DNA of 40,439 nt, from positions 1 through 40,439 of IMG/VR virus record IMGVR_UViG_3300020714_000009, one strand, 5' to 3'. The stretch comes from a virus. Of the stretch, positions 1-40,439 are shown piece by piece. The position numbers were made by a program, and so were the translations under genes. Every line of letters starts with the position of its first letter. Position 1 is the stretch's first letter. The notes under the pieces are model-generated. The model was given only the letters and a program-made list of their open reading frames with translations, was not told where the DNA came from and did not search any database.

Positions 1-1001
1 TGAACAAAGGCGTCGGTCGCGTTCCACGGCTGACCGGTCTCTGGATTGATCTGTCCGCTGTTGATAAGGCCGCTGACGGCAGCAGACAAAAGGCTGCCTT
101 CCGTCGGCTGATGGGCGCCCACCATCGCGGCGCGCGCCTGCATTAACGCCGCCGAAGCCATTTGCGCCGATGCGCGCGCCAGGACCCCTTGCGCGTAGCT
201 GTCCTCATGTTGATTGCGGACGGCCAGTACACCCTGCTGATACGCCGCAGTGTTCGCCATCTGCGCCTTCCGTAGCAGGGCATTTTCTTCCAATTGCCGC
301 TGCTGTTGCAAAGCTGTTCCAGCTTCCTCGAAACCGGAACCGAGGTCTGCTCCGAAGCCGCCAGAATGTCCGCCCTTCAGCATACCCGCCGCGAATTTCA
401 GCAGCGGGACATTTACGGTCGGAAGGTCGTTGCCGCCCCCGCCGCCCCCTCCGCCGCCGCCCGCGCCTCCGCCGCCCACGCCGCCGCCTCCGCCGCCCGC
501 GCCGCCCACGCCGCCGCCTCCGCCGCCCGCGCCGCCCACGCCGCCGCCTCCGCCGCCCGCGCCGCCCACGTCGTCGCCTCCGCCGCCCGCGCCCTGCCCG
601 GAGGGCAAATACGGTGGCGCACCCATATTCGACGGCCCCTGCGGAGATGCCTGGTCCGATGAGGCAAGGGGCGGAACTTCCTGCGGCGGCATCGGCGGCA
701 CGGGAAGGGGTAAATCTTGCGAAGGGCCATTCAAAGGATTGGCCGCTGCAAGCGGCTGGCGGTCGTTGCCAGCGGCGAGGATCGCCCGAGCGTCGCGAAG
801 AGCGCGGACGCGCTCCGTCACATCTGGGTTAGGATCTTCGCCCGCGATCAAGGCCAGCGCACCGCGCGAATTCGTACCGTTGTCGGAGACGTTTGTCGGT
901 GCGGCAGCGGTGACGTCGCCTCCATTGGCGTAGCGACGAAGCGCTGGAACGCCGCGCATATCCGGCTGTCGTGCCGCCTGATAGGAAAGCGCCCCCACCA
1001 T
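1..1001 (-). CDS. Gly-rich virion structural protein (3' end outside window)
   Basis: An open frame of 333 codons starts with ATG at 1001 and runs off the left edge. Seen: N-terminus MVGALSYQAARQ, a YANGGDV motif near residue 30, a Pro/Gln-rich stretch, a Gly-rich block encoded by a 30-bp repeat (residues about 135-190), then LLKFAAGMLKGG and a Gln/Ala-rich helical stretch. The LLKFxxGMLxG...FGxxLGxGF pattern is common in podophage structural or ejected proteins, so a virion role is inferred. The start lies one codon after the stop of the upstream gene and in the same frame (TGA CCC ATG). No clear ribosome site is visible, so coupling to the upstream gene is likely. The exact role is not recognised. 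Confidence 0.8.
   Translation of the reverse strand, partial: MVGALSYQAARQPDMRGVPALRRYANGGDVTAAAPTNVSDNGTNSRGALALIAGEDPNPDVTERVRALRDARAILAAGNDRQPLAAANPLNGPSQDLPLPVPPMPPQEVPPLASSDQASPQGPSNMGAPPYLPSGQGAGGGGDDVGGAGGGGGGVGGAGGGGGGVGGAGGGGGGVGGGGAGGGGGGGGGGNDLPTVNVPLLKFAAGMLKGGHSGGFGADLGSGFEEAGTALQQQRQLEENALLRKAQMANTAAYQQGVLAVRNQHEDSYAQGVLARASAQMASAALMQARAAMVGAHQPTEGSLLSAAVSGLINSGQINPETGQPWNATDAFV
450..599 (-). repeat. 30-bp tandem repeat encoding Gly-rich block
   Basis: Three identical 30-bp units occupy 480-509, 510-539 and 540-569, with degenerate units on each side. On the minus strand in the gene frame each unit gives ten residues, mostly Gly with one Val and one Ala. Such units expand or contract easily by slippage. 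Confidence 0.85.
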
Positions 1002-1004
1002 GGG

Positions 1005-1988
1005 TCAAGCCGCCATGGCGTGACGCCGAAGCGCGCCGCCGCCGCTACGGCGACGTACCCGCCCGCCATCTCGCAAGCTTGTCGCCGAGGATCCGCTCCC
1101 ACCGAAAAGTGCGTTGGCGCCCAAAGCCGTGCCGACGAACGTCGAAAGCGGGGAGGACGAGTAGGCGGACGCTGGCGCGAACGTCGTCCCGACCTGCTGC
1201 GTGTTCGTCGGAATGTTCTGGCCCCGGATAATGTTGCTCGCGTACGCCAAATTCTGGTACGGCCAGTTTTGCTGCGTGTTGAAGTTGTTCATGGCGGCAT
1301 TAATATTCGCCTGGTTGATCGTGTCCTGAGACTGCCCGGCGGCTGCGACGGCGCCGATGTCCGCAGCACCAAGTTGTTGAGTCTCGCTGCCAAGCGTTCC
1401 CATCTGAGCGCCCGCCGCGCGTGTATTGGTTTGCTCCTGAAGGGCTGTGTTCAATGCCCCCGTGTAGCCGCTCTGAAGGGCCGAGGATGTTGCCTGATCG
1501 AGCGCCTGGTTCGACTGGTAGAGCGCGTTGTTGTACTGCTGCGCTTGCTGCGGCGACGCCGCCTGCCCCGCGCTGACGAATTGGCTTTGTATCTGCGGAA
1601 GCTGGTTCTCGAAGAGGTTTTTGTTTGCCGCCGTCTGAAGGCCTTGAACCACATCGCTGGTGTAGGGCGACATGTACTGGTTGATCTGAGATGCCCCGAT
1701 TGGAGCCGCCGACGCGCTCGTCATGCCTGCCGCTGCGTTAAGCGCCGGCATATAGTTGCCGACGTTGTTCGTCGCCATCTGCCAAGACTGCTGAGTGTCG
1801 GCGGAAGGTGCGGCAACCTGCTGGCCAGGGAATGGCGCGTAGGTTTGGCCAGCGACATTCGTCGCGGCGTTCGAGAGGTTGTAAAGGTACTGCTGGTACC
1901 ATAGCGGGTTCGTCGTGCTGGTATCCGAGCTGGTGGGAACCGGCGGAGCAACGCTACTGCTGAACAGGCTCGAAACCGCTCCCGACAT
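1005..1988 (-). CDS. Ala/Gln/Asn-rich virion protein, possible ejection protein
   Basis: 327 aa, rich in Ala, Gln, Asn and Ser. Seen: MSPYTSDVVQGLQ near residue 108, followed by helical Gln/Ala repeats (residues 120-250) and a C-terminal LRDGGRV-RRR tail. The 'PYT..VV' start of a long Q/N-rich helical region recurs in podophage structural proteins often proposed to be internal or ejected; the role here is inferred. The start ATG overlaps the TAA of the upstream gene (TAATG). The stop is followed one codon later, in frame, by the ATG of the next gene. Confidence 0.8.
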   Translation of the reverse strand: MSGAVSSLFSSSVAPPVPTSSDTSTTNPLWYQQYLYNLSNAATNVAGQTYAPFPGQQVAAPSADTQQSWQMATNNVGNYMPALNAAAGMTSASAAPIGASQINQYMSPYTSDVVQGLQTAANKNLFENQLPQIQSQFVSAGQAASPQQAQQYNNALYQSNQALDQATSSALQSGYTGALNTALQEQTNTRAAGAQMGTLGSETQQLGAADIGAVAAAGQSQDTINQANINAAMNNFNTQQNWPYQNLAYASNIIRGQNIPTNTQQVGTTFAPASAYSSSPLSTFVGTALGANALFGGSGSSATSLRDGGRVRRRSGGGALRRHAMAA

Positions 1989-2587
1989 TATACCCCCCTC
2001 ATTTTAGCCATAGCGTTCAGCGCGCCAAGGTGGCGTTTCGGCGTAATTCTGCCGCCACTCTTTGCTCCTCCGCTATTGTTGATCAGCGTCGAGGGGTCTG
2101 TGGTCGAAGCGTCTGCGGTCGTAGAGGCCGGTAGAGTGGACGCAGCGGCAGCGGCGGCGGCGGCTTGATTTGCTGTATTGATAGGGCCGGCCCACCCGAA
2201 ATTTTGTAGCGTGTTCCCTTGGAAATACGTCTGTTCCGGGCCTCCATACTGAGAGTATGGCAGCGAAACAGGCGCGACCGAAGATGGCTGAAACGGATGG
2301 AGGGGGGGGATTTGAAACGCCGCATATGGTGGGGTCGGCGTCGATCCCATTACTGAGCCAGGCGCTGAACTGGGCGCCGACGTCGAGTCCATAATTGGAC
2401 CCAAAACGCGACCCGGCGCCGGAGAGTTGCTGCTTCCGCTTGTCCCACCAGATCCCAGCAACGGCGAAAGCAAAACGCGACCCGGCGCCGGAGAGTTGCT
2501 GCTTCCGCTTGTCCCACCAGATCCCAGCGTCGGCGAAGGACCGAGCGCTTGCATCTGCTGAAGAAATTGAAGGTCTGCGAACGGCAT
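1988..2587 (-). CDS. Ser/Pro/Gly-rich virion protein with duplicated segment
   Basis: 199 aa, low complexity. Residues about 20-65 contain a 23-residue unit twice (GSGGTSGSSNSPAPGRV), matching a perfect DNA repeat. Residues about 113-131 (YGGPEQTYFQGNTLQNFGW) match a block in the next gene upstream, followed by an Ala run and a KSGGRI tail. Starts on a TAATG overlap with the upstream gene and ends on a TAATG overlap with the next. Function unknown; grouped with the flanking structural genes. Confidence 0.75.
   Translation of the reverse strand: MPFADLQFLQQMQALGPSPTLGSGGTSGSSNSPAPGRVLLSPLLGSGGTSGSSNSPAPGRVLGPIMDSTSAPSSAPGSVMGSTPTPPYAAFQIPPLHPFQPSSVAPVSLPYSQYGGPEQTYFQGNTLQNFGWAGPINTANQAAAAAAAASTLPASTTADASTTDPSTLINNSGGAKSGGRITPKRHLGALNAMAKMRGV
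2402..2528 (-). repeat. 58-bp perfect direct repeat, 69-bp period
   Basis: Positions 2402-2459 and 2471-2528 are identical over 58 bases and offset by 69 bases (23 codons), so the reading frame is kept. The identity at DNA level points to a recent in-frame duplication. Confidence 0.9.
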
Positions 2588-3810
2588 TAGGCCCTCCCGT
2601 TGCTGGCGAATTGAGCCAACACGCCGCGGCCGCGAGCCAGCTTGCGTCGGTCCCGGTCAAGCCGATCGGCGCCACGAACGGGATCGCCGCCACCAATCTC
2701 ACGCATGTCCTGTGCATCCAGAACGTACTCGTGGTTCGACAGCATGGCGGGAATTGAGTCGCTGGTTTCCGTTCCAGGTCCCATCACCCGATGATTGCCG
2801 CTACCGGTCCGAAACTCCAAGTTGCGGTTCAAGGCGCCGCCGCGAGCCAATCCTGTCGGATTGGCTGGGGTCGAACTGGATGGCATCTGTGTTGGCGTTT
2901 GGGTGGGTGCCACCTGTCCAGGCCACCCCGTGCTCGTAAGGGAATTCCCTTGAAAAAAAGTCTGCTCAGGCCCCCCGTATGTCCAATAATTACTCGGCTG
3001 AGAAGACGGCACAGATTGGGATGGGGTCTGGGGTGGGGCCTGGGGTGGGGCGGAAGCGCTTGAGCCTTGCGAAGCGAACGGGTTCACGGCCGTCCGACCG
3101 GGAGCGTTAGTGTTCAGGGGGGCGTTCCAGTACGGACCGTTGTTCACGGACGAAGGACCGACCTGCGCGGGTGCCGCCCCGGATCCCGTGAGCATCTTAC
3201 CTCCCGCGGCAAGTGCTCCAAGCAAAAGAGAGCCCTGAGTCGAGGAGATCCCCGTACCGAGAATTCCTCCTGCTCCAGGAGCGGCCTTGCCTCCAGCAAC
3301 TTTTGCCGCATTTCCCAAGTCGGCGCCTCCTGCGCCAGCATCCGCCGTGCTTGCGCCAGCATCCGCTGTGCCCGCGCCAGCGGCGTTTATGGTTGCATCT
3401 TTAGTCAGAGCGGCGTTTGTTGATGCCAAACCACCAGCGTTTTCCCCAGCCTGGACCGCACCGGGCGCCAAAGCCGGAGTGGCCGCCGTTTCCGCTCCGG
3501 CCGCTCCGGCCGCTCCGGCCTCTCCGGCCGCTCCGACCGATCCGGCCGCTCCGGCCGTTCCCGCTCCGGCCGTTCCCGCTCCAGCCAAGGCCCCTTTTTC
3601 GGCATTGGCAACATCACCGCCAATCCCCATGGCGTCACCGCCAGCGGTGGTGCCAATCCCAATGGCGTCACCGACAGCGGTGGCGCCGCTTACTACGGCG
3701 TCAGCGATAGCGCCGACGCCGCTTACTACGGCGTCACCGATAACGCCGGCGACGCTTCCTATGGCACCGATTGCATCCCCGATGACCCCTGCGACAAGAC
3801 TAAATGGCAT
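2587..3810 (-). CDS. Collagen-like/Gly-Ala-rich virion protein with GPGT-SDSIPA motif
   Basis: 407 aa from the ATG at 3810, preceded by AAGGAG and overlapping the cupin stop by one base. An upstream in-frame start at 3882 would lie inside the cupin gene and has no ribosome site. Seen: hydrophobic Gly/Ala/Val repeats at the N-terminus (VIGDAIGAIGSVAGVIGDA), a GAAGxAG collagen-like stretch, a second YGGPEQTFFQGN block, LARGGAL, then GPGTETSDSIPAMLS followed by HEYVLDAQD. The last motif is widespread at the C-terminus of phage virion proteins. The exact virion role is unknown. Confidence 0.8.
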   Translation of the reverse strand: MPFSLVAGVIGDAIGAIGSVAGVIGDAVVSGVGAIADAVVSGATAVGDAIGIGTTAGGDAMGIGGDVANAEKGALAGAGTAGAGTAGAAGSVGAAGEAGAAGAAGAETAATPALAPGAVQAGENAGGLASTNAALTKDATINAAGAGTADAGASTADAGAGGADLGNAAKVAGGKAAPGAGGILGTGISSTQGSLLLGALAAGGKMLTGSGAAPAQVGPSSVNNGPYWNAPLNTNAPGRTAVNPFASQGSSASAPPQAPPQTPSQSVPSSQPSNYWTYGGPEQTFFQGNSLTSTGWPGQVAPTQTPTQMPSSSTPANPTGLARGGALNRNLEFRTGSGNHRVMGPGTETSDSIPAMLSNHEYVLDAQDMREIGGGDPVRGADRLDRDRRKLARGRGVLAQFASNGRA

Positions 3811-4175
3811 CACCCAACTCCTTCGAGTCGATGTTCTTCCTCGACCGCAACACTCTCCGCAGTGCCGATGTCGTGAACGCAAAGGATGATAACGTCATCG
3901 GTCAGGGTCAGAAACAGGTGCTTTACATGAGCCGCGATTGTGATGCCCACCGGCGCCTCAAAATCGCCAAGCTCCTTGTCACCAGCCCAAACACGGACCT
4001 TTCCACGGACAAGAACGCTGACGTGTGGGTAAACGTGAGAATGTTGCGGCACGACCATGCTCGCGCGCGAAAGCGCGATCGTCTTGCCGAACACGCCATC
4101 GGCCCATTTGATATCCGTCGTGCCAACAGTCTCTTCCGGACGCAGGGAGCGCAACTGTCCAACCATGCCGTTCAT
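3810..4175 (-). CDS. Small cupin-fold protein
   Basis: 121 aa. Seen: VPQHSHVYPH (His45, His47, His51) then a Gly turn (VRGKVRVW), and a second half EAPVGITIAAHVKH with His83 and His86. This spacing fits the two cupin motifs and a metal site, although the usual Glu of motif 1 is not obvious. Start ATG at 4175 has GGTGGAG upstream and overlaps the oxygenase stop as ATGA. Pairing with an Fe(II)/2OG oxygenase suggests the two act together, possibly on a virion protein or glycan; that is inference. Confidence 0.7.
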   Translation of the reverse strand: MNGMVGQLRSLRPEETVGTTDIKWADGVFGKTIALSRASMVVPQHSHVYPHVSVLVRGKVRVWAGDKELGDFEAPVGITIAAHVKHLFLTLTDDVIILCVHDIGTAESVAVEEEHRLEGVG

Positions 4176-4726
4176 CGCTCCACCCTCATCGTCGTGATCA
4201 GTGCGATCCGCTCTTTCTCCCCGCGGTTCTCGACCGAATGCGTCACCAGGTTGTTGAACAACCACGCCTCACCCGGCTTCATGATAACTGTTTCGTCTTC
4301 ACAGCGATTAAGGCACTGCTCGTTGGCCTGCAAAATTACATAGGCCTTGCAGTTCATGAATTCCGGGTGCCAGCCTTTGTCGGCATGCGGCAAAATTGCT
4401 TTTCCTGGAGGGATCCTGGTAATCAGAATGCCGCCCAGGTAGACCGCCTGCACCATAGCCATGATATGGAAAACGATGGGATGCAGCGCGGGCAGATCGT
4501 GCCACGCTGAATAAAAGGCGGCAAAATGGGGATCGCCGAAACGCGCCGGCTCCGTCAATTCCTGTTTGGGCCGAAAGCGAAGCCAGATATCCGACGATTG
4601 GGTATGCGGCGAGTTGGGAAGGCTCGTGCGTTCTGGGTCGCGGTCCCACAAGTGCGGCTGCGCCAGAATTTGGTCGAGCGCTTCGTCGACTGGAATTCCC
4701 TCGGCCAGCAGATGAAAATTTTTCAT
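4172..4726 (-). CDS. AspH-like Fe(II)/2-oxoglutarate oxygenase
   Basis: 184 aa. Seen: SDIWLRF near residue 45, LITRIPPGKAILPHADKGW (residues 101-119), and WLFNNLVTHSVENRG ending in ERIALI. His114-x-Asp116 and His163 form the expected metal triad and Arg173 would bind 2-oxoglutarate. The layout matches aspartyl/asparaginyl beta-hydroxylase-type oxygenases found in some phages. Predicted reaction: hydroxylation of a substrate using O2 and 2-oxoglutarate; the substrate is unknown. Start at 4726 overlaps the previous stop as ATGA; more upstream in-frame starts would lie inside that gene. Confidence 0.75.
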   Translation of the reverse strand: MKNFHLLAEGIPVDEALDQILAQPHLWDRDPERTSLPNSPHTQSSDIWLRFRPKQELTEPARFGDPHFAAFYSAWHDLPALHPIVFHIMAMVQAVYLGGILITRIPPGKAILPHADKGWHPEFMNCKAYVILQANEQCLNRCEDETVIMKPGEAWLFNNLVTHSVENRGEKERIALITTMRVER

Positions 4727-5073
4727 CCCGCTGCACCAGCCTGAGAAAGCGGGCCTGATTGTCCTTGCGCCGGAATGCCGGCAACGGGTTGAGGCGGCCT
4801 TGCGGCGCTCCCTATCACCGCTAGGAATCCGCGGCGCATGGAGAGCGCGCCGGCTTCGAGTTGCTGCTGATTGGTGCCGGGAGCGGTGCGGAGGCGACTG
4901 ATAAAATCCGCCAAAGCCAATGCGAGGGCGTGCGCTTCGATGGCGGACGGCTGCCCGTTTCTGACCCTTGGCGGCGGTGCGGATGCGGTGGCGAGAGCGC
5001 CAAACCTGCGGCCCGGACTGCCTCCAGACGCCATGTTGGGGGATACGGTCGAAGGGAACGCTGTCGAGTTCAT
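4723..5073 (-). CDS. Hypothetical protein, Ala/Pro-rich with helical core
   Basis: 116 aa. Pro/Ala-rich at both ends, with an amphipathic core ALALALADFISRLRTAPG and MRRGFLAVIGS. Family not recognised. Starts about 100 bases after a hairpin that follows the upstream gene, and ends in an ATGA overlap with the oxygenase, so it may be the first gene of a tail-end sub-operon. Its own ribosome site is weak. Confidence 0.6.
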   Translation of the reverse strand: MNSTAFPSTVSPNMASGGSPGRRFGALATASAPPPRVRNGQPSAIEAHALALALADFISRLRTAPGTNQQQLEAGALSMRRGFLAVIGSAARPPQPVAGIPAQGQSGPLSQAGAAG

Positions 5074-5161
5074 AGGAAAGGCCCTGCCTTATGGCTAGAC
5101 ACTGGAGGTCTCGGCCGACGAGCAAAGCGTCAACAGCACAACCCTCATAGCAGGGAAAAGC

Positions 5162-5178
5162 AGGGCTGGTGAAGCCCT
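5162..5178 (-). terminator. Hairpin after the small tail gene
   Basis: Minus strand: AGGGCT, loop TCACC, AGCCCT, then GCTTTTCC. The stem begins at the stop codon of the gene ending at 5177 and is followed by a short T run, so a weak intrinsic terminator or attenuator is plausible. Confidence 0.45.
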
Positions 5179-5419
5179 ATCTTACCAACAGGTCCAGGGA
5201 CCGGTTCAGCTCATGCGCCCAGGCCTGCCAGTCCGAAAACCCTTCAGGGTGGGGGGGCAGCAGCGCGGCTATCTGCGGCAGCCCAATGACCTCTTCTCCC
5301 CATGCCCGCCAGGACGCCCCGGCGCGATGATCGGAAACGACGCCGTAGGACGACAGCAAATGGACCATCATCGCCGACCACAATTCGAAACTCATCATAC
5401 GCGGGTCGATTACGATCAC
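5177..5419 (-). CDS. Small conserved-looking tail-region protein
   Basis: 80 aa. Seen: MIVIDPRMMSFELWSAMMV and a C-terminal FSDWQAWAHELNRSL. Small proteins with a D/E-P-R..sw..W start and F.dW..WA end commonly follow tail genes in alphaproteobacterial podophages; no function is known. Start ATG overlaps the upstream stop as ATGA. Confidence 0.7.
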   Translation of the reverse strand: MIVIDPRMMSFELWSAMMVHLLSSYGVVSDHRAGASWRAWGEEVIGLPQIAALLPPHPEGFSDWQAWAHELNRSLDLLVR

Positions 5420-6993
5420 GATACCTTCCTGGCGTCTGACTCTTCGCCGTGACCGATGTTTTTGCCGCAGATGTAGTTGCCGCCAATGACGTTCGACTCG
5501 ATATGAAGGCGGGTCAATCGCAGACTTTGCCTCGGTGTGTAAGAGGTCATTTGTTCTTGGGGCACCGCGGGCTGAGAAACAATGGGACTGGACGCGCTGT
5601 TCGCTGTCGGCGCCCGGGCGTTTGGCGCTCCGATCAGATAGGTGATGAGATCGCCGTTTTGGATGAAGTCCGGCTCAAGCTGGTGGAAACTGAGGCCGCC
5701 ATCATCGGGCGGCGTGTTTTTGGGCCCACCGAAGTACCCCGTCTCGAAATACGAGCGCACTGGATGTAGCCCCTGGTTGTCTATCTGATCAACGCCGTAT
5801 TCGTGGAGCCAAAGCTGGAACCCGTTACCATCGGAAGCCGCGATGCTCCCCCCCATGATGGGGTACTTGACCCCTTGAGCGAAGTACCCCGCGCTCCGAC
5901 CGCCGTTCGGCAGCACGGTGTCGTACCAGCAATTCTCCCGCAGGTTATAGATGACCGCATGGCTCGGCTCGAAGTTGCCGAACATCGCCGCGCACCACCA
6001 TATTTCGCCGTAGCGCGGGACCTTGAAGGCAAACGTCTTGGCTTCGCACCCCGGCGTCAGGTTGTCGAAAAACCAATCTTGATTCGAGACATTGGGAATC
6101 TCCACCACGGTGCCATTGAACACCATGAAGCGTCCGACAGCGGCCCAAAAATACAGGCCGTCGTATTCGATGATCACGTCAGTGCCCAGGATGGATGACG
6201 ACGACGATATTGTGTTAAACGAAAACCAGGCGGGCGTTCCGACATAGACCGCAGTGATGACCTCGGAAACGGTCCAGAAGATCGCTGCCGGGCTTTGCGT
6301 GCCACCGCCGCGGATGGGCGCTCCGGCGAGCACCTTTTGAGCGGATATCCTGGCCTGCCCCGCTCCCGACGAGCCACCGGTGACGCCAAGGTAGTTCGGT
6401 AGGTTCGGCGCACTCCACCGTACTTGGCCATACGAGTCGAAAGAAAACACAAACGGTTGTACGCAAACGATCCCTCCAGACACCGCGGGCTTCACGTAGA
6501 TGGCCGGGCTGGCGGCGCCTGGATCGCTGAACGGCAGCAAGATATAGGGGGCATCGATCTGCCCGAGGAATGGCACCGTTTGCACATTCGTGGAGGAAAC
6601 GGTCACGTCGGGGACCGCGTGCACGACGATCTGCACGACTGAGCTCGTCGTGTCGAAAATGGCATCCATCGTAAAACCGATGTCCGCGCCACCGACGAAA
6701 GTGACAGGCGTCCGATCCTGTATCGACAGCATGTTGCCGGCCGCGTCCATGACAACCTGTTGAATGCCGTACGATGTTCCGACGTGGACGTAGACGAGAC
6801 CGTTTTGGTAGAAACAATGGATTCGGCGCGGAGTGCCGTTGATGACGTCGGTAATTTGCTTGAACCCTCCCATTTTACGAGGGCGCTTAAGCCGCCACCG
6901 GCACCACAGCCCATCCAAATAGCGAGAGGAATCGAACGCTGTTCCGTCCCGATCTATGCCAGGCATAAAGTCCAGGAGAAACGGCTTAGCCAC
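5416..6993 (-). CDS. Large beta-rich tail/DNA-stabilization-like protein
   Basis: 525 aa. Seen: MAKPFLLDFMPGIDRDGT, LWCRWRLKRPRKMGG, then many short beta strands with repeating aromatic and Gly turns (for example YDGLYFWAAVGRFMVFNGT), consistent with a propeller or beta-sandwich tail component. The opening 'PG..rDGT.f....y.dg.w.R.r.G.p.k.gGf' is typical of phage proteins sitting at the tail tip with a role like P22 gp10 (closing the portal after packaging). The assignment rests on this pattern and on its position next to the fibre gene. Overlaps the fibre gene by 8 bases. Confidence 0.65.
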   Translation of the reverse strand: MAKPFLLDFMPGIDRDGTAFDSSRYLDGLWCRWRLKRPRKMGGFKQITDVINGTPRRIHCFYQNGLVYVHVGTSYGIQQVVMDAAGNMLSIQDRTPVTFVGGADIGFTMDAIFDTTSSVVQIVVHAVPDVTVSSTNVQTVPFLGQIDAPYILLPFSDPGAASPAIYVKPAVSGGIVCVQPFVFSFDSYGQVRWSAPNLPNYLGVTGGSSGAGQARISAQKVLAGAPIRGGGTQSPAAIFWTVSEVITAVYVGTPAWFSFNTISSSSSILGTDVIIEYDGLYFWAAVGRFMVFNGTVVEIPNVSNQDWFFDNLTPGCEAKTFAFKVPRYGEIWWCAAMFGNFEPSHAVIYNLRENCWYDTVLPNGGRSAGYFAQGVKYPIMGGSIAASDGNGFQLWLHEYGVDQIDNQGLHPVRSYFETGYFGGPKNTPPDDGGLSFHQLEPDFIQNGDLITYLIGAPNARAPTANSASSPIVSQPAVPQEQMTSYTPRQSLRLTRLHIESNVIGGNYICGKNIGHGEESDARKVS

Positions 6994-8923
6994 GGGCCTT
7001 GCCTTTTTTTCTTACGGGTTTCACACTTTTTTCAAGGGCGCTGATCTTCTGGACGCACCATTTCAGCGCGGCCGTGAGATAAGCGACGTCATGCGTGTAG
7101 TCGCGCGTCAGACGAAATCCGTCTGAGGCAAAGCCGTCAGATTGGGCGAACTCTGGGCCTGGGTCTGGCACAACCGTAACCGCATCCCCGCGACCGTTAA
7201 TAAGTTCCTCCTGCGCGATAAATCCAGCACCCGGACGGTCGTGTATCATGTAAGTGACGGGCCGCCCTCGACTGATCCAGTCTATCGCCTTTTTCGCCGT
7301 TAAATCTTCGATTTTAGTTTTGATCCGAGCGTCTGAAATGGTAAAAAATCCACCAGCAGACATAACAGCAGCGCCGTTTGTTGTCATGCCGACGTTAACT
7401 GACCAAGCGTTTGTTACGAGGCCGAGGGCTGCCGTAAGGTTCCAGCTATTCCCTGTTTGTATCGCTGATCCAGTTGAAACGATGGTTCCCCCGGTCACAG
7501 CGCCGGTGGCAGTGATTCCCCCTCCGGCGGTGAGGTTGTTGGCTATAGCGACGGTGCCGGAAACAGCCGAAATAAGCGTCCCCGCCGTCGGAAGAGTGAC
7601 GCTCGTATTTGCCGTCGTCGTCAACGTCAGGGTGTAAGCACCAACCGTCGTGAACGGGCCGCCCAATGTGACAGACACACCTCCGATCTTGCCGACCGTT
7701 GTCGTGATCGCCGTCGTGCCCGTCCCCGTGGCATCGCCAGACAAGGTGATCGTCTGCACGCCCTGAAATACCGTGTACCAGTTGCCGTTGGCGTCCGTGA
7801 TTAGAAGCGTGGAGTTGCCGGACGCCACGGTGACCGAAACACCGACCGACCCACCATTTATTTTGTCCGCCGCCTGCGGCGTAAGCGTGACCGCTCCGGC
7901 GGTAGCCGAAGCGATCAGAACGTAGTGGGTGGTCAAGGTGGTCGTCAGCGGAAGTGTAATGGTTAGGACCGCCGTGCAGATAAAGACCGTGCCGCCTGCC
8001 GACGTGCTTGGCGACTGGTTCGATGAAACGGTGGCCTCAAGAAAGGCGGCGGTGTTCGATATTCCAAGAATCGCTAACACCGAAGCCGCCGACGGCGCCG
8101 TGAAAATGGACTTGCCTATCGAGGTGCCGCCCAGGTTGGTCAACGCTTGCGTCGCGGACGATGCGCCCGTGCCTCCCGCGGCGATTGCCAGCGATGTCAC
8201 GATCGCCCCGAACGTCAGGAATCCGCCGGATCCGCAAACCAGGATGCCGCTGTTGCCCGGCTGCATGACGAATGTCGCAGCGCCGTTTATGGTCGCGCCG
8301 CCAGAACAGGCAATGGTGAGTGCGCCAGTTCCGGCGTTGTTGACGAGGCATTCCCACCCGGCGGTGAGGTTGGCAATAGTGTCCAGCGTCAATGTGCCGA
8401 CGCCGCCGGTCCAGGTAATTGCCTGGGACCGGTATGCGGCAGTCAGAAGAATGTTGGTATTGAGGGATACCGAGACGCGGTTCGTCTCAAGCGTGGCAGC
8501 AGCCGCCACCAAGCCGGGCCCCGCCAGCGCCGCGGCAGTCGCGACGGCGGTCGTGGCACCCATTTGGATGGCGCCCCAGGACCCGTTGACCGTCGCGTTG
8601 CTGCGAAGAACGATGAGCCAAGACTGGGTGGGCGCGATCGGCACAATGGCGTTGCCGGCCTGGTCGGTGATCGTGAACGAGTTCGATCCGACGTTTGTGA
8701 CCATCGAGACGACGCCGGTAGATCCGGTATTCCCTGGCGGCATTTCAAGCAGCAAGCCGCCGGCCGTTGCGGTGACATCGATCGCCGCGGCCACGTAGGG
8801 TGCAGCGGCCGTCGCCTCCAGCGGCCAGACAAGCGCCGTGTTTGTGCCGATCGTCAACGCCTCATAGGACGGTTGGGCTGGCGCGACCGGCGTGCCGCCG
8901 AAAACACTGGTGTATCCGCTCAT
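6986..8923 (-). CDS. Tail fibre/spike with C-terminal S74 intramolecular chaperone
   Basis: 645 aa. Residues 1-500 are Thr/Gly/Ala/Val-rich beta repeats typical of trimeric fibres. The last 116 residues form an intramolecular chaperone auto-processing (peptidase S74) domain: SDARIKTKIEDL (catalytic Ser530 and Lys535 expected), GAGFIAQEE, DYTHDVAYLTAAL and a terminal coiled coil ALKWCVQKISALE. Family knowledge: the chaperone trimerises the fibre and then cleaves itself off just before the Ser. The C-tail is very basic. Likely the receptor-binding protein. The start overlaps the adaptor stop as ATGA. Confidence 0.85.
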   Translation of the reverse strand: MSGYTSVFGGTPVAPAQPSYEALTIGTNTALVWPLEATAAAPYVAAAIDVTATAGGLLLEMPPGNTGSTGVVSMVTNVGSNSFTITDQAGNAIVPIAPTQSWLIVLRSNATVNGSWGAIQMGATTAVATAAALAGPGLVAAAATLETNRVSVSLNTNILLTAAYRSQAITWTGGVGTLTLDTIANLTAGWECLVNNAGTGALTIACSGGATINGAATFVMQPGNSGILVCGSGGFLTFGAIVTSLAIAAGGTGASSATQALTNLGGTSIGKSIFTAPSAASVLAILGISNTAAFLEATVSSNQSPSTSAGGTVFICTAVLTITLPLTTTLTTHYVLIASATAGAVTLTPQAADKINGGSVGVSVTVASGNSTLLITDANGNWYTVFQGVQTITLSGDATGTGTTAITTTVGKIGGVSVTLGGPFTTVGAYTLTLTTTANTSVTLPTAGTLISAVSGTVAIANNLTAGGGITATGAVTGGTIVSTGSAIQTGNSWNLTAALGLVTNAWSVNVGMTTNGAAVMSAGGFFTISDARIKTKIEDLTAKKAIDWISRGRPVTYMIHDRPGAGFIAQEELINGRGDAVTVVPDPGPEFAQSDGFASDGFRLTRDYTHDVAYLTAALKWCVQKISALEKSVKPVRKKGKARG

Positions 8924-9591
8924 GGGGACGTCCTCTGCGCAGCCCGATCCATTATTCGTTGGAGGTCTTGGGTGTTGAGCGCCTGCACTTCTTGATCCAA
9001 CTCACCCTTGAATATTGCCAGCCGCTGATCGTCCTTGATGAATACCGCCGCCTCCATCAGGCACTCGTAAAGCAGGCAGTTCGGCACATATTCGGTCCAG
9101 AAATTCGACTGGTTGCCTGAGTCGAGAAGCCTGGGCATCATGTAATTCATGGATTCGAAGGGATAGTTCTGCGGCGGCGTCGGCGCGATTAACCAGTGGT
9201 TCAGGTCGTAGTCGGCATAGAACAGCGGCGGCTGAGCGGGGTCCGCGGCCGTCCTGTCTGGCCAATAGGACAGAAGGTATTCGTAGGATCGGGGAAACAG
9301 CATGGTGCGTATATTCCCGGTCAGGCCAGCCCCGTAATTCATACTCACCGTGCTGCGCCAGCGATCGGGCTTCGTCACGATCGCGTTGTTTGCCTGAAGG
9401 CCGATTGGTGCCTGCACCAGCACTTCGATCTGTCCGAGCAATTTTAGATTTTGCGCTAGCTTACGCTCGCCCGCGTTGATGATTCGCGGGATCTGCGCCG
9501 CGACCGTGGGATCCGTGATCGAACTGCCGCCACGCTCCAGGTAGTTCGTGATATCCTGTGTGAGGGAGGTAAAATTGGTGTTCGTGGCCAT
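8920..9591 (-). CDS. SU10-type head-tail adaptor protein
   Basis: 223 aa. Seen: a helical N-terminus FTSLTQDITNYLERGG, RIINAGERKLAQNLK, a central SYEYLLSYWPDR and LFYADYDLNHWLIAPTP, then a helical C-terminus YECLMEAAVFIKDDQRL. This helix-beta-helix plan with 'a..y.er' at the start and 'll..al...A..f..ddeR...' at the end matches phage adaptor proteins of the SU10 type, which ring the bottom of the portal. Sits between the neck genes and the fibre. Function by family resemblance. Confidence 0.75.
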   Translation of the reverse strand: MATNTNFTSLTQDITNYLERGGSSITDPTVAAQIPRIINAGERKLAQNLKLLGQIEVLVQAPIGLQANNAIVTKPDRWRSTVSMNYGAGLTGNIRTMLFPRSYEYLLSYWPDRTAADPAQPPLFYADYDLNHWLIAPTPPQNYPFESMNYMMPRLLDSGNQSNFWTEYVPNCLLYECLMEAAVFIKDDQRLAIFKGELDQEVQALNTQDLQRIMDRAAQRTSP

Positions 9592-9611
9592 CTGCCATCA
9601 CCGCGATCTGG

Positions 9612-9848
9612 TCAAGAAAAACATAGCGCCCCCGCATTGTTCCAGGGCAGCCCGCGCGCGACGGGGCGCGTGGTAGGCAAGGTGGCGAACCAGGTCGAAA
9701 GGGCGCTTGCGAAAAAGGTTGCGACGGTGCATTCCCGAGGCACCCCGTTCTGGGTGACGATCACGACATCGGTTGTCTGAATCGGCAGCGTCGGCGCCCC
9801 GAGGGACAGGACTTGAACCGGCACAGGCGCCCCTTGCGAACCGCTCAT
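9612..9848 (-). CDS. Small virion-associated protein
   Basis: 78 aa. Seen: VQVLSLGAPTLPIQTTDVV then QNGVPRECTVATFFA. Short proteins with 'TD.v...q.G...r.tva.f' occur beside fibre and adaptor genes in many tailed phages; role unknown. The ATG overlaps the previous stop as ATGA, which fixes the start; a longer in-frame reading up to 10055 would overlap that gene. Confidence 0.65.
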   Translation of the reverse strand: MSGSQGAPVPVQVLSLGAPTLPIQTTDVVIVTQNGVPRECTVATFFASALSTWFATLPTTRPVARGLPWNNAGALCFS

Positions 9849-10414
9849 CCCAAAAATACTCCAGCGTTGAGCCACATGACCTGTCCGTCCTGGATTGGAA
9901 CCCCGGCAAACTCCGGCCATAGCGGTGCTATCGGGCCGCTCATCCCCGGCACTATACAGGTAAACAGAAAAATATCGAGACCAACCTCGCCTGGCCCGTA
10001 CGGCTTCGTCGGCGTCACCCTGGCGCCAACCGCATAGGACGTCTTTGGCGTCCACACCCCCGGCACCTGCAGCTTCGAAGCTGGCGGCCCAACGGCCAAG
10101 ATCCGGTTGCCGCCGGCGCCAAGAACTTGGCCTGGCGCCGCGCCGATCACAGCCTGCAAGGGGGCCACGTACACTGGGGTGGAACCGGGCACCAACGCCG
10201 CGTCAGGGCGCGGCTGATCGACCGTTATCCTGTCCGCGGCACGCGCCGGAAGCCGCCATGGATCAAGGACGTCCAGGCAGCCGTCTGGGCAGCATAAAAG
10301 GCCGGGCGAGTTCGGGTCCGGCCGAAGGTCCCCAAGCGGGTATTTGACCTTGCAGCGGGCGCATATCCCGATTGCAAGCGTGCTGTTACCAGTGGTGTCA
10401 AGGTAGAGTGGCAT
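9845..10414 (-). CDS. Virion protein with N-terminal zinc-ribbon-like domain
   Basis: 189 aa. Cys18 and Cys21 (ICARCKVKYP), then Cys41/42 and Cys46 (LLCCPDGCLDVLDPW) form a short rubredoxin-like knuckle, a layout often seen in tail-region phage proteins (C..C....p...l......gl.c..C.d..d). The rest is Pro/Gly/Val-rich beta sequence. Six bases separate it from the upstream neck gene. Structural role inferred from position. Confidence 0.7.
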   Translation of the reverse strand: MPLYLDTTGNSTLAIGICARCKVKYPLGDLRPDPNSPGLLCCPDGCLDVLDPWRLPARAADRITVDQPRPDAALVPGSTPVYVAPLQAVIGAAPGQVLGAGGNRILAVGPPASKLQVPGVWTPKTSYAVGARVTPTKPYGPGEVGLDIFLFTCIVPGMSGPIAPLWPEFAGVPIQDGQVMWLNAGVFLG

Positions 10415-10420
10415 TCCACA

Positions 10421-11536
10421 TCACTTCGTGTACGGAGAAAGATCGGGGACGATCCTGATCGGACCACGCGTACGCTCTTCAGACCAAGCCATGCTTTCGG
10501 CTTTGGTCGCGGCGGTTTCCAAATTCTGTCGCCGCTGATTTTTGGCCATCATCCCGTACATACCCGACTGCGAATTTGCTCCGGGATCGGGAAGTTCGTC
10601 CATCAGCCGAATGGCCAGCCGCGATATGACAGCTTCGATCCAGCGGGACGGTATTTCGAGTGCGTTTGTCATGCTGCCGGGGTCCTGGATGTAGCGTCGC
10701 GCCAGCACCGCGACCGTCCCGGCATAGAACCCATCGGTATTCAGGGTCGGCCATATTTTCACGGTCGGAGGATCGATTTTCCGCAGCACGTAAGCCGAGT
10801 TGGCTCTGTCCGCTTGGTAAGCCTTGTTGGGAAAGTTGTAGTAATCGTCGATGTTCAATGGCCCGATTTCGGTATCCGTTCCGTTCGCCAAGCCGAACAG
10901 CACCTGGTTCAACGTCCAGGTCGTCGCGCCGGGCAGCACAAGGCTAACGAACGACTGCGTTATGCTTGGGTTCAAATCGAAATAGGCCCATTGCATCGGC
11001 TGGTAGGTCGTCGACATCAGCGTTTGGGCGACGGTGTACGTTACCCCATCTGCCGACGTCAGTATCTGCAGGGCTGCCGTGACCGGGGTATTTCCGCCAA
11101 GCAGAACGCCCACGGTATCGATCTCGGTCGGACCGCTGAACGACACTGCGATGCCAGGGCTTGGTCCCGCTATCGTGACGTCAGCGTTGGGGGCCCCGTA
11201 AAACAGAATCGAGGCGTCGAGTCCGCTCGTGGTTGTCGCTGGCCCGCGGTATGGCTGGAACGACCGCCAGTAGGTCGTCAGCACTTCGACCGTACCATTC
11301 GGTGTCGGCACATCGGGTGAGCCGATCGTCGCCCCCAACAGGAGAAACCCTTGCGTCCAAAGGGGGAACCCAGCGTTTGCGTATTCGGCAAGCTGGAGAA
11401 ACAGCAAATCTTGCGCGACCTGTATCCATTCGCCGCTCAGTTGCTGCGGCGTGTACCCCGCGCGGCGGCACGCATGGTCGATCACCTGTTGCTGGGTGAA
11501 GCCACCGGTGGTGATTGTGCCGGAGGTGACCGCCAT
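10421..11536 (-). CDS. Neck/tail connector-like structural protein
   Basis: 371 aa. Three parts are visible: an all-alpha N-terminus (FTQQQVIDHACRRAGYTPQQ and an aromatic helix, residues 10-65); a beta-sandwich-like insert (about 100-225); and a C-terminal module with LNIDDYYNFPNKAYQADR, a strand rich in aromatics and RYIQDPG, then helices near EIPSRWIEAVISRLAIRL. The first and last parts look like the gp4-like tail accessory/adaptor layout, and the DDYYNFPNK signature is typical of podophage neck proteins. A second connector ring between adaptor and tail tip is inferred. Confidence 0.7.
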   Translation of the reverse strand: MAVTSGTITTGGFTQQQVIDHACRRAGYTPQQLSGEWIQVAQDLLFLQLAEYANAGFPLWTQGFLLLGATIGSPDVPTPNGTVEVLTTYWRSFQPYRGPATTTSGLDASILFYGAPNADVTIAGPSPGIAVSFSGPTEIDTVGVLLGGNTPVTAALQILTSADGVTYTVAQTLMSTTYQPMQWAYFDLNPSITQSFVSLVLPGATTWTLNQVLFGLANGTDTEIGPLNIDDYYNFPNKAYQADRANSAYVLRKIDPPTVKIWPTLNTDGFYAGTVAVLARRYIQDPGSMTNALEIPSRWIEAVISRLAIRLMDELPDPGANSQSGMYGMMAKNQRRQNLETAATKAESMAWSEERTRGPIRIVPDLSPYTK

Positions 11537-11540
11537 CTGG

Positions 11541-11687
11541 CTACCCGCCCTTCATGTCTATCCGAAGCGGGCGGCACCGGCTGGTCTCTTCCCAATAGAC
11601 ATTGGGGTGGGGCCACCCGGGCCCCTGGTAACCAGCCTCGACGAGCGATTCACACCCTCCCCGCCGGCACCTGACCAAGCCTGACAT
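11541..11687 (-). CDS. 48-aa Cys-containing miniprotein
   Basis: Starts at ATG 11687 (MSGLVRCRRGGCESLVEAG) and ends DMKGG, four bases before the next gene. Three Cys (7, 12 and one near 38) could hold a metal or disulfide. It overlaps the previous gene by 38 bases in another frame, larger than usual here, so confidence is moderate. Family not recognised. Confidence 0.45.
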   Translation of the reverse strand: MSGLVRCRRGGCESLVEAGYQGPGWPHPNVYWEETSRCRPLRIDMKGG

Positions 11688-11949
11688 CGGGCTCGGCGGA
11701 ATTTGGGCCCATAGATGCCACCGACTCGCTGTCGGGTCGGATGGTCTCGAATGGCTTTGATTTTGGAGGAGCGCTTGCATGGGTGGCCTCGATCGCGAGA
11801 TTCGGTGATCCGACGCACCTCGATATGAGAGCCGAGGTGCGCTGCAACAGAAAACCCACCTCCGTCCCGCCCTCGATGCTTTCCCTCGCCCACTCTTCTG
11901 CCCAAGTCAGAAGCGTCGATGCTTGAGCGAGGGCAGCATCCTTTTGCAC
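11650..11949 (-). CDS. Hypothetical 99-aa protein
   Basis: GTG start at 11949 with GAGGA just upstream, four bases after the stop of the His-rich gene. N-terminal half helical (QASTLLTWAEEWARESIEGG), C-terminal half Pro/Ser-rich and probably disordered. No family recognised. It lies in the late operon between the His-rich protein and the neck protein. Confidence 0.6.
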   Translation of the reverse strand: MQKDAALAQASTLLTWAEEWARESIEGGTEVGFLLQRTSALISRCVGSPNLAIEATHASAPPKSKPFETIRPDSESVASMGPNSAEPDVRLGQVPAGRV

Positions 11950-11952
11950 CGA

Positions 11953-12939
11953 TTATCCTCGATGCTCACGGCGCGTCCGACCGCCGCGGTGCATCTGCGC
12001 CATGTCGTCGCCGCCTGCCATGGGCGGCTCGGCGCTGGGCTGGACGCCATACGGCATCTGTCCGCCCGGCATGTCGTTCGCCGGCGTGGACGTTACGTTC
12101 GGACTGCGCGGAGGCGTGTTGATCGGCGAATGCGGGCGAGCGCCGACGGGGGACATATCGCGCGGCAGCCGAACCCGGCGACCGGCGAAACCGCCGTGGG
12201 CGAGATGCAGATCGGTGTGTTCGCCATGATGCAGTTCCTGATCGTGCTCTTTGAACGCCTTTTTGATCAGGCGCTTATCCTGCGCCAAGTCACCACTTTC
12301 GCTGTGGTGCCTCCCTTCGAGATGATGCCGCTCGCCGGCGCGGCCGCCGTGCGCATCCATTTCACGCGGCATTTCGGCGCCGGTGTGTTCCATCCGGCCG
12401 CCGTGACGGCGGTGTTCTTTGTGAATCAGGTGCTCGTTTTCCGGCCGGTGCTCGTTTTCCGGCCGGTGCACGTATCCGGTGTGTTCCATCCGGCCGCCGT
12501 GACGGCGGTGTTCTTTGTGAATCAGGTGCTCGTTTTCCGGCCGGTGCACGTATTCCGCCTCGGGATCATGAGCGAATCCGCCGTGCGCCGCATGGACCGG
12601 CGTGCCGTCGTGGTGGTGGTGACTGATCACGCCGTGCGGGTGATGAACGGTATGCCCACCATGCTCGTGATGCTCGATCACGCGCCCGTCCGGCTTACGC
12701 TCGGTGTGCACGACATGGTGCCCGTGCGGATGATGCTCGCCGTGCATTTCATGGCCGCCGTGGATTTCACCGCCTTCGGCGTAGTGATCCATGATCTTGT
12801 CGCGTTCGGTCGGTCGATCGGGATGACGATCGTGGTGCCCAATCGGCGCGGATGGCGCGGAGCCATGGAACCCAAACTCGCGATGCTGGGCACCAAACTC
12901 GTGGTCGAAGAAATCGCCTTTGACGTGCTGGATTGCCAT
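11953..12939 (-). CDS. Histidine-rich virion-region protein
   Basis: 328 aa with about 58 His (near 18%). Seen: N-terminus GDFFDHEFGAQHREFGFHG resembling the start of the next gene upstream, HYAEGGEI, dense His clusters (GEHHPHGHHVVH, ISHHHHDG), and two copies of a unit around HRPENEHLIHKEHRRHGG. The C-terminus is Pro/Gly-rich. Start ATG at 12939 has TAGGAGCC nine bases upstream. Metal binding (Zn, Ni or Cu) is a reasonable inference from composition; a virion role is inferred from the operon. No known family recognised beyond the GG-motif proteins. Confidence 0.75.
   Translation of the reverse strand: MAIQHVKGDFFDHEFGAQHREFGFHGSAPSAPIGHHDRHPDRPTERDKIMDHYAEGGEIHGGHEMHGEHHPHGHHVVHTERKPDGRVIEHHEHGGHTVHHPHGVISHHHHDGTPVHAAHGGFAHDPEAEYVHRPENEHLIHKEHRRHGGRMEHTGYVHRPENEHRPENEHLIHKEHRRHGGRMEHTGAEMPREMDAHGGRAGERHHLEGRHHSESGDLAQDKRLIKKAFKEHDQELHHGEHTDLHLAHGGFAGRRVRLPRDMSPVGARPHSPINTPPRSPNVTSTPANDMPGGQMPYGVQPSAEPPMAGGDDMAQMHRGGRTRREHRG
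12380..12546 (-). repeat. 71-bp direct repeat, 96-bp period, in His-rich gene
   Basis: Positions 12380-12450 and 12476-12546 are identical, 96 bases (32 codons) apart. An additional 18-bp tandem copy lies at 12433-12450 and 12451-12468, giving HRPENEHRPENEH in the protein. All changes keep frame. Confidence 0.85.
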
Positions 12940-12950
12940 GTCCGTGGCTC

Positions 12951-13763
12951 CTATCGTTTTCCGATGTCGGGATACTTACGATGAACGGCCGCACGAACGC
13001 GAGCCTGTTCGGAAGGTGTGCCGTGCTGGGCGACCCGTGCCAAGGCGTTTCTGGCATGATTTTCGTCATTCACGGGATACCGGCCGCCCGGCAGCGCGAA
13101 ATCGCTCGCCGGCAAAGCGTGGCGCTCCTTCGCGGTGAGCCGGCCGCCGTCTTTGTGCTTTTCGACGGGAGTCATCGGCGCCGACGCCCCAGCGGGACGC
13201 CCGGCGATAATCAGCAGCACGCCCTTGGGATGCTCCGCCGTTGGCACAGGCGCGCGACCGCCCTTCTTCAATCCGGGAATTCCGGGCGTATGGACCGGTG
13301 GGTTCGCCACCAGCGACTGCGCGGCGCCCGGCGGCATGTGGGCGCCGGCCGTGGCCATCGCCTGCCGTGCGCCCTGGTTGCGTCCGATCTGAATCATCAT
13401 GTTGGCCGCGCGCTCAACATTGGCGACGGGCACCGTGACCGTGGGGCCGCCCAGCGTTTCGTTCCCAGGATTCGAAGGCTCATTGGGCAGGCGGTTTCCG
13501 GGGATCATGTTTGGCGATGGGGCCTGAATGGATCCCCCATTGCCCGCACTGCCACCTGTTGCCCGGTGCAAACGGCCGCCGCGCGATCGGCTGACATAGG
13601 TCCCATCGCCGCCTTCGCCGACCGCGGCGTCGTTATCGGCCACGCCGTCGCGCTGCCTGCTGCGGCGGTTGTGCGCAGCGCGATTGTCGTAGGCGGAATT
13701 GGTGAACCCGAAATCCTTGGAAAAATGCTCCGGCCCAAAATCGCCATCGATGTATTTGACCAT
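12951..13763 (-). CDS. Virion-region protein with DUF6582-like C-terminus
   Basis: 270 aa from ATG 13763 (GGGGGCTGAGG upstream, three bases after the previous stop). Seen: an FGPEHFSKDFGFTNSAYDN start, SRGGRL, a Pro/Ala-rich middle with KKGGRA, then KDGGRLTAKERHALPASDF and a C-terminal YPVNDENHARNALARVAQ plus RAAVHRKYPDIGK. The C-terminal block (facers of type 'LP.s.FA.P..R.YPi.d..HARnAL.rv...g') is the widespread DUF6582-like motif of phage and prophage proteins; its function is unknown. Confidence 0.75.
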   Translation of the reverse strand: MVKYIDGDFGPEHFSKDFGFTNSAYDNRAAHNRRSRQRDGVADNDAAVGEGGDGTYVSRSRGGRLHRATGGSAGNGGSIQAPSPNMIPGNRLPNEPSNPGNETLGGPTVTVPVANVERAANMMIQIGRNQGARQAMATAGAHMPPGAAQSLVANPPVHTPGIPGLKKGGRAPVPTAEHPKGVLLIIAGRPAGASAPMTPVEKHKDGGRLTAKERHALPASDFALPGGRYPVNDENHARNALARVAQHGTPSEQARVRAAVHRKYPDIGKR

Positions 13764-13765
13764 CC

Positions 13766-14422
13766 TCAGCCCCCTTGCTGCATTTGGGTCAACTGAACGC
13801 TTCCGGGCGCCGTCAACGTGAGGCGACTTGCCCGCACGGAGGTCCCCGAAATCCGGCCGTCGGCGTTTCCGGTCAAATTCTGCATGGTCGGCAACGTGAA
13901 GACGGTGGCGAACAGTGGATTGACGGGCTTCCAAAGGCCAAACACATCGTCATAGGTGTAATCGACCTGCCATGTCGGCGTACCGGCAAGAACGACACCC
14001 GCGATGCCGATATTGAAGTCGGTCGCGTAGTTATTCCAAACGACCCAGGGACCTGACGCGACATTCGCCGTTCCCACCGTGACGGTGCCGGCGACTGGTC
14101 CGGACGGGACGATGCTGGTGACTGTAAGGAAGTTCCGTGTGCAAAAAGCCGTTCCGACATTGGCGCCCGCGATCGTCTCGGACAAAGTCGGCGCAGCCGT
14201 GGTCGGACTTGGCGTGCCGTTGATCGTAAAGGTGATTCCCGAATCGTTGCCGGAACTCTGAATCGCAATCACCCGAGCGACGTCCATTACCGCCACGCCG
14301 CTGCCGTTCACCAGCGATCCGTTCAACGCGAGGGGAAATCCGCCCGCATCCGCCTGCACCAAGCAGATGCCGTTTGCGACGGCATTTCCCATTGTCAGGG
14401 TGGTGACGACCGGGCGCGACAT
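13766..14422 (-). CDS. Beta-rich structural (decoration-type) protein
   Basis: 218 aa, Gly/Thr/Val/Ala-rich with strand-turn patterns (ITFTINGTPSPTTAAP, WQVDYTYDDVFGLW). No signal peptide. Position downstream of the capsid gene and composition suggest a head-surface or minor head protein. The stop is three bases from the next start. Family not recognised. Confidence 0.6.
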   Translation of the reverse strand: MSRPVVTTLTMGNAVANGICLVQADAGGFPLALNGSLVNGSGVAVMDVARVIAIQSSGNDSGITFTINGTPSPTTAAPTLSETIAGANVGTAFCTRNFLTVTSIVPSGPVAGTVTVGTANVASGPWVVWNNYATDFNIGIAGVVLAGTPTWQVDYTYDDVFGLWKPVNPLFATVFTLPTMQNLTGNADGRISGTSVRASRLTLTAPGSVQLTQMQQGG

Positions 14423-14428
14423 GCGACG

Positions 14429-14608
14429 TTACCCAGCCGCGGCGGGCTTGTCGGCTGGCGGCTGAGCGACCGCAGCACCGGAAGGAAGCCGGGCAAGAAC
14501 CGCGGCGACAACAACCCACGCGTCGACGACGACCATACCATCGACCTGCATTTCATCCACATCGGCCTTCGCTTGCGCAATCGCCGTCTCGATCGTCGGC
14601 ACGTCCAT
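14429..14608 (-). CDS. 59-aa hydrophobic small protein
   Basis: Start ATG at 14608 is set by AGGAG eight bases upstream (an in-frame start seven codons earlier lacks one). Seen: ETAIAQAKADVDEMQ, then a hydrophobic stretch MVVVDAWVVVAAVLARL and a Pro/Ala-rich tail. It could be a single membrane helix or the core of a small coiled-coil protein. Role unknown. Confidence 0.6.
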   Translation of the reverse strand: MDVPTIETAIAQAKADVDEMQVDGMVVVDAWVVVAAVLARLPSGAAVAQPPADKPAAAG

Positions 14609-14676
14609 TTTCGATCTCCTGGAAGACACCGGCCCCGCGCTTTCGCACGGAGCCAGCGATTCATGTCAGGCGGTAA

Positions 14677-14693
14677 GGCCGGTTAGACCGGCC
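14677..14693 (-). other. GC hairpin spanning a stop codon
   Basis: GGCCGGT, loop TAG, ACCGGCC: a perfect 7-bp stem that includes the TAA stop of the gene ending at 14683. No T tract follows, so it is more likely an mRNA-stability or attenuation element than a full terminator. Confidence 0.4.
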
Positions 14694-15339
14694 ACTCCGC
14701 CCAGGTCAGGCACTGCGAACCCGCCTGCGTCTGCGCCGCAGATCCGGCGAAGGTGATCAACGTGCCCGGCGGCATCATGAAGGTGCCGTCGAAGTCGTAG
14801 TTGATCGGGGTGGCGTTGGTGGTGGTCACCGCGCCGAAGCTCGCCATCGTCGGGCCACGGAACAGGTTGGTGCCGACGGTGTCGACCAAGGTCGCCGCGG
14901 AGTAGCCGGTGCACACCGACGCAATGGTCGGGGTGGCGCCGCCGCCAAGCGCGGAACGGATGGCCAGCAGGGTCAGGGTGCCGGGCGCCGCCACGGTCTG
15001 GCCGACGCCAGGCTGCACATACAGCGAGATGTCGGACACGACGGTGGTCGCGTTCAGCAGGCCATAGGAATAGCGGATCAACTCGATGTTTTTGTTCGAG
15101 CCGAGCGGGTTCCAAAGCGTGAACGTGGAGACCAGGTTGGAGGCCTGCACGGGGACGACGGTGCCCGCCGCCGCCGTGGCGAGGTAGAACACGTTGCCCG
15201 CACGATTGGGGTGGTAGAACTTGCCGTGGATTTCAGCGGCGAGCAGTTCGCCGGCGGGCCCCTGAGCGGTCGGTGAGTTGCTGCCCGCGGCGTAGCCGAG
15301 AGCGACGTTGAGGCCGGTGGTGCCGTAAAGAATGGCCAT
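14683..15339 (-). CDS. Beta-rich head decoration-type protein
   Basis: 218 aa: MAILYGTTGLNVALGYAAG, then EIHGKFYHPNRAGNVFYLA and FTLWNPLGSNKNIELIRYS. Gly/Ala/Thr-rich, no membrane segment. Strong ribosome site (AGGAAGAAGG). Located among the genes after the capsid; likely a decoration or head-vertex protein by position and composition. No named family recognised. Confidence 0.6.
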   Translation of the reverse strand: MAILYGTTGLNVALGYAAGSNSPTAQGPAGELLAAEIHGKFYHPNRAGNVFYLATAAAGTVVPVQASNLVSTFTLWNPLGSNKNIELIRYSYGLLNATTVVSDISLYVQPGVGQTVAAPGTLTLLAIRSALGGGATPTIASVCTGYSAATLVDTVGTNLFRGPTMASFGAVTTTNATPINYDFDGTFMMPPGTLITFAGSAAQTQAGSQCLTWAEWPV

Positions 15340-15399
15340 GGTGGTACCTTCTTCCTTTCAGATGGCAGTGAAGCTCCTGCCGGGGGGTGTGATCGCGCG

Positions 15400-15606
15400 T
15401 TACTGCCCCGCGATCGGGACGGGGATGCCGAGCGCCTGTGCCTCATCGTTCCGGATGAGGCGCGCGTCGTCGTTAAGGCTGGAATTGGACGCGATTGCCG
15501 AGAGAAGCGCCGTTATCACGCGCAACTCGACGATCTGGAGGTCCGGGTAAGGCAGACCGCCAATGACGGTGGGGGGGCTGCTGTCGCCGGCAAAACCGAT
15601 GGCCAT
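15400..15606 (-). CDS. 68-aa small structural-region protein
   Basis: MAIGFAGDSSPPTVIGGLPY, then a helix LQIVELRVITALLSAIAS and RNDEAQALGIPVP. GAGGAGAAAC lies upstream of the ATG. Family not recognised; short helical protein in the head gene cluster. Confidence 0.65.
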   Translation of the reverse strand: MAIGFAGDSSPPTVIGGLPYPDLQIVELRVITALLSAIASNSSLNDDARLIRNDEAQALGIPVPIAGQ

Positions 15607-15617
15607 GATGTTTCTCC

Positions 15618-16034
15618 TCAGCTTGCGGGGTTGGACGAGTCCATAAGGCTGATGAACAAACCAACGGTTCCCGATGCAACCGAGCCGATCAACCTGATGT
15701 ACCGGCTCGGGTAGACGACGGAGCTATTCTGATCGGTTGTGCGGTTCACCAGCGTGTCGTGGTTGTTCCAGCGCGCCGTCGCCTGAATCGAGGCTGCGTT
15801 GTTCGGACTCGCGTTCGGATCATTGGATAGTTGAACCGTGACGTTTCCGGTTGCGGCGGACGAGGTGTAGCCAACACCACTGCCGCTGAAATTCAGAATC
15901 AACCCCACGCCGCCACCAGCATAGGTCGTGATGTTGTGCGGGACCAAAGCGACGGGGGACGCGATCGTGCCGGCCGGGGCGCCGGGGACCGGCGTGCCGG
16001 TGGCAACGGAAAGAAAGAGGGGGATGGTCGACAT
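15618..16034 (-). CDS. Beta-sandwich head decoration-type protein
   Basis: 138 aa, MSTIPLFLSVATGTPVPG, with alternating strands and Thr/Ser/Gly turns (VTVQLSNDPNAS, SRYIRLIGSVASGTVGLF). The pattern resembles small decoration proteins with a jelly-roll-like fold. It is the first gene after the capsid gene, with AAAGGAAC as ribosome site. Function inferred from context. Confidence 0.6.
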   Translation of the reverse strand: MSTIPLFLSVATGTPVPGAPAGTIASPVALVPHNITTYAGGGVGLILNFSGSGVGYTSSAATGNVTVQLSNDPNASPNNAASIQATARWNNHDTLVNRTTDQNSSVVYPSRYIRLIGSVASGTVGLFISLMDSSNPAS

Positions 16035-16058
16035 GGTGGTTGTTCCTTTCCTTCTGGC

Positions 16059-16967
16059 TCAAAGCCCGGGCGTGCCGTAAACGGCTCGCGGATCCGTGAA
16101 CCCAGGGATGTACCGTTCGGTGCTTTTGAAACGCATCGAGTCGGTCTCGAAGTCGCCCTCCATTGAGCGCTTCAGCGGCCGGCGCATCATCAGCTTCAGC
16201 CCTTCGGGCGCGTCCGTGTTGATCCACCAGGCCGTGTTGCTGGTCAGGCGGGACATATTGTACTGCCCCTCCTTCAACAGGCTCATGGACAGCACGGGGT
16301 TCACGTCGTTGAGGTTGCCGCCGGTGCGCAGCGAGGTTTTCAGGATCACCTCGGCCTGCATCACGTTCGCGGGTGCGCAGGTGATCGCCCGCGGCATCAG
16401 CCGAATGCGCTTGCCGTTGTTGTCCACCGCCTGACGGATTTGCACCAACATTTGCTCGACGCTGGTCTGGCTCATCGCCGCCGCCGTCGCCAACACGTTC
16501 GAGAACACCCCGTTCACGATCGGATGACTGGTCGAGTTCAACGCGACGCGATCGCCACCGGTGTAGGACGGGTTGAACGCGCGGTTCAGGATGTTCGCGC
16601 ATAGCGTCTCTTTGGTCTCGATCAGAGACTGGCTGAGATGCTTCGCGTAAACCTGACCGATCCGGATATGGTCGCCGTCCTCCACCAGCACCTGAGTGAG
16701 CGCAAAAGCCAAGCCCCACACCCGATACTGGTACCGCTGCATGAACAGCGTGCCGCCATCCTGATAGGTGACGGGTGCACCGTCGGGCAACTCCGGCGCC
16801 GCCGAGAAGCCATACAGCACCGGCTCTTCGTGGTAGTTCCGGGGAACGCCCGTCTGCTCACGGAACGGGCCGCGCCATTCGTCGACGCGCTGTTCGTACA
16901 CGCCATCGAAAGTTTCGTTCAGGATGGGTTCTACCACAGCGCGAAAATCGGAACTACGCATTACCAT
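16059..16967 (-). CDS. Major capsid protein (HK97-type)
   Basis: 302 aa, first ATG at 16967 with AAAGGAC upstream. Seen: a long N-terminal helix region (FRAVVEPILNETFDGVYEQ), the E-loop/P-domain pattern YRVWGLAFALTQVLVEDGD, AKHLSQSLIETKETLCANILNRAF, LNSTSHPIVNG and a C-terminal strand WWINTDAPEGLKLMM-RRPL. This matches HK97-fold major capsid proteins of the Mu gpT-like/phage major-head group. It lies two genes downstream of the scaffold and directly after a likely decoration gene, the standard order. It should form the capsid shell. Confidence 0.8.
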   Translation of the reverse strand: MVMRSSDFRAVVEPILNETFDGVYEQRVDEWRGPFREQTGVPRNYHEEPVLYGFSAAPELPDGAPVTYQDGGTLFMQRYQYRVWGLAFALTQVLVEDGDHIRIGQVYAKHLSQSLIETKETLCANILNRAFNPSYTGGDRVALNSTSHPIVNGVFSNVLATAAAMSQTSVEQMLVQIRQAVDNNGKRIRLMPRAITCAPANVMQAEVILKTSLRTGGNLNDVNPVLSMSLLKEGQYNMSRLTSNTAWWINTDAPEGLKLMMRRPLKRSMEGDFETDSMRFKSTERYIPGFTDPRAVYGTPGL

Positions 16968-17009
16968 CGGATTGTCCTTTCGTCAGTGAGGCGAGAGCGT
17001 TGTTACGGC

Positions 17010-17612
17010 TCAGCCGATGGAAGCGAACCGGCTCGCGCCGATCTGTGGGTTGGCGATCGTAAAGATCGCATCAGTGAAAGCGTCGCCGATCGTGCTGCCC
17101 ATGCCGGGGAAGAACTCGATCAGGTTCAACTGCCCGAACTGGCCGGCCACAACCGGGGTTGCTGCCACGGTGCAGGCGCTGATGCCGGTCCCGACGTTGC
17201 CGTTGCCGAGGTTTGCCACGGTGAAATTGAACTGGGAGCCAAGCGCGACCTGGTTAATCGGACCATCGGCCTGGATTTGCAGGCGAACGGACGGGATCCA
17301 CAGCGGAAAGATGTAGACGCTCATCTCGTAGTTGGGATCGTAGTTCATGCCCGCTGGCCAGAACGGCGATACCGTCGGGCGGCTTCCAAGCGGGGTGAAA
17401 TCCACGCCCTGGAAAATGCCGTAGATGGCATCGGTTGCCGCGGTGACCGGCACCAGCGTCCCCGTTGTCGGGTTGATCTTGACCGGCTGGCCCGCAAAGA
17501 TGTTCGAACCGAACTGGTTCGCAATACCGTTCGGAATACGCTGCGGACGCGGGTCGGGACCGGACTGGTCCCCGATGATGTTGACGCCATAGGGCGACGA
17601 GGTGGTTGCCAT
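17010..17612 (-). CDS. Head decoration/stabilization protein upstream of capsid gene
   Basis: 200 aa. Seen: MATTSSPYGVNIIGDQSG, NIFAGQPVKINPTTGTLVP then DAIYGIFQGVDFTP, a pattern typical of phage head-stabilising proteins that precede the capsid gene (GqpV...G.l.......i.GV..g). Ribosome site GGAGTGAG, partly inside a leader hairpin. The role is family-like inference. Confidence 0.7.
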   Translation of the reverse strand: MATTSSPYGVNIIGDQSGPDPRPQRIPNGIANQFGSNIFAGQPVKINPTTGTLVPVTAATDAIYGIFQGVDFTPLGSRPTVSPFWPAGMNYDPNYEMSVYIFPLWIPSVRLQIQADGPINQVALGSQFNFTVANLGNGNVGTGISACTVAATPVVAGQFGQLNLIEFFPGMGSTIGDAFTDAIFTIANPQIGASRFASIG

Positions 17613-17623
17613 ATCTGCTCACT

Positions 17624-17643
17624 CCACGGTGTTTCTGCCGTGG
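17624..17643 (-). promoter_or_regulatory. Leader hairpin touching the ribosome site of the decoration gene
   Basis: Minus strand CCACGG, 8-base loop, CCGTGG. The last two G of the 3' arm belong to the GGAG of the downstream gene's ribosome site, so folding could lower initiation or serve as an RNA-processing or attenuation site. Confidence 0.4.
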
Positions 17644-17671
17644 GCCGATCAGATGAGGGAGCGTCCTTGGT

Positions 17672-18286
17672 TTAGAAGGAAAGCACCGGCATCGGACGGG
17701 CCCGTTGAACAATCTCGGCCGTCCCGTTGCCAATTTCCGTCACACGAGCTCCCTGCTGCTCCGCGCGCTGCCGCATCAATTCCGTCTGACCGCGAAGCTT
17801 TTCTTCTTCGGCCAACGGCAAGGTGTGGTGCATCGCTTTCATGTACTTGTTGTACTGGGAGATCGTGATCCGGGCCGCCACCATCTCGCCGACGCAAACG
17901 TAACCCGCATACTCACCGGAATGGGTGGCGATTCCTGACCATTCAGGATGGTCGGAAAGGGTGATCAGCTCGTAGCCGATCGACCGCCGCCAGTGAATGG
18001 TATCGCGCGAGTTCGTCGTGGTCAGCCAACAGACGTGGTAGCCATCTTGTCTTGGCAATGTGGGAAGGACCGTTTGATGCTGCGTATCCAGGAACAGCGA
18101 AAGACGTTCATCCTCCAGCTCCTCCCGATCGTCGTCGGCATCGATTCGATTCCTGGTTTGGTCATCGATAACATGGTCGTCGAACGTTTGACGCGTCGCA
18201 GTCGCACGGCTCGGCTGAACCTGGGAACGCTTGCCGCGCCCACCTTCTGCCACTCCAAGCCGGTCTTCTGTTCCGTCGTCGCTCAT
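17672..18286 (-). CDS. Head-region protein of unknown function
   Basis: 204 aa from ATG 18286 (AAAGGAC upstream; a TTG two codons earlier is less likely). Seen: acidic/basic disordered N-terminus (DDDREELEDERL), a central domain YHVCWLTTTNSRDTIHWRRS and SDHPEWSGIATHSGEYAGY, a helix NKYMKAMHHTLPLAEEEKLRGQ, and a Gln/Arg-rich coil. Similar proteins occur between scaffold and capsid genes in podophages without an assigned function. Confidence 0.65.
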   Translation of the reverse strand: MSDDGTEDRLGVAEGGRGKRSQVQPSRATATRQTFDDHVIDDQTRNRIDADDDREELEDERLSLFLDTQHQTVLPTLPRQDGYHVCWLTTTNSRDTIHWRRSIGYELITLSDHPEWSGIATHSGEYAGYVCVGEMVAARITISQYNKYMKAMHHTLPLAEEEKLRGQTELMRQRAEQQGARVTEIGNGTAEIVQRARPMPVLSF

Positions 18287-18304
18287 GCCCAACTTCGTCC
18301 TTTG

Positions 18305-19525
18305 TTATCGTACTGCGCTGGCGTTTTGCCGGTCGAAATCGTGGTAACCCTTGATCAACCGGTTGTAGCGGCCGCGGTCGAGGATGCCGCCGTCTGAAGC
18401 CATGACACCGACCTCGATCATCGCTTGCTTTCTGTCGGGCGTAATCATCACCCGATTATTTTGGGGCGCCGGAGAATTGCCCTGCTGCGATCCGCCGGCG
18501 ACCATCGGCCCGCGGCGCTCCGGCGCCTGCTGCGGCGGCATCTGTGTCTGGCGCGGCATCGGTCGCGTCTCCTGGCGCTGGTTGGACGCGTTGTCGAAGC
18601 GATGAGGGAGATAGCGCGCTGCCCGCGCTTCGAGTTCGTTCCAATAGGCATCCGTGCGCGGGTCGAACCCCTCGCTGGCGACCTGATCGTCGAGGCGCAG
18701 AATGATCTGGCTGTCCATGTCCTTGGTATCGTGCGGCTTATACCAAGGATTGGCTTCCGCAAAATCATCGACACGGTTTCTTATCTCGACGGGCAATCGC
18801 GCAAGCTGGGGCGTCACTTGAAACTGTTGCGGCTGCGTTTGCGGCTGTTGGCGTGGAGCCGCGATCGCCGCTTCGAGATTACGCTTCTGGGCCGCGAGCG
18901 CTTCGGCGTTGCGGACCGCCGCGTCCCGCGCATCGAGCGCGGCCTCAAAAGACTCAGGATCCTGGTTGGCCAACGCGTCTTTGAGGCGCTGGCGAGCAAG
19001 TGTGGCTTGGTGCTGATACGTCTGCACCTGCCGATCCAACTCCCGCACCTCGGAAACCCGGCGGGCCTGATCGATCTCGGAAAGCCTTGGCTCGATCTGA
19101 CCCATCGTCTGGGTGATGAGAGCCATTTGCTCGCGAAGCTCTTGGTTATCCTGCTCGATGCGGGAAAAATGCTCACGCTGCCGGCGGGTTCTTTCCGCCC
19201 TGCTCAGGCGGGGACGGCGATCGGGTTGCTCGGTCGATGCTTGGTTTTGGGATGCGGCCTCATGCCCGTACTCGACTTCGTGGCGTGGCTCGGCGTCGAT
19301 CCGCTCTTCGTGCAACGGCTGGCCATCATCGTCCGTCTCCACGACGGTTAAATTTGGCTCCTGGTTTCTTTCGTCAGCGCGCCGGTTTTGCGGTTGACCG
19401 CGCTCCGTGTTCGCGACGCCGGGTGGCAGATCGCTGGCGACGGAAGTTTGGCCGCCGTAGGACAGGTCGTCGTTGTCCTCGTCATCCATCTCGTCGACAA
19501 TCTGGGCGCCGCTGTGCCGGTCCAT
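18305..19525 (-). CDS. Capsid scaffolding protein
   Basis: 406 aa: very acidic disordered N-terminus (EMDDEDNDDLSYGG), a long coiled coil (residues about 105-230, RRQREHFSRIEQDNQELREQ), Gln/Pro linker, then a C-terminal domain with FAEANPWYKPHDTKDMDSQ and YWNELEARAARYLPHRF. Acid head, coiled-coil centre and location just upstream of the capsid genes are the hallmarks of a scaffold; the 'ANPWY...D.DS....LD..v..eG.dp.t..YW.el..R...ylPhr' block recurs in podophage scaffolds. It should guide procapsid assembly and then leave. Start overlaps the GroES-like stop (TAATG). Confidence 0.75.
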   Translation of the reverse strand: MDRHSGAQIVDEMDDEDNDDLSYGGQTSVASDLPPGVANTERGQPQNRRADERNQEPNLTVVETDDDGQPLHEERIDAEPRHEVEYGHEAASQNQASTEQPDRRPRLSRAERTRRQREHFSRIEQDNQELREQMALITQTMGQIEPRLSEIDQARRVSEVRELDRQVQTYQHQATLARQRLKDALANQDPESFEAALDARDAAVRNAEALAAQKRNLEAAIAAPRQQPQTQPQQFQVTPQLARLPVEIRNRVDDFAEANPWYKPHDTKDMDSQIILRLDDQVASEGFDPRTDAYWNELEARAARYLPHRFDNASNQRQETRPMPRQTQMPPQQAPERRGPMVAGGSQQGNSPAPQNNRVMITPDRKQAMIEVGVMASDGGILDRGRYNRLIKGYHDFDRQNASAVR

Positions 19526-20115
19526 TAGAAGAACGCCCTCTCAGCAAGGGCCGCTTCGGCGTCCGGGTACTTGCCGAGCAGCTGATTGTGCTTGAACTGG
19601 GCAAAGTGCACGTAATCCGTGACCTCTGTTTCCTGCCGTTCACCCCGAACGATTTCGAAGTCCTTGCGCCGGTACGGCCGGGACATGCGATCGCCCTGGT
19701 ATTTGGGGATGCGGACGAAATCGCCGACCGCGCACCAGTCGCCTTCGGGCCACGGCGAGCCGTCCCGCTGCCACTTGAAAGCCATGGGGCCGATGGCGAT
19801 CACCTTGGCGACTTGGGTGTTGTCGAATTCGGTGCGCCTGTCCTCGCTGCCCAACTCGATATGCCCGGCAGAGCGCAGCTTCGGCACGCGGATCATCACC
19901 AGGATGTAGTCGCCCATCGGGATCAAGCGAGGATCGACGTTCGGGAAAGCTTCTTCAACCGAGTCGTATCCGAATCCCACGGAATTGTTCGCCGGCAAGG
20001 ACGCACGGCCTAACGCGTTGGGCATGAACAGCTTGCCAGCATTGGACGGATCGTCGAAGTGACGCTCGGCCTGATCGGCGATTGCAATCGCGCGCAGAGC
20101 GGCGGGGCCGGCCAT
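19525..20115 (-). CDS. GroES-like (co-chaperonin-fold) protein
   Basis: 196 aa. The central part, MGDYILVMIRVPKLRSAGHI followed by VAKVIAIGPMAFKW and VGDFVRIPKYQGDRM, follows the GroES strand order (d.vLV.......GI...; V.avGp; GD.V....y.G). An extra N-terminus (residues 1-60) and a charged C-terminus make it longer than GroES (about 97 aa). Probable role: folding the capsid protein with host GroEL, as T4 gp31 does, inferred from fold and position beside scaffold and capsid genes. Confidence 0.55.
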   Translation of the reverse strand: MAGPAALRAIAIADQAERHFDDPSNAGKLFMPNALGRASLPANNSVGFGYDSVEEAFPNVDPRLIPMGDYILVMIRVPKLRSAGHIELGSEDRRTEFDNTQVAKVIAIGPMAFKWQRDGSPWPEGDWCAVGDFVRIPKYQGDRMSRPYRRKDFEIVRGERQETEVTDYVHFAQFKHNQLLGKYPDAEAALAERAFF

Positions 20116-20121
20116 CAGCGA

Positions 20122-20310
20122 TCAATCCTCATCATGTGTGTCGACCTCTTTCAAGACCTTCTGGAATTCCGTCAGGGCAATTTCGAGCCCAAGACGCTGG
20201 CCTTTGATCAGCGCGTACTTATGGGAGTCACCAAGTGGAACGCTGAACATCGCTTCCACGTTTTCGCGGAGCTTGCGCTCGATCAGTTGCTCGAACCTTG
20301 TGCCTGCCAT
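20122..20310 (-). CDS. 62-aa helical small protein
   Basis: From ATG 20310: MAGTRFEQLIERKLRENVEA then LGDSHKYALIKGQRLGLEIALTEF, a two-helix protein with acidic tail. No good ribosome site is visible, and ATG 20322 is an alternative start. First gene after a divergent control region shared with the plus-strand HTH gene. Role unknown. Confidence 0.55.
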   Translation of the reverse strand: MAGTRFEQLIERKLRENVEAMFSVPLGDSHKYALIKGQRLGLEIALTEFQKVLKEVDTHDED

Positions 20311-20373
20311 GGCGCAATCCATGACGGCGCAAGCGACACTGCGCAACAAGCCATTGTGTTGCTGGGGGTTTAC

Positions 20374-20402
20374 GGGGTATTGTCAGGGGTATGTAGGGTT
20401 AT
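20374..20402. promoter_or_regulatory. Three short direct repeats in a divergent control region
   Basis: GGGGTAT at 20374 and 20386, and GGGTTAT at 20396, spaced 12 and 10 bases (about one helical turn). They lie between a minus-strand late gene (start 20310) and the plus-strand HTH gene (start 20468). Phased repeats suit a small HTH protein binding one DNA face. Confidence 0.4.
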
Positions 20403-20467
20403 CAGGCGGTTGAAGGTGCAGAAAGGGGGGAGTAGGGATGCTGGCACAGTCACTCGCGAGGACAAGG

Positions 20468-20683
20468 ATGTCAGAATCGGCCACCACATGGCTTTCCCGC
20501 AAGGAGGCCGCGCGTTTTTTGGCGCAAATCGGCTGCCCGATTTCCCCGAAAACTCTCGAAAATCTCGCTTTGAACAATAACGCGGGGAAGGGGCCACCTT
20601 TCACCCGCGTTCGCAAATACGTCCGGTACGATGCCGCCGACCTTCGGGCTTGGGCTGAAAAGTCAGCCGTGAGGGTAAACTGA
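20468..20683 (+). CDS. Excisionase/AlpA-like HTH DNA-binding protein
   Basis: 71 aa from ATG 20468 (GAGGACAAGG upstream). Seen: TWLSRKEAARFLAQIGCPIS, KTLENLALNN, GPPFTRVRKYVRYDAADLRAW: the winged-HTH plan of excisionase/AlpA-type proteins (W/L.s..eAA..L...g....s..TL..L...g.GP.......v.Y...DL..W). It is the only plus-strand gene inside the late block. It could repress or activate the flanking late genes, or be a directionality factor; which one cannot be told from sequence. Confidence 0.75.
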   Translation: MSESATTWLSRKEAARFLAQIGCPISPKTLENLALNNNAGKGPPFTRVRKYVRYDAADLRAWAEKSAVRVN

Positions 20684-20768
20684 GATGGGGACCCCTCCGT
20701 GCCAATGATGATGAGACATCTACCCCCTGGGCGTTTTTGTGCTCAGCTTTCGTCGCGTGGACCAGGAA
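20684..20768. other. Short convergent intergenic gap
   Basis: About 85 bases between the plus-strand HTH gene and the converging minus-strand small basic gene. No clear terminator hairpin is seen. Confidence 0.4.
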
Positions 20769-20960
20769 TCAGTAGGTCTTCCGCTCGTTGTTCTTGATCA
20801 GCACGTCCTTGCGCACAGGGCCGTCGCCGTGCGGATTGTCCATCAGGTCGGTGTGGCCATATTTATGCCGCTGCTGCATCCGCAAAGGGGGCTTCGGTTC
20901 CGCACCGGGCGGGCGACCGCGTTCGCCGTTCCTCGAATGGTTGGTCTCGGGCTTCGCCAT
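20769..20960 (-). CDS. 63-aa small basic protein
   Basis: MAKPETNHSRNGERGRPPGA followed by basic/His-rich residues and DVLIKNNERKTY. GAGGATC lies upstream of the ATG. Low complexity, probably disordered; possibly nucleic-acid binding from charge alone. Located between portal-side genes and the HTH gene. Confidence 0.55.
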   Translation of the reverse strand: MAKPETNHSRNGERGRPPGAEPKPPLRMQQRHKYGHTDLMDNPHGDGPVRKDVLIKNNERKTY

Positions 20961-20999
20961 GATCTGATCCTCGGTTCGGGGTGTCGTCTACCGACGACC

Positions 21000-21509
21000 C
21001 TACTCCGTCATCACTGGAATATCCAGCGGTTCGAACTCGACGGGATCGTGCTCGGAAAACCCCGGCCAGTTTGGAGCCAGCACCCTTGGCGCCGGCGGCG
21101 CCGAAGTCGCCCACGGTTCCGGAACCGGCTGCCCCACATCGCGCCGCAACAACATCCTCGCGAGGTCCGGCGCAACCTTGAGCGAGCGATAGTTGCCGTG
21201 AAACAGGAAGCGGCGCGTCGGGACTTCACCGGTAGTCCGAAATTTCCACACTCCGGAACCCGTCAGTTCAACCCACGTTCCCGCCCATATGCCACCCTCG
21301 CAAAACACGTCTCGGTGGTAGAGCAAAGCGAGATCCATCGACAGTTTTTGCGCTTCGGTCGAGTGGTGTTCGTAGAGCGCCTCGGTCCGCCAGTGCTCGG
21401 CAATCTCAGGTTTGCGCCGATCGACGACCTCGCGGCTGCCAGGCGATGCTTCTGGCACCCTCAGCATCGGGTGCAGCCGTTCGAGTCGCGCGATGCTGCT
21501 GCGTCTCAT
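21000..21509 (-). CDS. Hypothetical protein downstream of portal
   Basis: 169 aa: RRSSIARLERLHPMLRVPEA, helical AEHWRTEALYEHHSTEAQKL, then a compact domain with LALLYHRDVFCEGGIWAG and RRFLFHGNYRSL, ending Pro-rich. ATG overlaps the portal stop as ATGA, so it is translationally coupled to the portal. Family not recognised. Confidence 0.65.
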   Translation of the reverse strand: MRRSSIARLERLHPMLRVPEASPGSREVVDRRKPEIAEHWRTEALYEHHSTEAQKLSMDLALLYHRDVFCEGGIWAGTWVELTGSGVWKFRTTGEVPTRRFLFHGNYRSLKVAPDLARMLLRRDVGQPVPEPWATSAPPAPRVLAPNWPGFSEHDPVEFEPLDIPVMTE

Positions 21510-24097
21510 GTCCGCGACATACTTTCGCCGTTTGTGAACGTCGTTGATTTTCCGGCCGCCAGATGGTCAGCGGAAATATCCAACGCCGTCTCGTTGTCCT
21601 GCGCCGTCGTGTTCTCTTTGGTTTGAGCCGCGATCTGCTGGCCTTCCCGCGTCGCCTGTACCCGGTCTGCCGCGATCGCATTTGCCTGCGCCTGCAACTC
21701 AGCTTTCGATTGCTGAGCAACTGCCGTCAAATGAGCATCGGTCTGGTCGGCCTGGGCCTTGCGCGCGGTTTCCGCGGTCGCGGCTTGCACCGCGGCAGTG
21801 GCGGGGTCCATCGGCGGCTTCGGCATCAGTTGAGACAGCATCTGACCGGCTTTCATCAGCACGGGCAGCACCTGCGCCATCGCGACACCGACCCGCTGCA
21901 TGGCGGTCTGGCTCGCCTGCGCCAGAACCCGATCGTACTCCATCCTCACCTCGGGATCTGGCGTCAAAAGATCCTCGATCTTTTTGCCAATCCCATTCGC
22001 CGCCTCAAACACCAACTGCTGCACGGTTTCGCTGTAAAAGTGCACGATGTGCTGGTTAGCATGCTGGATGGCGGCGGGAAGGTAAATGGGGGCCAACATG
22101 GGGTTGCTCCCCAGCACAGGGTTGCCGATGAAGTCCAGCAGTACCTGCAGGTGCGCCAGATGATCCTGGCCGGGGAACACCGCTACCGGCTTCCCCATTG
22201 CCATCGCCATGTTCTCGGCAACCGCGTTCACGTCCTGTGGTTCTGGCTGCTGGACCAACAGCGTTTCGGGGTCCGGCCATTTGATCAGCTTCAAGCCCGC
22301 CAGTTCCACGGCGCGTGCGTTCCACATCGCCGGATTGATCACCATCCGCTGCTGAATGTAGTTCAACTGGTTGAACCGCTGCGTTTCGGAATAGATCGTT
22401 GGCTGCGAGACTGGCTGCACGCAACACGGCCCCTCGTAATCCCGGCGCCGAACCAAGATTTCCTGCCCAGCCGCATCGACCTTCAATGATTCCGGCAGAT
22501 ACAGCCGGTTCAACCGGTGCAGCCCTTTCAGCACCCGATCAAGCGCCGCATGCGATCGCCCGTGCACGGCGCTGAACACCACCATGCCTTCCTCGACGCG
22601 GGACATTTGTGTCCCAACCGGCGTCGGCGCTGGGCCGTTCGACGGCGTGTCGTCCATTGACGTCCGCACGATACCGCGGGCCGCATCGACCACAAACCCG
22701 AGAAGCTGAAACAACACACTCGACGGCTGGTTGAATGGCGCCGGCATCACCCTCTTGCGCACATCGTCCGCCTCAACGCCGGCGTCGATCTCCAGCATCT
22801 CGCCGATCACCGGCCGCCTGTTCTGGCCGCTGATGCCGGCGCCCTTCAGGACAAACCCAGACATCGCATTGTTCGCGTGTGCCGAATCCAACAATGCGCG
22901 CAGCGCCCCCGTCGCCGCCGCGCTCAAGCTGCCGATGATCTGTGGAAAGCCGATCGCGTATGGGCCGCGCCAGGGGATAAACGGGAACTCGAACATATGC
23001 TCGATCGGCTCACGCGCTTCATCGCCCTGTTCCCAGTCGCGATACATCGCCAACATTTTGCGCGTAGAGACGTCGATCGAGATCAGATATGGCGACATTT
23101 CTCCCGTTTTCTCTATGCCGCCAAGGTACTCCTCCGCCTCCTCTGGAACCTGCCAGTAATTCGCGACTTCGTAGATGGGTCGGTTGTCGTCCAGGTTTCC
23201 AGTCGAGGGCTCAATGCCTTCGACCTTGTTGCTCGCGGCCTGCGCCTTCGTCGGCTCATCCAATATCGACGCCGGCGGGAGGTCCAAGTCCAAATACATG
23301 CCCGAATCGATGCGATGCTTGAGCTCCACCCGGTCGACCAATTCAGAGAACGTTTTCCGCGGCGATGACGCGAAGTCCGCGGCGCCGAACGGAATCCACA
23401 CCTGATCGATCGGCGCGAACTCCCACCGCGGGCGCTTGAGCCTATGATCCCAGTACTGCCGCAGGTATTGCGAACCGCCCAAAGGGACCTGCGTCAGCAG
23501 TGTTTCCAGCGTGCCGCGAGCTTCTTTGATCTGGGTTGTCATTTGCCAGTTCATGTGATCGGCAACGCGAGAAGCCTGCGCCTGTTTTTCGGCGGTTACC
23601 GCGCCGACGATGTTCGGCTTCACCGGGCCGGCCGGTGGAAACAGTTCCTTGATGAGCCGGCTTTCGCAGTCGATGCACGCTTCGGTCAACATCGGGTGCA
23701 CGACGCGGGAGGCACCTTCGAACTGAGCGCCACCGGGGGCCTCTTCGCCGAGGCCGGTCCGCTTTATCCCTTCCTCGTACTGCTTGTCGCGCCTTTTCCG
23801 CGCGTCCTTGTCCTCGTCGATCCGCCGCAGCAGGTCCTGCACGATGTCGTTTTTGATGTTATCCGGGAGCACCGCCGCGAGGTTGCCGTAGAACTCGGTA
23901 TGCGGCGGCGCCGACTCCGCCCGCTCGCCAGGTAGATCGACGAAGCTGTTACCGTGTTCGTCCTCGACCAGAAGGCTCGAATCCTGGTCCGGTTCGAGCG
24001 TCACGTACTCGTCGAATTCCGCTCCATACACCAACGCCGAAGCGGCGCGCTCCGGCGGGATTTGGTTGGGCTGGACCGGCTGCGGGGGTAGCGGCAT
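21506..24097 (-). CDS. Phage portal protein
   Basis: 863 aa. Seen: a disordered acidic N-terminus with DLPGERAESAPP, wing/stem-type core elements GASRVVHPMLTEACIDCESR, WRGPYAIGFPQIIGSLSAAA, then the aliphatic crown/stem helices MLAPIYLPAAIQHANQH, and a long helical C-terminus of Ala/Gln coils (residues 740-840). Length and motifs match portals of the P22/SU10-like group. Twelve copies form the DNA entry ring of the capsid vertex and dock the terminase. AGGAGCC precedes the ATG. Confidence 0.8.
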   Translation of the reverse strand: MPLPPQPVQPNQIPPERAASALVYGAEFDEYVTLEPDQDSSLLVEDEHGNSFVDLPGERAESAPPHTEFYGNLAAVLPDNIKNDIVQDLLRRIDEDKDARKRRDKQYEEGIKRTGLGEEAPGGAQFEGASRVVHPMLTEACIDCESRLIKELFPPAGPVKPNIVGAVTAEKQAQASRVADHMNWQMTTQIKEARGTLETLLTQVPLGGSQYLRQYWDHRLKRPRWEFAPIDQVWIPFGAADFASSPRKTFSELVDRVELKHRIDSGMYLDLDLPPASILDEPTKAQAASNKVEGIEPSTGNLDDNRPIYEVANYWQVPEEAEEYLGGIEKTGEMSPYLISIDVSTRKMLAMYRDWEQGDEAREPIEHMFEFPFIPWRGPYAIGFPQIIGSLSAAATGALRALLDSAHANNAMSGFVLKGAGISGQNRRPVIGEMLEIDAGVEADDVRKRVMPAPFNQPSSVLFQLLGFVVDAARGIVRTSMDDTPSNGPAPTPVGTQMSRVEEGMVVFSAVHGRSHAALDRVLKGLHRLNRLYLPESLKVDAAGQEILVRRRDYEGPCCVQPVSQPTIYSETQRFNQLNYIQQRMVINPAMWNARAVELAGLKLIKWPDPETLLVQQPEPQDVNAVAENMAMAMGKPVAVFPGQDHLAHLQVLLDFIGNPVLGSNPMLAPIYLPAAIQHANQHIVHFYSETVQQLVFEAANGIGKKIEDLLTPDPEVRMEYDRVLAQASQTAMQRVGVAMAQVLPVLMKAGQMLSQLMPKPPMDPATAAVQAATAETARKAQADQTDAHLTAVAQQSKAELQAQANAIAADRVQATREGQQIAAQTKENTTAQDNETALDISADHLAAGKSTTFTNGESMSRT

Positions 24098-24130
24098 CGA
24101 TGGCTCCTGGCTTTCTGGCGCCAGCCTACA

Positions 24131-24355
24131 TTATCCGCCTACCAGTTCGCCAGCGTGCCCACTTTTGATCGCAAACTCGAAGTAGCGGCCGGGGCTTTCC
24201 GACTGCCGAAGCGCCTCGTGATGTTCCGGGCCGGCCGTGGGATACCGATACGTCGGGCCCGGCGTACCATGCTTCGTCCTGAACTGGACGAACAGCGCGT
24301 GGCCGTCATGCCCGACGGCGTGAATTCTGGTCGAGTCGACCGCGTGCATTTCCAT
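24131..24355 (-). CDS. KTSC-domain protein
   Basis: 74 aa: MEMHAVDSTRIHAVGHDGH, LFVQFRTKHGTPGPTYRYP, LRQSESPGRYFEFAIKSGH. The order S-x-x-I-x-A-x-G, a strand L-x-V-x-F, Y-x-Y, then S-x-G-x-Y-F is the KTSC fold found in many phage and bacterial proteins; molecular function unknown, an RNA/DNA-associated role has been proposed for relatives. Start overlaps the previous stop (TGATG); longer in-frame readings would run into other genes. Confidence 0.75.
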   Translation of the reverse strand: MEMHAVDSTRIHAVGHDGHALFVQFRTKHGTPGPTYRYPTAGPEHHEALRQSESPGRYFEFAIKSGHAGELVGG

Positions 24356-24981
24356 CAAACGATTCCTTCTGTCGATAGACGGTCCCGCACCTCGCCTGTC
24401 ACGCGGTCTATTGCGTAGCCGACTTGGTAATTGATGCGCTCGAATTGCGGTCCGGCATCGGACGCCGGCGGCTCGACGGGCAACAGCGCCTCTCGCTCCG
24501 ATCTGTCCAGCGCGTACAGGCCGGCCGGCGCGATCGCGACGTGCGCATGCGTCAGCGAAAACAGCCGGTGCTCTTTCAAGAGATCGCAGTTTTCCAGCAC
24601 CCAGGCCCTGGCCGCTGCCTCGATGTCCTTGATTGGGATCGCCATCGCCCTGGTTCGCCGCAGCAAGTCCAACTGCCAATCGTTCAATGCCACCCTCGGC
24701 GGCTCGGTCGATTCCCACGGTATTTGGGGAGCGGGCAGCGTGTCGGACTCGGTCGGTATCGCCGGATTGTTTTCGACGCGCGGCTGGTCGACCGAACCCA
24801 CAGACCCCGCCTCGGTCACTCGCACCAGCACATCGAGCGCGGGACGCTCCAGCCGAGCCTTCTCGACCCCAGCCGCCAGCGCCGCCGCGAGGTCGGTCAG
24901 CGACTGCACATCGCCTTCGATCGTGATCGGATCCGTGATGGTGACCGTATCGCCGCTTTCGTCGATGAATGTCACCTTCAT
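24355..24981 (-). CDS. Hypothetical 208-aa protein
   Basis: From ATG 24981 with a strong AGGAGATG site. N-terminus MKVTFIDESGDTVTITDPIT and a helix SLTDLAAALAAGVEKARLE (residues 1-50), disordered Pro/Glu/Ser middle, then a helical/beta C-terminal half (LNDWQLDLLRRTRAMAIP, THAHVAIAPAGLYALD). No family recognised. Coupled on both sides (ATGA upstream, TGATG downstream). Confidence 0.65.
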   Translation of the reverse strand: MKVTFIDESGDTVTITDPITIEGDVQSLTDLAAALAAGVEKARLERPALDVLVRVTEAGSVGSVDQPRVENNPAIPTESDTLPAPQIPWESTEPPRVALNDWQLDLLRRTRAMAIPIKDIEAAARAWVLENCDLLKEHRLFSLTHAHVAIAPAGLYALDRSEREALLPVEPPASDAGPQFERINYQVGYAIDRVTGEVRDRLSTEGIV

Positions 24982-25244
24982 GATACATCTCCTGTTTTGA
25001 TTTTGAACTCGCCGCACGCTGGGCTGCCCTTCCCGACGGGAGGATACGCCGCCAGTTCCCGAGGAGAGAACTGCGGGCCGCCAGACCGCACAACAGCCCC
25101 CTCGATCGGCACCATCATGATCGTCACCGTCGGCGGATGGGCGATACACCCAGTCGCGCCGTTCGGGAACCGGTGAAAATACTGGCACCCCGATTCGCAG
25201 GTCAGTCCGTCGGCGAACGCAGGCAGCACAACTTTTCCGTTCAT
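24978..25244 (-). CDS. 88-aa Cys-containing small protein
   Basis: Cys16, Cys20 and Cys33 with a His between (LTCESGCQYFHRFP, TGCIAHPP) suggest a small zinc or disulfide site, followed by VTIMMVPIEGAVV and FSPRELAAYPPVGKG. Start overlaps the tiny gene upstream as ATGA; its stop overlaps the next start as ATGA. Function unknown. Confidence 0.6.
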   Translation of the reverse strand: MNGKVVLPAFADGLTCESGCQYFHRFPNGATGCIAHPPTVTIMMVPIEGAVVRSGGPQFSPRELAAYPPVGKGSPACGEFKIKTGDVS

Positions 25245-25318
25245 ACCTCAATCTCCACTTTATGGACCAGCCGCCAGTCCAATTCCGGCCGCAGCCACGG
25301 CGTGGCATCGTCGGTCAT
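25241..25318 (-). CDS. 25-aa coupled microprotein
   Basis: ATG 25318 gives MTDDATPWLRPELDWRL then VHKVEIEV. The start overlaps the stop of the larger upstream gene as ATGA and the stop overlaps the start of the next gene as ATGA, which supports real translation. A longer in-frame reading from 25456 would overlap its neighbour and is Gly/Asp low complexity. Confidence 0.45.
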   Translation of the reverse strand: MTDDATPWLRPELDWRLVHKVEIEV

Positions 25319-25935
25319 AGGACTGGCTCCGATTCCGTCTCCGATTCCGTCTCCGGTAAAATCACCAACCGCGTCCATGCGCACCAAACAGCCTCTATCT
25401 CCCCAAAAGGGATACGGAACCTGACCCGCACGCGAGCGGGATGGTAGCACCACCACAGCAGACCATCGGGGTTGTTTTCAGCGTATTCGAGAATTTCAGC
25501 ACGAAGCGTCGCGATTGCCAACATGTCGCTTTTATACCACCGCGGCTCCCAGCTATTTTCGGAATGATCGACGCCAAGCGTGACGTAGTTCATCCTCTGG
25601 CCCACTGGAGGGCCATCCCATTGCGGCGGCAGCTCATCCGCAATGTCGCGAAGCATCGTCTCCGCCGCGGCCTCGACAAAAGGAAGCAACCCGCTCGAAA
25701 AAAACCGAGCGTGGGATTGTAACTGAATAAAGCCCGTTGTGCGCTTTTCCCAACGGTCACCGCCTGGCCACTCTTCCCATTCCTCAGTATCGACCAGATC
25801 CTGGGGAGTCATATTTAAATCTTCGATATCCTCCAGCGTCACGGAGGACTTAGCGAGAAGTTCGCGCCGCCATTCAGCGTGTCGCCAGGCGATGTCCGCG
25901 TCGTCGGGCCCCCGTTCGATCTCGTCGTCGCTCAT
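25315..25935 (-). CDS. Unknown protein, paralog of the next gene (copy A)
   Basis: 206 aa. Shares a core with the gene at 25945-26532: VEAAAETMLRDIADELPPQ, LRAEILEYAENNPDGLLWW and IPFG....W.AWTRLVI line up with matching blocks there. N-terminus acidic (MSDDEIERGPDD); the tail has TESETESEP from a short DNA repeat. Family not recognised; tandem duplication inside the late operon between TerL and portal. Start chosen at ATG 25935 after GGAATGAG. Confidence 0.65.
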   Translation of the reverse strand: MSDDEIERGPDDADIAWRHAEWRRELLAKSSVTLEDIEDLNMTPQDLVDTEEWEEWPGGDRWEKRTTGFIQLQSHARFFSSGLLPFVEAAAETMLRDIADELPPQWDGPPVGQRMNYVTLGVDHSENSWEPRWYKSDMLAIATLRAEILEYAENNPDGLLWWCYHPARVRVRFRIPFGEIEAVWCAWTRLVILPETESETESEPVL

Positions 25936-25944
25936 CGCTCATAC

Positions 25945-26532
25945 TCATTCCGCCGCGATTTCGTCGTCGTAATACAGGTCTTTCTGGAACCCGATCACCA
26001 ACCGCGTCCTTGCTAACCACAAAACGTCGGTCGTGCCGAACGGCACTCCACCAAGCACCTGTATCGGCGGCGTCGTGCGCCACCAAAGCCTATCACCAGG
26101 AGTGTCCTTCGCATATTGGAGAATTTCAGACCGTATCGCAGCGATAGCCTCCCGTGCCGTTTCGTATGTTTTTGCTTTACCTTCACCCGCACCAAGCGTC
26201 TGGTAGCGTAGCCCGATGTGATCGGCACGCGGTAAGCCGGTCTTTTGCGGAGGAAGCTTGCTCGAAATTTCCAAAATCATCGCGTTCGCCGCAATTTCGG
26301 CAAATGAAAGGGCTTCAACAATAGCTGATCTTCGCTGTCTCTGGGCATGGATGAACGTCTTGTCGCGCTTCACCCACCCTCCCACAATTTCGTCTTCTTC
26401 CCACTCCCCCGACAATGTTAGTTCAGCCTTTGGGACATTGAAGTCCAGCATGGCGTTATGCCCAAGCGCATCGCCGGAGACATAGTCTCGCAACTTGCGC
26501 CCATCAACCTCGATGTCAAGCCAGTTTTTCAT
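25945..26532 (-). CDS. Unknown protein, paralog of the previous gene (copy B)
   Basis: 195 aa from ATG 26532 (GAGGAAA upstream; a GTG one codon earlier is possible). Core blocks AEIAANAMILEISSKLPPQ, IRSEILQYAKDTPGDRLWW and VPFGTTDVLWLARTRLVIGF mirror copy A; the N-terminus MKNWLDIEVDGRKLRDYV differs. Mixed alpha/beta with conserved Trp pair (LWW). Function unknown. Confidence 0.65.
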   Translation of the reverse strand: MKNWLDIEVDGRKLRDYVSGDALGHNAMLDFNVPKAELTLSGEWEEDEIVGGWVKRDKTFIHAQRQRRSAIVEALSFAEIAANAMILEISSKLPPQKTGLPRADHIGLRYQTLGAGEGKAKTYETAREAIAAIRSEILQYAKDTPGDRLWWRTTPPIQVLGGVPFGTTDVLWLARTRLVIGFQKDLYYDDEIAAE

Positions 26533-26544
26533 CACGCTTTTTCC

Positions 26545-28113
26545 TCAAATTCCATAGGGGTTCACCGCTTCTCGCACACGCTCGCGATCTGCCGCCTCGG
26601 CAGCCTCAATCCTATCCTGATCCAGCTTTTCGTCCAAATCCAGAAACTTCTGCTCTGGCGTGGCCTCAAGCATGCCGCGGTCGCGTAGGTAGGCAAACGC
26701 CGATGTCGTAACGTCGACGTACTCGTCGTGCTCAGTCGTGCCCTCTCCTCCGAACGCACACACCTGTTCGAGGTAGGGCTCGGCCCAGTCGATCGGCAGA
26801 CCGCTTCGATCCGACCGCCCGCTTTCAGGCACCCAAAGCATGCCCTGCTGGATCAGGGGCGATATGGCATGCGCCCGCATCGTCTTCCCGATTCGCGGGT
26901 TGTAGGGCCACGTCGGCACCCCCCACTTTGCCATGAACTGCCGCAACCCAGGCCCGGAAGACGCGTTCTCGATCAGCACCATGTCCGACCGCCGGCCGCG
27001 GCCTTTTGGCCCCCACAAGGTTCGATGCTGCGCCCGCGCCCGCTCCAGCAAATCGGGCAACCCCAGTCTTTCCGTCCAGCAGTCCAGCAGCAAACACGCG
27101 TACTTCGACCTCACCCGGTATTTCTTCCGCTCCTCCTCGGTGAAGCACTGAGCCACGTTGAACACGCCCAGCACGATCGACCCAGAAGGATCCGTCTTCT
27201 GGGATTTCTTGTCGAAGTTCTCCTCAGACGCAGCCGTGTCGTATACCTCCAGGATGAACGAGAATTCGGGCAACTTGCGCGGCTTGCCAGTGTCGGGATC
27301 CTTGGGCCAAAGCCTGATCCACCCTCGCTTCAAGATCGCAAGATCGGACTCCTCATCGATGTAGAGTCCGTCGATCTCCTGTCGCCCGATCGCCGTCCCC
27401 GCCAACGACAGCAGCGTGGTCCGATACGCCTTGGCCAGGTTGTTGATGTTCTCGTACGAAGAGCCGCGCACGACCCGAACGCCGGCCCGCTTCTCAAACC
27501 GCTTCAGGAAAGGGATCGGCCTCGGCGTCGTCGCCATCACCGCCCGCGAAGGCGTTCCATCGGGATATCGAAGCCGCAACCCGAACAGCGCGTTCGTCAT
27601 CGCCAGCTCCAGGTTGCCCGCCGGCTTTTCCCACTCTCGCAACTCATCCGCGATCATGTTGTGACACTGGGGGCCGCGCAAACGCCCCGCCTCTTCCTGC
27701 GCACCGAACCCGCGGATCAGCGACCCGTTCGACAGCCGCAACTCGTGCAAGGACTTGTTGTAGGCCTTCTCCACGCTCTGTTCGAACAAGCACTCAACCG
27801 GGATCGTCGCCAAAAACCCGGCCGGCCCTTCGAACAGCGTCCCGCGCACATCCGAAAGCGTCGGCGCGATCGCGTGCGTGATGATCCCCGGCACCCGCCA
27901 ATCCTCCCACCACGCCCACTGAACCGTGGCCGAAGTCTTCCCAAAGCCGCGCCCGGAAAGGAACAAAAGAATATCCCAGTCGTGGTCCGCCGGCGGTATC
28001 TGCTTCCCCTTCCGAGGGTGCTTCCACGCATCCACAAGCCACACACGACGCGCAGCGCCAGCAGCCGCCCAGTCAGGGCCAAGGTCGTCAATCTGTTCAG
28101 CCGTCAGTGGCAC
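26545..28113 (-). CDS. terL: Terminase large subunit (TerL)
   Basis: 522 aa. ATPase: SGRGFGKT (53-60) as Walker A variant, MIADE (153-157) as Walker B with catalytic Glu157, and ATTP (194-197) as coupling motif. Nuclease: Asp292 (EVYDTAAS), Glu382 (LIENASSG) and Asp463/Asp467 (DEYVDVTTSAFAY) as RNase H-like metal ligands. This is the packaging motor that cuts concatemeric DNA and pumps it through the portal. It overlaps the Zn-finger gene by 10 bases. Unusually, its small subunit lies about 4 kb upstream. Confidence 0.93.
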   Translation of the reverse strand: MPLTAEQIDDLGPDWAAAGAARRVWLVDAWKHPRKGKQIPPADHDWDILLFLSGRGFGKTSATVQWAWWEDWRVPGIITHAIAPTLSDVRGTLFEGPAGFLATIPVECLFEQSVEKAYNKSLHELRLSNGSLIRGFGAQEEAGRLRGPQCHNMIADELREWEKPAGNLELAMTNALFGLRLRYPDGTPSRAVMATTPRPIPFLKRFEKRAGVRVVRGSSYENINNLAKAYRTTLLSLAGTAIGRQEIDGLYIDEESDLAILKRGWIRLWPKDPDTGKPRKLPEFSFILEVYDTAASEENFDKKSQKTDPSGSIVLGVFNVAQCFTEEERKKYRVRSKYACLLLDCWTERLGLPDLLERARAQHRTLWGPKGRGRRSDMVLIENASSGPGLRQFMAKWGVPTWPYNPRIGKTMRAHAISPLIQQGMLWVPESGRSDRSGLPIDWAEPYLEQVCAFGGEGTTEHDEYVDVTTSAFAYLRDRGMLEATPEQKFLDLDEKLDQDRIEAAEAADRERVREAVNPYGI

Positions 28114-28403
28114 CGGTCACCAACCAGCAGACCCTGGAACGCAATATCACCAGGGAGGACGGACAAAGGAACCTCTGTGCCATCGCCAATACAGATCATC
28201 GCCCGAAGCCGCCGCACCTCATCCTCCAGCTCGCCGATCCTCGCCTTGTCCCCCGCAAATCTCGCCGCCAGAACCTTGGCGTTGAACCGCTTCTGGTGCC
28301 GACGCGCACACGCAACACACCGGCCCATGCTCACGTAGCGAGTCGGCGAACTACAGGCACGGCACGGCGCACCATCCACAAACTCAGCCAAACGGTCAAC
28401 CAT
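28104..28403 (-). CDS. Zinc-finger plus coiled-coil miniprotein ahead of TerL
   Basis: 99 aa. Cys14-x2-Cys17 and Cys29-x2-Cys32 (GAPCRACSSP, GRCVACARR) form a treble-clef/zinc-ribbon-like site, followed by basic residues and a coiled coil AGDKARIGELEDEVRRLRAM. Ribosome site AAAGGG. Position directly before TerL suggests a packaging-associated or DNA-binding accessory, but TerS proper is at 32084. Function not known. Confidence 0.65.
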   Translation of the reverse strand: MVDRLAEFVDGAPCRACSSPTRYVSMGRCVACARRHQKRFNAKVLAARFAGDKARIGELEDEVRRLRAMICIGDGTEVPLSVLPGDIAFQGLLVGDRCH

Positions 28404-28632
28404 CCGCTCATTGCCCTTTCATCGTAAAATTTTCCAAAAATTTGGCAAAATTCAGGGAGGGGTGACAAGAAAATTCGCGCTCGCCAGGAGAAAGGGGGGG
28501 GGTGGGGGTCACCGTTCTCCGCCACCCCGCGATCCCGGCGGCCGGGTGGTTCCGGTGCCGCCGGGCTGCGGCTGACGATGCGGGAGAGGAAGTCAAGCCA
28601 AAGCGAGGGGCTGACTGCGGCTGAATGGCTGG
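28404..28632. other. Intergenic gap upstream of the TerL gene pair
   Basis: No convincing gene. It holds an AT-rich patch at 28425-28452 with overlapping palindromes (AAAATTTT, CCAAAAATTTGG) just upstream of the minus-strand Zn-finger gene, and a G-run (about 9 G near 28494-28503). Minus-strand TTGTCA about 17 bases from CCAAAT could be a late promoter, but the -10 is weak. Confidence 0.35.
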
Positions 28633-29022
28633 TCAAGGGGCGACGTGACCAATGCAAACGGCGCCGTCGCCCCGCGTGATGCGCCCGGACGCCTCGTTGC
28701 CGTCCGCCCGCTTGCTGGCGCCGTCGAGCGCGGCGGCGAGCCTGCTGCGGTCGGCCTCGCCGATATGGTCGGCAGCTAGGTCGCCGATCACGCGGTCGAG
28801 CGGGTTATAGACTGGCAGGCCGCGTATCATCTCCAGCATGTGCAGCAGCGATGCTTCGGTCAGCGCCGGGACTTCCGCGGCGGCCGGCGCAACGGCAACG
28901 CCACCCAACACGCGCACCGGCTTGTCAGCCGCTACGATCCACGCTGCTGGGTCGCCGGGCACGGACCACGCCACGGGTGGATCAGCGTATTGCAGCGCGC
29001 TCTTGTTAACGGGATCGTCCAT
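28633..29022 (-). CDS. Hypothetical 129-aa protein
   Basis: ATG 29022 follows TAGGAGG, the best ribosome site of this region. Seen: MDDPVNKSALQYADPPVAWS, WIVAADKPVRVLGGVAVAP, then helices ALTEASLLHMLEMIRGLP and RVIGDLAADHIGEADRS. Small helical protein of unknown function. The same frame continues upstream without a stop into the HGG-domain gene, so a single fused protein of up to 375 aa cannot be excluded. Confidence 0.6.
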   Translation of the reverse strand: MDDPVNKSALQYADPPVAWSVPGDPAAWIVAADKPVRVLGGVAVAPAAAEVPALTEASLLHMLEMIRGLPVYNPLDRVIGDLAADHIGEADRSRLAAALDGASKRADGNEASGRITRGDGAVCIGHVAP

Positions 29023-29029
29023 GCCCCTC

Positions 29030-29760
29030 CTACGGTGTCGGGCGGAGGATCGCACACGTGAGCGCCAGCTGCAACGTGCGGCGTCTGCCTTCAGGGGTCC
29101 ACCGCCACCGCCACCGCCAGCCACCCCGGCGCCCCCGCGCTCGGCGCCAACCGCTGGGCGAGGCTCGCCCGGCAAGCCCCGCTGCCGGTCGCCGCGCTGG
29201 GCGGCATCGACGGCCGGTCTGTCGAACGATTGCCCCGCGGCCGGTGTATCGGGATCGGCGCGATCGGGGCGCTGGCCCGATAGACCGGGCGTCCCCCGTG
29301 CCGGTGCCCCGCATGTCGGCGCAAGCGAGCATGACGGCACGCGGCGACCACCGCATCTCTCACGGCGCATGGACTGTTGCCCCGCGATTTCCCGAATAGC
29401 CCCCATCAATGCCCGCGTCCCCGCGGCGGTCAGGTCGCACGTCATGAGGTGCGCCTGAACGAACGCCGCCGCACCCGCCTTGTCTCCGGGCGGCTTCTCC
29501 GTCAGCCCCAGCACCGCGCACAGTGGCGCCGCGAGCGCCCCCAGCGCCACCCCGCCGTCCACCGTGGCGACCAATACCCGGCCGCACCGCTGTATCGCGG
29601 CCGCACGCGCCAGTATCGTCCGGTGCACCGGGTCGCCGCGCCGTGCCTGCGCCGCCGCGATGCGCGCTTTCCCCTCGGCTGTTTTCGGTCCGGTCGAGGC
29701 CCCGCCATGCATCCGGCACCGGCCGTTCGCCATCGCCGGACCTTTACAGGGGCAGCCCAA
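29030..29760 (-). CDS. HGG-motif Cys-domain protein, probably decayed
   Basis: Seen: GPAMANGRCRMHGGASTGPKT, the characteristic 'C....aM.NGRCrmHGG.STGp.T' domain of alphaproteobacterial phage and prophage proteins. The matching Cys residues upstream (RCGAKTR) lie before the only usable start, TTG 29760, and directly after a TAG at 29788, so the start is damaged or unusual. From about 29400 the composition turns Arg/Gly-rich; the frame that stops at 29030 (TAG overlapping the next ribosome site) would be the natural end, implying a frameshift. Without one, the frame runs on to 28633. Confidence 0.5.
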
Positions 29761-29849
29761 CCGGGTCTTCGCACCGCAGCGCGGCGCCTAATTCGGGTTC
29801 CCCCGAGGGTTCCCGTTTCGCAGCGGGCCGGCCGCGCGCTCACGGCGTA

Positions 29850-29985
29850 TGGGCGCTGGCCGAACGCGGCGTGCGGGTGTCCGTCGATACCGCAATGCCG
29901 CGACCATGGCGGCGGCGCTAGCTGCCGGCGCACTAATTATCAACGATGTTTCCGGGCTGGCGTACGATCCGGCTGCCGCCACGTT
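29850..29985 (+). pseudogene. folP-like (dihydropteroate synthase) remnant
   Basis: Plus strand reads ALAERGVRVSVDTAMP in one frame, then after about 29900 a one-base shift continues ATMAAALAAGALIINDV and SGLAYDPAAA in the next. Joined, this follows the dihydropteroate synthase core (v.vSVDT......AAl.aGa.iINDVsGl..DP). Only about 45 residues are present, with no signature upstream or downstream. Most likely a captured fragment of a host folP gene. The RHH gene's 3' end touches it on the other strand. Confidence 0.45.
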
Positions 29986-30224
29986 CACGCCGGGGCGATT
30001 GGCGGCGGCGTTGGCGGCGGCGGCGGTGCAGCCACCATTGCGTGACGGGGTGGCGGCGAAAGAGCATCGTCCGGCCGCGCCAGTGCGGCCGCACACGCGA
30101 CCAACACCCATCCGGCGAGCGATAGGCCGGCCTCGTCTGCCGACGCTTTCATGGCCGCATGTAGGGCATGCGGGATCCGGATGGGGACCTGCTTAGAGCG
30201 TGCATTGATTGCGCGTGTTGCCAT
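29985..30224 (-). CDS. Ribbon-helix-helix (Arc/CopG-type) regulator, cassette 1
   Basis: 79 aa from ATG 30224. Seen: RSKQVPIRIPHALHAAMKAS as beta-strand and helix A, then DEAGLSLAGWVLVACAAALA as helix B with an SLAGW turn; the tail is Pro/Ala-rich. No Shine-Dalgarno; the start sits inside a perfect 7-bp inverted repeat. It faces three operator copies and a plus-strand operon, so autorepression plus control of that operon is likely. Longer in-frame readings upstream would overlap the operators. Confidence 0.65.
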   Translation of the reverse strand: MATRAINARSKQVPIRIPHALHAAMKASADEAGLSLAGWVLVACAAALARPDDALSPPPRHAMVAAPPPPPTPPPIAPA

Positions 30225-30234
30225 GCCGGCAACA
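30216..30234 (-). promoter_or_regulatory. Inverted repeat over the RHH start codon
   Basis: TGTTGCC, 5-base loop, GGCAACA, perfect over 7 bp, with the RHH ATG (30224-30222) in the centre. It could hide the start codon in mRNA or be an extra operator half-site pair. Confidence 0.4.
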
Positions 30235-30252
30235 TAGCGGACCCGTCCGGGC

Positions 30253-30314
30253 AGTGGGATGCACATATCGCATAAGTGGGATGCAGTATTGTGTGGGTGA
30301 CATAGTGGGATGCA
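30253..30314 (+). promoter_or_regulatory. Triple operator of cassette 1
   Basis: AGTGGGATGCA occurs at 30253-30263, 30275-30285 and 30304-30314 in the same orientation, 22 and 29 bases apart (about two and three helical turns). It lies between the divergent RHH gene and the plus-strand operon; the third copy is in the promoter spacer. Best read as binding sites of the adjacent RHH protein. Confidence 0.65.
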
Positions 30315-30325
30315 CCGAGTATACC
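30297..30325 (+). promoter_or_regulatory. Putative promoter of the plus-strand operon
   Basis: -35 GTGACA (30297-30302), 17-base spacer, -10 TATACC (30320-30325). Operator copy 3 fills most of the spacer, so a bound repressor would block polymerase. The conserved leader begins five bases after the -10. Confidence 0.55.
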
Positions 30326-30330
30326 TCTGA

Positions 30331-30380
30331 TCACCGGACGGCAATGGGCTGGACGGGAAAATGGGAGATAGGATCATGGC
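30331..30380 (+). repeat. Conserved 50-bp leader, copy 1
   Basis: Matches 40061-40110 without gaps at 44 of 50 positions; all six differences are transitions. It starts TCACCGGACGG, contains GGGAG ribosome site, and ends at the ATGGC start of the first gene in each operon. It corresponds to the presumed 5' UTR. Confidence 0.85.
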
Positions 30381-30561
30381 ACGTAACGCGCAATACTCGG
30401 AGCAACCTACCTACGCTGGCGATGCGGCCTATTTGGCTCAATGCGCGCGTAGGGGATGGGAGCCGGACGAGGCAGATTACGCCGAATACATGCACGGGCG
30501 GGGCCTGGATACGTTCGGCCAAGCCCGCTGGTATTATTTTAATCACCCGAGACTTGGCTAG
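30376..30561 (+). CDS. 61-aa small early protein, cassette 1 first gene
   Basis: MARNAQYSEQPTYAGDAAYL, RRGWEPDEADYAEYMHGRG, FGQARWYYFNHPRLG. Acidic, Tyr/Trp-rich, no family recognised. The ATG follows GGGAGATAGGATC at the end of the conserved leader; an ATG five codons earlier lies in the ribosome-site region and is less likely. First gene of the repressible operon. Confidence 0.6.
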   Translation: MARNAQYSEQPTYAGDAAYLAQCARRGWEPDEADYAEYMHGRGLDTFGQARWYYFNHPRLG

Positions 30562-30572
30562 GATACGGAATT

Positions 30573-30803
30573 ATGAGCGAGGTTGTCGTGACCGTCACAG
30601 GCCCAACGGGGAGCGGAAAATCTCGGATCGTGTCCGAGATTGAAATCGCTCTCAAGGCTATCGGCGTCACTGTTCGCTGGACCGATCCGCGTGACCAACG
30701 CGCCGCATCCGAGGAAGCGTGGGCGGAAGCCAATGGCGCATGGCATCCCGATCTACCGACTGTTTGGCTGCAAGAAATCAACATCGTCAACCCGACCGAT
30801 TAA
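30573..30803 (+). CDS. Miniature P-loop protein
   Basis: 76 aa. EVVVTVTGPTGSGKSRIVSE contains a perfect Walker A (GPTGSGKS, residues 10-17) on the first beta-strand, followed by a helix and strand VTVRWTDP. It is too short for a complete NTPase; Walker B is not visible. It could bind a nucleotide or phosphate only, or be a subunit of a larger assembly. AGGA upstream of the ATG. Confidence 0.6.
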   Translation: MSEVVVTVTGPTGSGKSRIVSEIEIALKAIGVTVRWTDPRDQRAASEEAWAEANGAWHPDLPTVWLQEINIVNPTD

Positions 30804-30827
30804 CCCCACCCTATCAGGAGACCGACA

Positions 30828-31004
30828 ATGACCACAATCACACTGACCGCCGAACAGACCGCTATCTATGATGGCGACGACGAAAGCGCCGCACGCGACA
30901 TGATGCGGGCGGTCGTGCGCAACGCGCGGGACATGCTCACCCAGACCGCAGAGCCTGTCACCATCGAGACGGACGACGGCATCGTTGTTGAGTTTGTCGA
31001 GTAG
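30828..31004 (+). CDS. 58-aa small acidic protein
   Basis: MTTITLTAEQTAIYDGDDES, a helix ARDMMRAVVRNARDML, then strands EPVTIETDDGIVVEFVE. Preceded by the recurring ATCAGGAG linker. Alpha/beta miniprotein of unknown role. Confidence 0.6.
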   Translation: MTTITLTAEQTAIYDGDDESAARDMMRAVVRNARDMLTQTAEPVTIETDDGIVVEFVE

Positions 31005-31029
31005 CGCAACCCTATCAGGAGACAGGATC

Positions 31030-31362
31030 ATGCACGACTTCAACACCGACAACACCGACAACACCGAGGGCTACACCGTAGTGCAGTTCGACCGCGAATA
31101 CTACGGTGAGCGGGGCACGGACCGCATCACTTGCCGCTTTTTGAACACCTACACCATGCGCTATCGGCCCGCCGGGTTCGCGACCCTCCCACCCGGCATT
31201 AAATGGGATTACGTCGCAATGCCAAGTCGCTCGGATCTGTTTATCCCGTTCCGCCGCGACCTGCCGGCGGAACCCCGCCATCCTTTCGGCGTTATCCGAA
31301 CCAATAGGCCGCTGACAAGAGATGAAATGAAAATTTACGAGGTTGAGGTAGTTTACGTCTGA
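31030..31362 (+). CDS. 110-aa hypothetical early protein
   Basis: From ATG 31030 after CAGGAGACAGGATC. Seen: an Asp/Asn/Thr-rich start (DFNTDNTDNTEGY), VQFDREYYGERGTDRITC, IKWDYVAMPSRSDLFIPF and LTRDEMKIYEVEVVYV. Compact mixed fold likely; no family recognised. Confidence 0.6.
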   Translation: MHDFNTDNTDNTEGYTVVQFDREYYGERGTDRITCRFLNTYTMRYRPAGFATLPPGIKWDYVAMPSRSDLFIPFRRDLPAEPRHPFGVIRTNRPLTRDEMKIYEVEVVYV

Positions 31363-31374
31363 TTCCCGCACGGT

Positions 31375-31392
31375 CCGGGGCGTGCTCCCCGG
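31375..31392 (+). terminator. GC hairpin after the fourth cassette-1 gene
   Basis: CCGGGG, 6-base loop, CCCCGG, 13 bases after the stop at 31362. No T tract follows. Its right arm is the start of the 25-bp repeat at 31387-31411. Confidence 0.35.
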
Positions 31393-31411
31393 TCCTAGTG
31401 GCGACCAGCCG
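31387..31411 (+). repeat. 25-bp direct repeat, copy 1
   Basis: Identical to 34058-34082. Here it is intergenic, just before a ribosome site; at the other place it lies inside an open frame, just before a second start codon. Confidence 0.85.
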
Positions 31412-31433
31412 ATAACCAACGGGAGACAGGATC

Positions 31434-31724
31434 ATGGACGAGTATATCGTTACCCGCACGAACGAACAACGCTATGTCGTTCGCCGCATCTATAACCGGC
31501 ATGGCGACGCCGATTTTTTGATCGGCTGGGACATCATCTGGGGGCCAGTGTGGAGCAGGCCGCGCGGGAATGCTTTGACTTTCGATGCGGGTGAGGTCCG
31601 GCGGGCGGTGGAGTCTGCTGTGGCCATCATGGCGCCGCGTCCATGGTGCGTGCCTGACTTTGGCACTCATTCGCGCGTACACTCGAGCTATGCGCCCTAT
31701 CCCGGCATGCGGAGGGACGAATGA
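31434..31724 (+). CDS. 96-aa hypothetical early protein
   Basis: MDEYIVTRTNEQRYVVRRIY, FLIGWDIIWGPVWSRPRG, FDAGEVRRAVESAVAIM, Pro/Arg tail. Ribosome site GGGAGACAGGATC is the same as that of other genes in this operon. The beta-strand plus helix pattern suggests a small single-domain protein; family not recognised. Confidence 0.6.
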   Translation: MDEYIVTRTNEQRYVVRRIYNRHGDADFLIGWDIIWGPVWSRPRGNALTFDAGEVRRAVESAVAIMAPRPWCVPDFGTHSRVHSSYAPYPGMRRDE

Positions 31725-31745
31725 TGCTGACCGCGTCGCCCCCGC

Positions 31746-31892
31746 TCACGGACAACGGATCATACTCACACCACGCAACCGCCGGGCCACCAGCGCAGCC
31801 CGAAGCGCCGCGCGTTGCTCAGGCTCAGGTCTAGCTGGCAGCGCCTCTAAATCGTCCTCGGCCATATCGGCGTAGGCATCCGCCGCTTGCAT
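31746..31892 (-). CDS. 48-aa helical miniprotein on the minus strand
   Basis: MQAADAYADMAEDDLEALPA then PEPEQRAALRAALVARRLRG, ending ISMIRCP-like. Start ATG 31892 follows AAGGCTAGG. Its composition is more natural than that of the overlapping plus-strand frame. It converges with the 31434 gene and overlaps the recombinase remnant start. Unknown role. Confidence 0.4.
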   Translation of the reverse strand: MQAADAYADMAEDDLEALPARPEPEQRAALRAALVARRLRGVSMIRCP

Positions 31893-32021
31893 CCTAGCCT
31901 TGCGCACGCGGCGGGGGAAACGCCCACGCAGATAGCGAAGCGCATGGGCATCGCACGCAGCAGCGTCTACCGCTTCCTGGCCGCATCCAAGGGCGATTCT
32001 GACGCAGTTAGAGCCGACTGA
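31851..32021 (+). pseudogene. Serine-recombinase C-terminal HTH remnant
   Basis: The open frame between TAA 31848 and TGA 32019 reads AAGETPTQIAKRMGIARSSV and YRFLAA near its end. This is the C-terminal HTH of Hin/resolvase-type serine recombinases (G.t..eIAk.lGi.rsSVYR.L). The catalytic domain is absent and there is no good start, so it is most likely a leftover of a lost mobile element. Confidence 0.55.
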
Positions 32022-32083
32022 CCGTGCGTAAGGTCAACTAATGTCGTCAGATTTCAATGCCTTGCCGTGAACAAACGGGCAAT

Positions 32084-32833
32084 TCAGCCTTCGAACTCAA
32101 TCTCGCGCGCCTCGCCCTCAATCAGGTGCGCGCCCGACTCCAGGGACGCGAGGTCCGCCAGCAGCGTCTTGCGCGCGGAGCTGGCACGCTCGGCAACCAG
32201 CACGTTGACCGTGACGCCGGCGCCTCCGGTTTTTTCGGCATAGTTGTCGGGATCCAACTTGCTGGCGAGGTATTTGAACGCGTCGAACTTAAGTCTGGCC
32301 AAATTCGCGACGCGCGGATCGGTCGCTTCGGCCACGATCAACGCCCCCTTTTCGACCCACCATTGGGCTTGTGTGCGGCGCGTTTGGGTGTAGAGGGGAC
32401 GAAATGCGGGGTTGCTTTCGAGCCATCGAATCACCGAGAAATAAGACGGCATATCGGGATCGTCGCATATTGAGGTCAGGAACTCACCGTGGGCCATGCG
32501 TGCGCAGACTTCGGTGAAGATTTCGACGCTGCATGTTGAGGGTCGGCCGATGTGCCGTGGGGACGGTTTGAGGGCGAGATAGCTGTTGTCTGCTGTTGCG
32601 TCGTCCGAGGTTGCTGCGGGGGACGTGGTGCCTGTATCTGGTGTAGGCTTTTTTTTGCGCTTTGAGCCGGGCTTGGGGCCGCGCTTTTTTGGGTGGGCCT
32701 TGGCGTAGGCTTTTGATCGGGCGCGTGCTGCTGCCTTGCGTGGGCTGACCTTGCGGCCGGGCTTGAGTTTGCGCTTGACCAGGTCCTGGCTGGCGTCGGT
32801 TTCGGGCGCTGGTGTTGGTGCTGTTGTGTCCAT
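32084..32833 (-). CDS. terS: Terminase small subunit (Sf6 gp1-like) with basic N-terminal extension
   Basis: 249 aa from ATG 32833 (GGAAAG upstream). Residues 95-145 hold the HTH: HIGRPSTCSVEIFTEVCARM, EFLTSICDDPDMPSYFSVIR, NPAFRPLYTQTRRTQA; then ARLKFDAFKYLASKLDPDNY, the oligomerisation/core block of Sf6-type small terminases. Residues 19-63 are Lys/Arg/Ala/Pro-rich (KAHPKKRGPKPGSKRKKK) like AT-hook or histone-H1 tails. It binds the packaging start site and recruits TerL. An alternative start at 32920 has a stronger GGAGG site but adds rare-codon sequence. Confidence 0.75.
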   Translation of the reverse strand: MDTTAPTPAPETDASQDLVKRKLKPGRKVSPRKAAARARSKAYAKAHPKKRGPKPGSKRKKKPTPDTGTTSPAATSDDATADNSYLALKPSPRHIGRPSTCSVEIFTEVCARMAHGEFLTSICDDPDMPSYFSVIRWLESNPAFRPLYTQTRRTQAQWWVEKGALIVAEATDPRVANLARLKFDAFKYLASKLDPDNYAEKTGGAGVTVNVLVAERASSARKTLLADLASLESGAHLIEGEAREIEFEG

Positions 32834-33208
32834 AGGTTGCGATCTTTCCAGGGTCGCTGCTGGTTTGTCCAGCGGTAGCTCTCGCGTGTGCGCGGGGTAC
32901 CAGTATATGGCTCTCCCCATCTCTCCCCCTCCCCTCTCTTCCCCTCTCGTGGCGTGGCGTGTCAAGGGGTTTGTTGGCTTGTCGTTTTTTGACGGTTTGT
33001 GGGGGTTGTTGGGGCGCGACGGTTGGCCTCTCTATATGGATGAGGCGATAGGGCTAATATTTATTCGTTTTTTGACGTTTTTGTGGTAGACGGACGCGAT
33101 CATTGACGCCTATAGGGGGTCTATGGACGGATGTGCGGCGATTGTTTGACGGGGGATGCCAGGTCCCTGCCGCGTTGTCCGGTTTAGAGAGAGAGAGGAA
33201 CCAATCTG
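32834..33208. other. Divergent gap between terS and the early array
   Basis: About 375 bases. It holds a polypyrimidine tract on the plus strand at 32911-32948 (CT-rich, so AG-rich upstream of terS), T-rich runs near 33058-33085 and a GAGAGAGAGAGG ribosome-site run at 33187-33198. No clear promoter hexamer pair is seen. This is a natural place for opposing promoters. Confidence 0.35.
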
Positions 33209-33451
33209 ATGACCAGGAACTACAACAATGTCCCGATGATCGGCATCACGGATACCGATTACGATACCCTGCTGTGTCACCTGTCCGAGCAGGTCGCGGC
33301 GTGCATGCCGCCGCACCTCGGGTGCCAGCGAAACAACGCCGCGACCGACGCGCTGGCCAATACGTGGCAGCCTGAGATGACCGCTCGGGAGTGGCTCGCG
33401 GCTGCAGGTAGGCTTTTAGGCTGCGATACCAGCGCATGCGTGGGGGCGTGA
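33209..33451 (+). CDS. 80-aa hypothetical early protein
   Basis: MTRNYNNVPMIGITDTDYDT, LLCHLSEQVAACMPPHLGC, PEMTAREWLAAAGRLLG. Ribosome site GAGAGGAACC. Four to five Cys and a helical C-terminus. First gene of the main plus-strand array. Family not recognised. Confidence 0.6.
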   Translation: MTRNYNNVPMIGITDTDYDTLLCHLSEQVAACMPPHLGCQRNNAATDALANTWQPEMTAREWLAAAGRLLGCDTSACVGA

Positions 33452-33454
33452 ATC

Positions 33455-33652
33455 ATGGATAAAAAAACGATCAAGGTGTCGGTGCGTTCGGTTTATGGCC
33501 GGGAGACGGTGTATCCCGCTTGCCCTGACGCCGCGGCGTTCGCGGAACTGACCGGGAACAAGACGCTGACGGATAGTGCGTTGGAGCTGATTGAGCGGCT
33601 GGGCTACACCGTCGAGGTTGTAGCGCCTGCCATTACTCGGAGGGCTGCGTGA
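33455..33652 (+). CDS. 65-aa hypothetical early protein
   Basis: MDKKTIKVSVRSVYGRETVY, AAFAELTGNKTLTDSALEL, TVEVVAPAITRRAA: a beta-helix-beta small protein. GGGGGCG upstream. Stop overlaps the next start (TGATG). Confidence 0.6.
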   Translation: MDKKTIKVSVRSVYGRETVYPACPDAAAFAELTGNKTLTDSALELIERLGYTVEVVAPAITRRAA

Positions 33653-34482
33653 TGGGCTACACCGTTTTCGACAACCGCGTTGGCTTTCGGATTGGCGTCG
33701 ATCTACGGGGCCTCTCCGAAGCGGACGCGGCGCGGGAGCTACTGACCGAGGGTGACGGTTATACCCACGAAATTCGCCGCGACGATGCCGGCGACGGCTG
33801 GACGCTTTGGACATCGCTGGCCTCGTCCGCGTCGCCCGCTGGTGGCAGGATGGCGAAAACCGGCGCCTACAGCCTTTTGGCCGACGAAGAAGCCGCGACG
33901 GCGGAGATATATGCCGAAGTGGTGCGACGCTGCCTGCGTGGCGCCAACTGGGGCGGGCGTCTGTCTGTCATGACGGACGCTGAATACGACGCGATTGAGG
34001 TTGAGGCGCGCGGGGCGACCTGGACCGCGAATCAATCGTGGAACCCGGACAAGCCCCCCCCGGTCCTAGTGGCGACCAGCCGGCAACAGAGAGGACTCAC
34101 GACAATGACCACGAAACACGAATCCGCCGCCCGCGCCGCGACACTGGGCGCGCAACTGGCCCTACACGGCGCGGCGAGCGTACCGCCCCCGCCCCCTCAC
34201 GTCATCGGCAGGCTTGTGGCCACGATGCAACGCGACGCCCGATCCGCCGTCGCATGGGAAACGGCGCGCTGCAGCTATCCGATGACGGAGAAACAGAAGG
34301 ATCGCGGGCAGGCGCGCATCGAACGGCTGCAACGCGTCGTGAATATCGCGCTGGAGCTATCCTTCCCGTGCGATCCCCCGACGGTCAGCTATGGGGGCGA
34401 TCCGCGCGGCCCGTGCGCCTTCCTACGTATCCCTGGCGTTCGCGGGGACCTGCGGGGCGATGACGCCTTCGCGGTCTACTGA
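33652..34482 (+). CDS. Composite 276-aa early protein (probable in-frame fusion)
   Basis: N-terminal part (1-135): MGYTVFDNRVGFRIGVDLRG, LLADEEAATAEIYAEVVRR, SVMTDAEYDAIEVEARGA. At about residue 136 the frame runs through the 25-bp repeat that is intergenic elsewhere, then reaches an internal ATG (34105) with GAGAGGAC upstream. The second part, MTTKHESAARAATLGAQLAL through PCAFLRIPGVRGDL, looks like an independent protein. Either a fused two-domain protein or two genes with 34105 as the second start. Neither part has a recognised family. Confidence 0.55.
   Translation: MGYTVFDNRVGFRIGVDLRGLSEADAARELLTEGDGYTHEIRRDDAGDGWTLWTSLASSASPAGGRMAKTGAYSLLADEEAATAEIYAEVVRRCLRGANWGGRLSVMTDAEYDAIEVEARGATWTANQSWNPDKPPPVLVATSRQQRGLTTMTTKHESAARAATLGAQLALHGAASVPPPPPHVIGRLVATMQRDARSAVAWETARCSYPMTEKQKDRGQARIERLQRVVNIALELSFPCDPPTVSYGGDPRGPCAFLRIPGVRGDLRGDDAFAVY
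34058..34082 (+). repeat. 25-bp direct repeat, copy 2
   Basis: Identical to 31387-31411; marks the junction between the two halves of the composite open frame and precedes the internal ribosome site. Confidence 0.85.
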
Positions 34483-34483
34483 C

Positions 34484-34696
34484 ATGAGCGCTACAACGCT
34501 GCTCTACGGCGGCCCGCACTATGAGGCTTGCTGGATTGCTGGCCCTCACGGTGGCCTATGCGTGACGCGCGCGCGGGCACGTGGTGGCGTGAAGTTTCCC
34601 GATGCGGGCGGAGTGTGGCGCGAGGCGTTCGCCTCCGCGATTGACGACGACGAACGGCACGCACTGTGCCGAACCCTCATACACGAAAGGTTCTGA
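34484..34696 (+). CDS. 70-aa small early protein, paralog A
   Basis: MSATTLLYGGPHYEACWIAG, PHGGLCVTRARARGG, WREAFASAIDDDERHALCRT. It has a full-length paralog at 36561-36773 that matches along its whole length (YxGPxYEACWxxGPHGG). The 3' 70 bases are nearly identical in DNA. Function unknown; the next gene is coupled by a three-base gap. Confidence 0.65.
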   Translation: MSATTLLYGGPHYEACWIAGPHGGLCVTRARARGGVKFPDAGGVWREAFASAIDDDERHALCRTLIHERF

Positions 34697-34752
34697 CCAT
34701 GGGCTGGTTAATTTCCTACAAAAAGCTGCGGCTTGGCGAAACCGTCGATAGC
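34625..34752 (+). repeat. 128-bp near-identical repeat, copy 1
   Basis: Matches 36702-36830 with only a few differences and one inserted A between the two genes. It covers the 3' end of a 70-aa gene, the spacer and the first 18 codons of the following gene. Confidence 0.85.
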
Positions 34753-35289
34753 CGGATGCGCGACAACATGCGCTGGGATCGACACGACGCCTCCACGGGC
34801 GAGAAGCATGAAATCGCGGCATCCGCGACGGTGGGATCGACGTGGTACGCCGCCGTGCGGCACACCCGCGCCGATGGCACATTCGAGACGTTCGCCATTA
34901 TCTGCCTTACGTCCAAGGGCAGCCGAAAGCGTGGCGACGGGTTTGGCTACAAGGACATGAGCGAGGACATGGGGCCGTTGGAATGTTCTTGTCCAGCCCG
35001 CATCCTGGACCTGTTGACGCCAACGGACAGCGAATACGCGAACGATTGGCGCCGGCGGTGCAGGGATCGCGCGAAAGCATCCCGCCAGCGGCGCGCATCC
35101 GCCCCCAAGCCCGGCGCCCGAGTGACGTTTAACCCGCCGATCATGTACGGCGGCCAGCCGCTTGCCGAATTTATCATCATCCCCAACCCGCCACGGACGC
35201 GAGGGCTGATCGCAGAACGTGCCGACGGGTTGGGTGGCGTGTACCGCCTGCCAATGGACCGGCTGGCTGACGCCACAATTACCGCCTGA
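34699..35289 (+). CDS. DUF6927-like protein
   Basis: 196 aa. MGWLISYKKLRLGETVDSRM, VGSTWYAAVRHTRADGTFE, FAIICLTSKG, GFGYKDMSEDMGPLECSCP, ILDLLTPTDSEYANDWRRRC. The order 'MGWL.y ... vgs.WYaAv ... vvfLt ... WGYKDM.E.mGP.e..cP..iL.lL.p......a..WR..C' fits the DUF6927-like family of alphaproteobacterial phages and plasmids, function unknown. ATG 34699 follows GAAAGG. A truncated second copy starts at 36777. Confidence 0.7.
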   Translation: MGWLISYKKLRLGETVDSRMRDNMRWDRHDASTGEKHEIAASATVGSTWYAAVRHTRADGTFETFAIICLTSKGSRKRGDGFGYKDMSEDMGPLECSCPARILDLLTPTDSEYANDWRRRCRDRAKASRQRRASAPKPGARVTFNPPIMYGGQPLAEFIIIPNPPRTRGLIAERADGLGGVYRLPMDRLADATITA

Positions 35290-35325
35290 CCGCCGCCTAA
35301 CCCACCAACAGGAGGAACCGACACC

Positions 35326-35883
35326 ATGAACGACAATCTGACCATGACGCTGGCGCAAATACGCGAGCGCCGCCCCTGCGAGAACGGCTGGAAAACACTA
35401 CTGGCAAGCCTCGGAGGCGCCAGCACGAGTCTGGCGACTCGTGTGTCCCTTGGCGACATAGCCAGGAGTAACGGCCCGGCGGACGCATGGTGGTGTGTCC
35501 GCGTGCTGGACTGGTCCGACGCGACGGTACGACGCCGGGTTGTGAGCGTGCTGCTGCTGACTGTCCGCCGGGCCGCAACGCACACAACGGACGAGCGGGT
35601 CCACGCTTGTATCGATGCCGTGCAACGCTGGTGCGATGGCGATAATTCCGTCGATTTAGAAGCGGCGGCGCTGGCGGCGGAGGCGGCGGAGGCGGCGGCG
35701 CTGGCGGCGGAGGCGGCGGCGCAGGCGGCGTGGGCGGCGGAGGCGGCGGCGCAGGCGGCGTGGGCGGCGGCGGGGGCGGCGGAGGCGGCGGCGGATGCGG
35801 AGGCGCTGGCGGCGGAGGCGGCGGCGCGGGCGGACCTGATCGCCGCATTTCCCCCTCTGTTTAACCCCTACAGAGGAACCTGA
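35326..35883 (+). CDS. Early protein with Ala-rich helical tail
   Basis: 185 aa. Core 1-110: MTLAQIRERRPCENGWKTLL, SLGDIARSNGPADAWWCVRV, then TTDERVHACIDAVQRWCDGD. Residues 110-168 are Ala/Glu/Gln/Trp repeats (EAAAQAAWAA) predicted to form one long helix. Phage proteins with 'iR...pC..GW..LL..Lg' followed by 'A..AA' repeats are widespread, function unknown. Ribosome site AGGAGGAACC. A second copy begins at 40316. Confidence 0.7.
   Translation: MNDNLTMTLAQIRERRPCENGWKTLLASLGGASTSLATRVSLGDIARSNGPADAWWCVRVLDWSDATVRRRVVSVLLLTVRRAATHTTDERVHACIDAVQRWCDGDNSVDLEAAALAAEAAEAAALAAEAAAQAAWAAEAAAQAAWAAAGAAEAAADAEALAAEAAARADLIAAFPPLFNPYRGT
35656..35832 (+). repeat. GGCGGAGGC-type repeat encoding the Ala tail
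   Basis: Includes a perfect 30-bp unit twice (35710-35739 and 35740-35769). Read in the gene frame it gives Ala/Glu/Gln/Trp; in another frame it would give Gly, as the related repeat at 450-599 does. Confidence 0.8.
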
Positions 35884-35884
35884 C

Positions 35885-36157
35885 ATGGCAAACACCTGGG
35901 ACGACACACCGATGACACGCTGCGCGACCGCCGCGCTACCGGTGTTGATCGACGCACACGCCTATTTTCATGGGCTTGGCGCGCCGAAGGCCACTAGGAT
36001 CGCGGAACGCATCGCGGGGCTGCTGGAGCAAATCATCGACTGCGCTGGCGATGTGCAGGCGTACGGCAATAGCTGGACCGGCGGGCGCGGGCGCGAACTG
36101 GCTGATCGGGCGTACGAAGCGACCCGCGAGTACGACAAAATCACGAATGGCGAGTGA
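35885..36157 (+). CDS. 90-aa hypothetical early protein
   Basis: MANTWDDTPMTRCATAALPV, LIDAHAYFHGLGAPKATRIA, LLEQIIDCAGDVQAYGNSW: mostly helical, possibly a four-helix miniprotein. AGAGGAAC ribosome site, one base after the previous stop. Family not recognised. Confidence 0.6.
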   Translation: MANTWDDTPMTRCATAALPVLIDAHAYFHGLGAPKATRIAERIAGLLEQIIDCAGDVQAYGNSWTGGRGRELADRAYEATREYDKITNGE

Positions 36158-36257
36158 GACTCCCCTGACGCCACCCGCTGCGGCGGATGGCGACACGGCA
36201 GCCTTATCCAGCAGGCCCCTGCCAGGGGGCGAACACCAGAGAGAGGACACCAGAGAC

Positions 36258-36524
36258 ATGCGAACCACGATCATCGCCGCCGCCCTGACCATCGCGGCCG
36301 GCACAGCCCATGCCGACCCGGTGTGCATGAGGCCCGCCGATCTTGTTTGGGCGCCAAAGGCGATCCAGCACGATTTCGCGACCATCGACATTATGAAACG
36401 CGGTTGCGTCACCAGCCCGCAAATCATGGGGTACCTCGCGGCGCTGAAGGAACTGCGCGCCGACGCCAAGGGCACCAGCCGACGGGACCGCATCTGGGCG
36501 ATCATGTCCCGCGAAAATCCCTGA
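36258..36524 (+). CDS. 88-aa secreted small protein
   Basis: MRTTIIAAALTIAAGTAHAD is a classical Sec signal peptide with AHA cleavage site near residue 19. Mature part: PVCMRPADLVWAPKAIQHDF, IMKRGCVTSPQIMGYLAALK, two Cys that could form a disulfide, helical C-terminus. It would act in the periplasm or outside; superinfection or lysis functions are possible but not shown. Confidence 0.65.
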   Translation: MRTTIIAAALTIAAGTAHADPVCMRPADLVWAPKAIQHDFATIDIMKRGCVTSPQIMGYLAALKELRADAKGTSRRDRIWAIMSRENP

Positions 36525-36560
36525 CCCGACACCGCCCCACCAAAGACAAGGACCCCAACC

Positions 36561-36773
36561 ATGCCCCTCACCACGCTCATCTACAGCGGCCCGAGTTACG
36601 AGGCCTGCTGGCTGGACGGACCCCATGGCGGGGTTGTGGTGACACGCAAACGGGCGCGGGACGGGATCACATACCGCGACCTTGGCGGGCTTTGGCGCGA
36701 TGCGTTCGCCTCCGCGATTGACGACGACGAACGGCACGCACTGTGCCGAACCCTCCTACATGAAAGGTTCTGA
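36561..36773 (+). CDS. 70-aa small early protein, paralog B
   Basis: MPLTTLIYSGPSYEACWLDG, PHGGVVVTRKRARDG, WRDAFASAIDDDERHALCRT. Paralog of 34484-34696. The N-terminal halves have diverged more than the 3' DNA, suggesting recent gene conversion or duplication through the 128-bp repeat. Confidence 0.65.
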   Translation: MPLTTLIYSGPSYEACWLDGPHGGVVVTRKRARDGITYRDLGGLWRDAFASAIDDDERHALCRTLLHERF

Positions 36774-36830
36774 CAAATGGGCTGGTTAATTTCCTACGAA
36801 AAGCTGCGGCTTGGCGAAACCGTCGATAGC
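36702..36830 (+). repeat. 128-bp near-identical repeat, copy 2
   Basis: Second copy of 34625-34752. Sequence similarity ends abruptly at 36830, inside the start of the truncated DUF6927-like copy. Confidence 0.85.
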
Positions 36831-36848
36831 TGGGACAGCGCAGCATGA
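36777..36848 (+). pseudogene. Truncated DUF6927-like copy
   Basis: 23 codons: MGWLISYEKLRLGETVDS matches the N-terminus of the intact gene at 34699, then WDSAA and a stop. Its TGA overlaps the next ATG as ATGA, so it may persist as a leader that feeds ribosomes to the membrane-protein pair. Confidence 0.65.
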
Positions 36849-37000
36849 TCGGCGACACGCCAGCGGAGGCGTGGTTGCGATCCTGCCCGCCGTTGCCGCC
36901 ACGCCGTCGCAGGGCGCTGCGCCGGCAGGTTTGGATCATCCTAACGTTGCTGGTCATCGTGGCCGTGCTGGCAGGCTTGGCGGGGACGTACAGGCTATGA
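36845..37000 (+). CDS. 51-aa single-span membrane protein
   Basis: MIGDTPAEAWLRSCPPLP, an Arg cluster PRRRRALRRQ, then a membrane helix VWIILTLLVIVAVLAGLAG and short TYRL tail. Basic residues before the span predict N-in topology. Overlaps the next membrane-protein gene as ATGA. Size fits small holin-, antiholin- or superinfection-type proteins, none proven. Confidence 0.6.
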   Translation: MIGDTPAEAWLRSCPPLPPRRRRALRRQVWIILTLLVIVAVLAGLAGTYRL

Positions 37001-37176
37001 GCGCGCTCTCCGAAGGCTGCCTCGCGTTGCTGCTGATCTTCGGGCTGGTCGCAGTGACGGTCGGGGGATACCGACCGCTCAACGCGGCCGAGCGCGCAGG
37101 CTGGCACGCCTATCAACAGCGGCTGGCAGCGGCGAAACGCGCCACCCCCGCGCAACGGGAAGGGACCAACCGATGA
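36997..37176 (+). CDS. 59-aa membrane-anchored protein
   Basis: N-terminal span LALLLIFGLVAVTVGGY (residues 9-25), then a basic/Gln/Ala helix AGWHAYQQRLAAAKRAT. Coupled to the 51-aa membrane gene and to the next gene by ATGA overlaps. The layout resembles a small inner-membrane spanin- or holin-like protein but lacks a recognisable family signature. Confidence 0.55.
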   Translation: MSALSEGCLALLLIFGLVAVTVGGYRPLNAAERAGWHAYQQRLAAAKRATPAQREGTNR

Positions 37177-37370
37177 AACATAAAATCTGGGTATCGACCG
37201 TCACGCATCGCCACGGCACGAATAGCCATGCGGCGGGAAGCGAAGCGGGCTGCCGGCTTTACGGGTCCGACGTCACCAACATCGACGCGGGCGCCTACGC
37301 CAGCCGGGGCGAAGATGGCGTGCGGGTCGCAGCGTGGGTGCTGGTCCCCAACGAGAAAGCCGCGTCATGA
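37173..37370 (+). CDS. 65-aa hypothetical early protein
   Basis: MKHKIWVSTVTHRHGTNSHA, CRLYGSDVTNIDAGAYASR, VRVAAWVLVPNEKAAS. Strand-rich, small; ATGA overlaps on both sides. Family not recognised. Confidence 0.6.
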   Translation: MKHKIWVSTVTHRHGTNSHAAGSEAGCRLYGSDVTNIDAGAYASRGEDGVRVAAWVLVPNEKAAS

Positions 37371-37891
37371 CCGGCGCCACGCGCCCGTTCGTCTACGCGG
37401 AAATCGGCACCGTATGCGAGGGCGCCGACACCCTGCGCAAGCAGCTATCCGCGTTCGCCGAGGAGCTGCAACGGCAAATTTCGCGCCAGCGCGCCGGATA
37501 CCCGAAGACACGCGGCGCGGCCAAAATGCTGGTCATCGTGTCGCGCTCCAAGCTGGCGGACCCGGACTACGACATCACGGATCGGGATGTGTGGGAGGTG
37601 TCCGACATGCTGGCGCATTTCGCCCCGCCCTATGTCTCATTCGACAAGGCGGCGGCGGCCGATGGGCGCTACGGCTTCCACGTGGACGCCATGGCGCTGG
37701 AGGAGGGAATGGCTAACGGTAGCGTGCTGGTGGTGCGCAAGTTCAGCGAGATTCCGCGCCAGCACGGCCGCGGCGTGGCCATGATCCACCCCGATGGCAC
37801 CGTGTCGTACTTTGCCCGCCGCCGCGCCGGGCTGGACCGCTTATGGGGACCGGTCGCGGTGTACGCCCCGACAAAGACAGAGAAGGACTGA
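37367..37891 (+). CDS. 174-aa hypothetical early protein
   Basis: Start ATG 37367 (ATGA overlap). MTGATRPFVYAEIGTVCEGA, ADTLRKQLSAFAEELQRQ, MLVIVSRSKLADPDYDITD, MLAHFAPPYVSFDKAA, VLVVRKFSEIPRQHGRG. Mixed alpha/beta, acidic centre; no family recognised. Confidence 0.6.
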   Translation: MTGATRPFVYAEIGTVCEGADTLRKQLSAFAEELQRQISRQRAGYPKTRGAAKMLVIVSRSKLADPDYDITDRDVWEVSDMLAHFAPPYVSFDKAAAADGRYGFHVDAMALEEGMANGSVLVVRKFSEIPRQHGRGVAMIHPDGTVSYFARRRAGLDRLWGPVAVYAPTKTEKD

Positions 37892-37893
37892 CC

Positions 37894-38142
37894 ATGCCGA
37901 CGATCTACTACACCTTGGACGCGGACGGTGCCTACATCTGGCGCGATGCCCGCATACTCGAATGCTCCTCTTTGGAGTCGGCCACCCGGATGCTTTTGGC
38001 CGACTACGATCCCCGCGACTGGGACCACACCAGCGCGAAGATCGGGTTTGGCTTCTGGCCAATGGACAATCTGACGCTGCAACAGCGGCAGACGCTTGTT
38101 GTCACCAAGATCAACCCCACCAATCGGAGAAACAGGTCATGA
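37894..38142 (+). CDS. 82-aa hypothetical early protein
   Basis: MPTIYYTLDADGAYIWRDAR, LECSSLESATRMLLADYDP, IGFGFWPMDNLTLQQRQTL. Starts two bases after the previous stop; its stop overlaps the next ATG. The C-terminal codons (TKINPTNRRN) run through a copy of the CCCCACCAA linker that is intergenic elsewhere. Confidence 0.6.
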   Translation: MPTIYYTLDADGAYIWRDARILECSSLESATRMLLADYDPRDWDHTSAKIGFGFWPMDNLTLQQRQTLVVTKINPTNRRNRS

Positions 38143-38612
38143 AATACCCAATCCGCGTCTGGGAAGAACAGACGCTGTTTGACTGCGCCGACTACATGAT
38201 CGAGGCCGGCAGCCCCGAGGAAGCGGCAATTATCGCGAAGGAGTTGACGCTGGCCGCGCGCGATGCTGACTCGCCCGTCCCCGATATCCGCGTCACGACA
38301 CTCGACCCCGGCGGGTTCGACGACGTGGTGCCGCTGGACCCTCACGAGGTCGTGGACTCCTTTCTTGGCGTCACGTTGCTGGACGCCAACCGTGCGCGGC
38401 TTCGCGACCTACTGCCAAAGCGGGCGTTCAGTCTGGACGACAGCAGCATGATCGCTGCTAAGTTTAAGAACGCGGCAGAAATTGTCACCGTCATGGCGGA
38501 TGCACTTCGCGCGGCTTACCGACAACTGCGAAGCCCCGACTCCCCGACGATGGTTGGTGAGGCGCTTCGCAAGGTTGATTCCGCACTTCGGGTGGCGGGA
38601 GAACCGACATGA
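38139..38612 (+). CDS. 157-aa hypothetical early protein
   Basis: MKYPIRVWEEQTLFDCADYM then AGSPEEAAIIAKELTLAAR (beta-helix start), a middle LDPHEVVDSFLGVTLLD, and a helical C-terminus KFKNAAEIVTVMADALRAAY. Possibly two small domains; no family recognised. Ribosome site CGGAGAAACAGG. Confidence 0.6.
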   Translation: MKYPIRVWEEQTLFDCADYMIEAGSPEEAAIIAKELTLAARDADSPVPDIRVTTLDPGGFDDVVPLDPHEVVDSFLGVTLLDANRARLRDLLPKRAFSLDDSSMIAAKFKNAAEIVTVMADALRAAYRQLRSPDSPTMVGEALRKVDSALRVAGEPT

Positions 38613-38869
38613 CGCCAGAGGAATCCTTGCGCCGCATTTACGAGGCGTTCAACGATCAGGACGGCAGCTACTGGGCCGACAACGTGCTCCGGACGATCCG
38701 CGACACGATGGAAGACGATCCGACCTTACGTGTGCGCGGCGTCGGTCGTGTGGCCGATGAACCGCGCGCACTGCTGGTGCTGCTGACAGACATCCCGACC
38801 GACAACCAACTCCGCGAAATGCACGACTACTTGCGTGAGTGGAAGCGAGACTATGAGGATATGACATGA
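38609..38869 (+). CDS. 86-aa hypothetical early protein
   Basis: MTPEESLRRIYEAFNDQDGS, NVLRTIRDTMEDDPTLRVRG, LLVLLTDIPTDNQLREMHDY: acidic helical protein coupled on both sides. Family not recognised. Confidence 0.6.
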   Translation: MTPEESLRRIYEAFNDQDGSYWADNVLRTIRDTMEDDPTLRVRGVGRVADEPRALLVLLTDIPTDNQLREMHDYLREWKRDYEDMT

Positions 38870-39027
38870 CGTTCCCGCGTCCAACGTGGAACCCGCACCG
38901 CGAACCCTGCGGAGAATGCCACCTACAAGACGGCGAGACTTGCGACATATGCGGCGCCAGCGTGCCGCTTGACCCCGACCGCCTCCGCGATGACCGCGAC
39001 GAACGCCGCCGGCTGGCGAAAGAGTAG
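38866..39027 (+). CDS. 53-aa zinc-ribbon miniprotein
   Basis: Cys15-x2-Cys18 and Cys26-x2-Cys29 (EPCGECHLQ, ETCDICGAS) form a C4 ribbon, followed by an Arg/Asp-rich tail. Last gene of the plus array; ATGA overlap with the previous gene and a hairpin 25 bases later. It could bind DNA, RNA or a host protein. Confidence 0.6.
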   Translation: MTFPRPTWNPHREPCGECHLQDGETCDICGASVPLDPDRLRDDRDERRRLAKE

Positions 39028-39051
39028 CCCTACACCGACGCCTAACCCCTC

Positions 39052-39065
39052 GGGGCTTTAGCCCC
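39052..39065. terminator. Hairpin at the convergent junction
   Basis: GGGGCT, TT, AGCCCC: perfect 6-bp stem, also CCCCTCGGGG just before. It lies between the end of the plus array (39027) and the minus gene ending at 39149. No U tract on either side, so termination may depend on Rho or on both strands' context. Confidence 0.45.
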
Positions 39066-39148
39066 ACCTTGGAAGGAAATCACGGAGAACCGGCGTTTGG
39101 GACATGGCGTCGGTGTCCCGCATGCGTAAGGTTCCCTATCTCGTGGCG

Positions 39149-39430
39149 TTATTGCTGGTCTTCACGGTCACGCGCCAAATTCATTTCGTGCGCTAGCCGG
39201 CTCAAACACCCTAGCATTCGAGACGTATCGACGCGGCCAGCCCATGCGCTGATATACGACATGCCGTCCGATCGGATTTCAACCCAACATGCCCCAATGG
39301 TTTCTCCCGACCTCGCCCGTTTAAGGGTTTCTTCGAGGCGTTCGACAAGACCGGCATCCGGGATGGTCACGCCATAGACACAAACCCCAGGCATAAAGGC
39401 AATGTTTCCGTTATCAGCTGCTTCGGTCAT
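39149..39430 (-). CDS. 93-aa hypothetical protein
   Basis: From ATG 39430: MTEAADNGNIAFMPGVCVYG, LVERLEETLKRARSGETIG, DGMSYISAWAGRVDTSRML. A TTG seven codons earlier (39451) is an alternative. Last gene of the small minus operon headed by the second RHH gene. Family not recognised. Confidence 0.6.
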   Translation of the reverse strand: MTEAADNGNIAFMPGVCVYGVTIPDAGLVERLEETLKRARSGETIGACWVEIRSDGMSYISAWAGRVDTSRMLGCLSRLAHEMNLARDREDQQ

Positions 39431-39443
39431 GCTTCGGCCCCGC

Positions 39444-39689
39444 TCATCCAAACCTTATCTTTTCCAACTCAGCGATTGCCTTTCGGTGGTATTCGATCTT
39501 GGCTTGGCGCATTTTATCGGCGCGAGCGTTCGCGGCTTCGGCGGATGTGTGCCAATGAGGCTTGCTGTAATATAATCGTGATACCGATACACCGATATCG
39601 ATTATATTTGGATATTCGTCTGAAAATATCTCCCCGTTCGCTTCGAAAATCCCTTTCGTCAGCGCGTATTTCGTGATCCATACCTTCAC
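39444..39689 (-). CDS. 81-aa small phage protein
   Basis: MKVWITKYALTKGIFEANGE, RLYYSKPHWHTSAEAANARA, MRQAKIEYHRKAIAELEKI. 'MKVWITKYALT.GI.E.....' plus 'W..t..eA..rAe.mr..Ki....k.i..l' is a common small protein of alphaproteobacterial phages, function unknown. ATGA overlap with the RHH gene upstream. Confidence 0.65.
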   Translation of the reverse strand: MKVWITKYALTKGIFEANGEIFSDEYPNIIDIGVSVSRLYYSKPHWHTSAEAANARADKMRQAKIEYHRKAIAELEKIRFG

Positions 39690-39955
39690 TTCTCTTCCCC
39701 TTTTGTCGAATTATCGCCGATAACCTTCCATCCGTTAGCGATGATGCGTTCCACCGCCACCGTTGCGGGAGGCGACGCCAGCGGCGGGGACGGTTCGATT
39801 TCCGCCCCAATGCCAAAGCCGAACCACGCCTCAAGCGCATCGGTGATGACAACGCGGAGCACGACCCGCCGCTTCTTTGCCTCCGCCTGGGCGGCATCGA
39901 AAAGCGCGGTCGGCACGCGGACGAATAACGGGGTGTGATCTTCGAGCTTTTGCAT
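39686..39955 (-). CDS. RHH-type regulator, cassette 2
   Basis: 89 aa from ATG 39955 (a GTG two codons earlier is possible). Seen: DHTPLFVRVPTALFDAAQAE as strand and helix A, KKRRVVLRVVITDALEAWFG as helix B, then a Pro-rich linker and a short VERIIANGWKVIGDN tail. It sits divergent to a plus-strand operon behind three CGATATC operators, mirroring the cassette at 29985-30380. It heads a three-gene operon with 39444 and 39149. Confidence 0.6.
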   Translation of the reverse strand: MQKLEDHTPLFVRVPTALFDAAQAEAKKRRVVLRVVITDALEAWFGFGIGAEIEPSPPLASPPATVAVERIIANGWKVIGDNSTKGEEK

Positions 39956-39977
39956 GCCCACACCATACCGATGGATT

Positions 39978-40045
39978 CGATATCTTATGTATGGGAATAT
40001 GCGATATCAGGTATGCGCGAATTAGCCTTTTATTCGATATCGAAT
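39978..40045 (+). promoter_or_regulatory. Triple operator of cassette 2
   Basis: CGATATC at 39978-39984, 40002-40008 and 40035-40041, 24 and 33 bases apart. The last copy is the centre of a perfect 14-bp palindrome ATTCGATATCGAAT (40032-40045). AT-rich island in otherwise GC-rich DNA; presumed sites of the adjacent RHH protein. Confidence 0.6.
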
Positions 40046-40056
40046 TGCCGCATAAC
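40028..40056 (+). promoter_or_regulatory. Putative promoter of cassette 2
   Basis: -10 CATAAC (40051-40056) lies four bases before the conserved leader, as in cassette 1. A -35 would be TTTTAT (40028-40033), 17 bases upstream, which is weak; the palindromic operator covers the spacer. Position, more than sequence, supports it. Confidence 0.4.
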
Positions 40057-40060
40057 CCCT

Positions 40061-40110
40061 TCACCGGACGGCGATGGGCTGGACGGGGGAATGGGAGACG
40101 GGACCATGGC
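40061..40110 (+). repeat. Conserved 50-bp leader, copy 2
   Basis: 44 of 50 positions identical to 30331-30380, ungapped, ending at the start codon of the first gene. Confidence 0.85.
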
Positions 40111-40291
40111 CAAAGACATTTGGATTGCTGATGAAACCGGTCGCTGGATCGGCTGCGTGCGGAAGCAAATCGACGGGTGGGACGCCTTAAACTTGACACT
40201 CTCGGATTCCTACCACTTCGACACCAAAAAGGAAGCGACGAATTTCGTCCATGCCTATTTTGGGCCAATCGCTCGCAAATACGCCGCCTAA
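40106..40291 (+). CDS. 61-aa small protein, cassette 2 first gene
   Basis: MAKDIWIADETGRWIGCVRK, ALNLTLSDSYHFDTKKEAT, FVHAYFGPIARKYAA. A beta-meander plus helix with 'd.....eAt.F' typical of tiny phage alpha/beta proteins. It is the same length as the first gene of cassette 1 but unrelated in sequence. GGGAGACGGGACC ribosome site lies in the leader. Confidence 0.6.
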   Translation: MAKDIWIADETGRWIGCVRKQIDGWDALNLTLSDSYHFDTKKEATNFVHAYFGPIARKYAA

Positions 40292-40315
40292 CCCCACCAA
40301 CCGGAGGAATCCACG

Positions 40316-40439
40316 ATGAACGACAACCTGACCATGACGCTGGCGCAGATACGCGAGCACCGGCCATGCGAGGACGGCTGGAAAACACTGCTGGCCAGTC
40401 TCGGTGGCGCTCGAGCACCCCTCACGACACGCGTGTCTT
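40316..40439 (+). CDS. Second copy of the Ala-tail protein (3' end outside window)
   Basis: MNDNLTMTLAQIREHRPCED, GWKTLLASLGGARAPLTTRV: nearly the same N-terminus as the gene at 35326, including the CCACCAAC-GGAGGAA linker upstream. Runs off the right edge after 41 codons, so the presence of an Ala-rich tail cannot be judged. Confidence 0.65.
   Translation, partial: MNDNLTMTLAQIREHRPCEDGWKTLLASLGGARAPLTTRVS

Follow-up and report, generated by a model that had tools for sequence, protein, structure and literature searches.

Two transcription units of an uncultured phage, each lying beside its own putative ribbon-helix-helix (RHH) regulator gene, begin with nearly the same 5′ RNA hairpin, and leaders of this type stand ahead of a membrane microprotein gene in Caulobacter-like chromosomes. 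The explanation that we regard as probable is that phages took up a host-type core promoter together with its 5′ hairpin leader, and that in the phage analysed here this element came under two separate autoregulatory RHH switches.

Genome and transcription units

The DNA analysed here (the window) comprises 40,439 bp with 62% GC and is a virus record of IMG/VR. The same phage is found on two other contigs, whose fetched and compared stretches were identical to the window and one of which extends 278 bp past its right end. Leftward structural genes and the large terminase gene fill the left 28 kb. The contig of a relative identified through the terminase (62% identical) is 88 kb long and has 127-bp repeats at its ends, so that roughly half of the genome is probably contained in the window. 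The original prediction spoke of two early modules. Units A and B can indeed be recognized, but the description was too simple: unit A spans only ∼1.4 kb (30376 to ∼31724) and is followed by opposing genes, one of which encodes an Sf6-type terminase small subunit (32084-32965); the third rightward unit begins at ∼33209 and lacks the leader; and unit B, starting at 40106, is truncated by the end of the contig. Its second gene has a paralogue within the window, detected by self-comparison as 87.8% identity between 35291-35420 and 40282-40410.

Two control regions with unrelated putative repressors and operators

Region A and unit A comprise the following features:

29985..30224 (refined start), minus strand: RHH A, 79-aa ribbon-helix-helix regulator by profile matches, with a YlcI/YnfO-type N-terminus and a Pro-rich tail
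30253..30263, plus strand: putative operator A1, AGTGGGATGCA, exact copy
30275..30285, plus strand: putative operator A2, AGTGGGATGCA, exact copy
30304..30314, plus strand: putative operator A3, AGTGGGATGCA, exact copy, between the −35-like and −10-like hexamers
30298..30326, plus strand: GTGACA-17-TATACC, resembling a promoter but scoring too low for the strict scan; the second phage retains the spacing and TGAC/TATA
30331..30357, plus strand: leader core A, predicted 5′ RNA hairpin CCG[GA]CGGC-AAUGG-GCUG[GA]CGG; 27/27 in the second phage, z −4.7, covariation with host leaders
30358..30375, plus strand: Shine-Dalgarno part of leader A, GGGAGATAGGATC, like other gene-start sequences of unit A
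30376..30561, plus strand: 61-aa first gene of unit A, without a match in family searches
30573..31724, plus strand: remainder of unit A, small ORFs from 30573 (P-loop-like), 30828, 31030 and 31434

Region B and unit B comprise:

39686..39955, minus strand: RHH B, possibly Arc-like, 89 aa with the ATG start or 91 aa with GTG at 39961; phrog_6506, E 2e-4
39975..39984, plus strand: putative operator B1, ATTCGATATC, repeat
39999..40008, plus strand: putative operator B2, ATGCGATATC, repeat
40032..40045, no strand assigned: putative operator B3, ATTCGATATCGAAT, 14-bp perfect palindrome just upstream of the −10-like element
40051..40056, plus strand: −10-like CATAAC of unit B, aligned with TATAAC of the second phage and TATATC of the host leaders
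40061..40087, plus strand: leader core B, from repeat and fold; hairpin as in core A except for an A-to-G change in the loop
40088..40105, plus strand: Shine-Dalgarno part of leader B, GGGAGACGGGACC
40106..40291, plus strand: 61-aa first gene of unit B, with no relation to that of unit A
40316..40439, plus strand: second gene of unit B, incomplete at the contig end; its paralogue is 35326-35883

At both sites, the divergent layout described by the original prediction (minus-strand RHH gene, three spaced repeats, −10 element, 50-bp leader and 61-aa gene) was found again, as was its 44/50 match between the leaders at 30331-30380 and 40061-40110, which blastn recovered as a self-match with E 7e-11.

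RHH A scored above the cutoffs of two models for an RHH DNA-binding domain, with 42.3 bits against NF041551 (cutoff 30) and 23 bits against PF05534 (cutoff 21), and matched phrog_949 with an E-value of 6.5e-8; by these profiles it is a regulator of the YlcI/YnfO or HicB type. A structure model of low confidence, with a modest prediction, contained two helices (residues 19-32 and 36-49). Operator A occurs in three exact copies with a spacing of 22/29, as originally described, and no further copy at 0 or 1 mismatch was present in the window; none of 2000 shuffles contained three copies. RHH A would bind at this triplet and repress from there.

RHH B gave a single weak match, to an Arc-like profile (phrog_6506), a Pfam search returned no match and its low-confidence structure model was too poor for a fold search, so that the protein can be called Arc-like only weakly. 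Its putative operators lie beside the gene with the 24/33 spacing already noted, at 39975, 39999 and 40032, and are best written AT[TG]CGATATC, the third being palindromic. Since three copies of the bare 7-mer appeared in 34 of 2000 shuffles, which makes them moderately unusual, operator B taken alone is weaker than operator A. RHH B may nevertheless bind its own operators.

The −10-like hexamers TATACC (30321-30326) and CATAAC both stand 4-5 bases before their leaders, where they had been predicted. The additional claim that operator 3 sits inside the promoter spacer holds for region A, in which GTGACA lies 17 bp upstream of TATACC with A3 between them, but in region B no convincing −35 was seen and B3 falls just upstream of the −10. 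The promoter geometry is convincing in A and weaker in B; a strict E. coli-type sigma-70 scan called no promoter in either region.

BLASTP produced no alignment between RHH A and RHH B, and neither protein found a match in the phage collection searched. Operators A and B are unrelated, and the two first genes, although both of 61 aa, are not alike in sequence. The idea of a duplicated or twin switch is therefore not sustained: as the regulators match different families and do not align with each other, the two regions are better seen as repressor/operator pairs acquired independently in front of one leader type, the leader being the common part and present also in hosts. The distinct operators would fit an insulation of the two switches.

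Cassette A in an unrelated phage

A scan of 2.9 million viral contigs with the leader-core pattern revealed one further phage, IMGVR 3300032223_001328 (L005, L038, L039). Its 31-kb contig belongs to a contractile-tailed myophage whose structural genes, terminase and portal differ from those of the window. When this contig was compared with the whole window, cassette A aligned over 30055-30378 (E 4e-88) and leader B plus its −10 aligned as well (E 8e-9), with no convincing DNA similarity beyond cassette A, the leader and gene-start repeats. Inside the cassette, conservation was very uneven. The operators were identical at 29/30 positions, compared with 18/38 (47%) in the spacer (Fisher p 6e-6), and the leader core at 27/27; the leader of the RHH mRNA matched at 27/28, the N-terminal RHH coding part at 147/174 and the Shine-Dalgarno stretch at 10/18. 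Homology stops at the start codon and the first gene differs. Operator spacing is 22/28 instead of 22/29, the promoter geometry is kept (ATGACG-17-TATAAC) and the RHH A homologue is 74% identical. The alignment reads as a footprint of operators and leader, and it indicates that cassette A moves between unrelated phages as a unit. Conservation of a repeated operator together with the adjacent RHH gene was seen for the A set only, no homologue of RHH B having been found.

The search of other phages that had been suggested thus yielded one more carrier, and support was gained for a leader conserved amid differing surroundings and for two regulators of RHH type, each with an adjacent operator triplet of its own. 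The leader was absent from the nearest terminase relatives (L009, L010 and the searched parts of Caulobacter phage GB2A).

The 44/50 identity inside one genome could also have been left by a recent gene conversion or duplication without any function. We give this almost no weight: the identity ends abruptly on both sides, and the unrelated phage keeps a 27/27 core next to non-operator DNA that is only 47% identical; the second phage and the host leaders described below already speak against it.

The leader core forms an RNA hairpin

Only two copies of the 27-bp leader core exist in the window at up to 3 mismatches, and none was obtained in 100 shuffles. The phage cores fold as CCG[GA]CGGC-RAUGG-GCUG[GA]CGG with −12.5 to −13.5 kcal/mol (z −4.7 and −5.4). 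In the predicted transcript, pair probabilities of the hairpin are ∼0.99, a non-canonical G-A opposition lies within the stem and the Shine-Dalgarno sequence is left free. A search of Rfam with the control region (E up to 5) and three host loci gave nothing above gathering. The phage leader comparison is based on three copies, and the near-identity of their cores exceeds what a purely structural stabiliser would need.

Some other readings were discarded. A conserved coding sequence does not account for the leader, as 5 of the 6 differences between A and B alter codon meaning in the gene's frame. A second pairing, between CCCT upstream of the hairpin and the Shine-Dalgarno sequence, was set aside because CCCT is upstream of the predicted RNA start. 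Relaxed hairpin patterns, run on viral and genome contigs, hit unrelated and mostly apparently coding contexts beyond the known phage contigs, and these hits were attributed to chance.

A host counterpart ahead of a microprotein gene

R1, a covariance model for which only the three phage leaders were used, gave one match in 398 Pseudomonadota genomes, with 47.8 bits. In 249 genomes of the family of the matched genome, R1 gave 7 matches, every one in the same syntenic locus and identically placed ahead of a gene for a 32-aa membrane microprotein, whose neighbours encode thioesterase-like, DUF2256 and histone-deacetylase-like proteins. After adding host leaders (R2), the model returned 18 matches in 398 genomes of the order, 17 of them ahead of the same microprotein, and at a loose threshold it found one strong copy in each of four genomes. 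The E-values are rough, owing to a shortened calibration, but they have no bearing on the finding that the matches recur at one position ahead of an orthologous gene. A weak R2 match without the core, the leader of a sigma-32-like gene (L106), was excluded from the host leaders. No model of Pfam or NCBIfam matched the microprotein. Two of the host genomes encode a CtrA with 100% identity, over 202 aa, to what we take to be the Caulobacter crescentus sequence, from which we infer that these genomes are from Caulobacter or a near relative.

By model matches and alignment, phage and host leaders share the −10, the CACCGGACG hairpin, the Shine-Dalgarno sequence and the ATG, in the same order and spacing. 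The inner stem sequence differs with pairing kept, and the downstream genes differ as well. The common stretch runs only from the −10 to the ATG; upstream of it, phages carry operators, whereas hosts lack the operator triplet and have other conserved DNA. Since the phage first genes (61 aa in the window, 78 aa in the second phage) are unrelated to the 32-aa protein, the phage leaders are of the type of the microprotein leader and not members of the microprotein locus. Transfer would have gone from host to phage. Phage-to-host leader identity is only ∼65-75%, so that a recent direct capture is no more than a candidate route; the leaders may also share ancestry by way of other phages or have converged on a rule of the host.

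Across hosts and phages, 100% of hairpin cells were paired, with changes on both sides in three pairs (C-G/U-A, C-G/G-C and C-G/G-C). The covariation score was reached by 0 of 500 shuffles, and sliding the hairpin partners lowered pairing to 26-56%. One alignment used for this analysis was fitted to the structure, leans towards it and includes one doubtful row; a free MAFFT alignment led to the same outcome. These results bear on the proposal that the repeat is a DNA element, either a promoter/discriminator or a site for an RHH-independent regulator, whose hairpin potential is incidental. Although it begins at the predicted start site, includes the conserved −10 and is GC-rich, the compensatory changes and the loss of pairing in slid structures leave this proposal quite improbable.

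Relation to known phage and bacterial leaders

Arc and Mnt of phage P22 are both RHH proteins with different operators. The immunity I region of P22 contains these two small repressors in one phage (PMC2629481). There they govern one antirepressor region, whereas the phage described here has two separate units and a shared RNA leader.

Several small ORFs of unit A bear CCTATCAGGAGAC-type gene-start repeats, and CCTATCAGGAGAC..GATCATG recurs at other genes of both phages. This, and the fact that the leader ends at the start codon, would suit a start-associated module acting in translation initiation, or as the target of a host or phage RNA-binding regulator on both units, apart from the RHH switches. 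Cluster K mycobacteriophages offer a parallel in SAS/ESAS, short repeats directly before start codons, a subset of which has a promoter and an inverted repeat and whose function is described as open in the parts of the reports considered here (PMC3203893, PMC11373665). The resemblance is positional only: host phylum and sequence are different, the GGGATAGGAGCCC consensus is not found, and, according to the same parts, ESAS has 17-bp imperfect arms in a 46-47-bp promoter motif instead of a 23-nt hairpin after the −10, with no host counterpart mentioned (PMC3203893, PMC11373665). The hairpin is located only at the first genes of units, beside a −10, and not at internal genes, and we hold the start-associated module to be unlikely, while giving it more credit than the alternative that follows.

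That alternative is a cis-acting antitermination or anti-pausing RNA that binds RNA polymerase and permits read-through of long early units, as do putL and putR of HK022. In the part of the literature on put considered here, these are two related structured RNAs of ∼70 nt with two stem-loops on early transcripts, and no host homologue is mentioned (PMC9378689). Like putL and putR (PMC9378689), the two leaders are related and would stand at or close to the 5′ end of an early transcript each; the conservation of sequence besides structure and the G-A opposition also speak for this alternative. However, the leader has one 23-nt hairpin, no Rfam match and a host counterpart; the region has 14 terminator-like sites where 8 would be expected (sd 3.2), which is no large excess; unit A is short; and antitermination would be of little use ahead of a single 32-aa gene. 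We therefore consider it improbable.

In bacterial mRNAs, 5′-terminal stem-loops such as those of ompA and papA hinder 5′-end-dependent decay, and these stabilising stem-loops need structure only. The leader resembles them in having a stem-loop at the predicted 5′ end with almost no unpaired nucleotides; it differs in that its sequence is conserved too. Almost no unpaired nucleotides precede the ompA and papA stem-loops according to literature listed in PMC3997798.

A model for the two early units

Under the explanation that we favour, uptake of a host-type promoter and leader under two RHH switches, the two early units of a phage of a Caulobacter-like host would each open with a −10, hairpin, Shine-Dalgarno sequence and ATG, a leader type that the host chromosome would use for its 32-aa microprotein gene. 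In the phage, three operator copies would lie upstream of the −10, adjoined by the divergent RHH gene. At the onset of infection, without repressor, both promoters would fire; each RHH protein would then build up, occupy its own operators, the third of which is in or next to the promoter spacer, and turn off its own gene and its own unit. Regions A and B would act independently, because their RHH/operator pairs are unrelated. Transcripts of units A and B are predicted to start within ∼1 nucleotide of the hairpin stem. As the hairpin begins ∼1 nucleotide past this predicted start, it would most likely shield the 5′ end from 5′-end-dependent decay and/or be recognized by a host factor, and of these roles our first guess is the protection of the mRNA 5′ end.

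That the phage copies conserve sequence so strongly, and not pairing alone, would be compatible with a factor that reads the leader specifically. A bolder version, which we find conceivable but would not bet on, is that Caulobacter-like bacteria have a conserved, sequence-specific 5′ leader RNA recognized by some host factor, be it RNA polymerase, an RNA-binding protein or a decay enzyme, and that unrelated phages bear it on early messages to exploit this factor, swapping it as a unit with interchangeable repressor/operator modules.

As sequences, repeated phage leaders (SAS, ESAS, put) are well known, but what they do is for the most part open or specific to the phage. The structured leader described here is shared by two unrelated phages and chromosomes of the probable host, whose genetics is good, so that its function is directly testable in laboratory Caulobacter. 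The leader also supplies a host assignment for two uncultured phages, and it reveals a phage promoter divided exactly at the −10, with a host-type signal downstream and phage operators upstream.

Elements at control regions and gene starts

The leader of the minus-strand mRNA encoding RHH A (window 30224-30250) is nearly invariant between the window phage and the otherwise unrelated second phage, 27 of 28 positions being identical. It includes a further copy of CCGGACGG, and a 7-bp hairpin (UGUUGCC-GGCAU-GGCAACA) has the RHH A start codon at its loop. At several early genes, both phages carry the gene-start repeat CCTATCAGGAGAC..GATCATG, for whose degenerate form the viral contig search found no match in any further viral contig.

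Positions of the gene-start repeat
Window: 30810
Window: 31011
Second phage (L039): 10459
Second phage (L039): 10724
Second phage (L039): 11000

A third rightward control region (window 32966-33208) precedes the gene at 33209; it has three TTTTTTGACGG-like 11-mers (at 32985, 33068 and 33142; spacings 83/74) and no hairpin leader.

Upstream of the host -10, a stretch (TTAAAAT..GGCGTAATGAAGCAAAGGTAACG) is strongly conserved in the Caulobacter-like locus L074 (1420-1500) and its orthologues. Within it, TTAA-N7-GTAA resembles a CtrA box.

Duplications and repeats

A different promoter/leader-like element, unrelated in sequence, is present twice in the early region of Caulobacter phage GB2A (L070:5696-5780 and 7205-7296); its copies share 78% identity and end in GGAGAC. 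In the window, a GC-rich low-complexity repeat, corresponding to Ala/Glu repeats, occurs in opposite orientation at the left end (432-593) and in the gene at 35326 (35659-35833). Two paralogous gene pairs lie within the early region, 34493-34755/36570-36833 (80% DNA identity) and 35291-35420/40282-40410 (88%), and the region therefore seems to expand by local duplication.
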